The notes beneath the pieces are model-generated. The model was not told the origin of the DNA. It searched no databases and saw only the letters and a list, made by a program, of their open reading frames with translations. Shown here in pieces: positions 1 through 64,000 of a DNA stretch of 64,000 nucleotides (positions within the stretch are counted from its first letter, which is position 1; each line of letters opens with the position of its first letter). The DNA lies in the IMG/VR virus record IMGVR_UViG_3300025133_009407, positions 1-64,000 of that record; one strand, 5' to 3'. The stretch comes from a virus. The position numbers were made by a program, and so were the translations under genes.

Positions 1-1
1 A

Positions 2-505
2 TCAAAAGTAGCTAAGCCAAAATATTATTTCGAATGCAACATTCTTGATCAATTGGCTCCAATTCAAAAGAAACATCGTGGCAAACGGCTTCCACAGGTA
101 GAGATCGTTCAGGAGCGTTTTGAGAGCATTGTACCCCTAATGAATACCTGTGACTGCCTTGTAAGCGCGGCGTCCTCTGAGGGCTTCGGGCTGCCTCTGC
201 TGGAGGGTTTGGCGGCTGGGATGATTGTGGTTGCTCCGAACTGCTCTGGTCAGTTGGATTTCTTAAATCCAAAGAATTCTTTGCTTGTTGATGTAAAAGA
301 GGTCGATGCCGATAAGAGATATCAATATTGGCGAGCAAGTGAGGGAGCAAAGACTTGGCTTCCATCTAGAGATTCTTTGGCAGAACAGATGCTTAATGTA
401 TATCGTAATGAAAATTTATTGAAGAAAGAATTTAAAATAGAGACAGATAGAATTCTTAAAGAATTTACATGGAAAAATGCTGCAAAAAGTATTTTAGAAA
501 TATAG
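2..505 (+). CDS. Glycosyltransferase, GT4/GT1-like C-terminal part (5' end outside window)
   Basis: The frame is open from base 2 to the TAG at 503-505, so the gene begins left of the window. The visible 167 residues are the C-terminal half of a GT-B glycosyltransferase. The sequence CLVSAASSEGFGLPLLEGLA has the E-G-F-G-x-x-x-x-E pattern that binds the nucleotide-sugar donor, followed by the usual invariant-looking AGMIVVAPNCSGQLDF strand. A charged helical tail follows. By family it transfers a sugar from a nucleotide donor to a growing glycan; donor and acceptor cannot be told. It opens the glycan island that continues to about 24.9 kb. An inner TTG at 53 is only an artefact of the cut edge. 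Confidence 0.85.
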   Translation, partial: SKVAKPKYYFECNILDQLAPIQKKHRGKRLPQVEIVQERFESIVPLMNTCDCLVSAASSEGFGLPLLEGLAAGMIVVAPNCSGQLDFLNPKNSLLVDVKEVDADKRYQYWRASEGAKTWLPSRDSLAEQMLNVYRNENLLKKEFKIETDRILKEFTWKNAAKSILEI

Positions 506-575
506 AGTTTAATGTTAGAGATAAGTAATATATTTTTTATTAATATTTCAAATACTAACTAGAGGATCCGAATAT

Positions 576-1475
576 ATGTCAGCTGCAGCGAATCACCTTA
601 AATTACTTGAGAGCGAAGCCATCCACATTATGCGGGAGGTTGTTGCTGAGTTTGATAACCCAGTAATGTTATGGTCGGTTGGCAAAGATAGCGGATGTTT
701 GCTGCGTATAGCTAGGAAAGCCTTTTATCCTGGCCCGATTCCATTCCCACTGATGCATATTGACACTGGTTTTAAGTTTCCTCAAATGATACAGTTTCGT
801 GATGATATGGCTAAAAAATTAGGATTTCGCCTAATTGTTGAGCAGAAACTAGAGGCTATTGCGAGCGGAATGAATCCACATAAATTCGGAGTGGAGCGCT
901 GCTGTGGAGCATTAAAGACTCAGGGGTTGTTGAGCGCCATAAAAAAGCATAAATTTGATGCAGCAATCGGAGGCGCGCGCCGTGAAGAAGAACGCTCTAG
1001 AGCTAAAGAAAGAGTGTTTTCATTTCGAGATGAATATGGTCAATGGGATCCGAAACGCCAACGACCAGAGCTATGGAGCTTATATAACACAAAAATATCT
1101 GATGACGAAAGCATTAGAGTATTTCCGTTATCCAATTGGACCGAAGCTAATATATGGCAGTATATTAAGCAAGAAGAGATTCCAATCGTGCCGTTATATT
1201 TTGCTGAGTCACGCAAGGTGGTACAGCGCGGAAAGATCCTCCTTCCTTACGTGGAAAGTTACGGCAGTAAACAGGATGATAAGATCATAGAAACAACCTG
1301 TCGATATAGATCCCTTGGATGTATGCCTTGTACTGGCGCTATTGAATCAGACGCAACTACATTAGATGAGATTGTTCACGAAGCCCTGACTACTACTCGC
1401 TCAGAACGTGAGACTAGAGTAATTGATCATGGCTCTAATACAATGGAGGACAAGAAGCGTGAAGGATACTTCTAA
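576..1475 (+). CDS. cysD: Sulfate adenylyltransferase subunit 2 (ATP sulfurylase small subunit)
   Basis: This 299-residue protein matches CysD over its full length. The N-terminus has the [16 protein letters not shown] helix. The PP-loop SVGKDSG lies at residues 34-40, followed by the [20 protein letters not shown] stretch, and the protein ends in the hallmark KKREGYF. CysD is the catalytic subunit of the CysDN complex, which makes adenosine 5'-phosphosulfate (APS) from ATP and sulfate. The start is an ATG with an AGAGGA ribosome site about 9 bases upstream. The end overlaps the start of cysN, so the pair is likely co-translated. The placement inside a glycan island with four sulfotransferases points to sulfate donor supply rather than cysteine synthesis; that is inference. 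Confidence 0.95.
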
Positions 1476-2766
1476 ACTAGACGCCACCAAGAGCATATTG
1501 AGCCAGCGCATGGAGTTATTGAGATTTACAACTGCCGGCTCAGTAGACGACGGAAAGAGCACGCTTATAGGTCGGTTGCTGCACGATAGTAAGAATATTT
1601 TTGATGATCAGCTTGAAGCTGCAAGACAGGCTACAGAGGGCATGGGCAGAGTCGGTGTAGATCTTGCTTTAATTACAGACGGTCTAAAGGCCGAACGTGA
1701 GCAAGGCATCACTATTGATGTGGCATACAGATACTTCTCTACTCCACGTCGTTCGTTTATTATTGCAGATACGCCTGGACACGTTCAATATACGCGAAAT
1801 ATGGTCACCGGAGCATCAACTGCCAATGCAGCTTTGATCCTGATAGACGCACGTCATGGAGTATTGACTCAAACAAAGAGGCATACTTTTATAGCTTCAC
1901 TGCTAGGTATTCCTCATATTATCATTGCGGTTAACAAAATGGACCTAGTGAGCTATTCGGAAAAAGCCTTTGAAGATGTCTGCTCTAGCTTTAGAAAATG
2001 GGCAGCCAAATTAAATCTGGGTGATATTAGATTTTTACCAATTAGTGCTATAAACGGTGATATGGTAGTAGATCGTGGTGACAATATGGATTGGTACCAG
2101 GGACAAACGTTGTTGGGTCAGTTAGAGACCTTAGAGGTTGGTTCGGATATTAATCTAATTGACCTTAGATTTCCTGTACAGTTAGTATCGCGGCCACAAA
2201 CTGCAGACTTACATGATTTTCGTGGCTACATGGGAAAGGTTGAATCAGGCATTATCAGGGTTGGAGATGAAGTAGTTGTATTGCCAAGTAGGTGCTCAAG
2301 TAGGGTAAAGTCAATCCACACATTTGATGGAGATATACAGGAAGCTTCAGCCCCAATGTCTATATGCTTATCTTTGGATGACGATATAGACATTAGCAGA
2401 GGAGATATGATAGTAAAGTCGGGCAATCTCCCTCGTCAAGAGCAGAAGTTCGAAGCTACATTATGCTGGATGAGCGAAAGCTCTCTTGAGATTAATAAAA
2501 AATACTTAATTAAGCATTCCACACAAACAGTAAAGAGTCTAATCACTGACCTTCGTTACAGGATCGACGTCAATACTCTTCATCGAAATGAAGAATCAAC
2601 CAAATTAGAGTTGAATGAAATTGGTCGCGTATACATTAAGACTTATAGCCCACTATTTATCGATGATTATAGTAATAATCGTGGAACTGGAGGTTTCATC
2701 TTGATTGATCCAGACACAAACGATACGGTAGCTGCAGGAATGATTCAAAAGCACGTTGAAGTATAG
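1459..2766 (+). CDS. cysN: Sulfate adenylyltransferase subunit 1 (regulatory GTPase of ATP sulfurylase)
   Basis: I place the start at GTG 1459 because GGAGG lies at 1445-1449, and the 17-base overlap with cysD is typical of this pair. The 435-residue product has EF-Tu-type GTPase motifs: G1 GSVDDGKS at residues 27-34, DTPGH, and NKMD. Two beta-barrel domains follow. CysN couples GTP hydrolysis to APS formation by CysD. It ends without a C-terminal APS-kinase domain, so it is CysN and not the NodQ/CysNC fusion. PAPS synthesis therefore needs an APS kinase from elsewhere in the phage genome or from the host. A TATAAATA sequence follows at 2780. Confidence 0.95.
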
Positions 2767-2779
2767 CTAGAATTTCTCA

Positions 2780-2787
2780 TATAAATA
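2780..2787 (+). promoter_or_regulatory. Possible T4-type late promoter (TATAAATA)
   Basis: The octamer TATAAATA matches the T4-family late-promoter -10 box exactly. It lies in the 58-base gap between cysN and the next gene, about 38 bases before that start codon. T4 late promoters need no -35 box, and none is obvious here. In AT-rich DNA an octamer like this can occur by chance, so this is only a candidate. Confidence 0.3.
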
Positions 2788-2824
2788 TATATTCAACATA
2801 GTACAATGTTGGTATGGATTTTAG

Positions 2825-4303
2825 ATGAGAATATTAGATCTGAACGATAAATCGGCATGGAAGCTTAGCAATGCGACCAAAGTTGAAGATGGAGTTGTCC
2901 TAAAGTCTAACGGAAGAATTGAGGCAGTCCTGTCTGCCGGCGGTAAGCTATTTTTTAAAATAGTCTCTAAAAACATATCTGGAAATGGAAGTTTATGTAT
3001 TAGACTTCTTGATAAAGATGAAAATATAATCTTTTTGAAAGATTTAAAATTTACAAGCAAGGCCTGGACAGAAAAGAGCCTTGTTTTTAGCATTTCCGCA
3101 AAGCTTAAAGGCTCAAGGCTGCAAATTTTTAGACCAAAAAATTCATTTGGAAGATTGCAAATTGGAAGGATAGTCATCGAAGGCGAAGCGGAAGTCGCCC
3201 CCAAGAAGAAGAAGGTTAAAAAATTATTATCATCACAGGTTTTGGTAACGGCAGAAACTCAAAAACGCTTGGCTGTTATAATTCCGTATGGCATTTACGG
3301 TGGCGGAGAAATTTATCTAAGAAATTTATTCTCTAATTTAGAAAATCCGTTTATTACTGATTTTATTTATTTGGCAAAAAATCCATTGCAATATAGAGTT
3401 ACAAACCCTAAAATTAACCACCTTCTCGCGAAGAATATATCTCAACTAGAAGCTGTCTTATCTACAAATAATTACGATATAATTGTTTATTACAACAGCA
3501 AGAGAGTATACGAATCTTTATCTAATTTGAAAATAAGATCTGAAATTATAGAGATTTATCATAGCAATTTTATTTGGTCAGATGCAGTTGCCAGTCTAAG
3601 TAGTCGCAACGGAGTTAACAGGATTTTTAGGATCTCAGATAGCTTGTGCCATAATATCTCTGGAGTTGATGATATTTGCACAGTTCCAGTCGGAATAGAC
3701 CCCAGCCTGTTTCAAAGAAAAAACTCAAGAAAGAATCATGACAAAAGAATATGCTTCGGGTTAGTCGCTAGACTATCTCCTGAAAAAAATATTAAATATG
3801 CAATCGATTTAATTGCATCAAATTCAGATATGAAGCTATCCATTATTGGTGACGGACCATTGAGATCCGCTCTTTCTTCATATATTAGAGAAAACAGTAT
3901 CAAAAATGTTGAGCTAGTTGGGTATGTAGAAAAGCCTGAAGAATATTATAATGAGTTTGACGCATTTATCTTGACTTCAAAGATAGAGGGGACGCCGATA
4001 TCAATATTGGAAGCCATGTCTTTCGGGCTTCCAATATTCTCAACAGATGTTGGAGAAATAAGATCAAACTTCGGACATTTAGATAATTTTCATTTTCTAA
4101 CTGGGAATCTAAATGATGACACATCTATTTTGATTAAGAATTCTGATAAAAAATGTTTATTTAATAATCTAAGGGAATATATTATAGAAAATCATAATAT
4201 ACGGTCAAATTCAAATTTGTTCTTTAATTTACTATTAAAGAATATGCTATTTACGGTTCTGGCCGATCCTGAAAAAACGACTCTTTCTGGAAGGTTTTAT
4301 TGA
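2825..4303 (+). CDS. Glycosyltransferase (GT4-like) with an N-terminal beta-rich domain
   Basis: The 492-residue protein has two parts. Residues 1 to about 125 form an alternating, strand-rich segment with no motif I recognise; it resembles a small carbohydrate-binding or jelly-roll module. After a lysine-rich linker the GT-B fold begins with RLAVIIPYGIYGGGEIYLRN. The donor-site region reads SKIEGTPISILEAMSFGLP, the E-x7-E motif of retaining GT4 enzymes, preceded by FGLVARLSPEKN. Role: sugar transfer in the glycan pathway. Its stop overlaps the next start (TGATG). The N-terminal module could target the enzyme to its acceptor; that is inference. Confidence 0.85.
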   Translation: MRILDLNDKSAWKLSNATKVEDGVVLKSNGRIEAVLSAGGKLFFKIVSKNISGNGSLCIRLLDKDENIIFLKDLKFTSKAWTEKSLVFSISAKLKGSRLQIFRPKNSFGRLQIGRIVIEGEAEVAPKKKKVKKLLSSQVLVTAETQKRLAVIIPYGIYGGGEIYLRNLFSNLENPFITDFIYLAKNPLQYRVTNPKINHLLAKNISQLEAVLSTNNYDIIVYYNSKRVYESLSNLKIRSEIIEIYHSNFIWSDAVASLSSRNGVNRIFRISDSLCHNISGVDDICTVPVGIDPSLFQRKNSRKNHDKRICFGLVARLSPEKNIKYAIDLIASNSDMKLSIIGDGPLRSALSSYIRENSIKNVELVGYVEKPEEYYNEFDAFILTSKIEGTPISILEAMSFGLPIFSTDVGEIRSNFGHLDNFHFLTGNLNDDTSILIKNSDKKCLFNNLREYIIENHNIRSNSNLFFNLLLKNMLFTVLADPEKTTLSGRFY

Positions 4304-5430
4304 TGGTTAATAAACTTCCTGCAATTAGACTTTTTGGAAATCCACAACTGTATACTGGGTATGGAAATGCCACCTATAATCTAAGTATGGCCCTATCTGA
4401 ATCTTCTGTTGATACAAGGTTTGAGCTTTGGGGTCCAAACTCATCTTGCAAAAGTGAGTTCAATGATTTCAGCGGAAAGCCTAAGATCGATTTATACATT
4501 CAAACTCCGCCTTTTTCTAGGCATAGATCAAATAATTATAAAATAGGATATTTCTATTGGGAGGCAGATACGCTCCCTCGGGCCTGGGCCAAAGATATTC
4601 GATCCAGTATTGACGAAATTTGGGTTCCGTGCAAGCTGACGGCTAATGCATGCAGAAAGGCCGGGTTTAATGGCCCAATAGAAATCCTTCCAACGCCGGG
4701 GAGGATAGTTGGTGGCTATGAAGAGGTTCAGTTCCCAAGCGAAGCATCTTCAGAGTTCGTCCTATCTGACACTATTTTTAAGTTTTACTCTATTTTTCAA
4801 TGGAACAAAAGAAAGGGCTATGATCAGCTTCTTCGAGGATATTTTAAAGAATTTTCTTCGAAAGATAATGTCATTTTGATTTTAAAAGTCAACCCCATAA
4901 AGCACAGTGGTCATGGTCTCTCAAGGATAAAGACAGATATAATTAGAGCCAAAAATTCTATTAAGAGAAAGCCGGATGATTTTCCAAAAATATTTGTCTG
5001 TACCGACAACCTTTCAAGGGCCGCTATCAATGGGCTTCACAAGGCCTGTGACGCCTTTGTGCTGCCCCATAGAGGTGAGGGGTGGGGCATGCCGATACAT
5101 GACGCCATAATGCACGGAAACCATGTCGTTGTCACAAGGTTTGGTGGAATCACAGAGTACTTAGATGATGAAAATTCTTTTATCATAAATCATGATATCC
5201 GACCTGTAAAAAGAATGGATTGGAATCCCTGGTATGGTACTTATCAGAATTGGGCTCATCCAAGAACTTTTTCTTTAAGAAAGAATATGCGTGCTCTCTA
5301 TGAGGGCAGAGGCAAATTCTCTAATAAACTAATTAATTTAGAAAAATTAAATTCTAAATTTTCTATAAATGCATGTTCGTCAAATATAGAAGCATTGTTA
5401 TCCAAGAACAGATTTTCGAGATTTAAATAA
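4303..5430 (+). CDS. Glycosyltransferase, GT-B fold
   Basis: The start is ATG 4303, which shares bases with the previous TGA; an in-frame TTG at 4300 is less likely. The 375-residue product begins with a short strand and a glycine-rich turn (FGNPQLYTGYGNATYNL). It carries IFQWNKRKGYDQLLRGYF in the middle and HRGEGWGMPIHDAIMHG near the C-terminus, the GEGWGMPxxDA variant of the donor-binding motif. That combination is typical of GT4-like enzymes in polysaccharide clusters. No signal peptide or membrane segment is visible, so it should act in the cytoplasm. It ends in TAATG overlap with the next gene. Confidence 0.85.
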   Translation: MVNKLPAIRLFGNPQLYTGYGNATYNLSMALSESSVDTRFELWGPNSSCKSEFNDFSGKPKIDLYIQTPPFSRHRSNNYKIGYFYWEADTLPRAWAKDIRSSIDEIWVPCKLTANACRKAGFNGPIEILPTPGRIVGGYEEVQFPSEASSEFVLSDTIFKFYSIFQWNKRKGYDQLLRGYFKEFSSKDNVILILKVNPIKHSGHGLSRIKTDIIRAKNSIKRKPDDFPKIFVCTDNLSRAAINGLHKACDAFVLPHRGEGWGMPIHDAIMHGNHVVVTRFGGITEYLDDENSFIINHDIRPVKRMDWNPWYGTYQNWAHPRTFSLRKNMRALYEGRGKFSNKLINLEKLNSKFSINACSSNIEALLSKNRFSRFK

Positions 5431-6365
5431 TGAAAAATAATTATAGAATAGCAGACTGGCTGGTCCACGGCGGGCATCAGTATGAGTTTTTTAAGACTGG
5501 ACATAGATTTTTTTGTTCGTCCCCAAAGGGTCCTGCTCCAAGCCCCGATAATCTTGGCCGGCCTCGAAATAGAAACGTCATCTACTTAAGTCAAGCAGCT
5601 CTCAATCAAAAGAGAGTTGATATAATTATGGTTAGAAGTGTTGTGAATAAAAATAGATACAAATCTATTAGACATAACACTCCCAATAAGAGACCAGCCG
5701 GTATAGCAGTAATTCAAACTCCACATCCCTTTCCTGTTCCTAGATGGGTAAAGTGTATGGTTTGGAATTCTGAATATTCAATGAAAAAGTACAAAAGCAT
5801 GTATTCTGGGATAAAGCACTATTATATCCCTCATGGCTTTGATCCTGGCGAGTTTAAGAATTTAGATCTTCCAAGAAAGAAGATGATGTTAGCTGCAGTA
5901 AGCGTTTTTGAGAAAAGAGGACTAGATCTTGGCTTTAAAGATTGGAAGTGGACCTCAGATCAGCTTGGTGGATCAGCCCTGCTCGGCCATGGCAATGATG
6001 GCTTAGAGGAATCAATTGGTTCATTTCCTCTTAAGAGGTTGGTTAAAGAGTTTAATTCTCACTCTGTCTTCTTAAATACAACGATCAAGAGTGCTATGCC
6101 TCGAACTCGCGCAGAATCTATGATGTGTGGTACCCCGCTGGTTAGTACTTCAAATTATGGTATAACAAAATACTTGAAACATAATAGAAATTGTATGATT
6201 GCTAATACAAAAGAAGATATGTTTAAATTTTGTAAGAAGATAATTGAATCCCCAGCAATGCAAGAAGATTTTGGTTCAGCCGCAAGAGAGACTGCTATAA
6301 AGTATTTTCATATTAAGAAATATTTATCTAGATGGGAAGAGGTCTTTTATGAGGCTACGAGATGA
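5430..6365 (+). CDS. Glycosyltransferase-like protein, GT-B C-terminal pattern
   Basis: This 311-residue protein has a less canonical N-terminus (WLVHGGHQYEFFKTGHRFF). From about residue 125 it follows the GT-B pattern: MVWNSEYSMKKYKSMY (acceptor recognition by a peptide-like N-domain strand), YYIPHGFDPGEF, and then a donor region AMPRTRAESMMCGTPLVSTS in which the second glutamate of E-x7-E is kept in the form RAESMMCGTPLV. It starts at ATG 5430, overlapping the TAA of the previous gene by one base, and overlaps the next gene by four bases. It is probably part of the same transcript; the sugar specificity is unknown. Confidence 0.75.
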   Translation: MKNNYRIADWLVHGGHQYEFFKTGHRFFCSSPKGPAPSPDNLGRPRNRNVIYLSQAALNQKRVDIIMVRSVVNKNRYKSIRHNTPNKRPAGIAVIQTPHPFPVPRWVKCMVWNSEYSMKKYKSMYSGIKHYYIPHGFDPGEFKNLDLPRKKMMLAAVSVFEKRGLDLGFKDWKWTSDQLGGSALLGHGNDGLEESIGSFPLKRLVKEFNSHSVFLNTTIKSAMPRTRAESMMCGTPLVSTSNYGITKYLKHNRNCMIANTKEDMFKFCKKIIESPAMQEDFGSAARETAIKYFHIKKYLSRWEEVFYEATR

Positions 6366-7048
6366 ATGATTCGATTATTATATGTATAGGAACAATTGAC
6401 TCACCGACATTTAATAAATGCAAAAAAATAATTGACAAACTTGCTTCTACAAACAAGAATGTAATAAAGGTTGCTGTCATTAGAAACAAAAGCCCTCAAG
6501 CTGCTTGGTTAAACGCCATGAGAACAGAGTCGGTTGGAGCGAAATGGTGCCTGCAAATAGACGAAGATATGTATCTGAAAGATAACGCAATTAAAGATCT
6601 TTTGAGATTTGCAAAAAAGAAAGAAAAAAGTGGAATTAAAATTCTAAATGCGTCCTCTCTTTTGTATGATATTTTTTTAAAAAGAAATGTTGGATCCTTA
6701 AAACTATGGAACGTTGAAGCTCTGCAGAAGTTGGAGTTCAGAGATATTCTTGGTGGTGATCGTGATTTTGCAAAAAGAGCTGGAAAATTAGGCTATACAA
6801 ATGTAGAGACAAAAATGGTTCTTGGTTATCACGACTCAGCCCCAACTGCAGATATTGCGTATTCAAAATATTTTGAATATATTCAAAAAATCCGAAAGTT
6901 TTCGGGAGATAAGACCGCGAAGGGATTTGTTACCGTTTTGAAAAGAAAATGGGAAAAAGACAAAGACTACATCTCCAAAAAAGCATATAATGGTGCTTGC
7001 AATGGAATGAAAGTAGCAATAAGAGACAAGACAAAATCGGCTAAATAA
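6362..7048 (+). CDS. Glycosyltransferase-like protein, GT-A (GT2) type
   Basis: The 228-residue product starts by an ATGA overlap. It opens with a strand-helix-strand (IIICIGTIDSPTFNKCKKII). It carries CLQIDEDMYL at about residues 60-70, a DxD-type metal and nucleotide-sugar site, and GGDRDFAKRAGKLGY further on, where many GT2 enzymes have their catalytic acidic residue. The C-terminus is lysine-rich. By family it would be a metal-dependent inverting transferase. It is shorter than most GT2 enzymes, and the assignment rests mainly on the IDED motif and context. Confidence 0.65.
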   Translation: MNDSIIICIGTIDSPTFNKCKKIIDKLASTNKNVIKVAVIRNKSPQAAWLNAMRTESVGAKWCLQIDEDMYLKDNAIKDLLRFAKKKEKSGIKILNASSLLYDIFLKRNVGSLKLWNVEALQKLEFRDILGGDRDFAKRAGKLGYTNVETKMVLGYHDSAPTADIAYSKYFEYIQKIRKFSGDKTAKGFVTVLKRKWEKDKDYISKKAYNGACNGMKVAIRDKTKSAK

Positions 7049-7049
7049 G

Positions 7050-7838
7050 ATGAGCAACAAAGATATGATATTTGTTTTTGGAACTGGACGATGTGGGACT
7101 GTTTCTCTAAGTAAATTTTTTCAAAAAAATACAAACTTTACAGCTTTTCATGAAGGCCTTGGTATTGTAGACGGAAAGCCTGTAGATCTTGGGGTTATGA
7201 CTGAGCTTAACAAGCATATCTACTATACCAAAAGAACTACGAAAGCATACCATAACTCGATTATTTGTTCTGGGAAAACCTTGAATATTATGAAGTCACT
7301 TTTTCATGATCGAGAACAAATATTTTCCAAAATAAATGGACCAATTATCGACATCAATCCATATGAATATAGTTTCATAAATTATATTTATAAGTTATAT
7401 CCTAGTGCAAAATTTGTACATATAGTACGATCAGGCAGAGAGGTTGTTACCTCATATTTGGGTAGGCGGTTTACTTACCCAAATAATATTTCTGAAAATA
7501 AGTATTCTGGCTTTGCAGCAGGAAAGCCTAGGCCGTTAAGTGATGATCCCTGGTTTTCAAAGTGGGACGCTCTCAGCCGTCTCGACAAAACTTGTTGGTT
7601 CTGGAACTATGTAAATAAAGATATAAAGAAAAGACTTAGTTTTCTTCCTAAAGAAAATGTTTTAAATATTAAATTTGAAGATTTAATCCATAAGCCTATT
7701 TGTGATATTTTTTCAGGACTAAACGTAGATATTCTCTCAAAAAATGGTATTGAAACGCACAATGTAGGTAAATATAAAGACGTCGAAAAGATAGCCAATA
7801 TTGATTTCCGACTTTCTAAAATACAATATAAATACTAA
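7050..7838 (+). CDS. P-loop sulfotransferase (first of four)
   Basis: The N-terminus holds the PAPS 5'-phosphosulfate loop FGTGRCGTVSLS at residues 10-21. The 3'-phosphate-binding motif is KFVHIVRSGREVVTSYLG, with Arg and Ser spaced as in the family. These two elements define PAPS-dependent sulfotransferases. At 262 residues it is a normal single-domain enzyme. There is no membrane segment, unlike Golgi enzymes, so it should work in the cytoplasm on a lipid-linked or nucleotide-linked glycan. The context (cysD, cysN and three further sulfotransferases) supports sulfate transfer; the acceptor is unknown. Confidence 0.85.
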   Translation: MSNKDMIFVFGTGRCGTVSLSKFFQKNTNFTAFHEGLGIVDGKPVDLGVMTELNKHIYYTKRTTKAYHNSIICSGKTLNIMKSLFHDREQIFSKINGPIIDINPYEYSFINYIYKLYPSAKFVHIVRSGREVVTSYLGRRFTYPNNISENKYSGFAAGKPRPLSDDPWFSKWDALSRLDKTCWFWNYVNKDIKKRLSFLPKENVLNIKFEDLIHKPICDIFSGLNVDILSKNGIETHNVGKYKDVEKIANIDFRLSKIQYKY

Positions 7839-7867
7839 TTTTTTTATGATTAATATGGAGTTATAAG

Positions 7868-8818
7868 ATGTTAAAAACAATAACAGTTACCGGATGCCTT
7901 GGATTTATTGGCTCTCACTTTGTAGATTTATGTTTAGAAAATGACTGGAAGGTTATTGGGATAGATAATCTAACATATGCTGCGAATTGCGATCTGATCG
8001 AAACCTATTCTAAGCATGATAATTTTTTATTTATCAAAGAAGATATAGCAAAGCTGACAAGCCTGCACGATACTGATTTTATTGTTAATTTTGCAGCAGA
8101 ATCGCACGTTGAAAACAGTATTATTAATTCTGCTCCATTCTTAAATACAAATATATTTGGTGTTCAAAACTTACTGTCATTAATATCTAATAAGTCAAAA
8201 AATTCTGCCCATTGGCCGAAATTTATACACATCAGCACTGACGAGGTGTATGGAGATATTGCTGACGGAGAGCACCATGAGGAAAGCCGATTAATTCCAA
8301 GTAATCCATATGCTGCGTCTAAAGCTTCAGCAGATATGTTGATATTTTCATGGGCAAGAACTTTTGGAGTTAAATATCGAATAATAAGGCCAACCAATAA
8401 TTATGGAAATAGACAATATCATGAGAAACTAATTCCGTTATGTGTTAGGAATCTGAAAAGAGGAAGAGTCATAAACCTTCACAATAAGGGTACTCCTGTT
8501 AGGAATTGGCTTCACGTTAAAGATACAGTAAAAGGTGTCATGCGAGTAATAGAGCATGGGAATGATAACGAGGTTTATAATATAGCAGGCGGATTTGAGC
8601 AAAAAAATATAGATACCGTTAAGAAGATAATAGCTTGCTATGATGATTCTTTAGTTTTCGAAGATTGTGTATCTTTCTCTCATAATCGGGCTGGGCAGGA
8701 TGTTCGTTATGCTCTTAATGATTCTAAACTAAGATCTTTAGGCTGGACTCCTGAGTTGACATTCGATGAGGAAATAGAAAATGTTGTCAATCACTTTAAG
8801 TATAATTTTAAGTGGTAA
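7868..8818 (+). CDS. rfbB: dTDP-glucose 4,6-dehydratase-like (RmlB/RfbB)
   Basis: This is an extended short-chain dehydrogenase of 316 residues. The NAD-binding motif is TGCLGFIGS at the N-terminus and is followed by IDNLTYAANCDLIE, the RmlB form. The active site reads HISTDEVYGD, with the Asp-Glu pair that marks 4,6-dehydratases, and the YxxxK motif is YAASK. The expected reaction is dTDP-glucose to dTDP-4-keto-6-deoxyglucose. An aminotransferase (15366) and a hexapeptide acyltransferase (10800) could take the product to an N-acylated 4-amino-4,6-dideoxy sugar. No RmlA is in the window. A clear GGAG ribosome site precedes the ATG. Confidence 0.85.
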   Translation: MLKTITVTGCLGFIGSHFVDLCLENDWKVIGIDNLTYAANCDLIETYSKHDNFLFIKEDIAKLTSLHDTDFIVNFAAESHVENSIINSAPFLNTNIFGVQNLLSLISNKSKNSAHWPKFIHISTDEVYGDIADGEHHEESRLIPSNPYAASKASADMLIFSWARTFGVKYRIIRPTNNYGNRQYHEKLIPLCVRNLKRGRVINLHNKGTPVRNWLHVKDTVKGVMRVIEHGNDNEVYNIAGGFEQKNIDTVKKIIACYDDSLVFEDCVSFSHNRAGQDVRYALNDSKLRSLGWTPELTFDEEIENVVNHFKYNFKW

Positions 8819-8821
8819 AAA

Positions 8822-9520
8822 ATGTCTATAGCAATCATGCAGCCTTATATATTTCCATATATAGGATACTTTAATCTAATACATTCTGTAGATAAATTTG
8901 TATTCTATGATGATGTAAACTTTATAAAAAAGGGCTGGATTCATAGGAATAAAATATTATCTAGCGATAAAGAGCTTAAGTTTACGATTCCTATACGCAA
9001 AATGAGCCAAAATAAGCTTATTAATGAAAGTTTTATCTCTGAAGCAGATGATTGGAGAAAAAAACTTCTTAAACAAATAACTTACGAATATCATAATGCT
9101 CCAAATTTTGAAGAAATCTTTTCGCTTGTAGAAAAGATTATAACAAAAGATAAGACATCTATTTCTGAATTGGCCGCTTATTCTATCATTGAAATATGCG
9201 ACTTTCTTAATATTAAGAGGATTTTCCTAAAGAGCAGCGACCTTGATGTCTCGACAGCTTTAGGTAGAGCCGAGCGGCTTATCGCCATTACAAAAAGCGA
9301 AGACTGTGATACTTACCATAACTCAATCGGAGGGCAGAAATTGTACAGCAAAGGGCTCTTTGGTGAGTTTAATGTTAACTTGAAGTTTGTCGATCCAGTG
9401 ATTGCAGAGTATAAGCAATTTAAGGACCCATTTATCTCTAGATTATCAATAATTGATATTTTAATGTTTAATACAAAAGAAGAGACGCTTGAGCTTATTG
9501 GGAGTTATAATTTAATATGA
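8822..9520 (+). CDS. WbqC-like family protein
   Basis: The 232-residue product begins AIMQPYIFPYIGYFNLI and continues KFVFYDDVNFIKKGWIHRN, the signature of the WbqC-like family. It also has the later IGGQKLYSK and KFVDPVIAEYKQF blocks at their usual places. WbqC-like proteins sit in O-antigen and capsule clusters beside sugar aminotransferases. Their biochemical role is poorly defined and is often guessed to be acyl or amino-sugar modification. Here it is between rfbB and a methyltransferase, starts three bases after rfbB, and overlaps the next gene by ATGA. The family call is firm; the function is not. Confidence 0.85.
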   Translation: MSIAIMQPYIFPYIGYFNLIHSVDKFVFYDDVNFIKKGWIHRNKILSSDKELKFTIPIRKMSQNKLINESFISEADDWRKKLLKQITYEYHNAPNFEEIFSLVEKIITKDKTSISELAAYSIIEICDFLNIKRIFLKSSDLDVSTALGRAERLIAITKSEDCDTYHNSIGGQKLYSKGLFGEFNVNLKFVDPVIAEYKQFKDPFISRLSIIDILMFNTKEETLELIGSYNLI

Positions 9521-10167
9521 GTGAATTAAATAATTCAGAAGTAGATTATCATAGTATCTTCAAACACTATGAGGCATGTCTTGACAAGCACGGAAATACT
9601 GCACTCGGTGTTGATTGGCCAAACATTGAGGATCTGAAAACTAGATTTGATGTTATGCTCGATGTCAAGCGAGGAAGTTACCCGGCCAAAGTCCTTGATT
9701 TCGGATGCGGGATTGGACTCTTATATGATCACATAATTGAGTCTAAACAAAAGGGCGTGAGCTATATTGGTCTAGATATAAGCCCTAAGTTTATAGAGGC
9801 ATCTAAATGTCGGCATCCAGACACACAATTCTATTGTGTAGATATACTGAAAGATACATTTTCTGAAGAATTTGATTATGCCATTTGCAATGGCACATTT
9901 ACTGAGAAGCTAAATTTATCATTTGATGATATGTTTGATTTCTTTTCGTCCGCCATAACTAAATTATTTGAAAAAGCTAAAGTCGGAATAGCGTTCAATG
10001 TAATGTCCTCTCACGTTGACTATGAGAGAGATGATCTTTTTCACCTGCCACATGACACTCTGGCCGACTTTATCATAACAAATTTATCAAGAAATTACAT
10101 TATCAGAAATGATTATGGATTATACGAATATACTGCGTATGTTTACAAGGAAAGTTATGGTAGATGA
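9517..10167 (+). CDS. Class I SAM-dependent methyltransferase
   Basis: The 216-residue protein has SAM motif I VLDFGCGIGLLYDHI at about residue 65, then YIGLDISPKFIEASK (motif II with the acidic residue that binds the ribose) and FYCVDILKD. These are typical of small-molecule or sugar methyltransferases. The position between the WbqC-like gene and a sulfotransferase suggests O- or N-methylation of a sugar. The start is an ATGA overlap with the previous gene. Its last ten bases overlap the next gene's start. Confidence 0.85.
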   Translation: MSELNNSEVDYHSIFKHYEACLDKHGNTALGVDWPNIEDLKTRFDVMLDVKRGSYPAKVLDFGCGIGLLYDHIIESKQKGVSYIGLDISPKFIEASKCRHPDTQFYCVDILKDTFSEEFDYAICNGTFTEKLNLSFDDMFDFFSSAITKLFEKAKVGIAFNVMSSHVDYERDDLFHLPHDTLADFIITNLSRNYIIRNDYGLYEYTAYVYKESYGR

Positions 10168-10807
10168 TGGAAAAATATTCTGCATAGGATCCTCAAAGAC
10201 TGGAACCTCTTCTATGGGTCATAGCTTAGGCGCTTTGGGGCTTAATCATTTGCGTGGAGGCTGGAGGGTTGCTAACAGGCTGGTACCATTAATTGTTGAC
10301 GAGAAATGGGATGAATTTTATTCAAAAATAGATGAATATGATTCGTTTGATGATATTCCTTTTTCACACGGAAATCTGTATAAATTATTTAGTGAAAAAT
10401 ATGAGAATTCTAGATTTATTTTAACAGAAAGGCCAACTGATATATGGCTACGTTCTATAGAGCGTCAACTGACAAATATAACAGAGCCTCAAACTCCATT
10501 GGAAAAATGCGAACATTTTCATTGGACAGGGCTTTATTGGCATATTTTAGAGCAGTATGGGGATATTAGATTTCCTGAAGATGCAGAACATATGATGGAA
10601 GTATATGAAGAAAGAAACAATTCTATTAAAGAATTTTTTGAATCAAGTGATAGACTTTTAGTTCTAGATATAGCAGAGGAAAATAATGAATTAAATGCAA
10701 AAAAATTAACAAAGTTTGTAGATACTGGTATCACGCTTAAAAGTCTTCACCACGTTAATAAATATAGAGATAGGGAACAGGCTAGAAAAAAGGATAAAAA
10801 TGAATAA
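10157..10807 (+). CDS. P-loop sulfotransferase (second of four)
   Basis: ATG 10157 is chosen because AAGG precedes it by six bases and the product then begins just before the PAPS loop (FCIGSSKTGTSSMGHSL). Upstream in-frame codons belong to an overlap with the methyltransferase. The 3'-phosphate site is RFILTERPTDIWLRSIER. The 216-residue enzyme resembles the sulfotransferase at 11467 more than the other two (G-x-x-x-T-G-T plus an L-x-x-LG helix), suggesting duplication. It is expected to use PAPS; the acceptor is unknown. Confidence 0.8.
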   Translation: MVDDGKIFCIGSSKTGTSSMGHSLGALGLNHLRGGWRVANRLVPLIVDEKWDEFYSKIDEYDSFDDIPFSHGNLYKLFSEKYENSRFILTERPTDIWLRSIERQLTNITEPQTPLEKCEHFHWTGLYWHILEQYGDIRFPEDAEHMMEVYEERNNSIKEFFESSDRLLVLDIAEENNELNAKKLTKFVDTGITLKSLHHVNKYRDREQARKKDKNE

Positions 10808-11465
10808 AATTATTATTTTTGGAAATAAGGATTTAGCGCAATTGGCAAAATTCTATATTGATACAGATCCAGGCTATACTGATTATGAAGTTGTAGCGTT
10901 TACTGTAGATAGAGAATATATGAGCGAGGATTCTTTTCAGGGGCTTCCGATTGTCCCGTTTGACGAGATAAAAGAAGCATATAGTCCGGATGAATATTTG
11001 CTATTCGCTCCGATGACAGGCGCCAAAGCCAGCAAGGTTCGAGAGGATGTCTTTTCTAGGGGGAAAGAGATGGGGTATTCGTTCTTCTCATTCTTAAGTT
11101 CTTTTGCAACTATTCTAACGAAAGATATTGGCGACAACTGCTTTATATTAGAAGATAATACTATTCAGCCATTTGTTTCTGTCGGTGATAATGTTGTTAT
11201 GTGGAGCGGAAATCACATCGGTCATCACAGTGTAATCGAAGATAGTGTATTTTTCACATCACATGTGGTTTTGTCGGGGCATTGTGTTGTTAAGAAGTAT
11301 TCCTGGCTCGGTGTTAATTCGACAATCCGTGATGGAATAACTCTGGCCACAGGAACTCTTGTGGCCATGGCAGCGTGCATAACAAAGCCAACAGAGGAGT
11401 GGGGTATCTATATGGGTGCGCCGGCCAGTAGAAAGGGCGAGAAGCGAAGTGACGAGGTACTATAA
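10800..11465 (+). CDS. Sugar O/N-acyltransferase, NeuD/PglD-like left-handed beta-helix
   Basis: The first 80 residues form a small Rossmann domain (KIIIFGNKDLAQLAKFYI), as in NeuD and PglD. The rest is a hexapeptide-repeat beta-helix: FILEDNTIQPFVSVGDNVVM, GNHIGHHSVIED (with the family's catalytic His), then VVLSGHCVVKKY and GAPAS at the end. These trimeric enzymes transfer acetyl from acetyl-CoA to a hydroxyl or amino group of a sugar. With rfbB and the aminotransferase it fits N-acetylation of a dTDP-4-amino-4,6-dideoxy sugar, but an O-acetyl role is equally possible from sequence alone. Confidence 0.85.
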   Translation: MNKIIIFGNKDLAQLAKFYIDTDPGYTDYEVVAFTVDREYMSEDSFQGLPIVPFDEIKEAYSPDEYLLFAPMTGAKASKVREDVFSRGKEMGYSFFSFLSSFATILTKDIGDNCFILEDNTIQPFVSVGDNVVMWSGNHIGHHSVIEDSVFFTSHVVLSGHCVVKKYSWLGVNSTIRDGITLATGTLVAMAACITKPTEEWGIYMGAPASRKGEKRSDEVL

Positions 11466-11466
11466 G

Positions 11467-12099
11467 ATGTCTGCACACGATAAGGAGTATATCTTTAATA
11501 TAGGATGGAACAGAACCGGGACAAGAACTCTAAACGATTGCCTAAAGGCTTTGGGAATAAAGGGGTCACACTGGAATCCGACAAAGCATTTGTGCGCGGA
11601 GTGGGCTTGGAAAAACTGGAATGAATTTGAAGAATTTGTTATAACTCATAATTATGAATCATATGCTGATGCTCCGTGGTGCTTTCCGGAGCTGTATAAG
11701 CATCTAGATAAATTCTTTCCAAATGCGAAGTTCATTCTGACCATTAGAGAAGAGGATAAGTGGATAAACTCTTATAAGAATCTGTATGAGAATCATCATA
11801 AGGGTCATGAAAAGCTTAAGGAAATTCCAATGATTGCTAATAAGGAAGAATATGGCTGGGTACATCCTCTTATTTTTGGTGGTAAGAAAATTATAACTGG
11901 AAACGAAGAAGTTTATAGAAAAATATACTCTACTCATAATAATCAGGTTAAAAATTATTTTAAAGGAAGAGAAGGTAAGTTGTTCATTATAGATTTTGAA
12001 AAGAACAATGCATCTTGGGGCAGAATATGTAAATTTTTAAATAAGCCAATTCCAAAGACTCCATTTCCATGGAGAAAGGATACAAGGAAAACCTATTAA
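11467..12099 (+). CDS. P-loop sulfotransferase (third of four)
   Basis: ATG 11467 is preferred. An upstream in-frame start would only duplicate the end of the acyltransferase reading. The 210-residue product has FNIGWNRTGTRTLNDCL as the PAPS loop and KFILTIREEDKWINSYKN as the 3'-phosphate site. It is closest to the enzyme at 10157. The stop TAA overlaps a proposed ATT start of the next gene (ATTAA). Confidence 0.8.
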   Translation: MSAHDKEYIFNIGWNRTGTRTLNDCLKALGIKGSHWNPTKHLCAEWAWKNWNEFEEFVITHNYESYADAPWCFPELYKHLDKFFPNAKFILTIREEDKWINSYKNLYENHHKGHEKLKEIPMIANKEEYGWVHPLIFGGKKIITGNEEVYRKIYSTHNNQVKNYFKGREGKLFIIDFEKNNASWGRICKFLNKPIPKTPFPWRKDTRKTY

Positions 12100-12715
12100 A
12101 CGCAAACTACATCTTGGATCTGGTAAAACATTATATGCCGGATGGAATAACTTAGATAGAAATCTTGATAATTCTTTCGATAGAACTTCAAATATTCGCT
12201 GTAGCAAGTGGGAAGCCCCGGAGCTGCCGATGGAGAATAATTCTGTTAACTTTATCTTTAATGAACATTTTATTGAACATTTAAGCGAAGCAGACGGTTT
12301 TATTCTTCTTCGTGAATCATATCGAGTTTTGAGAAAGAACGGAGTGCTAAGAGTCTGCACCCCATCTTTGGATAAATATGTTGAATATTTTTTAAAAGAA
12401 ACGAAGACAGATGTTACTAGTGGGTTCCGAAACGGAACTCAATTCCTGAATTATGCAATTTACGGAGAAGGATGGACGCCTGGAGTTAGAGTTGAGTACT
12501 TGAAGGAATTATCCAACAAGAAGGTTGGGACATTTTTATCCCCAGGCGTTGATCATCGTTACATCTACAGTTTAAATGATATAATAGAGAAATTAAAGTT
12601 TATTGGTTTTAAAAATATAATTAGCGTAGAGTGGGGCGATAGCAAACACAAAGACCTTTGCAACTTAGAACACCACAAGAATCGCATGGAACTCATTATA
12701 GAAGCAACAAAGTAA
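12095..12715 (+). CDS. SAM-dependent methyltransferase with a probable non-AUG (ATT) start
   Basis: The first ATG of this frame (12230) would delete SAM motif I. Reading further upstream gives KRKLHLGSGKTLYAGWNNLD, a perfect N-terminus for this predicted methyltransferase family. No ATG, GTG or TTG exists between the in-frame stop at 12038 and 12230. An ATT at 12095 has AAGGA six bases upstream and overlaps the previous stop, as most genes here do, so I propose it as the start (206 residues). Later motifs are FNEHFIEHL and YRVLRKNGVLRVCTPS. An alternative is a base error that removed an ATG. Confidence 0.7.
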   Translation: MKRKLHLGSGKTLYAGWNNLDRNLDNSFDRTSNIRCSKWEAPELPMENNSVNFIFNEHFIEHLSEADGFILLRESYRVLRKNGVLRVCTPSLDKYVEYFLKETKTDVTSGFRNGTQFLNYAIYGEGWTPGVRVEYLKELSNKKVGTFLSPGVDHRYIYSLNDIIEKLKFIGFKNIISVEWGDSKHKDLCNLEHHKNRMELIIEATK

Positions 12716-12719
12716 TATT

Positions 12720-13655
12720 ATGTGGAATAAAATTGGAGCCATCTTCAAAGATGCAACAAAAACTCAAACTCCAATTCCATTTAAGGTAAATCCAAACGAT
12801 ACTATTTTTCGAATTTATTATAGCTACAGAAACGATAATAATAAAAGTGAAATTAAGTTTTTTGAAATTGACATAGAAAGTCCGAAAAATACTCTATCTA
12901 AGTCAAAAGCTCCCATTTTGTCGCCCGGTAAGCCAGGAGCTTTTGACGAGGCTGGTGCAATGCCATCCTGTATAATGAGATCACCTTCTAATCCGAAAGA
13001 AATATGGATGTACTATACCGGTTGGTCGCAAAGGTTGGATGTTCCTTATCATAATTCTATTGGGCTGGCAATAAGTCGCGATGGCGGAACCACCTTCAAG
13101 AGGGCATTTTATGGCCCAATAATTTCATCATCTATAACTGACCCATATTTTGTCGGTACGCCAAATATTCTTTTGGATAATAACCTATTCAAGTGTTGGT
13201 ACTATTCTAGTACTGGTTGGGAAAGGCACAATAAAAGAATGGAGCCAAGATACCATATAAAATATGCAGAGTCATATGACGGAATTGCTTGGAATAAGCA
13301 AAATAATATTTGTATCGATTATAAGTCCGAAAACGAAGGAGGAATATGCTCTCCTAGCGTAGTCTTGTTAAACAAAGTGTACAGAATGTGGTTTTGTTAT
13401 AGGAATAAATTTGATTATAAAGATAATACTGATAACTCTTATAAGATTGGATACGCTGAATCATATGATGGATTAAATTGGAAGAGACTTGACGATAAGT
13501 CTGGGATAAATCTCAGCGAAGAGGGCTGGGATAGTCAGATGTTATGTTATCCTAGTGTTACCTTTTTTGATGAAAAATTATATATGTTTTATAACGGAAA
13601 TAACTTCGGAGAGAGTGGAATAGGGGTCGCAACAATGAGGTTTGATTATGAGTAA
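12720..13655 (+). CDS. Glycosidase-like five-bladed beta-propeller protein (GH43/GH32-type)
   Basis: The 311-residue protein has repeating strand blocks with aromatic and acidic turns: IWMYYTGWSQ, GLAISRDGGTTFKRAFYGP, KYAESYDGIAWNKQ, YRMWFCYRN and KLYMFYNGNNFG. They recur about every 60 residues, as in GH43/GH32/GH68-fold propellers. Such proteins hydrolyse or transfer furanosides or mannosides, and many in biosynthetic clusters have no proven activity. No signal peptide is present, so it would act inside the cell. Its end overlaps the next gene by eight bases. Confidence 0.65.
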   Translation: MWNKIGAIFKDATKTQTPIPFKVNPNDTIFRIYYSYRNDNNKSEIKFFEIDIESPKNTLSKSKAPILSPGKPGAFDEAGAMPSCIMRSPSNPKEIWMYYTGWSQRLDVPYHNSIGLAISRDGGTTFKRAFYGPIISSSITDPYFVGTPNILLDNNLFKCWYYSSTGWERHNKRMEPRYHIKYAESYDGIAWNKQNNICIDYKSENEGGICSPSVVLLNKVYRMWFCYRNKFDYKDNTDNSYKIGYAESYDGLNWKRLDDKSGINLSEEGWDSQMLCYPSVTFFDEKLYMFYNGNNFGESGIGVATMRFDYE

Positions 13656-14550
13656 GAAGTTCTTCCTAACAGCAACGCTAGTTTTTCGTGATGAAAAAAT
13701 ATATTTAAAAGAGTGGCTCGATTATCATATACTCAATGGAGTACAGCACTTTTATCTGTATGATAACAGAAGCAAGGATAATCCGAAAGAAATATTAGAT
13801 TGGTATTTTGAGCAGGGCCTCATTACATATATATTCTTAGATAAGGATTTAAATCGCCAATCGCTAGTTGCCCCGCATAGAAATGAGAATATAGAAAGAG
13901 GAATGGGGGTGGCAGAATGGATGCTCTTCACAGATATTGATGAGTTTGTTTGCTTAAAAGATCTTGATTCAAATCTACATAGCGAAATAAGAAAGCTGGA
14001 TGATTTCAGCGCTATTGCTATAAGAAGTATAAATTATGGATCAAATTATAATAAATATTATAAAGATGATCTTGTTATAAGTCGCTTTACAAGAAGAGAA
14101 AAACTCCCTACTTCATATAAATCTTTGGTAAGGCCGGAAAGTGTTGCTGGTGCTAAAAATGGGCATGCGTTTCATATCACAGATCATAAAACCTATGGAC
14201 ATACAGTTTCTGTAAATAAAAAAATGATTAACTTAAATGATATTTCTTGGGTAAAAAAAGGAAGGCATATAAAGAATGATGCTTTCTATATTAATCACTA
14301 TATATCTAAATCACAAGAAGAATTTTATAGTTTGAAGTTTAAAAATAATATAGGAATGGAAAAAATCAAAGGTAAGTTTCTCAGGCTAAATGGTCCACAT
14401 AGTTGTAATGAAATTATAGCTAGGAAAATATTATTCTTTGAAGATTATCTTAGAAATGATTTTGTTCAATTACATTATGACAAAATCAAAAATTATTATA
14501 TGTATGATAATGATATTGGCATTTCCAAGTTTCTTAAAAATGTAAAATAA
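13648..14550 (+). CDS. Glycosyltransferase, GT92/GT2-related
   Basis: The start is ATG 13648, overlapping the previous stop. The 300-residue product begins LTATLVFRDEKIYLKEWLDY, then HFYLYDNRSKDNPKEIL, the GT92 (DUF23) pattern of nucleotide-binding strands. A DxD metal site appears in LFTDIDEFV at about residue 95. A conserved His-containing C-terminal block (YINHYISKSQEEFYS) is also typical. GT92 enzymes transfer galactose or related sugars. Specificity here is unknown. Confidence 0.8.
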   Translation: MSKKFFLTATLVFRDEKIYLKEWLDYHILNGVQHFYLYDNRSKDNPKEILDWYFEQGLITYIFLDKDLNRQSLVAPHRNENIERGMGVAEWMLFTDIDEFVCLKDLDSNLHSEIRKLDDFSAIAIRSINYGSNYNKYYKDDLVISRFTRREKLPTSYKSLVRPESVAGAKNGHAFHITDHKTYGHTVSVNKKMINLNDISWVKKGRHIKNDAFYINHYISKSQEEFYSLKFKNNIGMEKIKGKFLRLNGPHSCNEIIARKILFFEDYLRNDFVQLHYDKIKNYYMYDNDIGISKFLKNVK

Positions 14551-14554
14551 AAAG

Positions 14555-15388
14555 ATGAATTATATTGATGAAAGTGGACAATTATCTTTCTTTTTAAAAA
14601 AAATTAAAAGAAAGGAATATTTCTCCTTCATTAAGCACAATCATGGATTATGGGACAAGCTTCGTATTTGCGTTCCACATATAGGCTTTTATAACCGAAA
14701 GACTATTAATATAAGAAAAATATCAAAAATTTATTCCGATTACAAACAGCCTGGAGGGCATATTGTTTCTCAGAATATTATTAATGAGTGTTTATATTTT
14801 ATGGCAAACATGCATAAATTTAGAAACAATATATTTTTGGGGTTATCAGCGACCGGAAATACCTCTACTTGCGATAAGAAGAGAACAAGGAAATCTGCAA
14901 AAATATGGGAATTATTTTTGCGTGAAAACTCTACCGTTTATGATGGTCTTATCTGGAAAAGAGCAGCCCTATCTGGAAGGCTATTGGAATTATTTTGTTT
15001 AATAAAAGATAAAAAAGTTATAATAGTATCTCCTTCTCAAGAAGGAAGCGATCCGCGCTACAAAATGTCTTTATTTGGAAAAAGATTTGGAATTTCAGAT
15101 TTTACACATATAGAAATATCTGAAAAAAATGCCTCTAAAGACTTTAATATCGTAATCGGAAAATTGGTAAATCTTTGTAAAAATAAAAAAGTAGATAAGG
15201 TAATATTATTTAAAGCCGGTCCGGTCGGGTCTGCGATTATTTCAAGATTACATAATAAGTTAGATAGAACTTATATGATTGACATTGGTAACGCATTGGA
15301 TGTATTAGATCCGACTATAAAGCGAAACTGGACTAAAGGCTATAAAGATACCTTAAGATATCATTATGGACGCTATTATGTTGAATAA
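14555..15388 (+). CDS. Unrecognised protein, possibly GT-D-fold glycosyltransferase
   Basis: The 277-residue product is lysine- and isoleucine-rich. The second half alternates strands and helices, with KVIIVSPSQEGSD and KVILFKAGPVGSAIISRLH followed by YMIDIGNALDVLDP. The last block resembles the C-terminal AGP-x-G ... D-x-G pattern of GT-D glycosyltransferases (former DUF1792). However, the N-terminal metal-binding DGE motif of that family is not evident, so I hold this loosely. Context (between GT92 and an aminotransferase) supports a glycan role. It overlaps the next gene by 23 bases. Confidence 0.6.
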   Translation: MNYIDESGQLSFFLKKIKRKEYFSFIKHNHGLWDKLRICVPHIGFYNRKTINIRKISKIYSDYKQPGGHIVSQNIINECLYFMANMHKFRNNIFLGLSATGNTSTCDKKRTRKSAKIWELFLRENSTVYDGLIWKRAALSGRLLELFCLIKDKKVIIVSPSQEGSDPRYKMSLFGKRFGISDFTHIEISEKNASKDFNIVIGKLVNLCKNKKVDKVILFKAGPVGSAIISRLHNKLDRTYMIDIGNALDVLDPTIKRNWTKGYKDTLRYHYGRYYVE

Positions 15389-16454
15389 GATTAGATTTTC
15401 TAAGCCATTTATACCAAATAAAGAAGAGTTTCTAAGGCTTATAGGGGGTGCCTTAGATTCTGGGCAATTAACGAATATTGGGCCGATCTCCGAGGAGCTA
15501 GAAGAGAAACTTCAGAACCATCTTGGTGTTGAGAACGTTGTATTGGTTTCCAACGGAACAATCGCATTACAGCTTGCCATTAAGTTATTAGGCTTAAGCG
15601 GAATGGCGATAACAACTCCATTTACCTTTATAGCTACTACGTCAAGTATGGTTTGGGAAAATATTACTCCGATTTTTTCTGATATAAAATCCCATGATTT
15701 CAATTTAGATATTTCGTCTGTAACAGAAAAAGAACTGGCTGAAGCATCTGCCATAATTGCAACACATGTTTTTGGAAGACCATGTGATTATAGGTTGATA
15801 GGCAAATACGCAGATAAATATAATCTGAAAGTTATTTATGATGCAGCTCACGCATTTGGCGTTAAGGTGGGAGCAGAAAGCTTGTTATCGATTGGAGATG
15901 TATCTACGTTAAGCTTTCACGCAACAAAGATATTTCAAACAATTGAAGGTGGAGCGATAATAACTAAAAATAAGCAATTGGCTGATGACGCCAGATTGAT
16001 TAGGAGCTTTGGAAGGTCAAGCAATGGTCTATATGGCATAAACGCAAAATTAAGCGAAATACATGCGGCTATGGGTCTTTCCTCTTTTAACCACATAGAA
16101 GAAGGAAGATTTTTAAGACAAAAAATTCACGAAACTTATACTAAGTGCTTGCCTGAATATTTATCAAATATTCTTGAGAACTCAGACCATAATTATAGTT
16201 ATTATCCAATAATATTTAAAACTAATCAAGAGCGAGATGTTGTCTACAACTTCCTTCTTGAAAATAAAGTTGAGTCAAAGAAGTATTTTCAGCCATCATT
16301 GGATACATATTTCAATGAAGTTGTTAAGCCTAATTCAAAAAATATTGTTGAAAAAATATTATGTTTGCCGATATATCCAGATTTGAAAATCCAAGAGGCA
16401 GAGTATATAACTAATCTAATTAATTCTATTTTGGACAAGAAAAATGAAACATAA
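15366..16454 (+). CDS. PLP-dependent sugar aminotransferase (DegT/DnrJ/EryC1/StrS family)
   Basis: The 362-residue product begins near FSKPFIPNKEEFLRL. The cofactor region VVLVSNGTIALQLAIKLLG precedes ITTPFTFIATTSS. The PLP-contacting Asp is in VIYDAAHAFGVK, and the catalytic lysine is in LSFHATKIFQTIEGGAI. A typical GINAKLSEIHAAMGL follows. This is the subtype that aminates dTDP-4-keto-6-deoxy sugars (VioA/FdtB-like), matching rfbB nearby; amination of the GDP-linked keto sugar made by Gmd is the other option. ATG 15366 and ATG 15378 are both possible starts. Confidence 0.9.
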   Translation: MDAIMLNKIRFSKPFIPNKEEFLRLIGGALDSGQLTNIGPISEELEEKLQNHLGVENVVLVSNGTIALQLAIKLLGLSGMAITTPFTFIATTSSMVWENITPIFSDIKSHDFNLDISSVTEKELAEASAIIATHVFGRPCDYRLIGKYADKYNLKVIYDAAHAFGVKVGAESLLSIGDVSTLSFHATKIFQTIEGGAIITKNKQLADDARLIRSFGRSSNGLYGINAKLSEIHAAMGLSSFNHIEEGRFLRQKIHETYTKCLPEYLSNILENSDHNYSYYPIIFKTNQERDVVYNFLLENKVESKKYFQPSLDTYFNEVVKPNSKNIVEKILCLPIYPDLKIQEAEYITNLINSILDKKNET

Positions 16455-17514
16455 AAATATAGGATTTGTATCCTACTGGTTCAACCGAGGACAGGCTGTT
16501 GTTACAAGGTATATCAAATCAATTTTTGATGAAGCTGGATACAACACGTTTGTGCTGGTCAGATCGCCACCGTCAAAGGTTTCTGGGGAAGGCAAGGGGG
16601 ACTGGGCTAAGGGCAATATTACGATGGGCTCAGGGACCTACGACATGCCTATACGAACGTATACGGACTGGGCTAAGAAGAACAAGTTGGATATTTGTTT
16701 TTTTGACCAAAATTACCAATTCAATGCAATTAGAGCAATTCGATCATTAGGAATAAAAACGGTAGGAAGATATGTTTGGGAACAGTATGGTGCAGAACAT
16801 GTTGCTGGATCAGTCAAATCTTTGGACGTCCTGTACTCTTTAACGAAAGCAGAAAGAAAAAGATACAGCAATAAGTTTGGGATCGATTCGCCGCTTTTGA
16901 GGTGGGGCATTCACCCGACCTTAGTAAACCTTGCGAAAGATAGAAAAAAGAGAAATGATGATTTGGTAACTTTTTATTTTCCTGCCGGCTATTGTAACCA
17001 GCGAAAATCAATAAAAAGAACCCTAAAAGCATTTAGTTCAGTTAAGAATAAAAATGCAAGATTACTTATTACATCCCAAAAACCAATAAAAGATATAAAT
17101 GATAACAGAGTGTCTATCATTACGAAGAACATAGAATTGCAAAAAGATTTCTTAAAAATAATGGCAGGCTGCGATGTATGCCTTATCCCAAGCAAATGGG
17201 AAGGGTTGGGCTTGTCGTTTATGGAGGCTATAGCTTTCTCTATGCCCATAATTACTACCGACTTTGCACCGATGAACGAATATGTTGAGCACGGCAAGAC
17301 TGGCCTGCTAATTCGTGCAACTACGGATAAGAGACTTCCAAATAATCTTCAAATTGCTGAGGTATCAGTTCAAAACTTTAAAAATCAGATGGAGTGGCTA
17401 TCTGATCGCAAAAGAGTTACTGAGATGTCTAATCGAATCTCAGAAGTAATGCCGAAGAGGTATGATTGGGAGAACACAAGAGGGGATTACCTAAAACTGG
17501 TTCGTGGTTTATGA
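16444..17514 (+). CDS. Glycosyltransferase, GT4-like
   Basis: The 356-residue GT-B protein starts IGFVSYWFNRGQAVVTRYI and has the donor-site block LIPSKWEGLGLSFMEAIAFS followed by DFAPMNEYVEHG. The same E-G-L-G-L-S-F-x-E-A and D-x-x-P-M-N pattern occurs in the glycosyltransferase half of the gene at 23864, so the two look like paralogues. It overlaps the aminotransferase at its start and the next sulfotransferase at its end (ATGA). Confidence 0.85.
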   Translation: MKHKNIGFVSYWFNRGQAVVTRYIKSIFDEAGYNTFVLVRSPPSKVSGEGKGDWAKGNITMGSGTYDMPIRTYTDWAKKNKLDICFFDQNYQFNAIRAIRSLGIKTVGRYVWEQYGAEHVAGSVKSLDVLYSLTKAERKRYSNKFGIDSPLLRWGIHPTLVNLAKDRKKRNDDLVTFYFPAGYCNQRKSIKRTLKAFSSVKNKNARLLITSQKPIKDINDNRVSIITKNIELQKDFLKIMAGCDVCLIPSKWEGLGLSFMEAIAFSMPIITTDFAPMNEYVEHGKTGLLIRATTDKRLPNNLQIAEVSVQNFKNQMEWLSDRKRVTEMSNRISEVMPKRYDWENTRGDYLKLVRGL

Positions 17515-18380
17515 CGGTTTTCATACAGGGCCTCAGGAGGTCGGGGACGACAATTCTTTTTGACGTTCTAACGACTGACAATGAAATCTTCGGAATTTAC
17601 GAGCCCTTTTCCGCTGGAAAAAAGACTATCGGGGGAGGAAGCGGAGCTAGAAAAGAAGACCTAACTAAAACTCTTAGAGAAATTAGGGTTAACTTTTTAA
17701 AGGAGAATAAAAACTTTAATCATAAGTCATTTAATAGAGGCTCTCCTACTCAGTTTCGGAAAGAGGTATTTAATTCTAAGCTAACAAAATTTGAATATGA
17801 TTATATCAAATCACTGGCAAACGTAAAAAATTCCTACCTAAAATTTACCAGAGCATCGTTCATCGTTAAAGAGCTTTATGGCATAGATAGCCATGCAAAA
17901 TTTATTCATATTATAAAAAATCCAGCACTATGGGTAGCTTCACATATGTTAGGAAAGAAGAACAAGTTTCCTAATGCAGATGCATTCTTTAATTGTAAAA
18001 CTGGATTTGATAATTGGAGTCAAGAGAGAATTAGCAATTTTTATATAAAAGAAAAATATCCATGCCACATCAATAAGTCTGCTGTATTTAAGTTATTATT
18101 AATCTGGAGAGATTTCAACTTGGAAGCAGAGGCTGCATGCGTAGCTACGTTCGGAAGTAATTATCTAAAGATATTTAATGATGATCTATGCACGAATACA
18201 GAAGCTCATATGAATAAGGTATATAATTTTTTAGAAGTAAGGCCAAATAAAAAAGCAATACGATGGGCAACCAACAATATTTCTGGGCCAAAAAAGATAA
18301 TGTTCCAAAATGATCAAAGATGGCGTAAGTACTTTGATTATCTTGTTATAAGGAAATCTTTTTTGGATTTATCAAAATGA
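17511..18380 (+). CDS. P-loop sulfotransferase (fourth of four)
   Basis: ATG 17511 forms an ATGA overlap with the previous stop, and the product then starts TVFIQGLRRSGTTILFDVL, the PAPS loop. Upstream in-frame sequence is overlap only. The 3'-phosphate site reads KFIHIIKNPALWVASHML, with Lys where most enzymes have Arg. At 289 residues it is longer than the other three and is of a different subtype (R-R-S-G-T-T loop), so the four are not simple copies. Confidence 0.8.
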   Translation: MTVFIQGLRRSGTTILFDVLTTDNEIFGIYEPFSAGKKTIGGGSGARKEDLTKTLREIRVNFLKENKNFNHKSFNRGSPTQFRKEVFNSKLTKFEYDYIKSLANVKNSYLKFTRASFIVKELYGIDSHAKFIHIIKNPALWVASHMLGKKNKFPNADAFFNCKTGFDNWSQERISNFYIKEKYPCHINKSAVFKLLLIWRDFNLEAEAACVATFGSNYLKIFNDDLCTNTEAHMNKVYNFLEVRPNKKAIRWATNNISGPKKIMFQNDQRWRKYFDYLVIRKSFLDLSK

Positions 18381-19318
18381 CAAGAGCTATAGTAACTGGA
18401 TCTGAAGGATTTATAGGCGGGCACCTAACGGATAGACTTCTAAAGTTGGGAATAGAGGTTCTTGGCATTGATGATATGTCAAGTGGAGATTATTCTACTA
18501 GAGACCTTCACTTGACAAAACATAATTTTAGATCAGAGCAAGTCGATATCACAAGTTCTAGCGTCCCTGGCATCTTTAGGGAGTTTCGACCAGAATGTGT
18601 TTTTCATTTAGCCGCCAAGCCAGGAGTCACCCCGTCTGTGGTTCGCCCAACTTTTTCCGACCTCAACAATATAAACGGAACGGTAAACCTCTTAGAGTCA
18701 GCGAAGGATAGCGGCGTAAAAAGATTCGTCTTCTCTTCCTCATCGTCTATATACGGTGGCTCCACGGATTTACCAACGAAAGAGAGCTTACCTCCGAATC
18801 CTAAGTCTCCTTATGCTCTGCAGAAGCTTACTGGAGAAAGATATTGCAAGCTCTTTTCGGAACTATATGACTTAGACACAGTGTCCCTCAGGTATTTTAA
18901 TGTATTCGGCCCAAGGCAGAGAGCTGATTCTGCCTATGCGGCAGTTATAGCAGCCTTTTGTGCTGCGGAAAAGAATAAAAAAGCTCCCACGATCTATGGA
19001 GGTGGCGAACAGTTTCGGGATTTTTGTTATGTCCAAAATGTTGTTGACGCAAACATCAGAGCATCCCTTTTAAGGGAAGAGCCTCTGGGTGGCGCAGTGC
19101 TGAATATTGGATGTGGAGGGAGAATAACCGTAAACGATCTTTGTTCTAAAATATGCTCTATAGATCCAGTTTACGAAGCGGAGCGAGCTGGAGACGTATT
19201 TTGCTCTCAGGCAGACATCTCGTTGGCCAAAAAATATCTCGGGTATCAGGCGACCCACTCTTTCGATGATGGAATCCGAGAAACAATGAAGTGGCATCTT
19301 GAATTTGCTGCCGTATAG
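18377..19318 (+). CDS. NAD-dependent nucleotide-sugar epimerase/dehydratase
   Basis: This is a 313-residue extended SDR with NAD motif VTGSEGFIGGHL at the N-terminus, the SSSSSIYGG catalytic strand, YxxxK as YALQK, and the RYFNVFGPRQ segment of 4-epimerases. The Ser and Gly after SSS and the lack of a TDE make it an epimerase rather than a dehydratase. UDP-GlcNAc or UDP-glucuronate 4-epimerase are the nearest types by motif; the substrate is not determinable. It starts by ATGA overlap. Confidence 0.85.
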   Translation: MTRAIVTGSEGFIGGHLTDRLLKLGIEVLGIDDMSSGDYSTRDLHLTKHNFRSEQVDITSSSVPGIFREFRPECVFHLAAKPGVTPSVVRPTFSDLNNINGTVNLLESAKDSGVKRFVFSSSSSIYGGSTDLPTKESLPPNPKSPYALQKLTGERYCKLFSELYDLDTVSLRYFNVFGPRQRADSAYAAVIAAFCAAEKNKKAPTIYGGGEQFRDFCYVQNVVDANIRASLLREEPLGGAVLNIGCGGRITVNDLCSKICSIDPVYEAERAGDVFCSQADISLAKKYLGYQATHSFDDGIRETMKWHLEFAAV

Positions 19319-19343
19319 GGTAAAATAGCCTCATGGAGATATT

Positions 19344-20327
19344 ATGCTAAAAGCAGTAATTACGGGAGTCGCGGGGCAGGATGGAAGTTATCTAGCAGAG
19401 CTGCTGTTGGAGAAGGGCTACGAGGTCATTGGCCTTGCACGCCGTCATGCTTCTGTTAAGGAATATAGTAATATAAAAAATGCGCTTGTCAACAAAAACT
19501 TTAAGCTTTTTGAGGGTGACATCACCGACACTACATTAATTGCCAGAGTATTGCATGATCACAAGCCTCATGAGTGGTATAATCTTGCGGCAATGAGCCA
19601 CGTTGGCCAGTCGTTCCGAGAGCCTCTGGCGACGTTTGATGTTAACGCAAAAGCCGTGATGGGCCAGTTAGAAATGATAAGGCAAATCTCTCCTTATACA
19701 AGATTCTATCAGGCGTCTACATCAGAATTATTTGGTGGGCTAACTTGTCCTAAGGCTGGTTATGATGAATCTTCGCCGTTTCATCCTCGCTCTCCATACG
19801 GGGTAGCAAAGCTTGCTGCGTATTGGGCTGTAGTTAACTATAGGGAGGCTTATGGTCTGCATGCATGCAATGGCATACTTCATAATCACAGTAGCCCACG
19901 CAGAGGCTATGACTTCGCTACGAGGAAGATTACTAGAGGTATCGCGAAAGTTAAGCTTGGAATGGAGACTTCCCTTAAGATGGGAAACCTAGAGGCATTC
20001 CGCGATGAAGGACACTCTAAAGATTATTGCAGAGCAATGTGGATGATGTTACAATCGGATGCTCCAAGAGATTATCTTGTATCCACCGGATCTGGAGCTA
20101 CCATTAGAGAGATGTTCGAATATGTCTGCACTCTTGCCGGATTTACTTTAGAAGGTGTATATGAGATGAACGAGCGTTTTATGCGACCTTCTGATGTTCC
20201 ATTTTTGCTTGGTAACCCGACAAAAATAAAGGAAGAGCTGGGCTGGGAGCCAGAATATAATTGGAAGTCATTATTGAAAGAGATGTATGAAAATGATCTT
20301 TTAGAATTGGCTAGCTTCAGTATATAG
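19344..20327 (+). CDS. gmd: GDP-mannose 4,6-dehydratase
   Basis: The 327-residue SDR carries the Gmd-specific NADP motif TGVAGQDGSYLAELLLEKGY, then GLARRHASVKEYSN. The active site reads FYQASTSELFGG (Ser/Glu) with YxxxK as YGVAK. ILHNHSSPRRGYDFATRKIT, a Gmd hallmark region, follows. It converts GDP-mannose to GDP-4-keto-6-deoxymannose, the precursor of fucose, rhamnose and perosamine. No GMER/fucose synthase is recognised, so perosamine or rhamnose could be intended. GGAG lies before the ATG. Confidence 0.92.
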   Translation: MLKAVITGVAGQDGSYLAELLLEKGYEVIGLARRHASVKEYSNIKNALVNKNFKLFEGDITDTTLIARVLHDHKPHEWYNLAAMSHVGQSFREPLATFDVNAKAVMGQLEMIRQISPYTRFYQASTSELFGGLTCPKAGYDESSPFHPRSPYGVAKLAAYWAVVNYREAYGLHACNGILHNHSSPRRGYDFATRKITRGIAKVKLGMETSLKMGNLEAFRDEGHSKDYCRAMWMMLQSDAPRDYLVSTGSGATIREMFEYVCTLAGFTLEGVYEMNERFMRPSDVPFLLGNPTKIKEELGWEPEYNWKSLLKEMYENDLLELASFSI

Positions 20328-20375
20328 CACATTCTAAATGTTTACTAATCATTCCTTCTAAAATAGGAGGCAAAA

Positions 20376-20825
20376 ATGAGGAAAGAAACTTTGGATAATT
20401 TAGAAAAAATCGAAAAGCCTTGGGGCTATGAGGTTATTTGGGGAAGAAGTGCTTCTCAAGATGGATACATCGGAAAGCTTCTCTTTATTGATGCGGGTGA
20501 GAGATTGTCGATGCAATATCACGAAGATAAAGAGGAGACGATTACTGTTAAGACCGGAACTCTTTATCTCCAAACGATAGGCCTTATAACAGAGGATGTT
20601 AATAGCAGAGAGTTAATGAAAACTTCTATAAAAGAAATAAAATTAATTCCTGGGGATGTATATCACATTCCTCCCTTTATGACTCATAGATTTGCTGCTA
20701 AAGAAGAAAATGTTGAGATTATAGAGGTTAGTACGTGCTTTTTAGATGACGTAGTTAGAATTCAAGATGATTATGGAAGGCTAGGTGATGAAGATGAGGG
20801 TCTTTGGGGCGACGACGACTGCTAA
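20376..20825 (+). CDS. Mannose-6-phosphate isomerase-type cupin
   Basis: The 149-residue single-domain cupin starts with IEKPWGYEVIWG, the motif of type II mannose-6-phosphate isomerases (the C-terminal half of ManC/AlgA). Metal-ligand positions are in SMQYHEDKEETITV and HIPPFMTHRFAA. It may interconvert fructose-6-phosphate and mannose-6-phosphate, feeding Gmd; without ManC activity the link stays inferential. The ribosome site is AGGAGG with seven bases spacing. Confidence 0.8.
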   Translation: MRKETLDNLEKIEKPWGYEVIWGRSASQDGYIGKLLFIDAGERLSMQYHEDKEETITVKTGTLYLQTIGLITEDVNSRELMKTSIKEIKLIPGDVYHIPPFMTHRFAAKEENVEIIEVSTCFLDDVVRIQDDYGRLGDEDEGLWGDDDC

Positions 20826-21157
20826 AGAACTCTTTCTAAATCTTCTACTTTATTACTGGCATCCTTATTTTTTAGATTCTTGTTCAGAGTCTTAAGTCTT
20901 TTTCTTACTTTGTCTAAAAAGTCTCCAGTGTAATCTTCGTTGCTTCTAAAAAATTCTGGCTTTTTGGTCTCTGCCTCTTTAGTGAATGGATGAGGATTAT
21001 CTTTAATATAGCTAAACATACTCTCTAGCTCATCTTTGCTCATTTCATCTAGCAAAGACTTTCCTGTAATTTCTTTACTTATAGACATAAAGACGGGATC
21101 ATAATCCCATGCGATATTCATATCTTCTGCCAAATTTATAACGTCGGTTTTTAACAT
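20822..21157 (-). CDS. Hypothetical acidic, helical protein on the minus strand
   Basis: The 111-residue product runs against its neighbours, converging with the cupin gene (four-base overlap of ends). It is rich in Lys, Glu and Asp, with helix-prone segments such as SKDELESMFSYIK and FLDKVRKRLKTLNKNLKN, and has no motif I know. No other gene fits this stretch. The ribosome site is weak (GGAT). It could be a small regulator or simply a non-conserved frame. Confidence 0.5.
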   Translation of the reverse strand: MLKTDVINLAEDMNIAWDYDPVFMSISKEITGKSLLDEMSKDELESMFSYIKDNPHPFTKEAETKKPEFFRSNEDYTGDFLDKVRKRLKTLNKNLKNKDASNKVEDLERVL

Positions 21158-21256
21158 AAATTATCCATATCTATTTTAAATAATAATAGTTTGAGCATTG
21201 AAATTGTATAATATCATCATCCTACTTTTGGGTGCGGAGGAGCTTTTTAGAAGACT

Positions 21257-22213
21257 ATGAAAATAACTATTATTGGATTTAACTTTGGTCCCACACGAGC
21301 ATTTACAAATGGGCCAGGGATGTCTTTGCGAAACTTTGTACATTCGATACGAAAGAATTGCTTTCCATTTGTAGAGGTTTTTACAGCACTTCCTGTAGAG
21401 GAAGAGGTAGATGGAGTAAGATTCTTCTCAATAAGGGATCAAAAGAGGCTTCGTCTATCAATTCGTGATGCAGATGTTGTTCACCATTGGAGCGGTATTG
21501 ACGAAAGATTTGTGAATATTATAAAGTTCGCCGCAGCACTTGATAAGAAGATAATTTGCGGTCCCAATGTATTAGATACGGTTCAACTTAAAAAGGAAAA
21601 TACTTATCTGGAAGATTCAAAGATAAGTTTGTTTTTAACTGTAAACAATAGATTAAAATACCTTATCTCCAAACAGCATGTAATTCCTATTGATAAAATG
21701 AAGACTTTTATCGTTGGCCCGAGCCTGGACCTTTGGGCTCCAGCCGAGGATCAAGGAACCACCGGAATTTTATGGAAGGGGAACTGTAATCACAAGGTAA
21801 AGGATATAGAGTTTGCGCTTAAAGTGAGGGATGCTCTTCCTCAGTATAAATTTTTATTCTTAGGATATCCTGCCCCATATAAGTACCGCGAACACATTTC
21901 TGTTGCCAAAACGGCTAAACTGTATATAAATACTTCGATGTCAGAAACGAAATCCCAAACGCTAATGGAAAGTTGGGCATCTGGAGTTCCCTCTGTAACT
22001 CATCCAAAAATTTATATGCATGGCGAGAATTACAGAACAGGAATCATAACCACTAAAACTATCGAAAACTATGTTGAAGCGATTTCGGAAATTATGGAAG
22101 ACAAAACCTTGCGAGAGGGCTTGTCTGCTGGCGCAGTTTCTTACTGCAAAGAGAACTTCTCCGAAAGAACCATAAGAGATCGATATTTTCGCTTACTAAA
22201 AAGGATAAAGTGA
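21257..22213 (+). CDS. Glycosyltransferase, GT-B fold
   Basis: The 318-residue protein begins ITIIGFNFGPTRAFTNGPGM. Its N-domain is short, with DADVVHHWSGIDERFV. The C-domain has ILWKGNCNHKVKDIEFALKV and the donor region NTSMSETKSQTLMESWASGV, where the E-x7-E positions are SE...ME. The C-terminus (FSERTIRDRYFRLLKRI) is typical of GT4 enzymes. It starts a new transcript-like block after a 99-base gap that follows the minus-strand gene, and overlaps the next GT2 gene by TGATG. Confidence 0.8.
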   Translation: MKITIIGFNFGPTRAFTNGPGMSLRNFVHSIRKNCFPFVEVFTALPVEEEVDGVRFFSIRDQKRLRLSIRDADVVHHWSGIDERFVNIIKFAAALDKKIICGPNVLDTVQLKKENTYLEDSKISLFLTVNNRLKYLISKQHVIPIDKMKTFIVGPSLDLWAPAEDQGTTGILWKGNCNHKVKDIEFALKVRDALPQYKFLFLGYPAPYKYREHISVAKTAKLYINTSMSETKSQTLMESWASGVPSVTHPKIYMHGENYRTGIITTKTIENYVEAISEIMEDKTLREGLSAGAVSYCKENFSERTIRDRYFRLLKRIK

Positions 22214-22947
22214 TGCTTGTAGATATTATAATCCCAGCTTATAATCCCGGAGCCGATTTATTTGAAGCACTAAAGAGCTGTACCCAGCAAAAGTATAAGA
22301 AGTATACTGTTACTGTTATAGACGATAATTCATCAGAAGATGTAGCCAAGGTTGTTTCTAAATTTCCAGGATATAGATATATTAGAAATGATAAAAATCT
22401 TGGGCCATCCGGGGCGAGGAACGTCGGCATCAACAGTACAAGCGGGGATTTGATCAGCCTGCTAGATGCTGATGACCTAATGCATCCAGATAAGCTTCTT
22501 CTTTCGGTTAAGGAGTTTGCGGACGAAGAGGTTGGCCTTGTTTGCGGGAATTATCAGATTTTAGTAAATAGATCGAGGCTGATGAGGCCTTTTTACAAGA
22601 GGCCGATCACGATAAATCACTCAGCGCTGATGCGCCAAAACTTTGTAGCCTCCGGGTCAACAACCTTCCGGCGGTCTCTTATAGAAAGGATAGGAGGCTT
22701 TGATGAAAGATTTTGGATTTCCGAAGATTATGCATGTTGGGTTAGACTTTCAGAAATATGCAATATAAAATATATACATGAAGTATTATATTATTACTCT
22801 GTTTCTCCTGGAAATAGCTCTTTAACCCAGAGGAGTGATATCCAAAAGGATCATGACAAAAATATAAAAATAATCAGAAGAGAATCAAGAGAGAGGATAA
22901 AATGCCTAAGCGAAAAGAGAGAGTTGGAGAAAAACATGGGAGACTAA
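22213..22947 (+). CDS. Glycosyltransferase family 2
   Basis: ATG 22213 overlaps the previous stop. The 244-residue product has all GT2 landmarks: VDIIIPAYNPGADLFEALKS at the start, VIDDNSSEDVAKVV, NLGPSGARNVGI, the DxD metal site LLDADDLMHP and the acceptor loop GGFDERFWISEDYACWVRLS. It ends in a basic, helical tail that overlaps the next (homing endonuclease) gene by 46 bases. The tail beyond the GT2 fold may have been altered by that insertion. Confidence 0.92.
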   Translation: MLVDIIIPAYNPGADLFEALKSCTQQKYKKYTVTVIDDNSSEDVAKVVSKFPGYRYIRNDKNLGPSGARNVGINSTSGDLISLLDADDLMHPDKLLLSVKEFADEEVGLVCGNYQILVNRSRLMRPFYKRPITINHSALMRQNFVASGSTTFRRSLIERIGGFDERFWISEDYACWVRLSEICNIKYIHEVLYYYSVSPGNSSLTQRSDIQKDHDKNIKIIRRESRERIKCLSEKRELEKNMGD

Positions 22948-23867
22948 CGGTGACTGCCTTATCAGTCAGAACAAAAACTGGCGATGTATGGTGGAAATGT
23001 AAGTGTCAATGTGGCACATCAACAGATGTGAGAGCTGGACTATTGTCTAGAACAAAGTCTTGCGGGTGTGCTAAGCTGAAGCATAATTTATCTAATAAGA
23101 AATATGGAAAGTGGTCTATTTTAAATAAAAAAATAACTAAAGGTAGAGTTATACATTGGTTGGCAAGGTGTGAGTGTGGAAGAGAGAAATATGTTTCCTC
23201 ATATTCATTAAGAGCAGGAAAGAGTAAAGGCTGTGGATGTTCTGATATTAATCATTACTATTTCAACGCCATAAATACAGAGACGGCTTACTTGGCGGGA
23301 TTTATAGGCGCAGATGGAAATCTTGATGATAAAAGATTGAGGCTTAGAATAAATTTGTCCAATAAGGACTCAGAATATTTGAGAAAAATCAGTATTATTA
23401 TGGACGCAGAAGGTCTTTATAAATTGGCAAAAAAAACATGTCATTTGGAAATTTATTCTTCACAAATTTACAAAGATTTAGTTAACAACTTTGGGCTAAA
23501 GCCAAGAAAAACTTTTGATTTATTACCACCTCTTAACTTGAGCAAAGAACAGAGGATAGCTTATATGGCTGGATATATAGACGGTGACGGCTCCATTGTA
23601 GACTACCATAATGAAGCGGGGAAGTTGGCGATAAGAATAGTTGGAAATAAAAATATTCTTGAGTATTTTAAAAAAGTCTTAGAGTCCGATCTTAAGATGA
23701 AAATTGGAAAACTTCATCCTGAGAAAAGAAGTCCTGGCATTTATACCCTTGTCATAGGTGGCAAAAAATGTATAGATCTATATCACGAAGTACTAAAAGA
23801 TGTTCCACGCAAAATGTTAATGAAGAGAAAGTGGTTTAAACTTGATAAATATATGGGCACCAAATGA
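22902..23867 (+). CDS. LAGLIDADG homing endonuclease, free-standing
   Basis: The 321-residue protein has two copies of a phage zinc/DNA-binding module at about residues 7-55 and 66-112 (GRLTVTALS ... WWKCKCQCG ... TKSCGC, then GKWSIL ... WLARCECG ... SKGCGC). These modules are known as N-terminal parts of phage homing endonucleases. Two LAGLIDADG motifs follow (TAYLAGFIGADGN and IAYMAGYIDGDGS), enough for a monomeric enzyme. It sits between two glycosyltransferase genes, not inside an intron or intein, so it is a mobile free-standing endonuclease. Confidence 0.88.
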   Translation: MPKRKERVGEKHGRLTVTALSVRTKTGDVWWKCKCQCGTSTDVRAGLLSRTKSCGCAKLKHNLSNKKYGKWSILNKKITKGRVIHWLARCECGREKYVSSYSLRAGKSKGCGCSDINHYYFNAINTETAYLAGFIGADGNLDDKRLRLRINLSNKDSEYLRKISIIMDAEGLYKLAKKTCHLEIYSSQIYKDLVNNFGLKPRKTFDLLPPLNLSKEQRIAYMAGYIDGDGSIVDYHNEAGKLAIRIVGNKNILEYFKKVLESDLKMKIGKLHPEKRSPGIYTLVIGGKKCIDLYHEVLKDVPRKMLMKRKWFKLDKYMGTK

Positions 23868-26269
23868 GTCTCAAGTTAAAGAATAAAAATATTCTAATAA
23901 AGACCTACCTGTCTGAGTCGGGATTATTTTATTTAGGCAAATCTCTAGGAAAACACCTAGAGGCTTCTGGCAATAGGGTTTCGTATATCGCTAAGGAAAA
24001 GTACAAGAGAGATGATCGCGGATCATTCCGCCGTTTTTACCCAAAGCCTTACGATAAAAGTTCTTTGGATGGCCTCCGTATTATTAAGACGAACCAAAGA
24101 GATACTATTGAGGCACAAACGCTAAGAGCGGTTAAGGTTCACAAGATAGATGTTATAATATCTTTAGAAACCTTTATGATGAAAGCGCAATGGATAAAGA
24201 AGGTTAGAAAGGCTGGAGTCATCGTTTACGACGTTCCGATGCCAGAGTGGACCAATAAGCGATTTGTTGATAATAATTCGTATATTATCTTCAATAAGAT
24301 TCTTTGCCTGACAGATACTTCGCTGCAAGTATTTTCAAAATATAAAGCCGCAGAAAAATGTGAATGGGATTATGTAGACCGGGAACTCTTTGTGAAGAGG
24401 GTAGATAAGGCCTCTTTGCCGGAATTAACATTTTATCACCCTGGTTCGTTAAATCCGGGGTTTACCCAAAAAAATACAACTCAAGTTTTAAAAGCGTTCT
24501 CAGGTTTTATTGAGAAAACCAAAAGTAATTGTAAATTATTGGTTACAGGAAATCTTGATGCGACTCAATCAAATATAGCTAAAAAATGTAAGAAAATCAT
24601 ACTAATATCCGGAGTATTAGATAGGGAGAAAGTAGCATCTTTATACGATAAGTCGCATTGTTTGATAATCCCCTCTACGAGAGAAGGGCTTGGCCTTAGT
24701 TTCTATGAGGCCGCAGCTATGGACTGCGGGGTTATAACTACAGATGCTGATCCGATGAACAAACATACGGACTATCTTGCGAAAGTAATCTCGTATAATA
24801 AGAATGAAAGTCCTGTTCCATTTGCCATAACTTCTCCTGAAAACATTGAGGAACAGATAAGAAAATACTATGAGGATTTTAATATGAAAAAACAAAAAAC
24901 CCAAGAAGAAATTGAGCGTGAGAACAATAAGTTGCTAGAAGCCTTTGAGGCTCAAGACGAAGATGATCACGCCAAGCCCAGCGGTATGGACCCAGCGGTA
25001 TTAGCAAAATTAAAGAATAAAATGGACTCTACGGTGGCCAATACGGAGGAAGAAGTGGAAGTTGTTACACAGCGAAAAGTAAGTATAGAGCTTGCTGTAA
25101 TCGGAGTTGGACAGGCTGGCTCTAGAATAGCCGAAGTTTTTCATAAAAAAGGATATGACGTAGGTGTAATTAATACCTCGGAGCAGGATCTTGAGTTTAT
25201 CGATGTTACGCCTGGGCAGAAACTATTGCTCGACGGAAGCCTCGGTGGCACAGGAAAGGACCTTGATCTTGGAAGAGAAATCTTTGCAGACAGCATTGAT
25301 CAGATTGCCCCATTCGTAGAAAATGTGATCGACGGAAACAATATGGCTTATTTGGCAGTCTCCGGTGGTGGTGGTACGGGCTCAAGCTCCGTAGACACAC
25401 TGATTCCAATGCTATATGAAACTGGCCTTCCGGTTGGTGTCATATTTGTTCTGCCAAAAGCAACTGAGGATGCTCAGTCAAAGAGGAACTCAATAGAAAC
25501 TCTCTCTAGACTTGCAAAGTTAACTACTGATAATATGGTTTCGAATCTTATCGTTGTTGATAACGCTAGAATTGAACAGATTTACGCAAACTTAAGTCAG
25601 TCTAATTTCTGGGAGGCATCAAATAATGCAATCGTAGAACCGCTACATATCTTCAACTCATTAACTTCTACTGCATCTAGGTTTACATCATTAGATCCAA
25701 GTGATTTTGGAAGAATTATTTCATGTGGTGATTGTTCTATATATGGAGTGATGACTGTTGATGACTATATGGAAGAGACCGCGCTTGCCGAGGCGGTGAT
25801 TGAAAGCTTAAATTCTAATATGCTAGCATCTGGTTTCGATATCTCGCAGACACGCGCCGGTGGTGTGATTATAACAGGGCCAAGTGAAGTTCTAAATAGG
25901 ATTCCTGCATTAAATATTAACTATTGTTTCCATATGATTTCGGAACAGACCAATGGAGCATCAATTTATCAGGGCGTTTACGCTGTTGAGTCAGATGAGG
26001 ATTGTGTAAAGATTTATAGTTGGTTCGCTGGATTGGGTCTTCCGAAAGATCGAGTTGATAACCTGAGAAAAGAGAGCCAGCAGCATGCTGCAGTTGCGAC
26101 AGCCAAGGAAAAGAGTCGAGCATCGGTAATGACTCTTGATCTCGGGGATGACAAAGTGAATACCGTTGCGGAAGAGGTTACTAGAAAGATTCAAAAGAAG
26201 AAGTCTAGCTTCAGTCGGTTGCAGCGAGGATCGAGATCTTCCATTATAGATAAGAGAAGGAAGAAGTAA
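23864..26269 (+). CDS. Glycosyltransferase fused in frame to a tubulin/FtsZ-like GTPase
   Basis: One 801-codon frame holds two proteins. Residues 1 to about 338 are a GT4-like glycosyltransferase with the donor motif STREGLGLSFYEAAAMDCGV, paralogous to the gene at 16444. Residues 341-801 are a tubulin-superfamily GTPase: VIGVGQAGSRIAEVF near 412, LDGSLGGTGKDLDLG, and the nucleotide signature GGGGTGSSS at 501-509. The tail is very basic. ATG 24884 (residue 341) has TGAGGA seven bases before it, so the 461-residue tubulin can also be made alone. Phage tubulins (PhuZ, TubZ) form filaments that position DNA; a role here is inferred. A lost stop codon or a sequence error could explain the fusion. 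Confidence 0.85.
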   Translation: MSLKLKNKNILIKTYLSESGLFYLGKSLGKHLEASGNRVSYIAKEKYKRDDRGSFRRFYPKPYDKSSLDGLRIIKTNQRDTIEAQTLRAVKVHKIDVIISLETFMMKAQWIKKVRKAGVIVYDVPMPEWTNKRFVDNNSYIIFNKILCLTDTSLQVFSKYKAAEKCEWDYVDRELFVKRVDKASLPELTFYHPGSLNPGFTQKNTTQVLKAFSGFIEKTKSNCKLLVTGNLDATQSNIAKKCKKIILISGVLDREKVASLYDKSHCLIIPSTREGLGLSFYEAAAMDCGVITTDADPMNKHTDYLAKVISYNKNESPVPFAITSPENIEEQIRKYYEDFNMKKQKTQEEIERENNKLLEAFEAQDEDDHAKPSGMDPAVLAKLKNKMDSTVANTEEEVEVVTQRKVSIELAVIGVGQAGSRIAEVFHKKGYDVGVINTSEQDLEFIDVTPGQKLLLDGSLGGTGKDLDLGREIFADSIDQIAPFVENVIDGNNMAYLAVSGGGGTGSSSVDTLIPMLYETGLPVGVIFVLPKATEDAQSKRNSIETLSRLAKLTTDNMVSNLIVVDNARIEQIYANLSQSNFWEASNNAIVEPLHIFNSLTSTASRFTSLDPSDFGRIISCGDCSIYGVMTVDDYMEETALAEAVIESLNSNMLASGFDISQTRAGGVIITGPSEVLNRIPALNINYCFHMISEQTNGASIYQGVYAVESDEDCVKIYSWFAGLGLPKDRVDNLRKESQQHAAVATAKEKSRASVMTLDLGDDKVNTVAEEVTRKIQKKKSSFSRLQRGSRSSIIDKRRKK
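24871..24886 (+). promoter_or_regulatory. Internal ribosome-binding site and ATG for the tubulin-like part
   Basis: TGAGGA followed by TTTTAAT and ATG (24884) lies exactly at the boundary between the glycosyltransferase fold and the tubulin-like part, in frame. Spacing and strength match the best ribosome sites in the window. It suggests that the tubulin-like protein was, and may still be, translated as a separate 461-residue product. Confidence 0.6.
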
Positions 26270-26270
26270 G

Positions 26271-27194
26271 ATGGCAGTAGATAAGGTCTTCTACAATAAG
26301 TCTAGCGCAGACTCTCTTGGCTGGACTCCGGAGTGGTTTGGTGCAGATCATTTTGATGAGAAGTTAATCTCTAATGTTAAAAGATGGCAGAGAGCAAGAG
26401 GACTCCTTGCTGATGGACTTGTTGGTCCAACTACTTATAGGAGAATCTGGACTGATCGTGAAGCGGAGATCTCAAAACATAAACCATCAGAGAAATCTTT
26501 TGATAAACATAAAATTGAGAATGAAAAGATTAGTATTGTCCATAATGGAAAATTTATCCCCATAGATTGGGATAAGGTAATCTTGTGGAGCGAGTCTGGC
26601 GGCTTAAAAGCTGATGATGGAACTTATTATGATTATGCTGGAAAGCCAGACAGGGCTCCGACTTTTTTTGTAAATCATTGGGATGTATGTCTATCATCAG
26701 AATCTTGCGAAAAGGTTCTTAATAACAGAGGTATCTCAGTTCACTTCTCTATTGATAATGACGGAACAATTTATCAGCTCTTAGATACCCAACATGGAGC
26801 TTGGCATGCAGGGAACGGAAAGGCTAACAGAGCCTCAGTCGGTGTTGAAATAAGTAATGCTTATTATCTGAAGCACCAGTCTTGGTATGTGGATAATGGT
26901 TTTGGAGAAAGGCCGATACAAAGTGGGGCAGAAGTCCACGGCGGAACTCTAAAGGATTTTACTTGGTTCTATCCGGAACAGATAGCTGCCCTAAAGGCTC
27001 TTTGGGCTGCAATCAGTACTGGGCTAAACATACCTCTAGAATATCCTAAGAACGCCTCTGGAGAGTTGTGTACCACTATTCATGAAGAATGTAGGAAGGC
27101 CACCTTTAATGGGTTCTGCAATCATTATAATATAAGCAAGAGAAAGATAGATTGCGCCGGATTACTTCTTGACGAATTAATGGAAGACCTTTAG
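26271..27194 (+). CDS. N-acetylmuramoyl-L-alanine amidase endolysin with peptidoglycan-binding domain
   Basis: The 307-residue enzyme starts one base after the tubulin stop. An N-terminal PG_binding_1-like repeat (VKRWQRARGLLADGLVGP) is at about residues 35-62. The Amidase_2 (T7-lysozyme/PGRP) fold follows, with NHWDV, VHFSIDNDGTIYQLLDTQHG, AWHAGNGKANRASVGVEIS and the late zinc-site/active residues around IHEECRKATF. It cleaves the amide between muramic acid and the stem peptide and should act at lysis. No signal peptide is visible, so it needs a holin, which is not seen in the window. Confidence 0.9.
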   Translation: MAVDKVFYNKSSADSLGWTPEWFGADHFDEKLISNVKRWQRARGLLADGLVGPTTYRRIWTDREAEISKHKPSEKSFDKHKIENEKISIVHNGKFIPIDWDKVILWSESGGLKADDGTYYDYAGKPDRAPTFFVNHWDVCLSSESCEKVLNNRGISVHFSIDNDGTIYQLLDTQHGAWHAGNGKANRASVGVEISNAYYLKHQSWYVDNGFGERPIQSGAEVHGGTLKDFTWFYPEQIAALKALWAAISTGLNIPLEYPKNASGELCTTIHEECRKATFNGFCNHYNISKRKIDCAGLLLDELMEDL

Positions 27195-27225
27195 CCAAAT
27201 TTGTTTTTGTGGTCCCAGTCGAAAC

Positions 27226-27243
27226 GGAGTTTAATATAACTCC
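27226..27243 (+). promoter_or_regulatory. Small hairpin in the uvsW leader
   Basis: GGAGTT and AACTCC form a six-base perfect stem around TAATAT, in the 64-base gap between the amidase and the helicase gene, ending 15 bases before the helicase ATG. It contains a decoy GGAG. It may be an mRNA processing or translation element; no U-tract follows, so it is not a classic terminator. Confidence 0.35.
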
Positions 27244-27258
27244 TGACGCTGAGGAATT

Positions 27259-29796
27259 ATGATAGAAATTATATTAAATAATGTAAACTGCGAACTCCGG
27301 GGACAGCTGGATAGCGAAGTCGTTAAGAGCCTCGATAAGATCATGAGCTATGATCATCCGGGCTATATGTTTATGACTGGCGCTCGCGGAGGCTATGGTA
27401 ATGGCGGAGCTTCTGGCGGTTGGGACGGAAAGGTGAGGCTTCTAACTAAGAACGGAAAGTTTCCGATTGGACTTCTTAGCGTAACAGAATCTTTATTGAA
27501 AGAGAAAAAAATTCCATACAAAATTCGGGATCAAAGGCCAGAGTTGCACTATGGAAAAGAACTTCCTCTTATCAGCGATAAATTTGAGATAAGGCCTTAC
27601 CAGTTTGGAGCAGTAAAGAGGGCAACTGAGGCTGGCAGTGGAATTATGAAGATGGCCACCGGATGTCATGCAAAGGGCGCGGAAATACTCCTGTATGATG
27701 GTTCTGTGAAAAAGGCAGAAGACGTAGTCGTTGGAGATCTCCTAATGGGCCCGGATTCAAAGCCGAGAAGGGTTTTGGAACTTTGTCGAGGAAGAGATAG
27801 GATGGTAAAGATAAATCCCACAAAAGGGGATTCTTTTACGATTAATCAAGATCACATTTTGTCTCTAAAGAGAACTAAGCGCCGCACTGGCGACAAAAAA
27901 GCTGGAAATATTGAAGATGTAAAATTTTCAGATTGGGAAAGATTAACTCCTTATGGAAAGCATATAAGAAAACTCTTTAGAGTTGGTGTTGATTTTTCTA
28001 AAAAAGAATTATTAATGGATCCATATTTAATGGGTCTTTTGCTTGGAGACGGAAGCCTCCATTCGTCAATTGGAATTACCTCTGTAGATAAGGAGATAAT
28101 TTTTTACTGCAAAAATAAAGCAGAAGACTTAGGTTTGTATCTTAGAAAAAATGGTTTAACATATTATTTTACAACTGGGTTTAAAAATAAAGGAAAAAAT
28201 AAACTTATAAACATAGTAAGGAAAGAAGGACTGCACCAGACTGGGTCTGGAAATAAGTTTATTCCAAAAAATTATAAAACTTCGAATAGAGCTGATAGGC
28301 TTAGCTTACTTGCTGGTATTCTGGATACTGATGGATCTTATGACGGTAAGACATATGACTTTATATCTAAATCAAAAAAGCTATCAGAGGATGTTGCCTT
28401 CGTATCAAGGAGCCTTGGGCTTGCCGCTTATATTTCAAAGCAATATAAGGTGTGTACAAATAACGGGGTTGGAGGATATTATTATAGGGTTTGTATATCT
28501 GGCGAATTAAGCGAAATTCCATGCAAACTCCCCAGAAAGAAGGCTAATCCAAGGCGTCAGAAGAAAAGCGTTTTAGTAACCGGCTTTAAATATGAGGAAG
28601 CAGGAATTCAGGATTATTATGGATTTAAGGTAGACAAAGATCACAGATACCTAATGGGAGACTTTACTGTTACGCATAATTCTGGAAAAAGCTTTATTAT
28701 AGCAACCTTGGCGGCAAAATACAATATTCCAACCGTTGTTTATGTAATTGGAATTGAGCTTTTATATCAGATGAAAGAAACTATAGAAGCTGCATATGGA
28801 ATTCCATGCGGCATAGTTGGTGGTGGATTATGTGATACCTCAAAGCAGGTAACTATTATGACCATTTGGTCTGCGGCAGCCGCCTTTAACAAGAAGGCTA
28901 AGGTGTCAGACAATGACACAACGGGAGATTCCAAGAAGCATACAGATAAGTTAAATAAGGCTTCTGTAAGAAAGCGAGTTCAAGAAGCTCAGCTGTTTAT
29001 CTTCGATGAGTGTCAATATGCTGCGTCAGAAACTCTTCAGTTTCTACATCGGGCAAGCATATCTGCTAAGCATAGATTTCTTCTCTCTGGAACGCCGTGG
29101 AGAGATACGGGTGACGACATCTTAATCGAAGCGGTGTCTGGTCCAAGGATTTGCGATATCAGTGCAACGAAGCTAATCAAACAAGGGTACTTAGTTCCTC
29201 CGGATATTCATTTCTTAGACGTCCCAGTTATGAGGGGTGTCGGAAAGACGTATCACGATGTATATAAAGCATATGTTGTAGAGAATGAAGAGAGAAATGA
29301 TCTTATCTTTAAAGCGGCAAAGAAGCTTGTGGCTGCTGGAAAGAAAGTCTTAATCTTAGTTGTAAGAGTAAAGCATGGTCAACTTTTATATAAAAAGCTT
29401 AAGGATGAATTCTCTGTAAGTTTTCTAGATGGAGCAAAGAGTAGTAAGGTACGAATGAGTGCTATTCAAGATATGAAAGATGGAAAAACAGAGATCTTAA
29501 TTGCATCAAAAATCTTTGATCAAGGAATCGATATTCCTGAGCTTGATGCTTTGATCTTGGCGGGGTCTGGAAAGTCTTCCGGTAGAGCGTTGCAGAGAAT
29601 AGGGCGAGCAATAAGAAAGCACAAGGGAAAGAAGAAAGCAATAATTGTTGAGTTTTTTGACAACTGCAAGTATCTAAGAGATCATTCTGAGGCTAGGATA
29701 AAAGTTTATAGAAGTGAGCCTGCGTTTGTCCTTAAGATCCAAAAGAATAAGGCCTTAAAGACTTATCCCAAGCGGGCTCCAGTGAAGTGGTCTTAA
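27259..29796 (+). CDS. uvsW: UvsW-like superfamily 2 helicase interrupted by an intein
   Basis: The spliced protein would be 506 residues, close to T4 UvsW. An N-terminal domain with a GGWDGKVRLL-type motif precedes the helicase core. The core has Walker A ATG-SGKS (split by the intein), the DECQ box in FIFDECQYA, motif III FLLSGTPWR, and motifs V-VI ASKIFDQGIDIPELDA and GRALQRIGRAIRKHKG. UvsW unwinds branched DNA and R-loops and drives the switch from origin-dependent to recombination-dependent replication. A hairpin lies just upstream of the ATG. Confidence 0.9.
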   Translation: MIEIILNNVNCELRGQLDSEVVKSLDKIMSYDHPGYMFMTGARGGYGNGGASGGWDGKVRLLTKNGKFPIGLLSVTESLLKEKKIPYKIRDQRPELHYGKELPLISDKFEIRPYQFGAVKRATEAGSGIMKMATGCHAKGAEILLYDGSVKKAEDVVVGDLLMGPDSKPRRVLELCRGRDRMVKINPTKGDSFTINQDHILSLKRTKRRTGDKKAGNIEDVKFSDWERLTPYGKHIRKLFRVGVDFSKKELLMDPYLMGLLLGDGSLHSSIGITSVDKEIIFYCKNKAEDLGLYLRKNGLTYYFTTGFKNKGKNKLINIVRKEGLHQTGSGNKFIPKNYKTSNRADRLSLLAGILDTDGSYDGKTYDFISKSKKLSEDVAFVSRSLGLAAYISKQYKVCTNNGVGGYYYRVCISGELSEIPCKLPRKKANPRRQKKSVLVTGFKYEEAGIQDYYGFKVDKDHRYLMGDFTVTHNSGKSFIIATLAAKYNIPTVVYVIGIELLYQMKETIEAAYGIPCGIVGGGLCDTSKQVTIMTIWSAAAAFNKKAKVSDNDTTGDSKKHTDKLNKASVRKRVQEAQLFIFDECQYAASETLQFLHRASISAKHRFLLSGTPWRDTGDDILIEAVSGPRICDISATKLIKQGYLVPPDIHFLDVPVMRGVGKTYHDVYKAYVVENEERNDLIFKAAKKLVAAGKKVLILVVRVKHGQLLYKKLKDEFSVSFLDGAKSSKVRMSAIQDMKDGKTEILIASKIFDQGIDIPELDALILAGSGKSSGRALQRIGRAIRKHKGKKKAIIVEFFDNCKYLRDHSEARIKVYRSEPAFVLKIQKNKALKTYPKRAPVKWS
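27664..28680 (+). mobile_element. Intein in UvsW, class 1, with LAGLIDADG endonuclease (339 residues)
   Basis: The insertion begins at Cys136 (CHAKGAEILLYDGSVKKAED, block A) and ends FTVTHN before Ser+1, with block B at FTINQDHIL. Two LAGLIDADG motifs are visible: LMGLLLGDGSLH and LLAGILDTDGSYD. It splits the Walker A motif between Gly and Ser (MATG / SGKSF), so the helicase cannot bind ATP until splicing. The frame is open throughout, so splicing must be at the protein level. All catalytic positions (Cys1, His-Asn, Ser+1) are present, so it is probably active. Confidence 0.92.
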
Positions 29797-29846
29797 CCTA
29801 CTAATAACAAATTAATTTATAGTTAAAGCTTGCAACGGAAGTGTCG

Positions 29847-29941
29847 AAAGCCTCTATGTTTGAAGAGACATGGAACCGAGAAATAGTTCCCGCATTAAAT
29901 CGCCTCGCCAATGGCAACGCTTAGTCCTCATAGAGAGCTTT
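29847..29941 (+). ncRNA. Structured leader candidate (multibranched RNA)
   Basis: The non-coding gap 29797-30015 is unusually long for this genome. AAAGCCTCTATG (29847-29858) pairs with CATAGAG-A-GCTTT (29929-29941), giving 12 pairs with one bulge. Inside are a GGAAC/GTTCC hairpin (29872-29890) and a GCC-AAT-GGC hairpin (29907-29915). This closed, multibranched shape resembles riboswitch or other cis-RNA architecture, but it matches none that I recognise. A second hairpin follows at 29981 and touches the next gene's ribosome site. Confidence 0.5.
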
Positions 29942-29980
29942 GGTGTTAAATTTCTTGATAATTCTATAGGCTTCATCTGA

Positions 29981-30008
29981 TCCTGCTCGTACAATGTACC
30001 CAGCAGGA
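29981..30008 (+). promoter_or_regulatory. Hairpin that occludes part of a Shine-Dalgarno site
   Basis: TCCTGCT (29981-29987) pairs with AGCAGGA (30002-30008), topped by GTAC-AAT-GTAC after a small internal loop. Its 3' arm contains the first four bases of the AGGAGG ribosome site (30005-30010) of the GTG-start gene at 30016. That layout allows translation to be switched by opening the stem. Confidence 0.55.
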
Positions 30009-30015
30009 GGGCGCG

Positions 30016-30615
30016 GTGAACCAAGAAGAATTCTACGAAAAAATTCCAGAATGGATATCTAAGCCTAAAGAGACGTGGAATCACATAACTCTTATGGCGT
30101 ACTTTTGTCACAAATATGAAAAGGTACATGGCGTCCGTTTTAGATTGGTCAAATGGTCATCTAATCCGGGCAGGGGAAAGGAGAGTCGAGACTTCGCTAA
30201 GTTATTCAAGACCTTGGCTCCAGAAAACTACGCAACCCTTCGTCCCTTGGAGAAAAAGGATGTTAGGACTCGGGTTAATGCGAAAATATATAATTATATA
30301 AATTGGATATTCGATTATAAATTTAGACGTGGTGATAGGTCGGTGACCGGAACTAAGCTTTTTCTGCTGCCAGCAATGATTAATGAGTTCGAACGAATGT
30401 ATTCCGCTTTTCTTTTGAAAAAGAAGTCGGAAAATAAGTTCGAAACCTTATTGGACTGGGCCAAGAAAGAAGTGCCTGCAGTATTCGAGCATCATCAGAT
30501 GGAATACCCAGAGGATGTAAATATGCTGCAAACATATGTTGAGAGCTATTCCCTAGGAGAGGAATCCATAGAGGCTTTACTCCTAAGGAAAGCTAAAGAG
30601 TTAGGTTTAATATGA
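30016..30615 (+). CDS. Unrecognised 199-residue basic protein ahead of the helicase-loading genes
   Basis: It starts at GTG 30016 behind AGGAGG, downstream of a structured leader. The product is helical and basic, with MAYFCHKYEKVHGVRFRLVK and KIYNYINWIFDYKFRRGDRS, and ends in an acidic helix (SYSLGEESIEALLLRKAKEL). I recognise no catalytic motif. It leads a run of an Sm-like protein, an ATPase loader and a DnaB-like helicase, with ATGA coupling to the next gene, so a replication or recombination role is plausible. Confidence 0.8.
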   Translation: MNQEEFYEKIPEWISKPKETWNHITLMAYFCHKYEKVHGVRFRLVKWSSNPGRGKESRDFAKLFKTLAPENYATLRPLEKKDVRTRVNAKIYNYINWIFDYKFRRGDRSVTGTKLFLLPAMINEFERMYSAFLLKKKSENKFETLLDWAKKEVPAVFEHHQMEYPEDVNMLQTYVESYSLGEESIEALLLRKAKELGLI

Positions 30616-31079
30616 GTAAAAAACAGTCTTTAAAAGGTAAGACAGTAACCCTCTATATGGATGGTGGATGGGAATTTACCGGAATTATAAAAAACATAGA
30701 TAATAATAAATTTATCATTGAAAGCAATGGAAGTTTAACCGTAATTTTTAAGGCAAAAATTTCCTGCATGACTATATCCAAAGAAGAAAGAGCGGTCTAT
30801 GATTCAGGCGAAGTAGAGGTTCGCACAGAACCTCTACAGGCACGAAGGGTAGAGGCTGCAGAGGTTCCTCCTGCTGATTCGCGCTTTCCAATGAATCGAT
30901 TATCATACGAGGAGACGACTATGTCGATTCCGGGAGATCTTCTAGGAGAATCCGGACAGAATATGAGTGACGATGATCTATCGGTCTTTTATCCTGGCGG
31001 AGCGAAGATAACTGATTATGAGAGTTCGGCCGGCTCAGGCATGTCTTTTGGAGTGGAAGAAGATGATTCCAAAGAATAA
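30612..31079 (+). CDS. Protein with N-terminal Sm/Hfq-like domain
   Basis: Residues 7 to about 55 (LKGKTVTLYMDGGWEFTGII, KNIDNNKFIIESNG, then KAKISCMTIS) follow the five-strand Sm1/Sm2 layout of Hfq and LSm proteins: a VTLYM strand, a glycine-rich F-x-G-x-I strand, a variable strand and the closing KAKIS strand. The remaining 100 residues are acidic and probably disordered (DDDLSVFYPGGAKITDY). If real it would bind RNA as a ring. It is between a regulated 199-residue gene and the helicase loader, both by overlap. The domain call is by pattern only. Confidence 0.65.
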   Translation: MSKKQSLKGKTVTLYMDGGWEFTGIIKNIDNNKFIIESNGSLTVIFKAKISCMTISKEERAVYDSGEVEVRTEPLQARRVEAAEVPPADSRFPMNRLSYEETTMSIPGDLLGESGQNMSDDDLSVFYPGGAKITDYESSAGSGMSFGVEEDDSKE

Positions 31080-31743
31080 GCTAGACAGGATTAAGGCGAA
31101 GCTACTAGAGTCATGCCCTGATTGCTCTAGGGAGGGATGCCCGAGATGTCTGTCCCGAGCGTCAAGGCTTGACAGATATTATATGGCCGATATTCCAGTG
31201 GAATATTGGTCTTTGTCCTTTAAGGATTTTAATGGCGATCCAAACTTTAAAGCAATAATAAAAGCGAGGATGAAGGATATTGACTCGCTTTATGATAATG
31301 GAAAGTCGTTTATGTTTGCGGGGAACTTGGGGACCGGCAAAACCTATACTGCATGTTGCATCTTAAAGAGGGCCGTAAGCACCGGATACTCTGGACTTTA
31401 CACGACAATGGCAGACGTTGTGGCAAACATGTTATCGCGAGAGATTGATACGTCAAGATATTATGCCGAGCTTACAGGAAAAGACTTCTTGGTAATTGAT
31501 GAGTTTAGCTCGCATTGGATTTTTCCATCTGAAAAGGCAGAGCAGCTATTTGGAACGTCAATTGAGTATGTTCTTCGCACTAGATTCCAAAATCAATTAC
31601 CGACAATATTATGTACTAACGATAGCGATGTTGATAAAATATTTGGCGGGTTTAACGCCAAGTCCTTTAAATCACTACGAAGTCATCACGTAGACTACTT
31701 TGTAGTCGGAGGGAAGGACTTCAGGAGGAAAAAGAATGCTTGA
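31063..31743 (+). CDS. DnaC/IstB-like AAA+ helicase loader
   Basis: ATG 31063 is chosen over an upstream in-frame start because it follows GGAGTGGAAGA. The 226-residue protein has a CPDC ... CPRC zinc knuckle at the N-terminus, as in DnaC/DnaI loaders. The Walker A GNLGTGKT is at residues 87-94 and the Walker B is FLVIDEFSS. An ILCTNDSD sensor-1 segment follows. It should load the replicative helicase encoded immediately downstream (overlap of eight bases). The sensor-2 arginine region is not obvious. Confidence 0.85.
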   Translation: MIPKNKLDRIKAKLLESCPDCSREGCPRCLSRASRLDRYYMADIPVEYWSLSFKDFNGDPNFKAIIKARMKDIDSLYDNGKSFMFAGNLGTGKTYTACCILKRAVSTGYSGLYTTMADVVANMLSREIDTSRYYAELTGKDFLVIDEFSSHWIFPSEKAEQLFGTSIEYVLRTRFQNQLPTILCTNDSDVDKIFGGFNAKSFKSLRSHHVDYFVVGGKDFRRKKNA

Positions 31744-33103
31744 TGCTAAGATTTTAAATTGGATGATGCAAGGGTCATCTAATTTGAATGATGTGTACAG
31801 AGAGGTCCAGTACGATCTTCTTCGGTCTATATTTTTTCCAAAATATAAGCCCAGCCTAACATGTCTTCATGAATATTATTCAAGACATAAGGTTCCGCCT
31901 TCTTACTCGGTTTTAAAAAAGCTCTTAATATTAGAGGATGAAGATCCCGATATCCTTGAGTTTGTCAAGGACAAGGTGTGTAAGGCCAATGAAATAGGAT
32001 TCTTTGTTGACCAGATTAAGGAGAGATATAATAAATTCTTAATATCAAAGCTAACAGAGCAAGCTGAGGACATCGAAGATGGCAAAGAAGCTTTGTCTGA
32101 CTTTAATGATGAACTCAAGAAGATCTTATCCAAAACCGAAAGGCTGTATAAGAGTGACGTATTTACTCAGGGTGAGATAAGGGATTCGGTAAATGATCGA
32201 AAAGATGATTATAAATATACCGAGGAGCATCCAGACGAAATCAAAGGCTTTTTATCTGGTTATAAGGAGATAGATGATTACACCTGGGGAATCAAAGATT
32301 CTGAGATGCTTGTAATCGCCGGAGCTAGCTCTTCTGGAAAGTCCATGTTAATGCAGTGTATGGCTATCAATGCATGGTTGGGTAGTAACGTGCCCTCTGA
32401 GGGAATCACGGGTCATAAGGATGGGAAAGATATTCTCATGATCACTCTTGAGATGAGCAAAAAACAGTATGAGGCCCGAGTTGATGCGAATACTGCAAAA
32501 GTCAGACATAGAGGCGTCGTTAGGGCTCAGCTAACTGTAGAAGAAAAGCTTCGATGGGATAGCTGCCTTGAATTTCAAAAGAATTATGATAAAAAATTCT
32601 ACATATTAGACATGCCCCGGGGAACTACTATGGGAGAAATCGAAGCTAAGTATGAGACATTACTTGGAGAATTCGATCCTGATGCGGTATTTATAGATTA
32701 CCTGCAGTTGATGAAACCAACCATTGGACAGATTGGCCAAGACTGGTTGGATGTTGGGCGAGTCTCCGAAGAGCTTCACGAATTTTGCAGAAAAAAGAAT
32801 AAGCCGGTTGTCACTGCTGCTCAGAGAAAGACCGCCCAAAAGAAGACTGGAGGAAAAAGAATCGATGACGTGAGCCTTGAGGATTTAGGTAGAAGTAAAA
32901 TGATTGGAGATAATGCAGCCATTGTGATGATTATTGCCAATCGAGAGGATGAGCATCTCAGAGAAGATATGGAGGTACACTTGGTAAAGAATAGAGATGG
33001 AGCTAAAGGCAAAGTAACTTTGAGAAAAGATTTTGCAAGATCTAACATTGAAACCCTCCCCGATAATTGGGCAGAAGATTTTGGGGAAGAGAATGAACTC
33101 TAA
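31736..33103 (+). CDS. dnaB: Replicative DNA helicase, DnaB-like
   Basis: The 455-residue protein has the DnaB layout: a helical N-domain, a linker, and a RecA-type core with Walker A GASSSGKS at residues 196-203. The core also has ILMITLEMSKKQYEAR (H1a), AVFIDYLQLM (Walker B), PVVTAAQRKTAQK (H3) and VHLVKNRDGAKGKVTLRKDF (H4). It is the fork helicase of the phage replisome. GGAGG precedes the ATG. It has no intein, although this protein is a common intein host and the neighbouring helicase has one. Confidence 0.92.
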   Translation: MLDAKILNWMMQGSSNLNDVYREVQYDLLRSIFFPKYKPSLTCLHEYYSRHKVPPSYSVLKKLLILEDEDPDILEFVKDKVCKANEIGFFVDQIKERYNKFLISKLTEQAEDIEDGKEALSDFNDELKKILSKTERLYKSDVFTQGEIRDSVNDRKDDYKYTEEHPDEIKGFLSGYKEIDDYTWGIKDSEMLVIAGASSSGKSMLMQCMAINAWLGSNVPSEGITGHKDGKDILMITLEMSKKQYEARVDANTAKVRHRGVVRAQLTVEEKLRWDSCLEFQKNYDKKFYILDMPRGTTMGEIEAKYETLLGEFDPDAVFIDYLQLMKPTIGQIGQDWLDVGRVSEELHEFCRKKNKPVVTAAQRKTAQKKTGGKRIDDVSLEDLGRSKMIGDNAAIVMIIANREDEHLREDMEVHLVKNRDGAKGKVTLRKDFARSNIETLPDNWAEDFGEENEL

Positions 33104-33398
33104 TAATAAGATTCTAAAGAAGCTAAGAAAAAACAATATTGTTGTAATCACAACAATCTTAGAAGAAAACAAAGAGAATCATAGATACTTAATCAGAAGT
33201 GTAAATAAAAAAGAAAGATTTTTATCAGTTTTATCTTTAGAACCTTTTTTTCAAAGCAAAGAACAGGTCGAGGCTCCAGTTCTGTCCCTGCCATTTTCTA
33301 TGGTAAAAAAGATCAAATTTGGAAATGAAAACGATCTTTTATTTTTATTTGATCAGATAAAGAATCCCCATATCCGGGCGGCTCTGGGAGGTTTATAG
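33093..33398 (+). CDS. Small protein of unknown function downstream of the helicase
   Basis: ATG 33093 (behind GGGGAAGAGA, overlapping the helicase end) gives 101 residues. The sequence alternates strands and turns (NIVVITTILEENKENHRYLI, FLSVLSLEPFF, SMVKKIKFG). No motif is recognised. It may form a beta-barrel, like the 61-residue neighbour, but that is a guess. Confidence 0.7.
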   Translation: MNSNNKILKKLRKNNIVVITTILEENKENHRYLIRSVNKKERFLSVLSLEPFFQSKEQVEAPVLSLPFSMVKKIKFGNENDLLFLFDQIKNPHIRAALGGL

Positions 33399-33583
33399 TG
33401 AAAGAGCGCAAGGTTGGAAAGATTAAAAATATTTCATTTAATGACAATACAGATGACATGGAAATAACTCTTATTATTACGGATAACAAGTTCAAAAAAA
33501 AGATTTTAAGAGATTTTTCCCTAATGGGCAAGCTCAAGTTTGAGGGTGACAAAGTTGTTTATGTTACTAATATAAAAGAATAA
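33398..33583 (+). CDS. Small beta-rich protein of unknown function
   Basis: GTG start directly behind GGAGG, sharing one base with the previous stop. The 61-residue product is strand-rich and basic (MEITLIITDNKFKKKILRDF, KLKFEGDKVVYVTNIKE). No family is recognised. Confidence 0.65.
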   Translation: MKERKVGKIKNISFNDNTDDMEITLIITDNKFKKKILRDFSLMGKLKFEGDKVVYVTNIKE

Positions 33584-33587
33584 ACAG

Positions 33588-33875
33588 ATGGCTATTTACA
33601 ATTTCAAATGTAATACATGCTCTTCGGTAGTGATATTAAATATTTCTATAAAGAAGTTTGAGCAGCAAAGCCTGGACTGCGCCTTTGACGAAATGATTTG
33701 CGAGAATTGTGAGAATTTGTCTGAATTTACTCGAATCTTCAACATGTCTTCTAGTAAGATAAAAAGAGATAACGAAGAGATAATGAGACAAATCAAAGAA
33801 GATTCTAGAAAAATCGTTCGAAGTATTCAAAGCGGAAATACAAAAACTATGAGAGATATTTACGGAGAAGAATGA
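33588..33875 (+). CDS. FmdB-like zinc-ribbon protein
   Basis: The N-terminus IYNFKCNTCSSVV and the later MICENCENLSEFTRIF form a two-CxxC zinc ribbon with the phage/FmdB spacing. A helical basic tail (SSKIKRDNEEIMRQIKEDSR) follows. The 95-residue gene directly precedes prkA by a four-base overlap. FmdB-like proteins have no settled function; regulation of the downstream genes is possible. Confidence 0.75.
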   Translation: MAIYNFKCNTCSSVVILNISIKKFEQQSLDCAFDEMICENCENLSEFTRIFNMSSSKIKRDNEEIMRQIKEDSRKIVRSIQSGNTKTMRDIYGEE

Positions 33876-35794
33876 TGCCGGGTAAGAAAAAGGTAAGCCT
33901 CCTAGAGGCATTAAGCAGCCATGTTGATGCAGTAAGCGCCCTAGAGTGGGAAGGAACCCTGGCAGACTATGTTGATATAATTACTAAAGCTCCCAGCCTA
34001 CATCGTGGAGCCCACCAGAGGGTTCTTGATATGATTGATGCAGCTGGAGTAGAGCGAGATAGTGACGGAGTGGCCACAAAATATCACTTCTTCGATCAAG
34101 ATCTATTCGGGATCGAAGAGTCTATCTCTGAAATAATGTCATACCTAAAGGCTGCAGCGGCTGGAAGTGAAGTATCTAGGCGAATTCTTCTACTCTATGG
34201 TCCCACTTCCTCAGGAAAATCTCAGCTTGCTGTTCTTCTAAAGAAAGGGTTGGAATCTTACTCAAAGACTGAAGCCGGAAAGACTTACTGCTTATCTGAA
34301 TCCCCTATGTACGAAGATCCTCTTTGTGCCATTCCAATGGAGTTACGCCCCAGATTTGAGGAAGAGTATGGAATTAAGATAGATGGCTTATTGAGCCCAA
34401 TTATGGAGCTTTTGCTGAAAGAGACGTATGGCGGAGACTTTTTGAAGCTTCCGGTTAAGCGCTTTTTCTTCTCAGAGCAGTCTAGAGTTGGAGTAGGAAC
34501 CTTTGTTCCGTCTGATAAAAAGAGCCAGGATATCTCTGAGCTAGTTGGATCGATGGACCTTAGCAAGATTGGAGAGTACGGTTCAGAATCTGATCCGAGA
34601 GCATATCGATTTGATGGTGAGCTTAACGTTGCAAATAGAGGCATCATGGAGTTTGTTGAGATGCTCAAAGTAGATCAGAAGTTCCTATACGTTCTTCTTA
34701 CTTTGGCTCAGGAAAAGAATATTAAGACTGGCCGCTTCCCGTTTATTTATGCAGATGAGTTCTTGCTGGCACACAGTAATGAAACAGAGTACAAGAGATT
34801 CTTGGCGAAAGACGAGATGGAAGCGCTCCACGACAGAATTATTGTTGTGAAGGTTCCTTATAATCTAAACGTAGCTGATGAGGTTAAGATCTATGAGAAG
34901 TTGATCGGTCAGGCGAGATTTGGGGATACCCATATTGCTCCATACACTCTATATTGCGCTGCTATGTTTGCGGTGCTATCACGTCTAAAAGATTCTAAGC
35001 ACGAGGGGCTTACTAACTTAAGCAAGATGAAGCTTTATAACGGAGAAGACATCGAAGGATTCTCCAAGGTTGATATGCCAATCTTAAAGAAAGAATTTGA
35101 AGAGGAAGGCATGACCGGTGTATCTCCGAGATATATCATAAACCGAATATCTTCGATGTTAGCACAGGACAATGCTGATTGTGTTACTCCAATTGATGTA
35201 ATCAGAGCCATTAGAGATGGCTTCAGCACTAATCCAAAGCTAGACAAAAAAGAAATTCATAGGCTTGAAAATATTTTAACCTCAGTTATCGAAGAGTATA
35301 GCAAGATTGCTAGGAACGAAGTGCAGAAAGCATTCTTCGTTAACTTTGAGCAGGAAGTTCAGAATCTTCTCTCAAACTACATGGATCATGTTGGAGCCTT
35401 CCTTGATAATACTAACACTCAGAATGAATGGGGCGAGCCTAGTGAGCCCAATGAGAGATTGATGCGATCAATTGAAGAAAAGGTTGGTATTTCAGAGACT
35501 GGCAAGAAGTCATTCCGTCAGGAAATATATCGAAAGATGCTCAAGTCTGCTTCTGCAGGCGGCAGAGATTATAATTACAAAGATCACGTCAAACTAAGAG
35601 AAGCTCTAGAGAAGCAGCTGTTTGACGAGAGACAGGATGTAATTAGACTGACCGTTAGTACCCGAAACCCGGATGAAAATGAACTTAAGAAGGTTAACGT
35701 TGTAATTCAGACCTTGTGTGACAAATATGGTTACAGTGCCAAGAGTGCAAACAAGCTGCTAAGATATGTAAGCTCATTGATGGCCAGAAACTAA
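33872..35794 (+). CDS. prkA: PrkA-family serine protein kinase (AAA+ type)
   Basis: The 640-residue protein matches PrkA/YeaG in length and order: an AAA+ core with YGPTSSGKSQLAVLLKKGLE, then SRVGVGTFVPSDKKSQDIS and SESDPRAYRFDGELNVANRG, and FIYADEFLLAHSNETEYKRF, followed by the kinase-like C-terminal region. PrkA phosphorylates serine/threonine on few known targets and acts in starvation and sporulation in bacteria. The start can be ATG 33872 or ATG 33875. It is coupled by one base spacing to yeaH, as in the bacterial yeaG-yeaH pair. Confidence 0.95.
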   Translation: MMPGKKKVSLLEALSSHVDAVSALEWEGTLADYVDIITKAPSLHRGAHQRVLDMIDAAGVERDSDGVATKYHFFDQDLFGIEESISEIMSYLKAAAAGSEVSRRILLLYGPTSSGKSQLAVLLKKGLESYSKTEAGKTYCLSESPMYEDPLCAIPMELRPRFEEEYGIKIDGLLSPIMELLLKETYGGDFLKLPVKRFFFSEQSRVGVGTFVPSDKKSQDISELVGSMDLSKIGEYGSESDPRAYRFDGELNVANRGIMEFVEMLKVDQKFLYVLLTLAQEKNIKTGRFPFIYADEFLLAHSNETEYKRFLAKDEMEALHDRIIVVKVPYNLNVADEVKIYEKLIGQARFGDTHIAPYTLYCAAMFAVLSRLKDSKHEGLTNLSKMKLYNGEDIEGFSKVDMPILKKEFEEEGMTGVSPRYIINRISSMLAQDNADCVTPIDVIRAIRDGFSTNPKLDKKEIHRLENILTSVIEEYSKIARNEVQKAFFVNFEQEVQNLLSNYMDHVGAFLDNTNTQNEWGEPSEPNERLMRSIEEKVGISETGKKSFRQEIYRKMLKSASAGGRDYNYKDHVKLREALEKQLFDERQDVIRLTVSTRNPDENELKKVNVVIQTLCDKYGYSAKSANKLLRYVSSLMARN

Positions 35795-35795
35795 A

Positions 35796-36980
35796 ATGTC
35801 TAAGGCATCAAAAGCCGAGCAGAGCCTGTCAGATATCTGGAAGCTCAAACAGAGGGGCAAGAGAGATTCTGACAGGCAGAAGAAGCTTGTCAATGATGCC
35901 ATTAGGAAGAATGGAAAGGATTTAATTACAGAATATAATATCATTCAATCAGATGGTGATAAGAAGATTAAGATCCCGATTCGTTTCTTGGATCGTTATA
36001 AATTTAAGTACGGAAAGCTCAAGGATAAGTCTGGAACAGGCCAGGGACTTGATGTAAAGCCGGGCGATAAATATAAAATAAGAAGCGGAAAGAAAAAGAA
36101 AGCCCCAGGGGCTGGAAAAGCAGGCGATGAAGAAGGCGAGATAGCTTTTGAAGCAGAAGTCTCTATTGATGAGCTTGTAGATATTTTGCTGGATGAGTTG
36201 AACCTGCCGTGGATGGAGCCGAATAAAAGCTCAGCCATCGAGGTAGAGACTGAAGATCTATCCTCTATAGAGAAGAAGGGCATCTATCCTAATTTAGATC
36301 TGAAAAAGACATTAATCCAAAATCTTAAAAGAAATGCTGCAAAAGGCAACGCAAAGATTGGTGGCATTAACGAGAATGACCTAAGGTACAGAACGTGGGA
36401 GACTAACAAGGAGTATCATTCTAACGCAGCTATATACCTAATGATGGACCGCAGCGGCTCAATGAGTGCGGAGAAGAGATATATAGCTAAGAGTTTCTAC
36501 TTTTGGATGGTTCAGTTCTTAAAGAGAAGATATAAGAATATCAAATTAGTCTTTATCGCTCATGACACTAAAGCTTATAAGGTTGAGGAGAAGGAGTTCT
36601 TTGCTGTCACAAGTGGCGGCGGCACAAAGTGTAGCTCTGCATTTAAAATGGCATACGAGCACATGGTAGAGCATCATCCGATTGAGACTTGGAATAACTA
36701 TGTTTTCGAATTTTCAGACGGAGATAATTGGGGTGACGACAATCTGCTCGTACTAGATTATATAGCTAAAATGCTACCACTAGTCAGGGCAATAGGCTAC
36801 GGAGAAATTACTCCAGAAAATGAATTCGCATGGAATGTTGAGGAGAATCGCCTATCGGCTTTGCTGGAAAAAACTGTTAAGCGAACACGATTTGTCTCTA
36901 TCAAGATCTCGTCTAGAGATCAAGTTTTTGATGCACTAAAAATGTTTTTTAATATTGACGGGAAAGCAGTTAAGGCTTAA
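35796..36980 (+). CDS. YeaH/YhbH-family (DUF444) von Willebrand A domain protein
   Basis: The 394-residue protein has the DUF444 layout: a basic N-terminus, the low-complexity GKKKKAPGAGKAGDEEGE linker, then IYLMMDRSGSMSAEKRYIAK, a VWA domain with the complete MIDAS DxSxS. FAVTSGGGTKCSSAFKMAYE and EFSDGDNWGDDN follow. In bacteria it is co-inherited with PrkA and SpoVR and may be their partner or substrate. The next gene (a homing endonuclease) starts nine bases downstream. Confidence 0.92.
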   Translation: MSKASKAEQSLSDIWKLKQRGKRDSDRQKKLVNDAIRKNGKDLITEYNIIQSDGDKKIKIPIRFLDRYKFKYGKLKDKSGTGQGLDVKPGDKYKIRSGKKKKAPGAGKAGDEEGEIAFEAEVSIDELVDILLDELNLPWMEPNKSSAIEVETEDLSSIEKKGIYPNLDLKKTLIQNLKRNAAKGNAKIGGINENDLRYRTWETNKEYHSNAAIYLMMDRSGSMSAEKRYIAKSFYFWMVQFLKRRYKNIKLVFIAHDTKAYKVEEKEFFAVTSGGGTKCSSAFKMAYEHMVEHHPIETWNNYVFEFSDGDNWGDDNLLVLDYIAKMLPLVRAIGYGEITPENEFAWNVEENRLSALLEKTVKRTRFVSIKISSRDQVFDALKMFFNIDGKAVKA

Positions 36981-36989
36981 AAATAGAAG

Positions 36990-38570
36990 ATGGAGCGCCT
37001 AATAAATAAAGAAGAACTCATAAACCTTCTTGACAAGAAAATATCTGTTCGAGCTATGGCAAAAGAGGTGGGGTGTTCTCATACTACTTTAATCAAGCGT
37101 GTCAAAGAGCATGGCCTTTCTAATTATGGAAGAGAATATAGAGATAAAGATATACTTTCTAAATTATATTTAAAAGAAAATAAAACAATATCTGAAATAG
37201 CCTCAATTTATGGCGCATCTCAAATAACTATTTCAAAGTATATAAAAAAGTTTGAGTTGAAAAAAACAATAGAGGCAAAGGCAAGTGCCACTCTTACAAA
37301 GAGAAAGGCAACATGCCAAGACCTATATGGTGTTGATAACGTCATGCAGCTTGAGAAGACAAAGCAGGCTGCAAAAAATACTTCGATAGACAGATACGGA
37401 GCCGAACATTATTCTAAAACAGAAGAATGGAGAACAAAGGCGGTAGCTAAAAATTTAAAGAAATATGGTGTCAAATGGACTCTTGACAGGGGAGATGTTA
37501 AGGAGAAAATAAGCACAACATTACTAAGGAAATATGGGGTTACCAATCCATCATTCATTAAAGGTATTTCGGATAAGAAAAGAGAAACTCTATTAAAAAA
37601 TCATTCGGGCTCAAAAGGAATCGTTCACAATATTGAGGGATATACTTCAAGACAGATTTCTGATCTGTATAATATTCCTTACTCAAGTGTTAATTACTTT
37701 ATAAACAAATATCAAGTAGATACCCTGAAGTCCCTGAAGGAGATAGCAGATAAGTCTTCGTCAGGTCAAAATGGTTTAGAGAAATTTGCGGAAAAAGAGT
37801 TTAAACTATCATTTTATGACAAACAAGCACCTGGGGTCGGTGGATATAGACCCGACTTTCTTGTAAAAGACGGAATATACATGAATGCCGATGGACTATA
37901 TTGGCATAGTGAACTTAGAAATAATGATAAATGGTATCATTTTAATCTTAGAAAGAAATTTGAAGAAAATAATTATAGAATTTTACAATTTCGTGAAAAT
38001 GAAATTTTGAAAAAAACAGAATTAGTTAAGTCAATGTTGTCTCATTTATCAGGGAATACTCCTAATAAGATTCATGGAAGAAAAACGGTTTTTGAGAAGC
38101 TGAGCATAAAGCAGGCCAGAAGTTTTCTAGATAGAAATCATATTAAAGGATTTATGAACTCAAATCATTATGGCCTAATGCTTGGAGGAGCGCCGGTTGC
38201 CATTATGTCCGTAAGACTATTTGGATCGACTATCAAAGTCGATAGATTTTGTACAAAAATGTCAACCGTAGTTAACGGAGGGTTTTCGAAGCTTCTTAAG
38301 AACATATCAGAGCTTTACGAGTTTGACAAGATTGATTATTGGGTAGACCTAAGATACGGTTCTGGAAGTTTTCTTAAAAATTATGGTTTTAAAATAAAAA
38401 AAGAAACACTTGGGTGGGAGTGGACTGACTTGAAAAATACATATAATCGCCTCAAGTGTAGGGCAAATATGGACAATAGAATGCTTAGTCAGGCTGATCA
38501 CGCATCTGAATTAAAACTAGTCAAAATTTATGATGCAGGCCAAAGGCTATGGATAAAGGAGCTGAGATGA
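36990..38570 (+). CDS. Free-standing homing endonuclease, Vsr-like (PD-(D/E)XK) with HTH repeats
   Basis: The 526-residue protein begins with two helix-turn-helix modules (ISVRAMAKEVGCSHTTLIKR and KTISEIASIYGASQITISKY). Tandem motifs with KYGVKWTLDR and RKYGVTNPSFI follow, known from phage homing enzymes. A Vsr/EDxHD-like nuclease core has YRPDFLVKDGIYMNADGLYW and HFNLRKKFEENNYRILQFRE. The C-terminus has a GNAT-like look (GLMLGGAPVAIMSVRLFG). It lies between yeaH and spoVR, so it has invaded the conserved trio. Its end overlaps spoVR. Confidence 0.75.
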   Translation: MERLINKEELINLLDKKISVRAMAKEVGCSHTTLIKRVKEHGLSNYGREYRDKDILSKLYLKENKTISEIASIYGASQITISKYIKKFELKKTIEAKASATLTKRKATCQDLYGVDNVMQLEKTKQAAKNTSIDRYGAEHYSKTEEWRTKAVAKNLKKYGVKWTLDRGDVKEKISTTLLRKYGVTNPSFIKGISDKKRETLLKNHSGSKGIVHNIEGYTSRQISDLYNIPYSSVNYFINKYQVDTLKSLKEIADKSSSGQNGLEKFAEKEFKLSFYDKQAPGVGGYRPDFLVKDGIYMNADGLYWHSELRNNDKWYHFNLRKKFEENNYRILQFRENEILKKTELVKSMLSHLSGNTPNKIHGRKTVFEKLSIKQARSFLDRNHIKGFMNSNHYGLMLGGAPVAIMSVRLFGSTIKVDRFCTKMSTVVNGGFSKLLKNISELYEFDKIDYWVDLRYGSGSFLKNYGFKIKKETLGWEWTDLKNTYNRLKCRANMDNRMLSQADHASELKLVKIYDAGQRLWIKELR

Positions 38571-41164
38571 GCGACATCCTAAGAGAAAGAATACAGATTT
38601 TAGAAAAAGAGGCTCTCGATATGGGCCTCGACTATTATCCTATAAATTATGAGGTTGTTCCTCAAGAAACTATGCTTGAGGTTATAAGCTATGGCCTTCC
38701 GACTAGAGCGAGGCACTGGAGTTACGGTCAGTCTTACGAGTATCAGAAAATGCAAGGAGAGATGGGCTTTTCTAAAGTTTATGAAGTCGTACTAAACAAC
38801 GATCCGTCTTATGCATTTTTGCTAGATACAAATTCAGATATAGCAAATACGATGGTTGCAGCACATGTAATTGGGCACGTCCATTTCTTTAAAAACAATC
38901 ACCTGTTCAAGATGACTGATAACAAAATGGTTTATCACGCGGCAGAAAGAGCGCAGAGGATCGAGGGATATATAGAGAAATATGGCCTAGAGGTAGTTGA
39001 GAGGGTCATGGATATAGGCTTCGCCCTCGATAAGCATATCGATTGGCATAAGGGAGTTTACAGAAAGCCTTATGCACATGAGGACAAGTACTTCAAAGAT
39101 ATCAAGAAGGATGAGTTTTCAGACGTTCTTGATAAGGATTCCATGTCTAAGGTTGAAGTTGTTCCCAAAAACAAGTTCCCTCCACAGCCTGAGTTTGATT
39201 TAATTTGGTTCTTAATACATTACTCGAAGTCACTAGAGCCCTGGCAGGTTGATGTTCTTGACATTATTAGACAAGAGTCTTATTATTTCTACCCTCAATA
39301 TATGACAAAGATTATGAACGAAGGATTCGCCTGTATTACGGGAGATTCAATGGTCTTTACAGAGACCGGAATGATCCCGATGAAAGATGTTGTGTCTGGA
39401 GATTCAAAGTTTGTTGATGATAACGAAATGCCCAGAGGGATCATGGCAAAGCAGATTATTGGGAAGAAGCGCTGCATAGAAATAGAGACAAGCAGGGGAT
39501 ACTCTATTCGTGGGGCAGATAATCACAGATTATTATGTGATGGAGATTGGAGTAGATTAGATGAAATGAGCCTTGGCCATAAGGTTGATCTCTCAATTGG
39601 AAGCGGCATATGGAATGAAGAATATTACAAAGTCAATTATGAGCCAAGAGAATTAAAGATTACGTTGAAAGATATGTGCGCCGAGGCCGGAGTATCTGTA
39701 ACTACTTTATGGAGAAGAAGGCAGGGTAAAAATGTTAGAAAGAAAGAGATAATTGATGCTCTTTTGGCGCGTTATAAGTCTGAAAAATCTGACGACACCA
39801 AGGTTAGTGCTATTGGCACAAAAAAAAGAAAGGATATAGTATTTCCAGAAATTGTAAATGAAGATATGGGAAGATTTTTGGGATTGTTAACTGGAGACGG
39901 GCATATTTCCCGAAAAGGAAGAAGCTTTGGATTTACATCTGGAGATAAAAACCTTGCTGATGAGTTTTCTAATTTAACCAAAGAGTTATTTGGATTATCA
40001 TGCAAAATACGCAAAGATGAAAAAAGATATCGTGTGAATTTTTATTCAGAATCCGTATCAGACTTTTTGGTAGATTTCTTCGGATGTACGACTGGAGTTT
40101 CGGCAAGGAAAAAGAACATATCTGATGTAATCTTGAGATCACCGAAAAGTGTTATAGCAGCCTATATACGGGGCTTATTCGATGCTGATGGATGCGCTCA
40201 TAAGGGTGGGGTTACTTTTGTAACTGCAAGCGAGGGGATGGCAAAGAATATTCAAATAATATTATCTAATTTCAATATATTGTGCAGCAGAAGGCTTCGC
40301 GGAGACGAAACATATGCTATAACCATTCATGGATTATCAGCAAAAAGATATAGTGAGGAAATTGGGTTCGGCCTTAAGCGCAAGCAGGATAGGTTAGGTG
40401 ATTATATTTCTGACAGAAAATGGTGGAAAAAAGAAAAATATTATGATAAAGTTCTTAAGATTAAGGAGTCATATGAGACTGTATATGACATATCGGTAGA
40501 GGAATCGCATAGATATGCTGCTAATGGATTTATAAATCATAATAGCTTTATTCACGCCGAACTTATGTACACAACCGACTGTATAGATTACTCTGAGCAT
40601 TTAGACTTCTGTAAGATTCATGAAAAAGTTGTTCAGCCCGGTGGAAACAAACTTAAGATCAACCCATATTTCTTAGGATTTTGCATACTTGAAGAGGTTA
40701 GAAAGAAATATAACAAGCTAAACGAAGACGGCGAATCTGAAATCGATGGGTTCCAGAAAATTTATGAAATCGTCAGGGATGAGGATGACATTTCCTTCAT
40801 CAGAAATTATCTAACAAAAGAGTTGGCGGAAGAGCTAAAATTGTTTACATATGTTGGGATAAAGATGTCCTCCGGTGATGAGGCGATCCACGTGATCGGA
40901 ACCGAGTTGGATTTGCTTAAAGAATCTTTAGTAAAGGATCTTTATAACTATATGGCTCCACTGATCTGTGTTACAGGAATAGAAGATGGAGTCTTACAGT
41001 TAGAGCATAGAAGCGGGAATATTGGAACGCTAGACTATAAGCATCTAGAGATCACATTAGAGTATATGTACGAAGCTTGGGGTGGCCCAGTAAATATAGC
41101 GACTGTAGACTCAGAAGGCAAGCCTGTTCATTTTACTCATGATGAGTTAGGCTTCAGTGGATAG
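38567..41164 (+). CDS. spoVR: SpoVR-family protein interrupted by an intein
   Basis: ATG 38567 follows AAGGAG. Without the intein the protein is 461 residues, like SpoVR/YcgB. Hallmarks include NYEVVPQETMLEVISYGLPT, ARHWSYGQSYEYQK, HVIGHVHFFKNN (metal-like His), WQVDVLDIIRQESYYFYPQY and KIMNEGFA-SFIHAELM, the signature region. SpoVR is linked to spore cortex formation in Bacillus and to stress response with PrkA and YeaH elsewhere; the biochemical activity is unknown. It is unusual as an intein host. Confidence 0.93.
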   Translation: MSDILRERIQILEKEALDMGLDYYPINYEVVPQETMLEVISYGLPTRARHWSYGQSYEYQKMQGEMGFSKVYEVVLNNDPSYAFLLDTNSDIANTMVAAHVIGHVHFFKNNHLFKMTDNKMVYHAAERAQRIEGYIEKYGLEVVERVMDIGFALDKHIDWHKGVYRKPYAHEDKYFKDIKKDEFSDVLDKDSMSKVEVVPKNKFPPQPEFDLIWFLIHYSKSLEPWQVDVLDIIRQESYYFYPQYMTKIMNEGFACITGDSMVFTETGMIPMKDVVSGDSKFVDDNEMPRGIMAKQIIGKKRCIEIETSRGYSIRGADNHRLLCDGDWSRLDEMSLGHKVDLSIGSGIWNEEYYKVNYEPRELKITLKDMCAEAGVSVTTLWRRRQGKNVRKKEIIDALLARYKSEKSDDTKVSAIGTKKRKDIVFPEIVNEDMGRFLGLLTGDGHISRKGRSFGFTSGDKNLADEFSNLTKELFGLSCKIRKDEKRYRVNFYSESVSDFLVDFFGCTTGVSARKKNISDVILRSPKSVIAAYIRGLFDADGCAHKGGVTFVTASEGMAKNIQIILSNFNILCSRRLRGDETYAITIHGLSAKRYSEEIGFGLKRKQDRLGDYISDRKWWKKEKYYDKVLKIKESYETVYDISVEESHRYAANGFINHNSFIHAELMYTTDCIDYSEHLDFCKIHEKVVQPGGNKLKINPYFLGFCILEEVRKKYNKLNEDGESEIDGFQKIYEIVRDEDDISFIRNYLTKELAEELKLFTYVGIKMSSGDEAIHVIGTELDLLKESLVKDLYNYMAPLICVTGIEDGVLQLEHRSGNIGTLDYKHLEITLEYMYEAWGGPVNIATVDSEGKPVHFTHDELGFSG
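39332..40543 (+). mobile_element. Intein in SpoVR, class 1, with LAGLIDADG endonuclease (404 residues)
   Basis: It begins at Cys256 (CITGDSMVFTETGMIPMKDV) and ends in YAANGFINHN before Ser+1. Block B is SIRGADNHRLL, and block F is VYDISVEESHRYAANG. An extra HTH-like segment (KITLKDMCAEAGVSVTTLWR) precedes the endonuclease motifs FLGLLTGDGHIS and YIRGLFDADGCA. The insertion point is inside the most conserved SpoVR signature (NEGFA / SFIH). All splicing residues are present. Confidence 0.92.
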
Positions 41165-41180
41165 TGATAGGAAGAAAGCA

Positions 41181-41735
41181 ATGTCTGATGAAGTAAAGCT
41201 AATTACGCTCGATACCCAAAGAAAAGCCTCTTCGGCTGATTTCTCTTTTCAATTTAATGCAGCCAGAGAGTATTTGAAAGTAGAAAAGAAAATCTTCGGT
41301 GTATTATGCACTATCTCTAAGGAAAACAGAAAGCAAAGCAAACTAGGAATACTAGTTGTTTTAGGAGTCTTTGATAGTGTAAATGATCATGTCATCTCTG
41401 GCATGAGGCAGATAGGAATCAATCCTATTCAAAAGTATATAAATATTTGTGATGAATCTTTTAAAAAAGACATTGCTACGATATTCCGTGAAGGTGCTGA
41501 TGGCGCAATCATAATAAATAGAAATGGACAGATCATAGGAACTAGGGTGTATTTGGTCGTAGACGATTCATCTCTAGACGTTCCTGATGGTTGCGGAACA
41601 AGGCATATCAGTGCAGCATCCTTCTCCACAAGGGACGATGTTATTGCCGCTTTTACTCTGTCAGAAGAAAGCTCAATTGTAAGAAATTGGAAAAATGGAG
41701 CATTCGTAGAACAGTATAATCCGGACGACGAGTAA
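41181..41735 (+). CDS. Diadenylate-cyclase-like (DisA_N/DAC domain) protein
   Basis: ATG 41181 follows AGGAAG; the upstream GTG 41157 is less likely. The 184-residue protein ends in a DAC domain: ICDESFKKDIATIFREGADG leads into DGAIII at 107-112, and GCGTRHISAASFSTRDDVIA holds the second motif GTRHISAA at 139-146. In DisA and CdaA the motifs are DGA and RHR and make c-di-AMP from two ATP. Here the third residue of RHR is Ile, so activity could be changed or lost. It is coupled to spoVR. It may make a second messenger or bind one. Confidence 0.8.
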   Translation: MSDEVKLITLDTQRKASSADFSFQFNAAREYLKVEKKIFGVLCTISKENRKQSKLGILVVLGVFDSVNDHVISGMRQIGINPIQKYINICDESFKKDIATIFREGADGAIIINRNGQIIGTRVYLVVDDSSLDVPDGCGTRHISAASFSTRDDVIAAFTLSEESSIVRNWKNGAFVEQYNPDDE

Positions 41736-42165
41736 CATCCGATTTTTCTGTGCAATCTTTTTTGTATTAAATTAAAAGATGAAAAAAATGTTGATATAAA
41801 GTTTCGGCGGGGCTAAATTTTGGGCCTGGAACACCGTCTGATAATCAAAAGAAAGTTAAGATGGAGTTTAAAAACAGAATAATAAAAATCTATTTACAAA
41901 AATATTTATCTTAAAAAATAGGCAGAAATCTTCTATTAAAAGCAGACTTAGTACTCTTACGCTAAGTCTATTTGAGTTTATAAAAAAATGATATCAAAGC
42001 CTATTTCAAAAATGAACACAAATGTATCTGATAACCAGGAATTCACAGTGCCGCCTTCAATTGGCGGCTTCTTTTTTATACAAATAGAATTTTTCGCCAT
42101 TTTGGCAAGCTAACTTAAAAATATAATCATTCAGGCTGTATAGCCTATAATAATCGGAGAGAGAA
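41736..42165 (+). other. 430-base non-coding stretch before nrdJ
   Basis: This is the longest gap in the window. It is AT-rich. It holds a hairpin AGACTTAG/CTAAGTCT (41944-41951 with 41962-41969), an intrinsic terminator at 42050-42078, and a short AGGCT/AGCCT hairpin just before the nrdJ ribosome site. I see no tRNA, no intact small gene with a ribosome site, and no direct repeats. It probably separates the spoVR-DisA_N transcript from the nrdJ transcript. Confidence 0.6.
42050..42078 (+). terminator. Intrinsic terminator before nrdJ
   Basis: GCCGCC and GGCGGC form a six-pair GC-rich stem with a seven-base loop (TTCAATT), followed by TTCTTTTTT. This is a classical rho-independent terminator on the + strand and should end the prkA-spoVR-DisA_N transcript. 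Confidence 0.85.
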
Positions 42166-44949
42166 ATGGAATTGGCGTCGAAAATTTTATCTGACATAAC
42201 GGTGCATATGAAGTATGCACGATATCTTGATTCTGAAAACAGAAGAGAGAACTGGGACGAGCTTACAACCCGAAACAAAAATATGCACATTAAAAAGTTC
42301 CCTCACTTGGTAGATGAAATAGAGAGTGCGTATCAATTCGTTTATAACAAACAAGTCCTTCCCTCTATGCGATCTATGCAATTTGGAGGAAAGCCGATAG
42401 AGGTTGCTCCAAATAGAATTTTTAATTGCTTTTCGGAAGATACAAGATTTATTACAACGATGGGCACAAAATCATTTTCTGATTTTAAAGACGGAGATAT
42501 AGTAGTCGTCCCCACACATATGGGAAGATGCAAGGAGGCCGTAGTTCGCTCATATGGCAAGCAAGAATTATATGAAATTTCTCTAGCCAGAGGCCGTAGC
42601 ACAAAAACAGTTTTTGCCACCAAAGATCACAGGTGGATAAATTTCGATGGGGAGTCAACAACTGAACTGAAAGCCGGGGATATACTCTTTCCAACTGTTA
42701 AAAATATAAATTTTGACTATGATAATGCCGAGCCCTTTGAAAAACTATACTGGTGTTATGGTTATGTGTACGGAGATGGGTCCGTAGTCACCTCTGGTAA
42801 TAATAAATACAGCATGGCAAGGCTATGCGGAAAAGATAAGGAAAAGTATTTACACAGATTTGAGGAAATGGGATTTAAAACAAGTACTCCATTATCTTGT
42901 AATGGAGATCCGTATGTGTATACTGGCAAGTACGCAAAGACTGCTCCAGACCCCACAGTGGACTCCCCTGCTTTGATAAAGGCGTTTTTCGACGGGTATA
43001 TGGCTGCCGATGCTAGAAAAAATCCAGATTGGTATGAGAACAATACTTTATCAAAATATAGAAATATTCAGACGTCAGATATGGAGCATGCTAAGTTTAT
43101 TGAGCTATGCTCAGAAATGTCTGGTTATTATATAACTAATAAAGCTGATTTAACGGGAGAGGTGACAAATTTCGGAACAAGAGGCGAGACATACCAGTAT
43201 TCACTTGCCAATCATATTGGCAGCAGAAGAAACACCGGCTGGGTAGTAAAAGAGGTAAAGCCCTCTGGAAGAATAGAGGGAGCTTGGTGCCTAGAGGTGG
43301 AAGATGATCATAGCTTCTTGCTATCCGGAGGGGTCGTGACCGGCAATTGTGGATACTTACCGGTTGATGATATTCGCGCATTCAGTGAGACCATGTTCCT
43401 TCTTCTTGGCGGAACAGGCATTGGGTATTCTGTTCAGAAGCATCATGTTGAGCGCCTGCCTGAGATTAGAAAGCCGAATCCTAAGAGAACAAGACGATTT
43501 TTAGTTGCAGACTCAATCGAGGGCTGGGCAGACGCGGTAAAGGCTTTGGTTAACTCTTATTTTAAAGAGACTTCTAAGCTTCGATTTGATTTTTCTGATA
43601 TTCGACCAAAGGGTGCAAGGCTAGTGACCTCTGGAGGCAAAGCTCCAGGCCCTCAGCCGCTCAGAGAGTGCTTGGTTAAGCTGGAAGGTATCCTCGACTC
43701 AAAAGAGACCGGGGATAGGCTCAGGCCGATAGAGGTCCATGATATGATGTGTTATATTGCGGATGCAGTTTTGGCCGGAGGCATCAGGCGTGCAGCTCTG
43801 ATTTCTTTGTTCTCAGCAGATGACGATGAAATGATCTCTGCTAAGTCCGGAAAGTGGTTTGAGACAAATCCTCAGCGAGGCAGGGCAAATAATTCTGTTG
43901 TCCTAATGAGGCATAGAATAACGAGAGGATACTTTATGTCTCTATGGGAGAGGATTAAGGCATCTGGAGCTGGAGAGCCTGGATTCTATTTTACAAATGA
44001 TAAGGATTGGGGTTGTAATCCATGTTGCGAAATCGGCCTAAAGCCTTTCCAGTTTTGTAATTTAGTTGAGATAAACGCGTCGGACTTACTCGATCAGGAC
44101 GATCTAAACGCTAGAGCTACAGCGGCAGCATTCATTGGAACCCTGCAGGCTAGCTACACCGACTTTCACTATCTAAGGCCTATATGGCAGAGAACGACTG
44201 AGAAGGACGCTCTATTGGGAGCGAGCTTAACTGGTATTGCTAGCGGCAAGGTGCTGGAGTTAAATATGACTCACGCGGCAGGACTGATTGGTGAGGAAAA
44301 TATTCGAGTGGCCAAGATGATTGGTGTAAACCCCGCTGCAAGAACAACTTGTGTTAAGCCAGCCGGAACGACCTCCCTTACTTTGGGTACTTCATCTGGA
44401 ATTCATGCATGGCACAACGAGTACTACATCCGTAGACTCCGAGTTGGTAAGAATGAGTCAATATATTCTTACTTGGCAGCCAATCACCCAGAGCTTATCG
44501 ATGATGAATTCTTCCGACCGCATGATACTGCTGTGATCTCTGTTCCGCAGAAGGCGCCAGAGGGAGCCATTACAAGGAACGAGAGCGCGCTAGACTTGCT
44601 AGAGAGAATTAAGAAGGTTACTAATAATTGGGTTCGCCCCGGGTATAGAAAGGGCCAAAACACACACAATGTCTCTGCTACGATTACCGTAAAAAATGAA
44701 GAGTGGGATATTGTTGCCGATTGGATGTGGGAGAATAGAGATGTATATAATGGTCTTTCAATCTTGCCACACTCTGAGCACACATATGTTCAGCCTCCAT
44801 TCGAAGATTGTACAAAAGAAAAATACGTTGAGATGATGCGATCCTTAACAGATCTTGATATTGAAAACGTATTAGAGGAAGTTGATAATACAAATCTTTC
44901 AGGAGAGATTGCCTGCTCCGGAGGGTCTTGTGCTATCTCTTACTTGTAG
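42166..44949 (+). CDS. nrdJ: Adenosylcobalamin-dependent ribonucleotide reductase (class II, monomeric type), with intein
   Basis: After removal of the intein the protein is 620 residues. It has the class II core: RIFN-CGYLPVDDIRAF with the redox Cys, GGTGIGYSVQKHHVERLP, and KGARLVTSGGKAPGPQPL. The active-site loop region is NPCCEIGLKPFQFCNLVEI. CVKPAGTTSLTLGTSSGIHA and the redox tail CSGGSCAISYL complete it. It reduces ribonucleotides using a radical from coenzyme B12 and does not need oxygen or NrdB. GGAGAG lies before the ATG. It is shorter than Lactobacillus RTPR (739), so an N-terminal region is reduced. Confidence 0.93.
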   Translation: MELASKILSDITVHMKYARYLDSENRRENWDELTTRNKNMHIKKFPHLVDEIESAYQFVYNKQVLPSMRSMQFGGKPIEVAPNRIFNCFSEDTRFITTMGTKSFSDFKDGDIVVVPTHMGRCKEAVVRSYGKQELYEISLARGRSTKTVFATKDHRWINFDGESTTELKAGDILFPTVKNINFDYDNAEPFEKLYWCYGYVYGDGSVVTSGNNKYSMARLCGKDKEKYLHRFEEMGFKTSTPLSCNGDPYVYTGKYAKTAPDPTVDSPALIKAFFDGYMAADARKNPDWYENNTLSKYRNIQTSDMEHAKFIELCSEMSGYYITNKADLTGEVTNFGTRGETYQYSLANHIGSRRNTGWVVKEVKPSGRIEGAWCLEVEDDHSFLLSGGVVTGNCGYLPVDDIRAFSETMFLLLGGTGIGYSVQKHHVERLPEIRKPNPKRTRRFLVADSIEGWADAVKALVNSYFKETSKLRFDFSDIRPKGARLVTSGGKAPGPQPLRECLVKLEGILDSKETGDRLRPIEVHDMMCYIADAVLAGGIRRAALISLFSADDDEMISAKSGKWFETNPQRGRANNSVVLMRHRITRGYFMSLWERIKASGAGEPGFYFTNDKDWGCNPCCEIGLKPFQFCNLVEINASDLLDQDDLNARATAAAFIGTLQASYTDFHYLRPIWQRTTEKDALLGASLTGIASGKVLELNMTHAAGLIGEENIRVAKMIGVNPAARTTCVKPAGTTSLTLGTSSGIHAWHNEYYIRRLRVGKNESIYSYLAANHPELIDDEFFRPHDTAVISVPQKAPEGAITRNESALDLLERIKKVTNNWVRPGYRKGQNTHNVSATITVKNEEWDIVADWMWENRDVYNGLSILPHSEHTYVQPPFEDCTKEKYVEMMRSLTDLDIENVLEEVDNTNLSGEIACSGGSCAISYL
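42427..43347 (+). mobile_element. Intein in NrdJ (307 residues), degenerate LAGLIDADG
   Basis: It starts at Cys88 (CFSEDTRFITTMGTKSFSDF) and ends in SGGVVTGN before Cys+1. Block B is VFATKDHRWI. The usual penultimate His is Gly here. The Cys+1 is the NrdJ redox Cys (NCGYLP), so the extein residue used for splicing is also catalytic. Endonuclease motifs CYGYVYGDGSV and FFDGYMAADAR are weak, and the second departs from LAGLIDADG, so endonuclease activity is doubtful. Confidence 0.88.
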
Positions 44950-44967
44950 AGTATTATATTAGAGATA

Positions 44968-45324
44968 ATGATAACTAAGATTTTAACAGATCGCGTAAAC
45001 TTTGATCGAGACGTAAAAGAGATACGTCAGCAATGGTTACGCGATCTGTTTTTATTTATAGGGCTTGATGCAGATGGCATGCTGGAGATCCCTCGGGATC
45101 AGGCTATAGACTACATGCTCGAAAATAATGTTGAAGTCATAGAGTATAAAGGTATAGAGGCTTTGGAGATTAAGCTTGACGGAGAAACCGTAGGCGAGTG
45201 GGCCGGACCTGAATATAAGTTAAAAGAAGACCAAGAAGATCGGTCTCTTTATTTTGAAGCAACAATAGAACATTGGTCGATCATAGAAGATGATATGGAC
45301 ATTGATACAGCGGAGACACCTTGA
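44968..45324 (+). CDS. Acidic protein of unknown function between nrdJ and phoH
   Basis: The 118-residue product begins with a helix (VNFDRDVKEIRQQWLRDLFL) and ends in an acidic stretch (WSIIEDDMDIDTAETP). No family is recognised. Its first codons lie across a 14-base perfect inverted repeat with a nested stem and T-tract, so the mRNA is strongly structured near the start. It overlaps phoH by four bases. Confidence 0.65.
   Translation: MITKILTDRVNFDRDVKEIRQQWLRDLFLFIGLDADGMLEIPRDQAIDYMLENNVEVIEYKGIEALEIKLDGETVGEWAGPEYKLKEDQEDRSLYFEATIEHWSIIEDDMDIDTAETP
44985..45055 (+). terminator. Nested inverted repeat with U-tract (possible terminator or attenuator)
   Basis: AACAGATCGCGTAA (44985-44998) is perfectly complementary to TTACGCGATCTGTT (45037-45050). 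Inside, GACGTA (45010-45015) pairs with TACGTC (45023-45028). TTTTTATTT follows the outer arm. It lies 36 bases past the nrdJ stop, where a terminator for nrdJ would be expected, but also inside the next reading frame. Confidence 0.55.
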
Positions 45325-48300
45325 AGAACAATAAGAAAAATTTTATATTAGATACATCAGTTTTAGTTTACCATGAAGATTCAATTCATGCTTTTCCAAA
45401 TCAAAATGTAATTATCCCGATGGAAGTTTTAGAAGAGGTGGATAATCTAAAGATGAGACACGATGCTGTTGGAAATGCTGCGCGCTATATAAATAGGTTT
45501 CTTGATGAGCTGAGACAGCATGGCTCTCTAAAAGATGGCGTTACTCTTGAAAATGGTGAAACGATATCTGTTTATGTCGAATCTGAATATGACGAGCTTC
45601 CAAGTTCGATGCTGGATACTAATGATAATAAAATTATCGCTGTAGCCTTAAAGATGTCTAAGAAGCTAAAGAATGTTGTTCTTATTTCACGAGATATTAA
45701 TGTGAGAGTAAAGTGTGACTCTTTGGGTATCGCTTCTGAAAATTATCACAAGGAAAAAGCTGTCATTAGCCGAAAAGGTGCATACACTGGAGTCACAGTA
45801 AAGCAATTTGAGCCTGCAGATATTCAGGAATTTTATGACTTAGGAGGTATAGACTATAATGGTGGAGATTTATTTACAAACGAATTCTTAGTATTAAAGG
45901 GCGGGGCCCAAAGCGCATTAGGCATGTTTAGAAACGGCAGAATAAAGCCTCTAGCTTTTAATAAGAGAAATAATTTAGTACAAGGAATAACTCCCAGAAA
46001 CAAGGAGCAGTCTTTTGCTTTAGAGTCCTTGCTTGACCCGAATATACACCTGGCAACATTATCTGGGATTGCGGGCAGCGGTAAGGCTCAACCTTTAGAT
46101 AGCAAGATTTTGACACCAACCGGATGGACTACAATGGGCGAGGTACAGATTGGCTCAAAGGTTATCGGAAAAGACGGACGTTCAGCAAATGTTATAGGAG
46201 TATATCCACAAGGAATCAAAGATATATATCGTATTAAATTTTCTGATGGCACCTCAACAAGGGCATGTGGAGAGCATCTGTGGCATACAAGAACGCAACT
46301 TGATCGTGATACTAAACGAGGCGGCAGCATAAAAAGCACTTATGAGATGATGGAGTCTCTTCGCTCTGGAAAATGTTCAAAGAAAAATCATTCTATTCCA
46401 ATAGTCTCTCCTGTAGAGTTTCGGTCACCTGGCCCGCTTCCAATGCATCCTTATTTGCTTGGCTCCCTTTTGGGTGATGGAGGCATGTCTGTCGGAAACC
46501 CCGTCTTCTCATCGGAAGATGAGGAATCTGTCGAGATTTTAGCAGAGATGCTTTTTGCTATTGATTGTGATATTAAAAAAATTCCGAATAGTAGCTGCGA
46601 TTATCGTATAACTGGATTTTTAGATGCTTCTTGCGGCGGGGCAATATCTCGTAGGCTTAGATCTACAAATATCTTCACTGGAGATATAGATATATATGAA
46701 TCGCCAAAATATATTAAGGAAAAAAGTGATCTTTGTTACTCATCAATTTCTAGAGCAATATCTAAGGAGAATAGAGTATATAGGGATTGTGAGTGGGAAT
46801 ATCTAGATAAAAATAAGCAGTCCAATAACCCTCTTAAAAGTTTACTTATGCAAGAGGGACTCTGGGGGTGTCGATCAGGAGATAAGTTTATTCCAGATAG
46901 ATATAAGTTTACTAGTGTCGAGAATCGTATAAGCTTATTACGAGGACTAATGGACACAGATGGGACTGTAAGTAAAAGCGGGCATCAGCCGACATTTTGC
47001 TCTACCTCTAAGGCTCTTGCGGAAGATACCGCGTTTCTAGTACGCTCGCTAGGAGGAAAGGCGACTATATCAAGCAGATATACAACATATACGCATAAGA
47101 ATGAGAAAAAAATAGGAAAGCAAAGTTATCGTGTTCGAATATCTCTTAAGGAGGGATATAATCCCTTTTTATTAAAGAGAAAAGCGGACCGCTGGATTCC
47201 TAATAAATTGGTAAATCTTCGAAAGTATGTTGATTCCATTGAGTTTGAAGAAAAGACTTATGCACAATGTATTATGATTGATAGTGAGGATCATCTTTAT
47301 GTTACTGACGATTGTATCGTAACTCATAATACGTTGCTCGCAACTGCCGCTGCAGTACATATGCTGAACGAGGGAGTATATGAAAAGATTGTTATATCCA
47401 GGCCAATCCAGTCCTTAAGTGGAGAGATGGGTTTTTTGCCTGGGCCGCAGCCGCTTGATGCAAAGGTTCTGACTCCATCCGGCTGGACTACAATGGGGGA
47501 AGTCAAAGTAGGGTCTAGCGTTATCTCCAGAAATGGAGTGGCAACTAAGGTTCTTGGGACGTATCCAAAGGGGACAAAGGATATTTATAAAATTACAACA
47601 CGAGATGGAAGAACCACAGAGTGCTGTGAGGATCATCTGTGGTTTACTAGAACAGCTGAAGATAAAAAAAGAGGCAGGCCAGGAGGGGTTAAGGCTACAA
47701 GAGATATAATTAACTCTTTGTATACGGCGGGCGGAAAAATAAATCATTTTCTTCCAAGAAATGAACCAATCCAGTTTGAGCCTAAAGAGCTGCCTTTGCC
47801 GCCATATTTATTAGGTGCTTTAATCGGAGACGGAAGCTTATCTGATAGTATAAGCTTTTTCAACGTAGACAAAGAAGTTATAGAGAGGGTTCGCTTAGAG
47901 ACGGAGTCTCTCGGGTGTAGCCTTGTTCGTTCTGGGGAAACTATTCAGTATAACTTAAGAGGAAATGAAAGAAATAAGAAGCCGGCACAGCCAATTCGGA
48001 TAACTAATATAAAAACTGGAGATATAACTGAATACTCAAGAGTCGGCATAGCGTCCGAGGATATGGGCATAGATAAAGGTACTCTGCGATCAAGATGTAA
48101 TAGCGTTCATCCACATAATGGCATGTCATACGAATTTTTAGAAAAGAAGAATAGATGGCAGAACCCAATAAAAGAGGAGTTACATAATTTGGGAATTTTA
48201 TTTCAAGGATCCAAAAATAAGTCTATTCCAAGCATTTATCTGTATAATTCTTCCATAGAAGATAGAATTTCTCTCCTAAGGGGGCTAATGGATACAGATG

Positions 48301-49082
48301 GAACTATAAAGAAAAATGGCGAAACCGTCTTTTATACTACGTCTAAGCAATTAAAAGATGACATAACCACTTTGGTAAGATCTTTGGGTGGAAATGTAAC
48401 TGCTCGAGAAAGAGATAGGGAAAAAGAAGAGTCCAAAATGCTTGCCGGAAGAGCAATCAAATCTGGAAAAATCTTTGATTGCCAAATAAGTCTTCTAAAT
48501 AATATTAATCCTTTCTTTCTGAAGCGAAAAGCAGAACGACGTAATACAAAATTTATATATGATATTTGTATTTCTTCTATAGAATATATTGGAAAGAAAG
48601 AAGCAAAATGTATTATGATAGATAATCCAGAGCACTTGTATGTAACGGATGACTTTATAGTAACTCATAATACCAAGTACGAGAAGATGGAGCCTTGGAT
48701 TCAGCCAATCATAGATAATTTAAAGTTCATCTTTAAAAATGGAGAAACATATTTCCAAATGATGATGGAGAAGGGTCAGCTAGAAGTTGAGGCTTTATCA
48801 TTCATTAGGGGAAGAAGTCTTCCTAATACTATCTTTATTTTAGACGAGGCTCAGAACATCACTTACACTGAGGCTAAGGCCGTCATAACAAGAATGGGAG
48901 ACAATTCAAAGCTTGTTATGCTAGGCGATTTAGAGCAGATAGATGCTCCACATTTAGATGCGGCAACCTGTGGCCTTGGAGCTATTGTTGAGAGGTTTAA
49001 GGATTTTCACCTAGCTTCACATATTACCCTTCTCAAGGGAGAGCGGAGTCCTCTGGCAGCATACGCTGCTACGATACTATAA
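45321..49082 (+). CDS. phoH: PIN-PhoH ATPase carrying two inteins
   Basis: TTG 45321 is the start (GGAG five bases before, overlap with the previous stop). Minus inteins, the protein is 429 residues. It has an N-terminal PIN-type nuclease domain (FILDTSVLVYHEDSIHAF, MLDTNDNKIIAVALKMSK), then PhoH ATPase with Walker A SGIAGSGK-TLLATAAA, the FLPG-TKYEKM loop and Walker B TIFILDEAQNITYTEAKAV. GDLEQID and GLGAIVERFKDF complete it. PIN-PhoH proteins are RNA helicase/nuclease-like enzymes common in phages; the role is unsettled. Both inteins sit in ATPase motifs, so it is inactive until double splicing. Confidence 0.93.
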   Translation: MKNNKKNFILDTSVLVYHEDSIHAFPNQNVIIPMEVLEEVDNLKMRHDAVGNAARYINRFLDELRQHGSLKDGVTLENGETISVYVESEYDELPSSMLDTNDNKIIAVALKMSKKLKNVVLISRDINVRVKCDSLGIASENYHKEKAVISRKGAYTGVTVKQFEPADIQEFYDLGGIDYNGGDLFTNEFLVLKGGAQSALGMFRNGRIKPLAFNKRNNLVQGITPRNKEQSFALESLLDPNIHLATLSGIAGSGKAQPLDSKILTPTGWTTMGEVQIGSKVIGKDGRSANVIGVYPQGIKDIYRIKFSDGTSTRACGEHLWHTRTQLDRDTKRGGSIKSTYEMMESLRSGKCSKKNHSIPIVSPVEFRSPGPLPMHPYLLGSLLGDGGMSVGNPVFSSEDEESVEILAEMLFAIDCDIKKIPNSSCDYRITGFLDASCGGAISRRLRSTNIFTGDIDIYESPKYIKEKSDLCYSSISRAISKENRVYRDCEWEYLDKNKQSNNPLKSLLMQEGLWGCRSGDKFIPDRYKFTSVENRISLLRGLMDTDGTVSKSGHQPTFCSTSKALAEDTAFLVRSLGGKATISSRYTTYTHKNEKKIGKQSYRVRISLKEGYNPFLLKRKADRWIPNKLVNLRKYVDSIEFEEKTYAQCIMIDSEDHLYVTDDCIVTHNTLLATAAAVHMLNEGVYEKIVISRPIQSLSGEMGFLPGPQPLDAKVLTPSGWTTMGEVKVGSSVISRNGVATKVLGTYPKGTKDIYKITTRDGRTTECCEDHLWFTRTAEDKKRGRPGGVKATRDIINSLYTAGGKINHFLPRNEPIQFEPKELPLPPYLLGALIGDGSLSDSISFFNVDKEVIERVRLETESLGCSLVRSGETIQYNLRGNERNKKPAQPIRITNIKTGDITEYSRVGIASEDMGIDKGTLRSRCNSVHPHNGMSYEFLEKKNRWQNPIKEELHNLGILFQGSKNKSIPSIYLYNSSIEDRISLLRGLMDTDGTIKKNGETVFYTTSKQLKDDITTLVRSLGGNVTARERDREKEESKMLAGRAIKSGKIFDCQISLLNNINPFFLKRKAERRNTKFIYDICISSIEYIGKKEAKCIMIDNPEHLYVTDDFIVTHNTKYEKMEPWIQPIIDNLKFIFKNGETYFQMMMEKGQLEVEALSFIRGRSLPNTIFILDEAQNITYTEAKAVITRMGDNSKLVMLGDLEQIDAPHLDAATCGLGAIVERFKDFHLASHITLLKGERSPLAAYAATIL
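46086..47330 (+). mobile_element. Class 3 intein 1 in PhoH (415 residues)
   Basis: It starts with Ala (AQPLDSKILTPTGWTTMGEV), not Cys or Ser, and lies between the Lys and Thr of Walker A (GSGK / T). It has the WCT marks of class 3: Trp in block B (ACGEHLWHTRT), Cys at the start of block F (AQCIMIDSEDHLYVTDD) and Thr before the terminal His-Asn (CIVTHN), then Thr+1. LAGLIDADG motifs are LLGSLLGDGGMS and LLRGLMDTDGTV. It is alike to intein 2 over its full length. Confidence 0.92.
47445..48671 (+). mobile_element. Class 3 intein 2 in PhoH (409 residues)
   Basis: It begins with Pro (PQPLDAKVLTPSGWTTMGEV) after FLPG and ends in DDFIVTHN before Thr+1 (TKYEKM). The WCT set is present: CCEDHLWFTRT, AKCIMIDNPEHLYVTDD, and Thr before His-Asn. 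LAGLIDADG motifs are LLGALIGDGSLS and LLRGLMDTDGTI. It is similar to intein 1, including the TPxGWTTMGEV and CIMID blocks, so one probably arose from the other or both share a recent source. Confidence 0.92.
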
Positions 49083-49086
49083 TCTG

Positions 49087-49257
49087 ATGAAGATTTACGA
49101 TTTTATTTATGACAAATTAAATCGAAAAAAGAAGAAAATTGAAAGACAACGGCCTCATGCTCCGCTCCCGAAGCATGAGGTGCCAAGAGAGAAGCCTAAG
49201 GATAAAGACAAGGAGGACGCGAAAAGTGATCGTGGCGTTATTGTTATTCAGCTTTAG
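49087..49257 (+). CDS. Small charged protein (56 residues)
   Basis: A short gene starts five bases after the phoH stop. The product starts MKIYDFIYDKLNRKKKKIER, then a Pro/Lys-rich middle, and ends SDRGVIVIQL. No family is recognised. A nine-base perfect inverted repeat (CCTCATGCT, 49153-49161, with AGCATGAGG, 49172-49180) sits inside the frame. The next gene starts 18 bases on. Confidence 0.55.
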   Translation: MKIYDFIYDKLNRKKKKIERQRPHAPLPKHEVPREKPKDKDKEDAKSDRGVIVIQL

Positions 49258-49274
49258 AGCGTGGAAAAAAAGAA

Positions 49275-50012
49275 ATGATTAAATCACTAACCCTGCTTGC
49301 AAACGCTTTAGATGAGAAAGGTTTCTTTAAAGAGGCCGACGGTATAGACGAGATATTATCTAATCTGAAAGATAGGCATTTACGCTCTCATATTGTCGCT
49401 TCTGGTGAAGTCTTAGGTGTGATAGCTAATAATTATAACGTGACTGTAGATGAGATACTTGAGCTGAACAAGTTAGAGTCTCCTGACAAAATTAGTATTG
49501 GGCAAGAGCTTATTATCCCTGATGAGACAGGATTTTCCAATAAGAATCCTGAGCCTTTGGTGGAATATGACGTTACTGATGATGAGATAGTTGCAGCAAC
49601 CCTTATGGGAGAGGGTGGTTCGATGTATGATCTAAATATTATGAAGAGAGTCTATACCGTTATTTTAAACAGAAGTGAGCATAGTGGAAAGTCTCCAAAA
49701 GAAGTAGTTTTGAGTCCAAGGCAATTTTCTTACTGGAATGATGGAATAACTGCAGATCATGTTTCTGAAAAAGTAAATGAATGGAAGTTCGGAACACTTC
49801 CGGCAACGCAAGAGCGATGGAAAGAAGCAATGGCGATTGTGGAGTCCGGATTAACTTCTTCAGAAGTAGGGGCCTCTGCATATTATCTTAATACTCAGCT
49901 GGCAGGAAAGGGGTTTATAGGCCCGAATTGGAAGCTAATATATGAAGGCGATGCTGGTGACCCACACTCTTATGGTTTGAATGGTCCTCCTTGGGACGAC
50001 CATAAAGCATAA
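49275..50012 (+). CDS. LysM and SleB-type cell-wall hydrolase
   Basis: The 245-residue protein has a LysM domain at about residues 35-80 (SHIVASGEVLGVIANNYNVT, LNKLESPDKISIGQELIIPD). A Hydrolase_2/SleB catalytic domain follows: DDEIVAATLMGEGGSMYDLN (with catalytic Glu), VYTVILNRSEHSGKSPKEVV, LSPRQFSYWND and GASAYYLN. SleB enzymes are lytic transglycosylases acting on peptidoglycan. No signal peptide is present. It may be virion-associated or a second lysis enzyme beside the amidase at 26271. Confidence 0.88.
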   Translation: MIKSLTLLANALDEKGFFKEADGIDEILSNLKDRHLRSHIVASGEVLGVIANNYNVTVDEILELNKLESPDKISIGQELIIPDETGFSNKNPEPLVEYDVTDDEIVAATLMGEGGSMYDLNIMKRVYTVILNRSEHSGKSPKEVVLSPRQFSYWNDGITADHVSEKVNEWKFGTLPATQERWKEAMAIVESGLTSSEVGASAYYLNTQLAGKGFIGPNWKLIYEGDAGDPHSYGLNGPPWDDHKA

Positions 50013-50015
50013 TTT

Positions 50016-50558
50016 ATGAATAAGAAACTACAAGTAATTGACTGCCAAAGCTCTTGTAAGATGACAAAACAAACCAGAGAGGGATCTCATTGCAACCAAA
50101 AAGCTGCTATTGTAGATGGCCGAGTATTTTTTGGTTGCAATGAGAGTTTGAAGTTAGAGCCAAAAGAAGTAAGACAATTTTTTTCCTGTGACCTTTGGAA
50201 TATGGGGCTGGAAGAGAGCTGCCTAACTTGCGAACTAGAATGTATTAACAATAAAAATGAGAAGATGAAAGATACTCTAGCTGAGAAGAAAAAGCTAGAT
50301 AATGTTATTGAGAGACTAAGGCCGAATATGGTTCTTTATGGAGTTTCTGCTGAGCAGGTAACTAAGATAAGCTCTAAATACGCAAAGAGAGGGGCAGATG
50401 GAAGTCGAGATAAAATGGGATCTGAAGCAATTAAGCATGCAAATTTTGCGAATGAAGCTTTGAAGATGATCCTGAAAGGGAATCCGATTGACGCAGCGTT
50501 CTTCTCTCTCTACGCCAAGAAGGCGTCAGGTAGATTAAAGAAGATTAAAAAGAAATAA
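50016..50558 (+). CDS. Cys-rich protein of unknown function
   Basis: The 180-residue product has an N-terminal cluster of about eight cysteines (VIDCQSSCKMTK, SHCNQKAAIVDGRVFFGCNE, FSCDLWNMGLEESCLTCELE), consistent with zinc or an Fe-S site. A helical, basic C-terminus follows (KYAKRGADGSRDKMGSEAIK). No family is recognised. It converges with the minus-strand protease gene, with one base between them. Confidence 0.75.
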   Translation: MNKKLQVIDCQSSCKMTKQTREGSHCNQKAAIVDGRVFFGCNESLKLEPKEVRQFFSCDLWNMGLEESCLTCELECINNKNEKMKDTLAEKKKLDNVIERLRPNMVLYGVSAEQVTKISSKYAKRGADGSRDKMGSEAIKHANFANEALKMILKGNPIDAAFFSLYAKKASGRLKKIKKK

Positions 50559-51326
50559 TCAGTTATCTAAGAAGAATTTTATATCATCTGCAGACACCGC
50601 TATGCCACCGTAATGGGGCAGCGCTCCAAATAATATTCCTATAACTTCTCCGTCCAATGTATAGACAGGACTTCCGCTATGTCCCGGAAGTATCTCCTCA
50701 GATACCATTATGAACTTATTTCCGTATAAAGATAGTGGGGGTATACCTACCTTGTTTCTATCTAGAAACGATGAGATATAAGTATCTAATATTATAGGAA
50801 AGTCGCCAGCAGGGGCTCCAATTATATAAACTTTTTCAAATATTTGAGGATAGTAAAGATCGTCAATAATCTTTACAGGCTTAATAAATCCGCGAGCCTG
50901 AATGATACAGAGATCCAAAGCTGGGCTCGTCTTCATGACTTTTAAATCACTATCTTCTTCTGACCAATCGATCTGCTCTCTGTTATAATTTTCGATAACC
51001 AAAGAAGAGTGCGGGTCTATATCTCTGCAGAAGTGATCATTGGTTAAGATTAAAGAAGAGTCTGATCTTACGTCGTAAGATATAGAGAAGCCTGTGGCGG
51101 AAGTAGAAAACTTTGAACCATCAGCTATTCTTTCTCCGCGATGAGAAAGTTTTACAACTGGAAGAACCATAGCCTTCACTCTTATTGCTGCGGGCTCGGA
51201 ATACCTTATTTGCTCAGGCTTCTCCGTAGTAACTATCTTGAAAGTCAAAAGAAATATTGTTGTTATCAATAAAGAAATCATCGAGAAAGTGAATATATTT
51301 TTGATTCTTTTATTCATACTATACAT
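50559..51326 (-). CDS. Membrane-anchored trypsin-like serine protease
   Basis: The 255-residue product has an N-terminal membrane segment (IFTFSMISLLITTIFLLTFK) after a short basic start. The S1/trypsin-fold triad follows: His in LILTNDHFC, Asp in ALDLCIIQA and Ser in LPGHSGSPVYTLDGEVIGIL. There is no PDZ domain. It should be anchored with the catalytic domain outside the cytoplasm. The start may be ATG 51326 or ATG 51317. It is the clearest minus-strand gene in the window and is likely expressed separately. It may cut host envelope or immunity proteins; that is inference. Confidence 0.88.
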   Translation of the reverse strand: MYSMNKRIKNIFTFSMISLLITTIFLLTFKIVTTEKPEQIRYSEPAAIRVKAMVLPVVKLSHRGERIADGSKFSTSATGFSISYDVRSDSSLILTNDHFCRDIDPHSSLVIENYNREQIDWSEEDSDLKVMKTSPALDLCIIQARGFIKPVKIIDDLYYPQIFEKVYIIGAPAGDFPIILDTYISSFLDRNKVGIPPLSLYGNKFIMVSEEILPGHSGSPVYTLDGEVIGILFGALPHYGGIAVSADDIKFFLDN

Positions 51327-51399
51327 ATATATGCGGTAACATTAATATGTTCAAACGTTTTAGATACTAATAATTCCTAAATAGGTCGAGGGTAAAATT

Positions 51400-51540
51400 A
51401 TGGGATGTGGATGTGGAAAAAAGGTTTCTAGAAGCAAAAAAGCTGTAACCAAAAGGAATCTGAAAACAAAAAAGAAGACTATAATTAGGAAAAAGAGAGT
51501 TAATAAGTTAATCTCGATACCCGGAACTGCAAAGAAATAA
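51400..51540 (+). CDS. Small basic protein with Gly-Cys N-terminus (46 residues)
   Basis: ATG 51400 follows GAGGG. The product begins MGCGCGKKVSRSKK and is then Lys/Arg-rich (NLKTKKKTIIRKKRVNKLIS). Such MGCGC-type small proteins are frequent in phage genomes, but their function is not known to me. It is divergent from the protease gene, sharing a 73-base gap. Confidence 0.65.
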   Translation: MGCGCGKKVSRSKKAVTKRNLKTKKKTIIRKKRVNKLISIPGTAKK

Positions 51541-51555
51541 TTCTTATAACATCAA

Positions 51556-51975
51556 ATGAGAGCGCAAGATCCTCAACTTAGAGAATCTATAGAAGATGTC
51601 TGCACTTGGCTGTCTGCGAGAGGATACTCTATAGACTTTGAGCGAAATGGAGAAGATGCTGTCTTCTTAGAATCTAAGCTTTTATCTGTTAGAAGCTCAA
51701 GGTCTCTTCGGGGCCAACTTTATACTCTTCTTCATGAGTGTGGGCATATTTTGATTCACGAATCTGATACCTTGGTAAATAGTGAAGAAGAAGTTTTAGA
51801 AGTATATAGTTCTAGATCTAAGATTCACAAAACCTTTACCGTAATAGAGGAAATTGAGGCGTGGAAGCGGGGCCTTAGTCTCGCTGGAAGACTTGGAATA
51901 GAAATTAATAAAGTAAAATGGAATAAAGATGTTGCTAAAAGTATCATGGCCTATATGAAGTGGGCCGTAGGCTAA
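51556..51975 (+). CDS. Small HExxH zinc metallopeptidase-like protein
   Basis: The 139-residue protein has LYTLLHECGHILIHE, with HECGH at residues 60-64, the HExxH zinc site. An acidic residue downstream in FTVIEEIEAWKRGL could be the third ligand. The layout resembles the ImmA/IrrE (DUF955) peptidases, which cut phage repressors, and other phage metallopeptidases. No DNA-binding domain is present. No strong ribosome site precedes the ATG. Confidence 0.75.
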   Translation: MRAQDPQLRESIEDVCTWLSARGYSIDFERNGEDAVFLESKLLSVRSSRSLRGQLYTLLHECGHILIHESDTLVNSEEEVLEVYSSRSKIHKTFTVIEEIEAWKRGLSLAGRLGIEINKVKWNKDVAKSIMAYMKWAVG

Positions 51976-52193
51976 TTGTCAGCTTCTAGTTGCGGAGTTA
52001 AGATATAGGCTGCAACTAAACCTTCTTCAGAAACAGAGTTAACACTAGAGGAAAAATGAATAGTCTTTTGGTCTTTTATTAGTTTTTCTATAGCGGAGTT
52101 GATCTTTTTTAAAAGCTTCTCTTTGGCTTCAAGTTCTACTTCTATAACACAATCTAATTGAATTTCTACAAAATACTTATTACTTGTTTCCAT
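51972..52193 (-). CDS. Small acidic protein on the minus strand
   Basis: The 73-residue product starts behind TTGGAGC, a good ribosome site with six-base spacing. It is beta/alpha mixed (YFVEIQLDCVIEVELEAKEK, LLKKINSAIEKLIKDQ) and ends VAAYILTPQLEADN. No family is recognised. Its end overlaps the metallopeptidase end by four bases. Confidence 0.6.
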   Translation of the reverse strand: METSNKYFVEIQLDCVIEVELEAKEKLLKKINSAIEKLIKDQKTIHFSSSVNSVSEEGLVAAYILTPQLEADN

Positions 52194-52308
52194 ACTAGCT
52201 CCAACTAAAGGTCTTTGTTGTACTTAGAATATTCATAGAGAAAAAGGTGACAGCTCCAAAACGGAGGCTATCCTAATTGAGAACCCGCAGAGCATAAGGA
52301 AAATAAAA

Positions 52309-52827
52309 ATGGCTAACAGAAATGTGAAAATAAAGTTACTAGAAGATGGGGCAGAGATCCCTACCAGAGCCCACCCAACAGATACGGGATATGATTTAAA
52401 GTTTATAGGAGTTCACAAGTTTGTTAATGATGTGATCTATTTTAAGACAGGAATTTCGCTACAGCCTCCAAGCGGGTATTATTTTGAAATTGTGCCAAGA
52501 AGCAGCATTTCAAAGCTGCCTTTGGCTATGGCAAACTCTATTGGGATTATAGATGAATCCTATACCGGAGAAATTATGGCTCCAGTTCGAGTGATTCACT
52601 CAATAGAAACACAGGACTTTGCTTACAATAGTCATCCGAATGGAATAGTTAAGATCTTCGGTATGAGACCGCAAACAATGAAGGCCTTAGCTGATCTGAT
52701 TATCAAAAATAAGCCAAGTTTATTCCAGGCAATCTTGAAAAAGCGAAACAATTGCAACTTTGTGCTAGACGAATTAGAGGAGACTGAAAGGTCAGACGGA
52801 GGCTTCGGAAGCACAGATACCGAATAA
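52309..52827 (+). CDS. dut: dUTP pyrophosphatase
   Basis: The 172-residue protein has the dUTPase motifs: HPTDTGYDLKF (motif 1), EIVPRSSISKLP (motif 2, PRSS), GIIDESYTGEIMAPV (motif 3 with the base-stacking Tyr), and RSDGGFGSTDTE at the C-terminus (motif 5). About 35 extra residues precede motif 5, a helical insertion. It cleaves dUTP to dUMP, keeping uracil out of phage DNA and feeding dTMP synthesis. Confidence 0.93.
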   Translation: MANRNVKIKLLEDGAEIPTRAHPTDTGYDLKFIGVHKFVNDVIYFKTGISLQPPSGYYFEIVPRSSISKLPLAMANSIGIIDESYTGEIMAPVRVIHSIETQDFAYNSHPNGIVKIFGMRPQTMKALADLIIKNKPSLFQAILKKRNNCNFVLDELEETERSDGGFGSTDTE

Positions 52828-52887
52828 GCTAATAAATATTGCTTTAATAGATGCAATACCTCTGCATAGGTTTGGAGGATCAAGAAA

Positions 52888-53085
52888 ATGGACGCTACTT
52901 TCGGTGACGCAATAGCTTACTACAGCTACTCAGACGATAACGAGTCAAGATTATTTATTGAATATATTTTATTAAAGTATTTTAATACTCAATCATTTTT
53001 TATGAAAATGCAAGAGGCCGCTCCTTACTTGGAAAAGGACGATAAGGAAATGCTTTTCAAAATTGCGAACAAAGTGAAGGCCTAA
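52888..53085 (+). CDS. Small protein of unknown function (65 residues)
   Basis: ATG 52888 follows GGAGG by nine bases. The product is aromatic and helical (IAYYSYSDDNESRLFIEYIL, YLEKDDKEMLFKIANKVKA). No family is recognised. The gene is bordered downstream by a long hairpin. Confidence 0.7.
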   Translation: MDATFGDAIAYYSYSDDNESRLFIEYILLKYFNTQSFFMKMQEAAPYLEKDDKEMLFKIANKVKA

Positions 53086-53104
53086 ACCTCTTTCAATAAA
53101 CTTT

Positions 53105-53166
53105 ATAATAACCAACGGAAAAAGATCTGAAAAAAATATGGACAGATCTTTTTCCGTTGGTATTAT
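53105..53166 (+). terminator. Long near-perfect hairpin before topA
   Basis: The left arm 53105-53129 and right arm 53143-53166 pair over 24 bases with one bulged A. The arms carry an internal A/T-rich run (GGAAAAAGATCTG with CAGATCTTTTTCC). The loop is AAAAAAATATGGA. No U-tract follows the stem on the + strand. It may terminate, act as an RNase III site or protect the mRNA end. Confidence 0.5.
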
Positions 53167-53187
53167 GTTGTCAACGAAGGAGCACAT

Positions 53188-55260
53188 ATGCCGCTAATTT
53201 TAATAGAATCCCCAAATAAAATCTCAAAGCTGAGAAGCATCTTGGGGCCCAACTATACAGTCATGGCCTCTGTAGGCCACATCATGGATCTTTCCAAAAA
53301 GAACATGGGAGTAGATCTCGATACTTTCGAGGCTACATACAAGGTAAACGTAGACAAAAAAGACATTGCCAAGAACATCAAGGCTGAAGCGAAGAATCAC
53401 GATGTAATCTACATCGCCACAGACCCTGATAGAGAGGGCGAAGCCATCGCCTTTCACATAGCCACCCTTCTGCCCAAGCGAGGCGTTACAATCCACCGTG
53501 TGAGATTTAACGCCATTACCAAAGAGGCGGTCAAGAAGGCCATGAAGAACCCCGAGCAATTAGATAAGAATCTATATGATGCACAGCAGGCTAGGCGCAT
53601 CACCGATAGGTTGGTTGGGTTTCGAGTCAGTCCCGTTATGTGGAATAAAGGTATGCGCGGAACGAGTGCTGGACGAGTTCAGTCTGTTGCTCTGAAGTTT
53701 GTAGCCGATAAGGAAAAAGACATAAAAGCATTCGTTCCAAAAGAATATTGGACAATCTATGCAAAAACTTCTTTGGATTTTCCCGCAGACTTTTATGGAA
53801 TAGACGGGAAAAACTTTGTTCCGTCTAACAAAGCTGAGTCTGACGATATCACCAAGGAGATGAAGGCTAACAGGGTGGACCTTGTCGTTTCTGAGTATCT
53901 GGCAAAACAGAGAAGTCGAAAGCCTTATCCTCCATTTATAACATCTACCATGCAGCAGTCTGCAAGCAACAGTTTGGGTTGGGGCGCGAAAAAGACGATG
54001 AGCGTAGCGCAGAGTCTATTCGGTCATGGGCTTATAACTTACCACAGAACAGACAGCACGCGAAGTGATCCTCAGAAAATTAAAGATTTGAGAGCAAAGA
54101 TCACGAAGGATCATGGAAAGAATTATCTAGCTTCATCCGTACTTACTTACGGAGCTAAAGCTGGCGCACAGGATGCTCACGAAGCGATCCGCCCAACATA
54201 TGATAAAGCTGTGTCTGTCCTTTCGAGTGACGAGAAAAAGCTTTTAACTTTAATCGGTAATAGGTTCATGGCTTCCCAGATGGCTAATGCAAAATTTGAT
54301 CAGGTTGCTCTAAAGTTGGAGTACAAAGGAAAGAAGAGAGTATTTAATTTTAAAAAGAATGGAAGTGCTCTAAAGTTTGACGGCTTCTTGAAGGTTTATG
54401 GGAATATCAAGGACGATGTGATCCTTCCATCTCTAACGGTTGGTGATAAAGTTGCCTGGGACGATGTGATCTCAGATCAGCATTTCACCAAGCCGCCTCC
54501 AAGATTCTCTGATGCTTCTATAATTAAGCTTTTGGAAAAAGAAGGCGTTGGACGACCAAGTACTTATGCTTCAATTCTGGATACACTATTAAAGAGGAAG
54601 TATATAACCCGAGACAAGAAGGCTTTGTGTGCATCCGAAATCGGAATCATGGTGTCGGACTATTTGTCGGCTAATTTTTCAAAAATAGTTGATGCGAAGT
54701 TTACATCGAGGATGGAATCCAATCTAGACAATATAGCCGCAGGAAAGATGCCCTATAAGGATCTTTTAACTGACTTCAACGGTAAGCTTGATGACCAGCT
54801 AAAAGCGGCAACTCAGGCAGGCCCTCCTGACACATTTATTTTGGATATCCAATGTCCAAAATGTTCTAGTAAGCAGATGGGTAAAAAGATATCGAAGCAT
54901 GGAGTCTTCATTTCCTGTGTAACATGGCCAAAGTGTGATGGAACTTTATCCCTAGATGGAAAAGCGAAAGCAGTTGCGGTTGAGACTGGTCATAAATGTC
55001 CTAAGTGCGCGAATATTCTGGTAGAAAGGAAAAGTAAGACAGGTCTCTTTCTTGGCTGTAAGGCCTATCCGTCATGCAAATATTCTGCATCTATAGATGA
55101 GGATGGAAACCCGATTGAGAAAAAGAAATCTACAGCCAAAAAGACTGGAGACAAATGTCCCAAGTGTAAGAAGGGCGACATGTTAGAGCGTAAATCGAAA
55201 TTTGGGAAATTCGCTGGCTGTTCCAGATACCCAAAGTGTAAGCAAACTATAAAAATCTAG
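53188..55260 (+). CDS. topA: DNA topoisomerase I (type IA)
   Basis: The 690-residue enzyme has the TOPRIM domain (LILIESPNKISKLRSIL, VIYIATDPDREGEAIAFHI), the DAQQARRITDRLVGF helix and RGTSAGRVQSVAL. The active-site Tyr is in GLITYHRTDSTRSD. Three C-terminal four-Cys zinc fingers follow (CPKCSSKQMGKK, CPKCANILVERK, CPKCKKGDMLER). It relaxes negative supercoils by single-strand cuts. A full bacterial-type TopA with zinc fingers is unusual for a phage, which more often has type II enzymes. GAAGGAG precedes the ATG. Confidence 0.95.
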   Translation: MPLILIESPNKISKLRSILGPNYTVMASVGHIMDLSKKNMGVDLDTFEATYKVNVDKKDIAKNIKAEAKNHDVIYIATDPDREGEAIAFHIATLLPKRGVTIHRVRFNAITKEAVKKAMKNPEQLDKNLYDAQQARRITDRLVGFRVSPVMWNKGMRGTSAGRVQSVALKFVADKEKDIKAFVPKEYWTIYAKTSLDFPADFYGIDGKNFVPSNKAESDDITKEMKANRVDLVVSEYLAKQRSRKPYPPFITSTMQQSASNSLGWGAKKTMSVAQSLFGHGLITYHRTDSTRSDPQKIKDLRAKITKDHGKNYLASSVLTYGAKAGAQDAHEAIRPTYDKAVSVLSSDEKKLLTLIGNRFMASQMANAKFDQVALKLEYKGKKRVFNFKKNGSALKFDGFLKVYGNIKDDVILPSLTVGDKVAWDDVISDQHFTKPPPRFSDASIIKLLEKEGVGRPSTYASILDTLLKRKYITRDKKALCASEIGIMVSDYLSANFSKIVDAKFTSRMESNLDNIAAGKMPYKDLLTDFNGKLDDQLKAATQAGPPDTFILDIQCPKCSSKQMGKKISKHGVFISCVTWPKCDGTLSLDGKAKAVAVETGHKCPKCANILVERKSKTGLFLGCKAYPSCKYSASIDEDGNPIEKKKSTAKKTGDKCPKCKKGDMLERKSKFGKFAGCSRYPKCKQTIKI

Positions 55261-55275
55261 CAATATTATTTCAAT

Positions 55276-55316
55276 GGATAGTATGGTGAAACTTCAATAA
55301 CATAACCATACTATCC
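55276..55316 (+). promoter_or_regulatory. Hairpin adjoining the ribosome site of the HNH gene
   Basis: GGATAGTATGGT (55276-55287) and ACCATACTATCC (55305-55316) form 12 perfect pairs with a 17-base loop. The 3' arm abuts GGAGG (55317-55321) before ATG 55326. It could hold the ribosome site open or be a transcript end or processing signal after topA. Confidence 0.5.
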
Positions 55317-55325
55317 GGAGGAAAT

Positions 55326-56111
55326 ATGAGTAAGATTTGTAATAAGTGCAATGTAGAAAAACCAATAACTGAGTTTGCTTTAAGAAAAGAAATCGGAAAG
55401 AAGGGAGCATATACAAGGCCTAGAGCTGATTGCAAAAAGTGTGTGGCGAAGAGATCAAGAGAGTATATTAGAAAAAAGAAAGAAGCAATTATAGCGCGCG
55501 GTGGGCATGACTATAATATAATTTATCAAAATTATTTTAATTGTCCAAAATGTAATTTGAATAAGTTGGGCAAATTCTTTTATAAAACACAGGAGCATAA
55601 AACTGGGCTAAGTGTATACTGTAAGGCATGTGATAAAAAATATGCCAGAGATAGAACATTCGCTAGGAAGCACGAGTATACAGAGGCGCAATTAGCCTCC
55701 ATAAAAAGAGAGTGCAAGTCTTGCGAGGAAATAAGACCACTAAAAGATTATCATAGGGCTCGAACAAAATTAGGAAGAAAGCTTTGTTGCAAGTTCTGTA
55801 CGAATAAGGAGAATCAGAAAAGAAGGAATACGAAGAAGGGCCGATTGGGCGTTTATAAGGAAGCGGCAAGAGGCAGAAAAATAGAGTGGAAGCTTTCTGA
55901 TAAGGAATTCTTTTCGTTTTGGCAATCGGATTGCTCTTACTGTGGAGATAAGATAGAGACAATCGGGGTTGACCGAGTTGATAACACAAGGTCATACTCT
56001 GTAGATAATGTGCGCTCATGCTGTATTATTTGCAATAGAATGAAAATGGCTATGGGCCTCGATGAGTGGTTTTCTCACATGAAGAAGATTATAAATAAGC
56101 AGGATAAATAA
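55326..56111 (+). CDS. HNH homing endonuclease with zinc-binding modules
   Basis: The 261-residue protein has three Cys-rich modules at the N-terminus (ICNKCNVEKPITEF, CPKCNLNKLGKFFYKT, CKSCEEIRPLKDYHRA). The C-terminal HNH nuclease reads CSYCGDKIETIGVDRVDN, then SYSVDNVRSCCIICNRMKMA. No intron features are seen, so it is free-standing. The hairpin before it and its position beside topA suggest insertion at a gene boundary. Confidence 0.8.
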   Translation: MSKICNKCNVEKPITEFALRKEIGKKGAYTRPRADCKKCVAKRSREYIRKKKEAIIARGGHDYNIIYQNYFNCPKCNLNKLGKFFYKTQEHKTGLSVYCKACDKKYARDRTFARKHEYTEAQLASIKRECKSCEEIRPLKDYHRARTKLGRKLCCKFCTNKENQKRRNTKKGRLGVYKEAARGRKIEWKLSDKEFFSFWQSDCSYCGDKIETIGVDRVDNTRSYSVDNVRSCCIICNRMKMAMGLDEWFSHMKKIINKQDK

Positions 56112-56112
56112 T

Positions 56113-56367
56113 ATGAAAGTTAAAGCAAAGTGCGGCCACAGCGAAGATGTCCCTCCCTATTTTCTTGATGAGCTTGAATCGTGCCGCTCTTGTCACGGAA
56201 AAGAGTCGTGGGAGGGAGTAGTACGAGGAGAGCCTGTAGGTCAGAAAACTCAGCGACTAAGAGTGCCGGGTGGCTGGCTATACAGGACTATAATGGGCAA
56301 TGCAGGCCGCACTCCTGTCGCGATGGTATTTGTTCCAGAGCTAGTTGAAGATGAGAAGGAAGAATAA
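56113..56367 (+). CDS. Small zinc-knuckle-like protein
   Basis: The 84-residue product has KAKCGHSEDVPPYF and ESCRSCHGKESW, a Cys/His set for one zinc, and then a strand-rich C-terminus (RLRVPGGWLYRTIMGN). It is the first of a run of 17 small genes. No family is recognised. Confidence 0.65.
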   Translation: MKVKAKCGHSEDVPPYFLDELESCRSCHGKESWEGVVRGEPVGQKTQRLRVPGGWLYRTIMGNAGRTPVAMVFVPELVEDEKEE

Positions 56368-56895
56368 ATGGAAGATATTTCAGAAGAGACTAGAAGTAGC
56401 ATTGCAAGGCGGTCGCGTGAAGATGCCGAACGTAGGGCAAATGTTGAGATTAAAAATCTAAGAGCTGATCTCGCTGAAGCTCAAGAGAGGGCGGCTACCC
56501 TCAAGAGGGCGCTAGAAGAAGAGTGTGCTCGCGCAGATGAGTATGCAGAAACTATCAACGCATTAGAGGGGCATCCCCAGGAGGTGTCTGTGCTTATTCA
56601 GCGTCTACAGCGCGATCTTGAAGCGGCACAGGTTAGAGAGCAGGCTAATTTAGAATGGGGAGAGGCTTTAAACGTTCTTCACGATGAAGTTAAATCTCGA
56701 CTATTAACAACAGAAGCATGGCTTAAGGCCGACGCTGAAGATATAGACCATGTTGCTATGCTAGAATCACAGAATAAAAAATTAAGGGATGCTCTTGAAG
56801 AGCAACTTTGTCATCAACATGTTCGTCCGCATTGTAGCCCATGGAATTGTAAAATTTGTGCCGCTCATGCAAAAGTCCTTAAGGATCCAAAATGA
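56368..56895 (+). CDS. Coiled-coil protein with Cys/His tail
   Basis: The 175-residue product is a long coiled coil from about residue 10 to 135 (RREDAERRANVEIK-like heptads, LKRALEEECARADEY). It ends CHQHVRPHCSPWNCKICAAH, a possible zinc site. It starts directly after the previous stop and overlaps the next gene by four bases. Function unknown. Confidence 0.65.
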   Translation: MEDISEETRSSIARRSREDAERRANVEIKNLRADLAEAQERAATLKRALEEECARADEYAETINALEGHPQEVSVLIQRLQRDLEAAQVREQANLEWGEALNVLHDEVKSRLLTTEAWLKADAEDIDHVAMLESQNKKLRDALEEQLCHQHVRPHCSPWNCKICAAHAKVLKDPK

Positions 56896-57155
56896 GTAAC
56901 GAAACAATAAAGCCTATTAGTAAATTTGATCTTATTTTAATTTCAAGTAATGCTAAAGTTCATCTTATTCAGCGAGGATATAGGTGTGATAGAAATAAGG
57001 TTGCAGAGTTGCTCAAGCATTTTGATGAGAGGCTACCGATTGGCTCAGTGATTACTACTACTGATCGCGCATTTAAAGTTACGACCAGACTCGAAGGCGA
57101 CCTTCTTGCCTTCGTTCCTCACCCTTATGACGTGCCAGAGCTTACAGGCACATAA
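56892..57155 (+). CDS. Small protein of unknown function (87 residues)
   Basis: The product has ISSNAKVHLIQRGYRCDRNK and IGSVITTTDRAFKVTTRLEG. The start overlaps the previous stop. No family is recognised. The stop is followed by a short gap with CCTAAATAATAAGGAG before the next gene. Confidence 0.6.
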   Translation: MSNETIKPISKFDLILISSNAKVHLIQRGYRCDRNKVAELLKHFDERLPIGSVITTTDRAFKVTTRLEGDLLAFVPHPYDVPELTGT

Positions 57156-57179
57156 ATACCTAAATAATAAGGAGATATT

Positions 57180-57578
57180 ATGACTCAAATTACTCCAGCA
57201 GAAGCGAAACGGTTGCATGCAGAGCACCGACCCAAACCCTCATCCCTCCAGGCTCAAGAGGCCGAGGAGATGTGGCTTGCAGAAATTAAAAAGGGGGCAG
57301 AGGAGGGTGACGATTCTGCTCATATGCCTTATAGTAATGCCGAATGGAGTAGAGCATCAAGGTTTGTAAAAGATGCGACAGCTCGTAGGATTGAGAAGCT
57401 GGGATTTCATGTTGCTCATATTGGTAATGGAAATTTCTTTGTCCGATTTTCCCCTTCATTTGGAGAGCGAATCGGAGAGAGGCTAATTGGAACCACAAAA
57501 AGAGCATTAGCAACAACAGCGGTGATTTATATAGCCTATGCAGTAATTTTTATTTTAGGATTATGGCCACTATGGTAA
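57180..57578 (+). CDS. Small protein with C-terminal membrane segment
   Basis: The 132-residue product has a charged soluble part and ends in ATTAVIYIAYAVIFILGLWP, one membrane span at the C-terminus (tail-anchored). The start has AAGGAG six bases before. No family is recognised. A tail-anchored phage protein could act in the host inner membrane. Confidence 0.65.
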   Translation: MTQITPAEAKRLHAEHRPKPSSLQAQEAEEMWLAEIKKGAEEGDDSAHMPYSNAEWSRASRFVKDATARRIEKLGFHVAHIGNGNFFVRFSPSFGERIGERLIGTTKRALATTAVIYIAYAVIFILGLWPLW

Positions 57579-57582
57579 TGTC

Positions 57583-57921
57583 ATGAGCACAGAAATGGAG
57601 AAGGAAGAGATCCTCTTTGAGTTTGATGGATCTCAGGGAGCGGGATGTACCATTGAGAGTTCTGGCCCAGAGATTAAATGTCTTAGGCTGATAGCAAAAA
57701 GAATTCCCGACACTCCTTATTCGACAACATCAATTGCTGGAAGCCTTTATGCCTATAATGAGTATCCGAGTGGAAACGGATTTCATCCATTTAATATCAA
57801 AGTAGAATCTTATAAGATTAAACATAAATGCATACTCTCATTTGATATATTAGGAGTTAGACTTCATAAGAGTGGCCAATTTATTGCAATGGGACTAACA
57901 CAACGGAGAAACAGATCATGA
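57583..57921 (+). CDS. Small protein of unknown function (112 residues)
   Basis: The product begins with an acidic region and continues IRLIAKR-like strands (IKCLRLIAKRIPDTPYSTTS, YKIKHKCILSFDILGVRLHK). It looks like a beta-sandwich, but no family is recognised. It ends by ATGA overlap. Confidence 0.55.
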   Translation: MSTEMEKEEILFEFDGSQGAGCTIESSGPEIKCLRLIAKRIPDTPYSTTSIAGSLYAYNEYPSGNGFHPFNIKVESYKIKHKCILSFDILGVRLHKSGQFIAMGLTQRRNRS

Positions 57922-58151
57922 CTGATAATGAATTTGATGACTGGTTGCTGCAGGCGCGACAACTCTTATCTAGAGTGGCCAAAGGCCATGACCTTTGGTG
58001 CGATACGGGATTTTCTTTTGAGGGTAGCGGAGCTTGTAATTGCCGCTTGCCATCGGACCATCAGAGAGCAAAGAATTTAGCCTACCTTTTGCTTCCAGAG
58101 ATGATTAAGAGATTAGATTCTAAGGAGAAAACAGATGACTTGGAACCATAG
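57918..58151 (+). CDS. Small Cys/His protein
   Basis: The 77-residue product has LWCDTGFSFEGSGACNCRLP followed by SDHQRAKNLAYLLLPE, a Cys-Cys-Cys-His set that could hold one zinc. It overlaps the next gene by 17 bases. Function unknown. Confidence 0.55.
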   Translation: MTDNEFDDWLLQARQLLSRVAKGHDLWCDTGFSFEGSGACNCRLPSDHQRAKNLAYLLLPEMIKRLDSKEKTDDLEP

Positions 58152-58362
58152 AGTAATCAGCCGAGAAGGACAAGATGAACTCGCTATACACGAGGTTTAT
58201 TATGATGAGGATGGCGAACCCAATATGGTAACGAACGATGCTGTCGGAATTTATGGCGAGACTGTAGAGGAGTTGAGGGAGACTCTAGAACGAATGCTAA
58301 AGTCTCTTGAGGCGCCAAAGCTGGCCTTTGAATCATTCGGGCAACCGGTAGAGGGAAGATAA
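58135..58362 (+). CDS. Small acidic protein (75 residues)
   Basis: The product starts TWNHRVISREGQDELAIHEV, continues with YYDEDGEPNMVTNDAVGIYG, and then has a helix ETVEELRETLERMLKSLEAP. This layout is common among short phage and actinobacterial proteins of unknown role. AAGGAG lies before the ATG. It overlaps the next gene by one base. Confidence 0.6.
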   Translation: MTWNHRVISREGQDELAIHEVYYDEDGEPNMVTNDAVGIYGETVEELRETLERMLKSLEAPKLAFESFGQPVEGR

Positions 58363-58799
58363 TGCATAATTCGGCGCCATGCACTACTTGCAAGGGCCGA
58401 GGAATCATAATGGTAGCAAGCTCTTGTGGTTTGTTTTACAGTCATCATGAAACTCCGATGCCATGCCCTAAGTGCGCGGATTTTATGATATCCGCAGAAA
58501 AACCACAAGTAATAAAGGAAGAAATTATGGACCAAAGAAAAACAAAGAAGTATGTAAATACAGGTTTTGAAGAAACATTAGAGGCAGTTAAAGAGCGCAG
58601 ACAGGGAATTCGAAATGCAGCCAGACAGTGGTCGCTTTTAGTTTGGCTTCTATCTGATGAATCTAGAGCTATAAGCGAAGACGCGTCAGACTTAACCCGA
58701 CAACTTATCCTTGTGGCTAGATCTAACAATTACCAAGAGATAGCCGAAATGATATCATTTGTAAAAGAATCGGCAAAAGAAGAGGATAAGAGATCGTGA
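58362..58799 (+). CDS. Zinc-knuckle protein with helical C-terminus
   Basis: The 145-residue product begins with a DnaJ-like Cys motif (CTTCKGRGIIMVAS, then MPCPKCADF) and a helical remainder (FEETLEAVKERRQGIRNAAR, SDLTRQLILVARSNNYQEIA). A second start at the internal ATG of MDQRKTKKYV, preceded by AAGGAAGAA, is possible and would give an 88-residue protein without the zinc part. Confidence 0.55.
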   Translation: MHNSAPCTTCKGRGIIMVASSCGLFYSHHETPMPCPKCADFMISAEKPQVIKEEIMDQRKTKKYVNTGFEETLEAVKERRQGIRNAARQWSLLVWLLSDESRAISEDASDLTRQLILVARSNNYQEIAEMISFVKESAKEEDKRS

Positions 58800-59197
58800 T
58801 GCTAGAGTTTGACGAAAAGGCCTTTGCTCTAGCAGAAAAAGCTATTGCATGCAAGAATTGGCGCTGGACGCCCGGAATGAAGGCTGGAGTTCCAGATAGT
58901 TGGTATCGCGCGTGTGATCAGCCGGAAACTATTTACTGGCATGGAGAGACTAATGGCGGTTGGACGACTATAGTTGAGGATAATTGGATCCCAGACTTTA
59001 GGGACGCAGCCACTTTAGGCTGTTTGTTGGAAATAGTTAGAGAAATCTCTGGCGACCCTTGGCTTTATGTTTATGTTAGGTCTAGAGCAGATGGATCGGA
59101 GTCAGAGTGGACAGGAACCCTCTGGGATGATCGTTTCTCTGCGGACAGCGAAGAAGCTGTCCTTATAAAAATGTTGGAAGCGTTGAATGAGTCGTAA
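58799..59197 (+). CDS. Trp-rich small protein of unknown function
   Basis: ATG 58799 overlaps the TGA of the gene before; GTG 58796 is the alternative. The 132-residue product has KNWRWTPGMKAGVPDSWYRA and WIPDFRDAATLGCLLEIVRE, a pattern seen in short phage proteins annotated only as hypothetical. Function unknown. Confidence 0.6.
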   Translation: MLEFDEKAFALAEKAIACKNWRWTPGMKAGVPDSWYRACDQPETIYWHGETNGGWTTIVEDNWIPDFRDAATLGCLLEIVREISGDPWLYVYVRSRADGSESEWTGTLWDDRFSADSEEAVLIKMLEALNES

Positions 59198-59211
59198 AAA
59201 AGGAATATATA

Positions 59212-59682
59212 ATGAGCAGACACACACGTAAGCCGATATCTCCAACGATGAAAAGAAAGTTTGAACGAGCCGGATGTACATTTAAGGAGCATCCAAAAGA
59301 AGAGCATTTCAAGAAAATGAGCGGTCCTGATTCGATTGGTCTTGGATCTTGTTGCTTTGGGCCAGATGACGGTTTTGTCGGAGTCGAAAGTCAAGGTGAT
59401 CACTTTAGGTGGTTAGCTAGAATGGGAATTTTTGCTCCGCTTAAGTCTGATCCTGAGCATAACTCAGCAAGCATAGGGCTTATTACTAAAGGTGAGAATT
59501 TTGGTAAGTGGGCAGGGTGGTCTCATCGAGCTGTTATGGTGTTTGGAGAGGGAGATCTCTTGTTTGAGGAAAAGTACGTCTTGACGGATGATACTTTGTG
59601 GCGTGATGCGGGCAGAGTTGTAATAAAAACAGAAGAACAGACAAAGCAAGCTGCCATTAATTTTTCAGGATATGTATCCTAG
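59212..59682 (+). CDS. Small protein of unknown function (156 residues)
   Basis: It begins with a basic region (SRHTRKPISPTMKRKFERAG), then has GLGSCCFGPDDGFVGVESQG and WSHRAVMVFGEGDLLFEEKY. No family is recognised. It starts behind AAGGAA. Confidence 0.55.
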   Translation: MSRHTRKPISPTMKRKFERAGCTFKEHPKEEHFKKMSGPDSIGLGSCCFGPDDGFVGVESQGDHFRWLARMGIFAPLKSDPEHNSASIGLITKGENFGKWAGWSHRAVMVFGEGDLLFEEKYVLTDDTLWRDAGRVVIKTEEQTKQAAINFSGYVS

Positions 59683-59690
59683 GATCTAAT

Positions 59691-60359
59691 ATGATGAATG
59701 AAAATGATTTATGTGTCCCGCCTTGGGCAGACGGATGTACTGAAGATGGACTTGAGTCGAAAAAGTATTATTGTGCATGGGGAATTTGCGAAGAGGTTGG
59801 CGAGATTTTTCTGAAGAAAGGGGATTGGGGAGCTTACTATCGCAAGCCTGATGGTTGGGAGCGCCACGGGAAATGGCTTGTCTGCAAAAAGCATTCTGCC
59901 GAAACAAAAAAGTATACAGATGCAGCACAAATAGCCCGAAGAGAACAATATAGATTAGAAAGAGAGCGTAAACAAAAAGGAGGAGACGCCCAAGCTTTAT
60001 TGATGGAGTGGGATAAGAAGAATCCATCACCCAAACTTCCAAAGTGGGCAAGCGGAAGGTGCCCCAGCGAAAGCGTGATGCACATTCGACGTGTGATATG
60101 TCGAGGATGTGGGGTTGTCGCTGAGATTGCTCGGAAAGAAAATACTCCTCCAAGACATCCATGGGAGAACAGAGCTAACTGCTGGCCTACGTGTCCAGAC
60201 TGTAAGGATAGATTGGATAAGACCTGGGGAGTAGAGTACTCTGAGTGGATGAAGTGCAGAGAGCCTTACGTTGATGCAATTCGAAAAGCAATGGGGGAAA
60301 AGGTTTCAAAGACATGGTGGAAGGAGTCGTTAAAGTCCCTCTTCGGAAAGAACAAATGA
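59691..60359 (+). CDS. Cys-rich protein with zinc-ribbon pattern (222 residues)
   Basis: The product has an early PPWADGCTEDGLESKKYYCA stretch and a basic middle. A clear two-pair Cys region follows (IRRVICRGCGVVAEIARK and CWPTCPDCKDRLDKTW), suggesting a zinc ribbon. ATG 59691 and 59694 are both possible. Function unknown; it overlaps the next gene by ATGA. Confidence 0.6.
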   Translation: MMNENDLCVPPWADGCTEDGLESKKYYCAWGICEEVGEIFLKKGDWGAYYRKPDGWERHGKWLVCKKHSAETKKYTDAAQIARREQYRLERERKQKGGDAQALLMEWDKKNPSPKLPKWASGRCPSESVMHIRRVICRGCGVVAEIARKENTPPRHPWENRANCWPTCPDCKDRLDKTWGVEYSEWMKCREPYVDAIRKAMGEKVSKTWWKESLKSLFGKNK

Positions 60360-60679
60360 AAACATTAACAGAAGTACATGAGGAAATGGAAGAGAAGGAT
60401 CGATTACGCACAGAAAAATTAGAGATGAATAGAGATATTCTTTTAAAGAAATCAGAAGAAATTCTACCACTTGATGGGAGAGAAAAACACAAAGAAATTT
60501 ATAGGAGAACTTTAAGCTCTAATGATTTTAAAAGAACTCCCAATCTGATGCTGCTAGTTGCTTGCGATAATTGCGGAACAGAGCTTATCGATAAAAGTGC
60601 TGGTTCCATAAAGGGTTATCCGCCCAAGAAGCATGTAGTTTGTGTCGGATGCGGTTTTAGTGGTTACCTGAGGGTATAA
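60356..60679 (+). CDS. Small zinc-ribbon protein
   Basis: ATG 60356 forms an ATGA overlap with the previous stop. The 107-residue product has a charged helix (VHEEMEEKDRLRTEKLEMNR), then LLVACDNCGTELIDKSAGS and VVCVGCGFSGYLRV, a four-Cys zinc ribbon. Function unknown. Confidence 0.6.
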   Translation: MKTLTEVHEEMEEKDRLRTEKLEMNRDILLKKSEEILPLDGREKHKEIYRRTLSSNDFKRTPNLMLLVACDNCGTELIDKSAGSIKGYPPKKHVVCVGCGFSGYLRV

Positions 60680-60681
60680 TA

Positions 60682-61077
60682 ATGTTTGACAAAGTAGAGT
60701 TATGGCGAACAGAAGATGAAACCGGAATCTCTGGAACAGGAAGAGTTGCTGAAGGCGTAAGGTTTAGTGATGGAAAAATTGTTTTAAGATGGATGACTGA
60801 TACTAGGTCTACATGCTTCTATGATTCCTTTTCTGATGTTATGACAATTCATGGTCATGGCGGAAAAACAAAACTAAAGGTTTGCGGAACTCCTTGGGAG
60901 CGCGGAAGAAGAGATGCCATACAAGATAACCTTGAGAACGCTCCGTTCGGATCTGTTCGCGGAACAAGATCGGAGAATCCAGTAAAAAGAAAGGACTGGG
61001 TAAAGCCTGATTGGATAGCGATGAGTGAACTCACAGCATACTTTGCAGGATATGAGGCTCAGTGTAATTCAATTTAA
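60682..61077 (+). CDS. Small protein with the ALRW/IHGHGGKT-type motif
   Basis: The 131-residue product has KIVLRWMTDTRSTCFYDSFS followed by TIHGHGGKTKL. This conserved short-protein motif appears in many phage and bacterial hypotheticals; I know no function. The remainder is basic (ERGRRDAIQDNLENAPF). Confidence 0.6.
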   Translation: MFDKVELWRTEDETGISGTGRVAEGVRFSDGKIVLRWMTDTRSTCFYDSFSDVMTIHGHGGKTKLKVCGTPWERGRRDAIQDNLENAPFGSVRGTRSENPVKRKDWVKPDWIAMSELTAYFAGYEAQCNSI

Positions 61078-61103
61078 CTCCCGATAACGTTAGAGCGGTA
61101 GTT

Positions 61104-61412
61104 ATGAAACTTCAGGAGCATCAGATAGAAGAAGCTCATGCTGCCCTTGATCGAGAGAATATTCCTCGTTGTCATCCAGATGATGAAGACACGATGATTG
61201 GGTTTACTCTAAAGAAACGAATACAATTACTGGTGAAACAGAAAGAATTAGAGAATAAAGAGAGTCTTCCCGATCTTACCGCAAAGGCTTGTGCTGAAGC
61301 TCTAAGAGAAATTGCTTCAAGATTTGATGGTGATCATTATCTTTGGCCAACCGCAGAGATCTCAAGGTGGCTGCGTGCCAAAGCAAGCTCACTTAGCCCA
61401 ATAGGAGAGTAG
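61104..61412 (+). CDS. Small helical protein of unknown function
   Basis: The 102-residue product is mostly helical (HQIEEAHAALDRENIPRCHP, TLKKRIQLLVKQKELENKES, DHYLWPTAEISRWLRAKASS). No family is recognised. The start follows a 26-base gap with no clear Shine-Dalgarno site. Confidence 0.55.
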   Translation: MKLQEHQIEEAHAALDRENIPRCHPDDEDTMIGFTLKKRIQLLVKQKELENKESLPDLTAKACAEALREIASRFDGDHYLWPTAEISRWLRAKASSLSPIGE

Positions 61413-61413
61413 C

Positions 61414-61779
61414 ATGGCATTATCAGAAAAAGAGATGAACAGAATTAAGAAGCTACTCTCAAAGCTGAAGTCCAACAATTGGGAGTCGGCAATGGAGCAG
61501 CTTTCGGATGATGCCCCAGATATGCTGAAAGAATTACTTAAGGATATTGAGTACTTACGGAAGGAGAGAGACGCTTGGGTGAAGACTTCTCTGCAGGCGA
61601 CTAGAAATACAGAATATTACAGAAGACTATGTGAAGAGGCTTCTGTTTTTCTTGGTCCCGAGGTGTTTATACAGGACGATGGAGGCATAGTTGATAGCCC
61701 ACTTCTCGCTAAAGTTCCAGAGTTAGTGGAAGCTTTGGCGGCAAAATTAAAAGCTCTAAATGAGGAGGGAGGTAAGTAA
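61414..61779 (+). CDS. Small helical/coiled-coil protein (121 residues)
   Basis: The product starts SEKEMNRIKKLLSKLKSNNW and continues in coiled-coil-like heptads. The end is LVEALAAKLKALNEEGGK. ATAGGAGAG precedes the ATG. It overlaps the next gene by one base (TAATG). Function unknown. Confidence 0.55.
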   Translation: MALSEKEMNRIKKLLSKLKSNNWESAMEQLSDDAPDMLKELLKDIEYLRKERDAWVKTSLQATRNTEYYRRLCEEASVFLGPEVFIQDDGGIVDSPLLAKVPELVEALAAKLKALNEEGGK

Positions 61780-62657
61780 TGTCTTATACAACAATAGATT
61801 CATGCAATATTTGTGGTGCGCCAATTTATGTACCAACAATCTGGCATGGAGTAATTCCCCCTCCTAGAACATATAGTTGTTTTTGCAGAACAAGCAGACA
61901 TCCTACGCAGCAGCCTCCAGCTATAGGGCCATTTGAGTGGCCATGGCCCAAGGTTCCATCGACTAATTGGACTTGCCCTAAGTGCAAGAACGTATATAAA
62001 TACATAGACTCTTGTCTTTGCGATCCAATCTTTGATGTGGAAGATCCAGATGCGATTAGATTTGATCATGAGTTTGTACATGAAGTTTGTATTCACTGTG
62101 ATTTAAGTGATGCTTGCGAGGACACAGAGTGTCCGGTTAGGCTGAGAAAGGAAGTTGCTCGTTTACATGATTATAACGAACGAGGACTAGTCTGCTCTAA
62201 GCACTGGGTTCATCCGTCAAAATGTTGCAACGGAAAATACACTGCTCACCTCATAAGCGAAAGAAGCAAAAAGAAAATTACTTATTTGGAAAATGAGCTT
62301 GCCGATTGGCGAACAGATGTAGAAGAAGTTGACGAGATATTAGAGGGAATTGAATTTAATTTTGATTTAGGATCTGACGTTTCTACTGCTGAAAATGTTA
62401 AAAGATTAATAAAAAAATATGAGGCTAGACTAAAAATTTCAAGATTCCTTTTGAGAAAGTATGTTGAACGCTCAAGTGCGGATCAAAAGTTAATCGACAA
62501 ATACGAAGCTAAGTTCTCTATTGTAAAGACTCTTGTAAAAGAAATACGCGGAACCTTTAGGCTTATAGAGTTCGGAGCTATAACTTTTACACGCGGATCA
62601 GCTATGATTCTTGGGAGTCTAGCAACAGTTGCTCTATCCGAGATAGATGAAGAATAA
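61779..62657 (+). CDS. Multi-Cys protein with central coiled coil (292 residues)
   Basis: The product has several Cys pairs (DSCNICGAPIYVP, WTCPKCKNVYKYIDSCLCD, HEVCIHCDLSDACEDTECPV) in the first 130 residues. A coiled-coil stretch and a C-terminal strand region follow. The HEVCIHC ... ECPVRLR block resembles the gene immediately downstream (HDHICKHC ... ECVVRLR), suggesting duplication of a small zinc module. Confidence 0.6.
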   Translation: MSYTTIDSCNICGAPIYVPTIWHGVIPPPRTYSCFCRTSRHPTQQPPAIGPFEWPWPKVPSTNWTCPKCKNVYKYIDSCLCDPIFDVEDPDAIRFDHEFVHEVCIHCDLSDACEDTECPVRLRKEVARLHDYNERGLVCSKHWVHPSKCCNGKYTAHLISERSKKKITYLENELADWRTDVEEVDEILEGIEFNFDLGSDVSTAENVKRLIKKYEARLKISRFLLRKYVERSSADQKLIDKYEAKFSIVKTLVKEIRGTFRLIEFGAITFTRGSAMILGSLATVALSEIDEE

Positions 62658-62875
62658 TGAAAACATACAAACACGAGTGGATCGATGAGATTGACCCGGA
62701 TTGGGGATATACACACGATCATATCTGTAAGCATTGCAAAGAAGTTAGTGCCAGAAGCTCTTATAAGCCAAGGACAGAATGTGTTGTTCGTTTGCGAGCT
62801 GCATTAAATGAAGCGGAAGCGACGATAGATCTTCTGAAGAAAACCCTAAAATATGAGATTCTAACAAATAGATAA
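62657..62875 (+). CDS. Small zinc-module protein (72 residues)
   Basis: The product has WGYTHDHICKHCKEVSARSS and PRTECVVRLRAALNEAEATI, the same Cys/His plus VRLR helix layout as part of the preceding protein. It may be a duplicate of that module. It overlaps the previous gene by one base. Confidence 0.6.
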   Translation: MKTYKHEWIDEIDPDWGYTHDHICKHCKEVSARSSYKPRTECVVRLRAALNEAEATIDLLKKTLKYEILTNR

Positions 62876-62891
62876 AAGATATTAATATCTT
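62876..62891 (+). promoter_or_regulatory. 16-base perfect palindrome before the CCA-enzyme gene
   Basis: AAGATATTAATATCTT is self-complementary and is followed by GCCTATAATATCGG and the ribosome site. It starts right after the previous stop. It may be an operator or a weak transcript-end hairpin. Its AT-richness makes chance occurrence possible. Confidence 0.35.
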
Positions 62892-62919
62892 CGCCTATAA
62901 TATCGGTAAGGAATATAAC

Positions 62920-64000
62920 ATGTTAAAAATTTCATCTAAAGATCCAGAGCAGGAAAAGGCATATGCCCTCCTTGCCTTCTTAACAACCCTCTCAGAGGCT
63001 CAGTCCGGCTTCGCAGGACCTGACGGCCTGACAGTCCACCCATCAGACCACATCTATGTGGTCGGTGGGGCGGTGAGAAACTTTCTCCTAAAAAAGCCTG
63101 TTAAAGACATTGACATTGTTATTGATGCAGTCGCCTTGAGTACAGATGGCATCAGGCGCGATGCCGAATGGCTTGCAGATATGATCGTTGCCAACTCTCC
63201 AGCAGATGCGCGCATCGAGAAGAGTGATCCGAATAACTTTGGTGTTGAACTTTTAAACGTTAAGGGCGATTGGATTGTTAACGGAGTAAACCTCAGAGGC
63301 GAAGATATTGAGATCGCTTTTGCTCGAACAGAAACGTATAAAGATGGTGGCTTTAAGCCGGATCATGTAGAGAAGGCTACGATAGAAGAAGATTCATTAA
63401 GAAGAGAGTTTACAGTAAATACTTTACTCTGGAGATTTTCTGATTTGGCAGACAAGGGCCCAAGTGAGGAAATTATCATTGATCCACTTGGAATTGGACT
63501 AAGAGATCTTAAGAATAATATCTTAGATACCCCCATGGATCCGGAGCAGACATTCAAGGACGACTCAACTCGTATGATGCGAGTCATGAAGTTCCAGTTT
63601 AAATATGGATTTGATGTAGCTCCACGAGTAACGGAAGCCTTAAAGGCTAATCCAGAATATATAAGGAATGCAGAACGCAATGTTTTAGCAGATCTGTTAA
63701 AGCACACTATCTTAAACCAAGATAGTTATATCGAAGCTTTGAACGAAATGAAAGAGAACTTAATACTCGGAGAGGTAATTAAGCTCTTAAACGAAGAAGA
63801 AGTATTCAGAACCTCAATTATGAACTGGGTTCATAGCAAAAAGGATTTGAATTTCTTATTCGTGCTTTTAGATTATGGATTCCCAATCGGTGATAAGATT
63901 TCATTCTTATCGGAAGACGAGAAGCGTACCTTTAGAGAGAATATTAAAAATCTATCAAAGGTTGATCAATACGAATACTTAAGAGGAATTAAGAGCCCTG
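62920..64000 (+). CDS. cca: CCA-adding enzyme / poly(A)-polymerase-like nucleotidyltransferase (3' end outside window)
   Basis: ATG 62920 follows GGTAAGGA. The frame is open to the window edge (360 codons). The N-terminus has YVVGGAVRNFLLKK and then KDIDIVIDAV, the GG/DxD signature of class II CCA-adding enzymes and poly(A) polymerases. EEDSLRREFTVNTLLWRFSD, IIIDPLGIGLRDLKNNILDT and DDSTRMMRVMKFQFKYGF follow (the family's RRD-like and ERxxxE-like regions). It adds CCA to tRNA 3' ends or A tails to RNA; the two cannot be told apart by motif. Confidence 0.88.
   Translation, partial: MLKISSKDPEQEKAYALLAFLTTLSEAQSGFAGPDGLTVHPSDHIYVVGGAVRNFLLKKPVKDIDIVIDAVALSTDGIRRDAEWLADMIVANSPADARIEKSDPNNFGVELLNVKGDWIVNGVNLRGEDIEIAFARTETYKDGGFKPDHVEKATIEEDSLRREFTVNTLLWRFSDLADKGPSEEIIIDPLGIGLRDLKNNILDTPMDPEQTFKDDSTRMMRVMKFQFKYGFDVAPRVTEALKANPEYIRNAERNVLADLLKHTILNQDSYIEALNEMKENLILGEVIKLLNEEEVFRTSIMNWVHSKKDLNFLFVLLDYGFPIGDKISFLSEDEKRTFRENIKNLSKVDQYEYLRGIKSP

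Follow-up and report, generated by a model that had tools for sequence, protein, structure and literature searches.

A glycosyltransferase gene read in frame into a TubZ-like tubulin gene, with a conserved internal start, in a group of large phages

In one virus record, a single open reading frame appears to encode a sugar transferase followed directly by a member of the tubulin/FtsZ superfamily. Is this join a genuine and conserved gene, which products does it specify, and what might a glycosyltransferase do on a tubulin? The stretch of DNA analysed here (the window, 64,000 nucleotides) makes up most of the 67,231-base record IMGVR_UViG_3300025133_009407. The initial annotation had described a GT4-like domain running without a stop into a tubulin carrying GGGGTGSSS, and this description holds for the whole reading frame (Table 1). 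In Pfam searches the 801-aa protein matches Glycos_transf_1 (E 2e-13, residues 201-339) and Tubulin (E 1.3e-11, residues 410-574), with bit scores above the cut-offs both for PF00534 (Glycos_transf_1; 51.2 against a curated 26.4) and for PF00091 (Tubulin GTPase domain; 47.8 against 33). Over the 461-aa form, TubZ-like_C is also recognised (E 1.8e-7; PF22453, 31.7 bits against a cut-off of 26). The EX7E motif of the glycosyltransferase is intact, and its two glutamates (E274 and E282) are invariant across 10 lineages. AlphaFold models the 801-aa protein as two confident domains (up to residue 343, and from 407 to about 746) separated by a low-confidence linker and followed by a disordered tail (747-801). 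A linker built for the fusion is rejected: unfused tubulins have the same N-terminal extension, within which the motif IxxENxxLxxAF is common to fused and unfused proteins.

Table 1. Features of the fused gene and of its neighbours, in window positions (aa, amino acids; GT, glycosyltransferase).
Feature	Position	Strand	Remarks
GT4-like glycosyltransferase, same cluster	21257-22213	+	PF00534 E 4.8e-5, below curated cut-off
GT2 glycosyltransferase, same cluster	22210-22947	+	PF00535 E 4.3e-29
Homing-endonuclease-like ORF	22902-23867	+	LAGLIDADG_3, HNH-type PHROGs; between GT2 gene and fused gene, overlaps GT start by 4 nt
Fused GT-tubulin gene	23864-26269	+	801 aa; stop-free ORF; same fusion in L001/L002, L003/L008, L004/L005, L006, L007, L016
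GT4-like glycosyltransferase part, residues 1-340	23864-24883	+	PF00534 E 1.4e-13 when run alone; alternation of helices and strands resembling GT-B; pLDDT high up to residue 343
EX7E motif (E274...E282) of the glycosyltransferase	24683-24709	+	invariant in GT alignments
Shine-Dalgarno TGAGGA for internal start	24871-24876	+	encoded within GT tail (..YYEDF)
Internal ORF, free TubZ-like tubulin	24884-26269	+	461 aa; in-frame ATG at 24884-24886; kept in 7/7 fused lineages; tubulin start in overlapping lineages
Flexible linker, the tubulin's own N-terminal extension	24893-25081	+	low pLDDT at residues 361-375 and 386-406; also in unfused relatives
Tubulin/FtsZ-fold GTPase core	25082-26101	+	TubZ 4ei7: Foldseek E 1.7e-21, VIA Z 38.6, rmsd 2.9
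Nucleotide-binding G-box GGGGTGSSS	25364-25390	+	GGGG invariant in tubulin alignment
T7 loop LDPSDF, catalytic Asp positions for neighbouring subunit	25691-25708	+	D271 and D274 invariant; aligns with TubZ T7 stretch
Disordered, strongly basic C-terminal tail	26102-26266	+	net +12 over last 30 aa (window protein)
Amidase endolysin with peptidoglycan-binding domain, next gene	26271-27194	+	PF01510 E 3.8e-18
UvsW-like helicase with intein	27259-29796	+	PF00271, UvsW_N, Hom_end_hint and LAGLIDADG domains; marks conserved downstream synteny

A set of large phages, most of them uncultured, shares the stop-free fusion. When the tubulin part was used as a protein query against IMG/VR, nine contigs matched, and eight of these have the glycosyltransferase running into the tubulin without interruption. 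Profile searches added one fused lineage (L016) and, with the window, the fused set amounts to ten contigs in seven distinct lineages. The search in related phages that the initial annotation had proposed therefore yielded nine further contigs, representing six further lineages. Identity to the window among these is 41-76% for the glycosyltransferase part and 67-88% for the tubulin. For three of the fused lineages, moreover, two metagenomes each yielded an assembly, and the two agree with 0 mismatches across more than 13 kb. Since the fusion recurs in diverged lineages and in identical double assemblies, a missed stop codon or an assembly error, readings to which almost no credence can be given, are rejected. 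No sign of a stop near 24880, which had been named as the observation that would overturn the fusion, was found.

Relatives are not always organised as two separate genes either, since 7 of the 14 lineages that carry this glycosyltransferase-tubulin pair are fused. In six others (L009, L033, L044=L045, L046, L048 and L049) the same two genes overlap out of frame, in two relative frames, with the glycosyltransferase stop falling within the first codons of the tubulin gene. In the remaining lineage, L020, they are separate, 91 nt apart, and the tubulin has its own strong ribosome site. By its gene order the pair is one adjacent, mostly overlapping unit. Shine-Dalgarno sequence and ATG lie 9 or 12 nt apart where the genes are fused and 10, 11 or 13 nt apart where they overlap, so that a small indel in this interval separates the two forms. 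In L004 a length change of exactly 3 nt at the join preserves the frame. A lost stop codon had been offered as the simple alternative. A separate stop is indeed absent, but an indel at the overlap is a more probable cause of its loss than a point mutation, because the unfused relatives overlap out of frame. The stop-free gap between Shine-Dalgarno sequence and ATG was also considered as proof of selection for fusion and rejected, two or three codons being too small a target.

In phylogenetic trees the seven fused lineages and L009/L033 form one well-supported group (100/99), within which the fused set may or may not be a single clade (AU p 0.27 for the tubulin and 0.12 for the glycosyltransferase). 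The topology fits a single fusion, either reversed once or with L009/L033 branching as its sister. These two lineages lie within the fused set or beside it and yet are unfused, so the fusion is dispensable. The L033 contig is binned as an Actinomycetota MAG (WLOB01000045.1), which may be a hint of the host or reflect a mis-binned phage contig.

An in-frame ATG with a TGAGGA site at the join had been pointed out from the outset, and its spacing is the usual one. In the window, the predicted pairing with the anti-Shine-Dalgarno sequence is -6.1 kcal/mol at this internal site against -2.4 kcal/mol at the glycosyltransferase's own start. The in-frame ATG and a site of -6.0 to -6.3 kcal/mol are present in all seven fused lineages, and the same site, where the tubulin starts in the overlapping relatives, scores -6.0 to -8.1 kcal/mol. 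The glycosyltransferase start in the other fused lineages ranges from -2.5 to -6.2 kcal/mol; the homing-endonuclease-like ORF which precedes it in the window may explain why its ribosome site is weak there compared with that of L001. Of 80 comparable pairs in the seven codons before the internal methionine, 74 are synonymously identical, where the codon use of the individual lineages predicts 47.6. This stretch ranks 1 of 602 windows taken across the whole fused gene (P ~4e-4); synonymous sites elsewhere in the gene are near saturation. In most lineages the join region has little or no structure; it is most structured in L004. A promoter scan gave sites above the shuffle mean, with nothing specific at the internal start. 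Together these observations provide good support for the view that the join DNA also acts as an initiation site in the fused lineages, where free tubulin would still be made. As the Shine-Dalgarno sequence and ATG are kept and the codons at the join conserved, internal initiation is very probably real. The initial annotation had suggested that 801- and 461-residue forms could both be made, and one gene giving these two products, the fusion and a free tubulin, now appears likely.

Which tubulin is this? By its G-box and the acidic residues of its T7 loop it is a GTPase of the tubulin/FtsZ superfamily, for which GTP-dependent polymerisation is predicted. Structure prediction of the tubulin part, also proposed in the initial annotation, gave a folded domain (a single-sequence model of the free tubulin, with pLDDT 42, was left out). 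Judged by sequence and by modelled fold, it is TubZ-like: its best match on both counts is TubZ (plasmid RepX/TubZ of Bacillus and TubZ of phage c-st; 4ei7, phmmer E 3e-18), with Z 38.6 and an rmsd of 2.9 across 344 residues; CetZ and FtsZ rank lower. It differs from TubZ in its sequence (~20-23% identity), in an N-terminal extension of ~60 aa and, in seven lineages, in the N-terminal glycosyltransferase. No centromere iterons were seen at 22.8-27.5 kb and, on inspection, no small HTH gene of the kind expected for TubR was noticed adjoining the tubulin in this incomplete record.

The resemblance to PhuZ of nucleus-forming phages (Chimalliviridae) lies in its being a single phage-encoded tubulin in large genomes (one per record in eight of eight records), and phrog_4733 is a weak profile match (E 5e-6). 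PhuZ is known for an acidic C-terminal tail. The window tubulin, in contrast, is closer in fold to TubZ and strongly basic at its C-terminus, and the last 30 aa carry a net charge of +6 to +14 in all 15 sequences. A single-sequence search with the chimallin phiKZ gp54 matched only itself and none of eight records, which are partial. Identity with chimallivirus PhuZ is disfavoured by the lack of a chimallin match and by the basic tail. A search of the large contigs for T4-type capsid families gave no match, the controls likewise being without match, and terminase matches are weak. Within the phage record collection, Bacillus phage G alone among the annotated isolate phages has a relative that can be recognised, the FtsZ-like gp138 (25% identity), a stand-alone gene with neither an adjacent glycosyltransferase nor an N-terminal extension. 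A protein recorded as 'FtsZ' of an uncultured Caudovirales phage in BFVD (A0A6J5RW92) is a tubulin of the same kind, with 40% identity over 442 columns; unlike the fusion, it is a stand-alone protein of 452 aa.

The N-terminal part, by its domain and motif, is of GT4 (Glycos_transf_1) type and a predicted sugar transferase. It shares Glycos_transf_1 and EX7E with GT4 enzymes in the PDB (GlgA, BshA and others), to which its similarity is weak (E ~1e-6 to 4e-4) and from which it differs in carrying a C-terminal tubulin. Substitution patterns indicate that it is under purifying selection while fused: between L007 and L016 dN is 0.22 and dS 1.8 for the glycosyltransferase part (ratio 0.12), with dN/dS of 0.02 for the tubulin core, and between the window and L001 dN is 0.16 for the glycosyltransferase part with dS saturated.

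The neighbourhood offers a further indication of function. Besides the two glycosyltransferase genes listed in Table 1, ORFs resembling a GDP-mannose dehydratase and a cupin, as judged from sequence, lie upstream of the fused gene. L020, L033 and L047 have a helicase-like ORF after the tubulin, and the order glycosyltransferases-tubulin-helicase recurs in L033 and L020. In a search of 2.9 million viral contigs, full-length homologues of this glycosyltransferase occur on 16 contigs, always directly 5' of the tubulin, and the next matches below this set are partial-domain (E 4e-8 and weaker). A wide scan also revealed a large sister set of tubulins, mostly ~36-48% identical, on contigs of up to 480 kb; none of those examined is fused to or adjoins this glycosyltransferase. 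A sugar-nucleotide dehydratase-like gene nevertheless precedes the tubulin in most sister loci. The ORF just upstream of the tubulin belongs to one family throughout a cluster of 70 loci (L047, L061-L164), in which some contigs are counted more than once and a few lie outside the sister set, and this family is an NDP-sugar dehydratase/epimerase in the two members tested (PF16363, E 5.8e-61). Because sister tubulins border sugar genes even in the absence of this glycosyltransferase, the tubulin-glycan neighbourhood is, on comparative grounds, older than the fusion. Such gene-neighbour links support a tubulin-glycan function without proving it, since synteny alone could explain them.

Several other genes of these phages seem to carry inserts. 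A sister TubZ-like tubulin on a 361-kb contig (L091:2357-5134) is interrupted in its T1 loop (GSGQAG|SRLAE) by ~470 aa that start CIDG.., end ..HN/S and include LAGLIDADG-like segments; the insert in this phage tubulin appears to be an intein. A dehydratase ORF of 662 aa (L141:1756-3741) matches its family only from about residue 424, which suggests an insert, possibly an intein, in its N-terminal half. In the window, a terminase-like ORF of 871 aa (38549-41164) has an endonuclease-like middle (phrog_4645) and the best matched stretch of a ribonucleotide-reductase ORF of 927 aa (42166-44949) begins at about residue 394; both may contain an intein or other insert. Of the adjacent genes at 33872-36980 of the window, one matches a YeaG/PrkA-like serine kinase, annotated as such in Thermus and Enterobacter phages and found also in uncultured huge phages of 595-642 kb, and another matches a phage family with a link to sporulation proteins.

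What can be read directly from the DNA is that the fusion exists and is conserved, that its internal start is conserved too and that both enzymes have their motifs. We infer that both products are made, that they co-polymerise and that the glycosyltransferase acts on the filament. Translation from 23864 would give the 801-aa protein, in which a flexible arm of ~60 aa links a GT4-type glycosyltransferase to a TubZ-like tubulin, and re-initiation or internal initiation at 24884 would give the free 461-aa tubulin. The latter probably builds a filament into which the fusion would co-assemble as a minority subunit, so that the glycosyltransferase is carried on the phage's own filament. This reading, one phage gene with two overlapping products of which the free one builds the filament and the other brings the enzyme to it, is given a probability of about 0.55. 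The enzyme is probably the last of the surface-glycan cluster just upstream, working near the membrane or at virion assembly, and this cluster suggests that its target may be a phage-directed surface or virion glycan.

The main rival explanation is that the fusion is a tolerated by-product. What mattered would have been the coupling of the two genes, with the tubulin ribosome site inside the glycosyltransferase tail; an indel at the overlap would then have put them in frame with loss of the glycosyltransferase stop, the C-terminal tubulin being neutral and the filament working without the fusion. This is a serious possibility, although it seems distinctly less probable than a functional fusion. 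Overlap, in two relative frames, is the state of six lineages, the frame is set only by the 9-13 nt from Shine-Dalgarno sequence to ATG, which places fusion and separation one small indel apart, and L009 and L033 are unfused inside the same supported clade. Against it, the frame has been kept in seven lineages across saturated synonymous divergence, including the 3-nt change of L004. Moreover, every completed glycosyltransferase chain carries a tubulin, because the fused enzyme has no stop of its own, and neutrality would require that a tubulin on every glycosyltransferase, or a bulky glycosyltransferase on such tubulins, be free of cost.

Two other readings are improbable. The fused subunit could regulate the filament rather than act on sugar, glycosyltransferase-bearing caps, spacers or anchors (for example through binding of membrane or glycan carriers) setting its length or position. 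The anatomy of the gene would be the same, the glycosyltransferase sits on a conserved N-terminal extension intrinsic to the tubulin, and the ribosome-site strengths in the window favour free tubulin over fusion; a mere anchor, however, would have no need of the fully conserved catalytic motif. The 801-aa product could also be a polyprotein that a protease of phage or host cuts within the linker, releasing separate glycosyltransferase and tubulin. In favour of this, the linker is of low confidence and variable, but the same linker is found in unfused tubulins that need no cleavage, and no conserved fusion-specific motif was seen; cleavage ranks slightly below even the regulatory reading.

In papers on jumbo phages, tubulins figure either as the PhuZ spindle proteins of phages that form a nucleus or as TubZ partition proteins, and none of the three describes a fusion of a glycosyltransferase to a tubulin (PMC7824862, PMC7950403, PMC13282480). 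In agreement with the initial annotation, which knew of no described protein of this type, a search of the open literature found no description of such a fusion. The components belong to known families; what is new is their fusion, best called a variant of phage tubulin. If the proposed function is true, this would be, to our knowledge, the first case in which a catalytic transferase is naturally fused to a filament of the tubulin superfamily. It can be suggested tentatively, at somewhat less than even odds, that these phages build a filament with a sugar-transfer enzyme covalently built in, a two-product gene decorating it with glycosyltransferase at a set ratio and thereby positioning glycan synthesis in the infected cell. 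The conserved covalent link to glycan synthesis, together with the deeper neighbour link, would give a TubZ-like filament a specific and testable job, that of placing a sugar transferase, in phage tubulins outside both nucleus-forming phages and low-copy partition systems. For decorated filaments, the conserved internal start would be a design supplied by nature, and the lineages in their three states (fused, overlapping and separate) provide a ready comparison set for the way in which gene fusions arise from overlapping genes.
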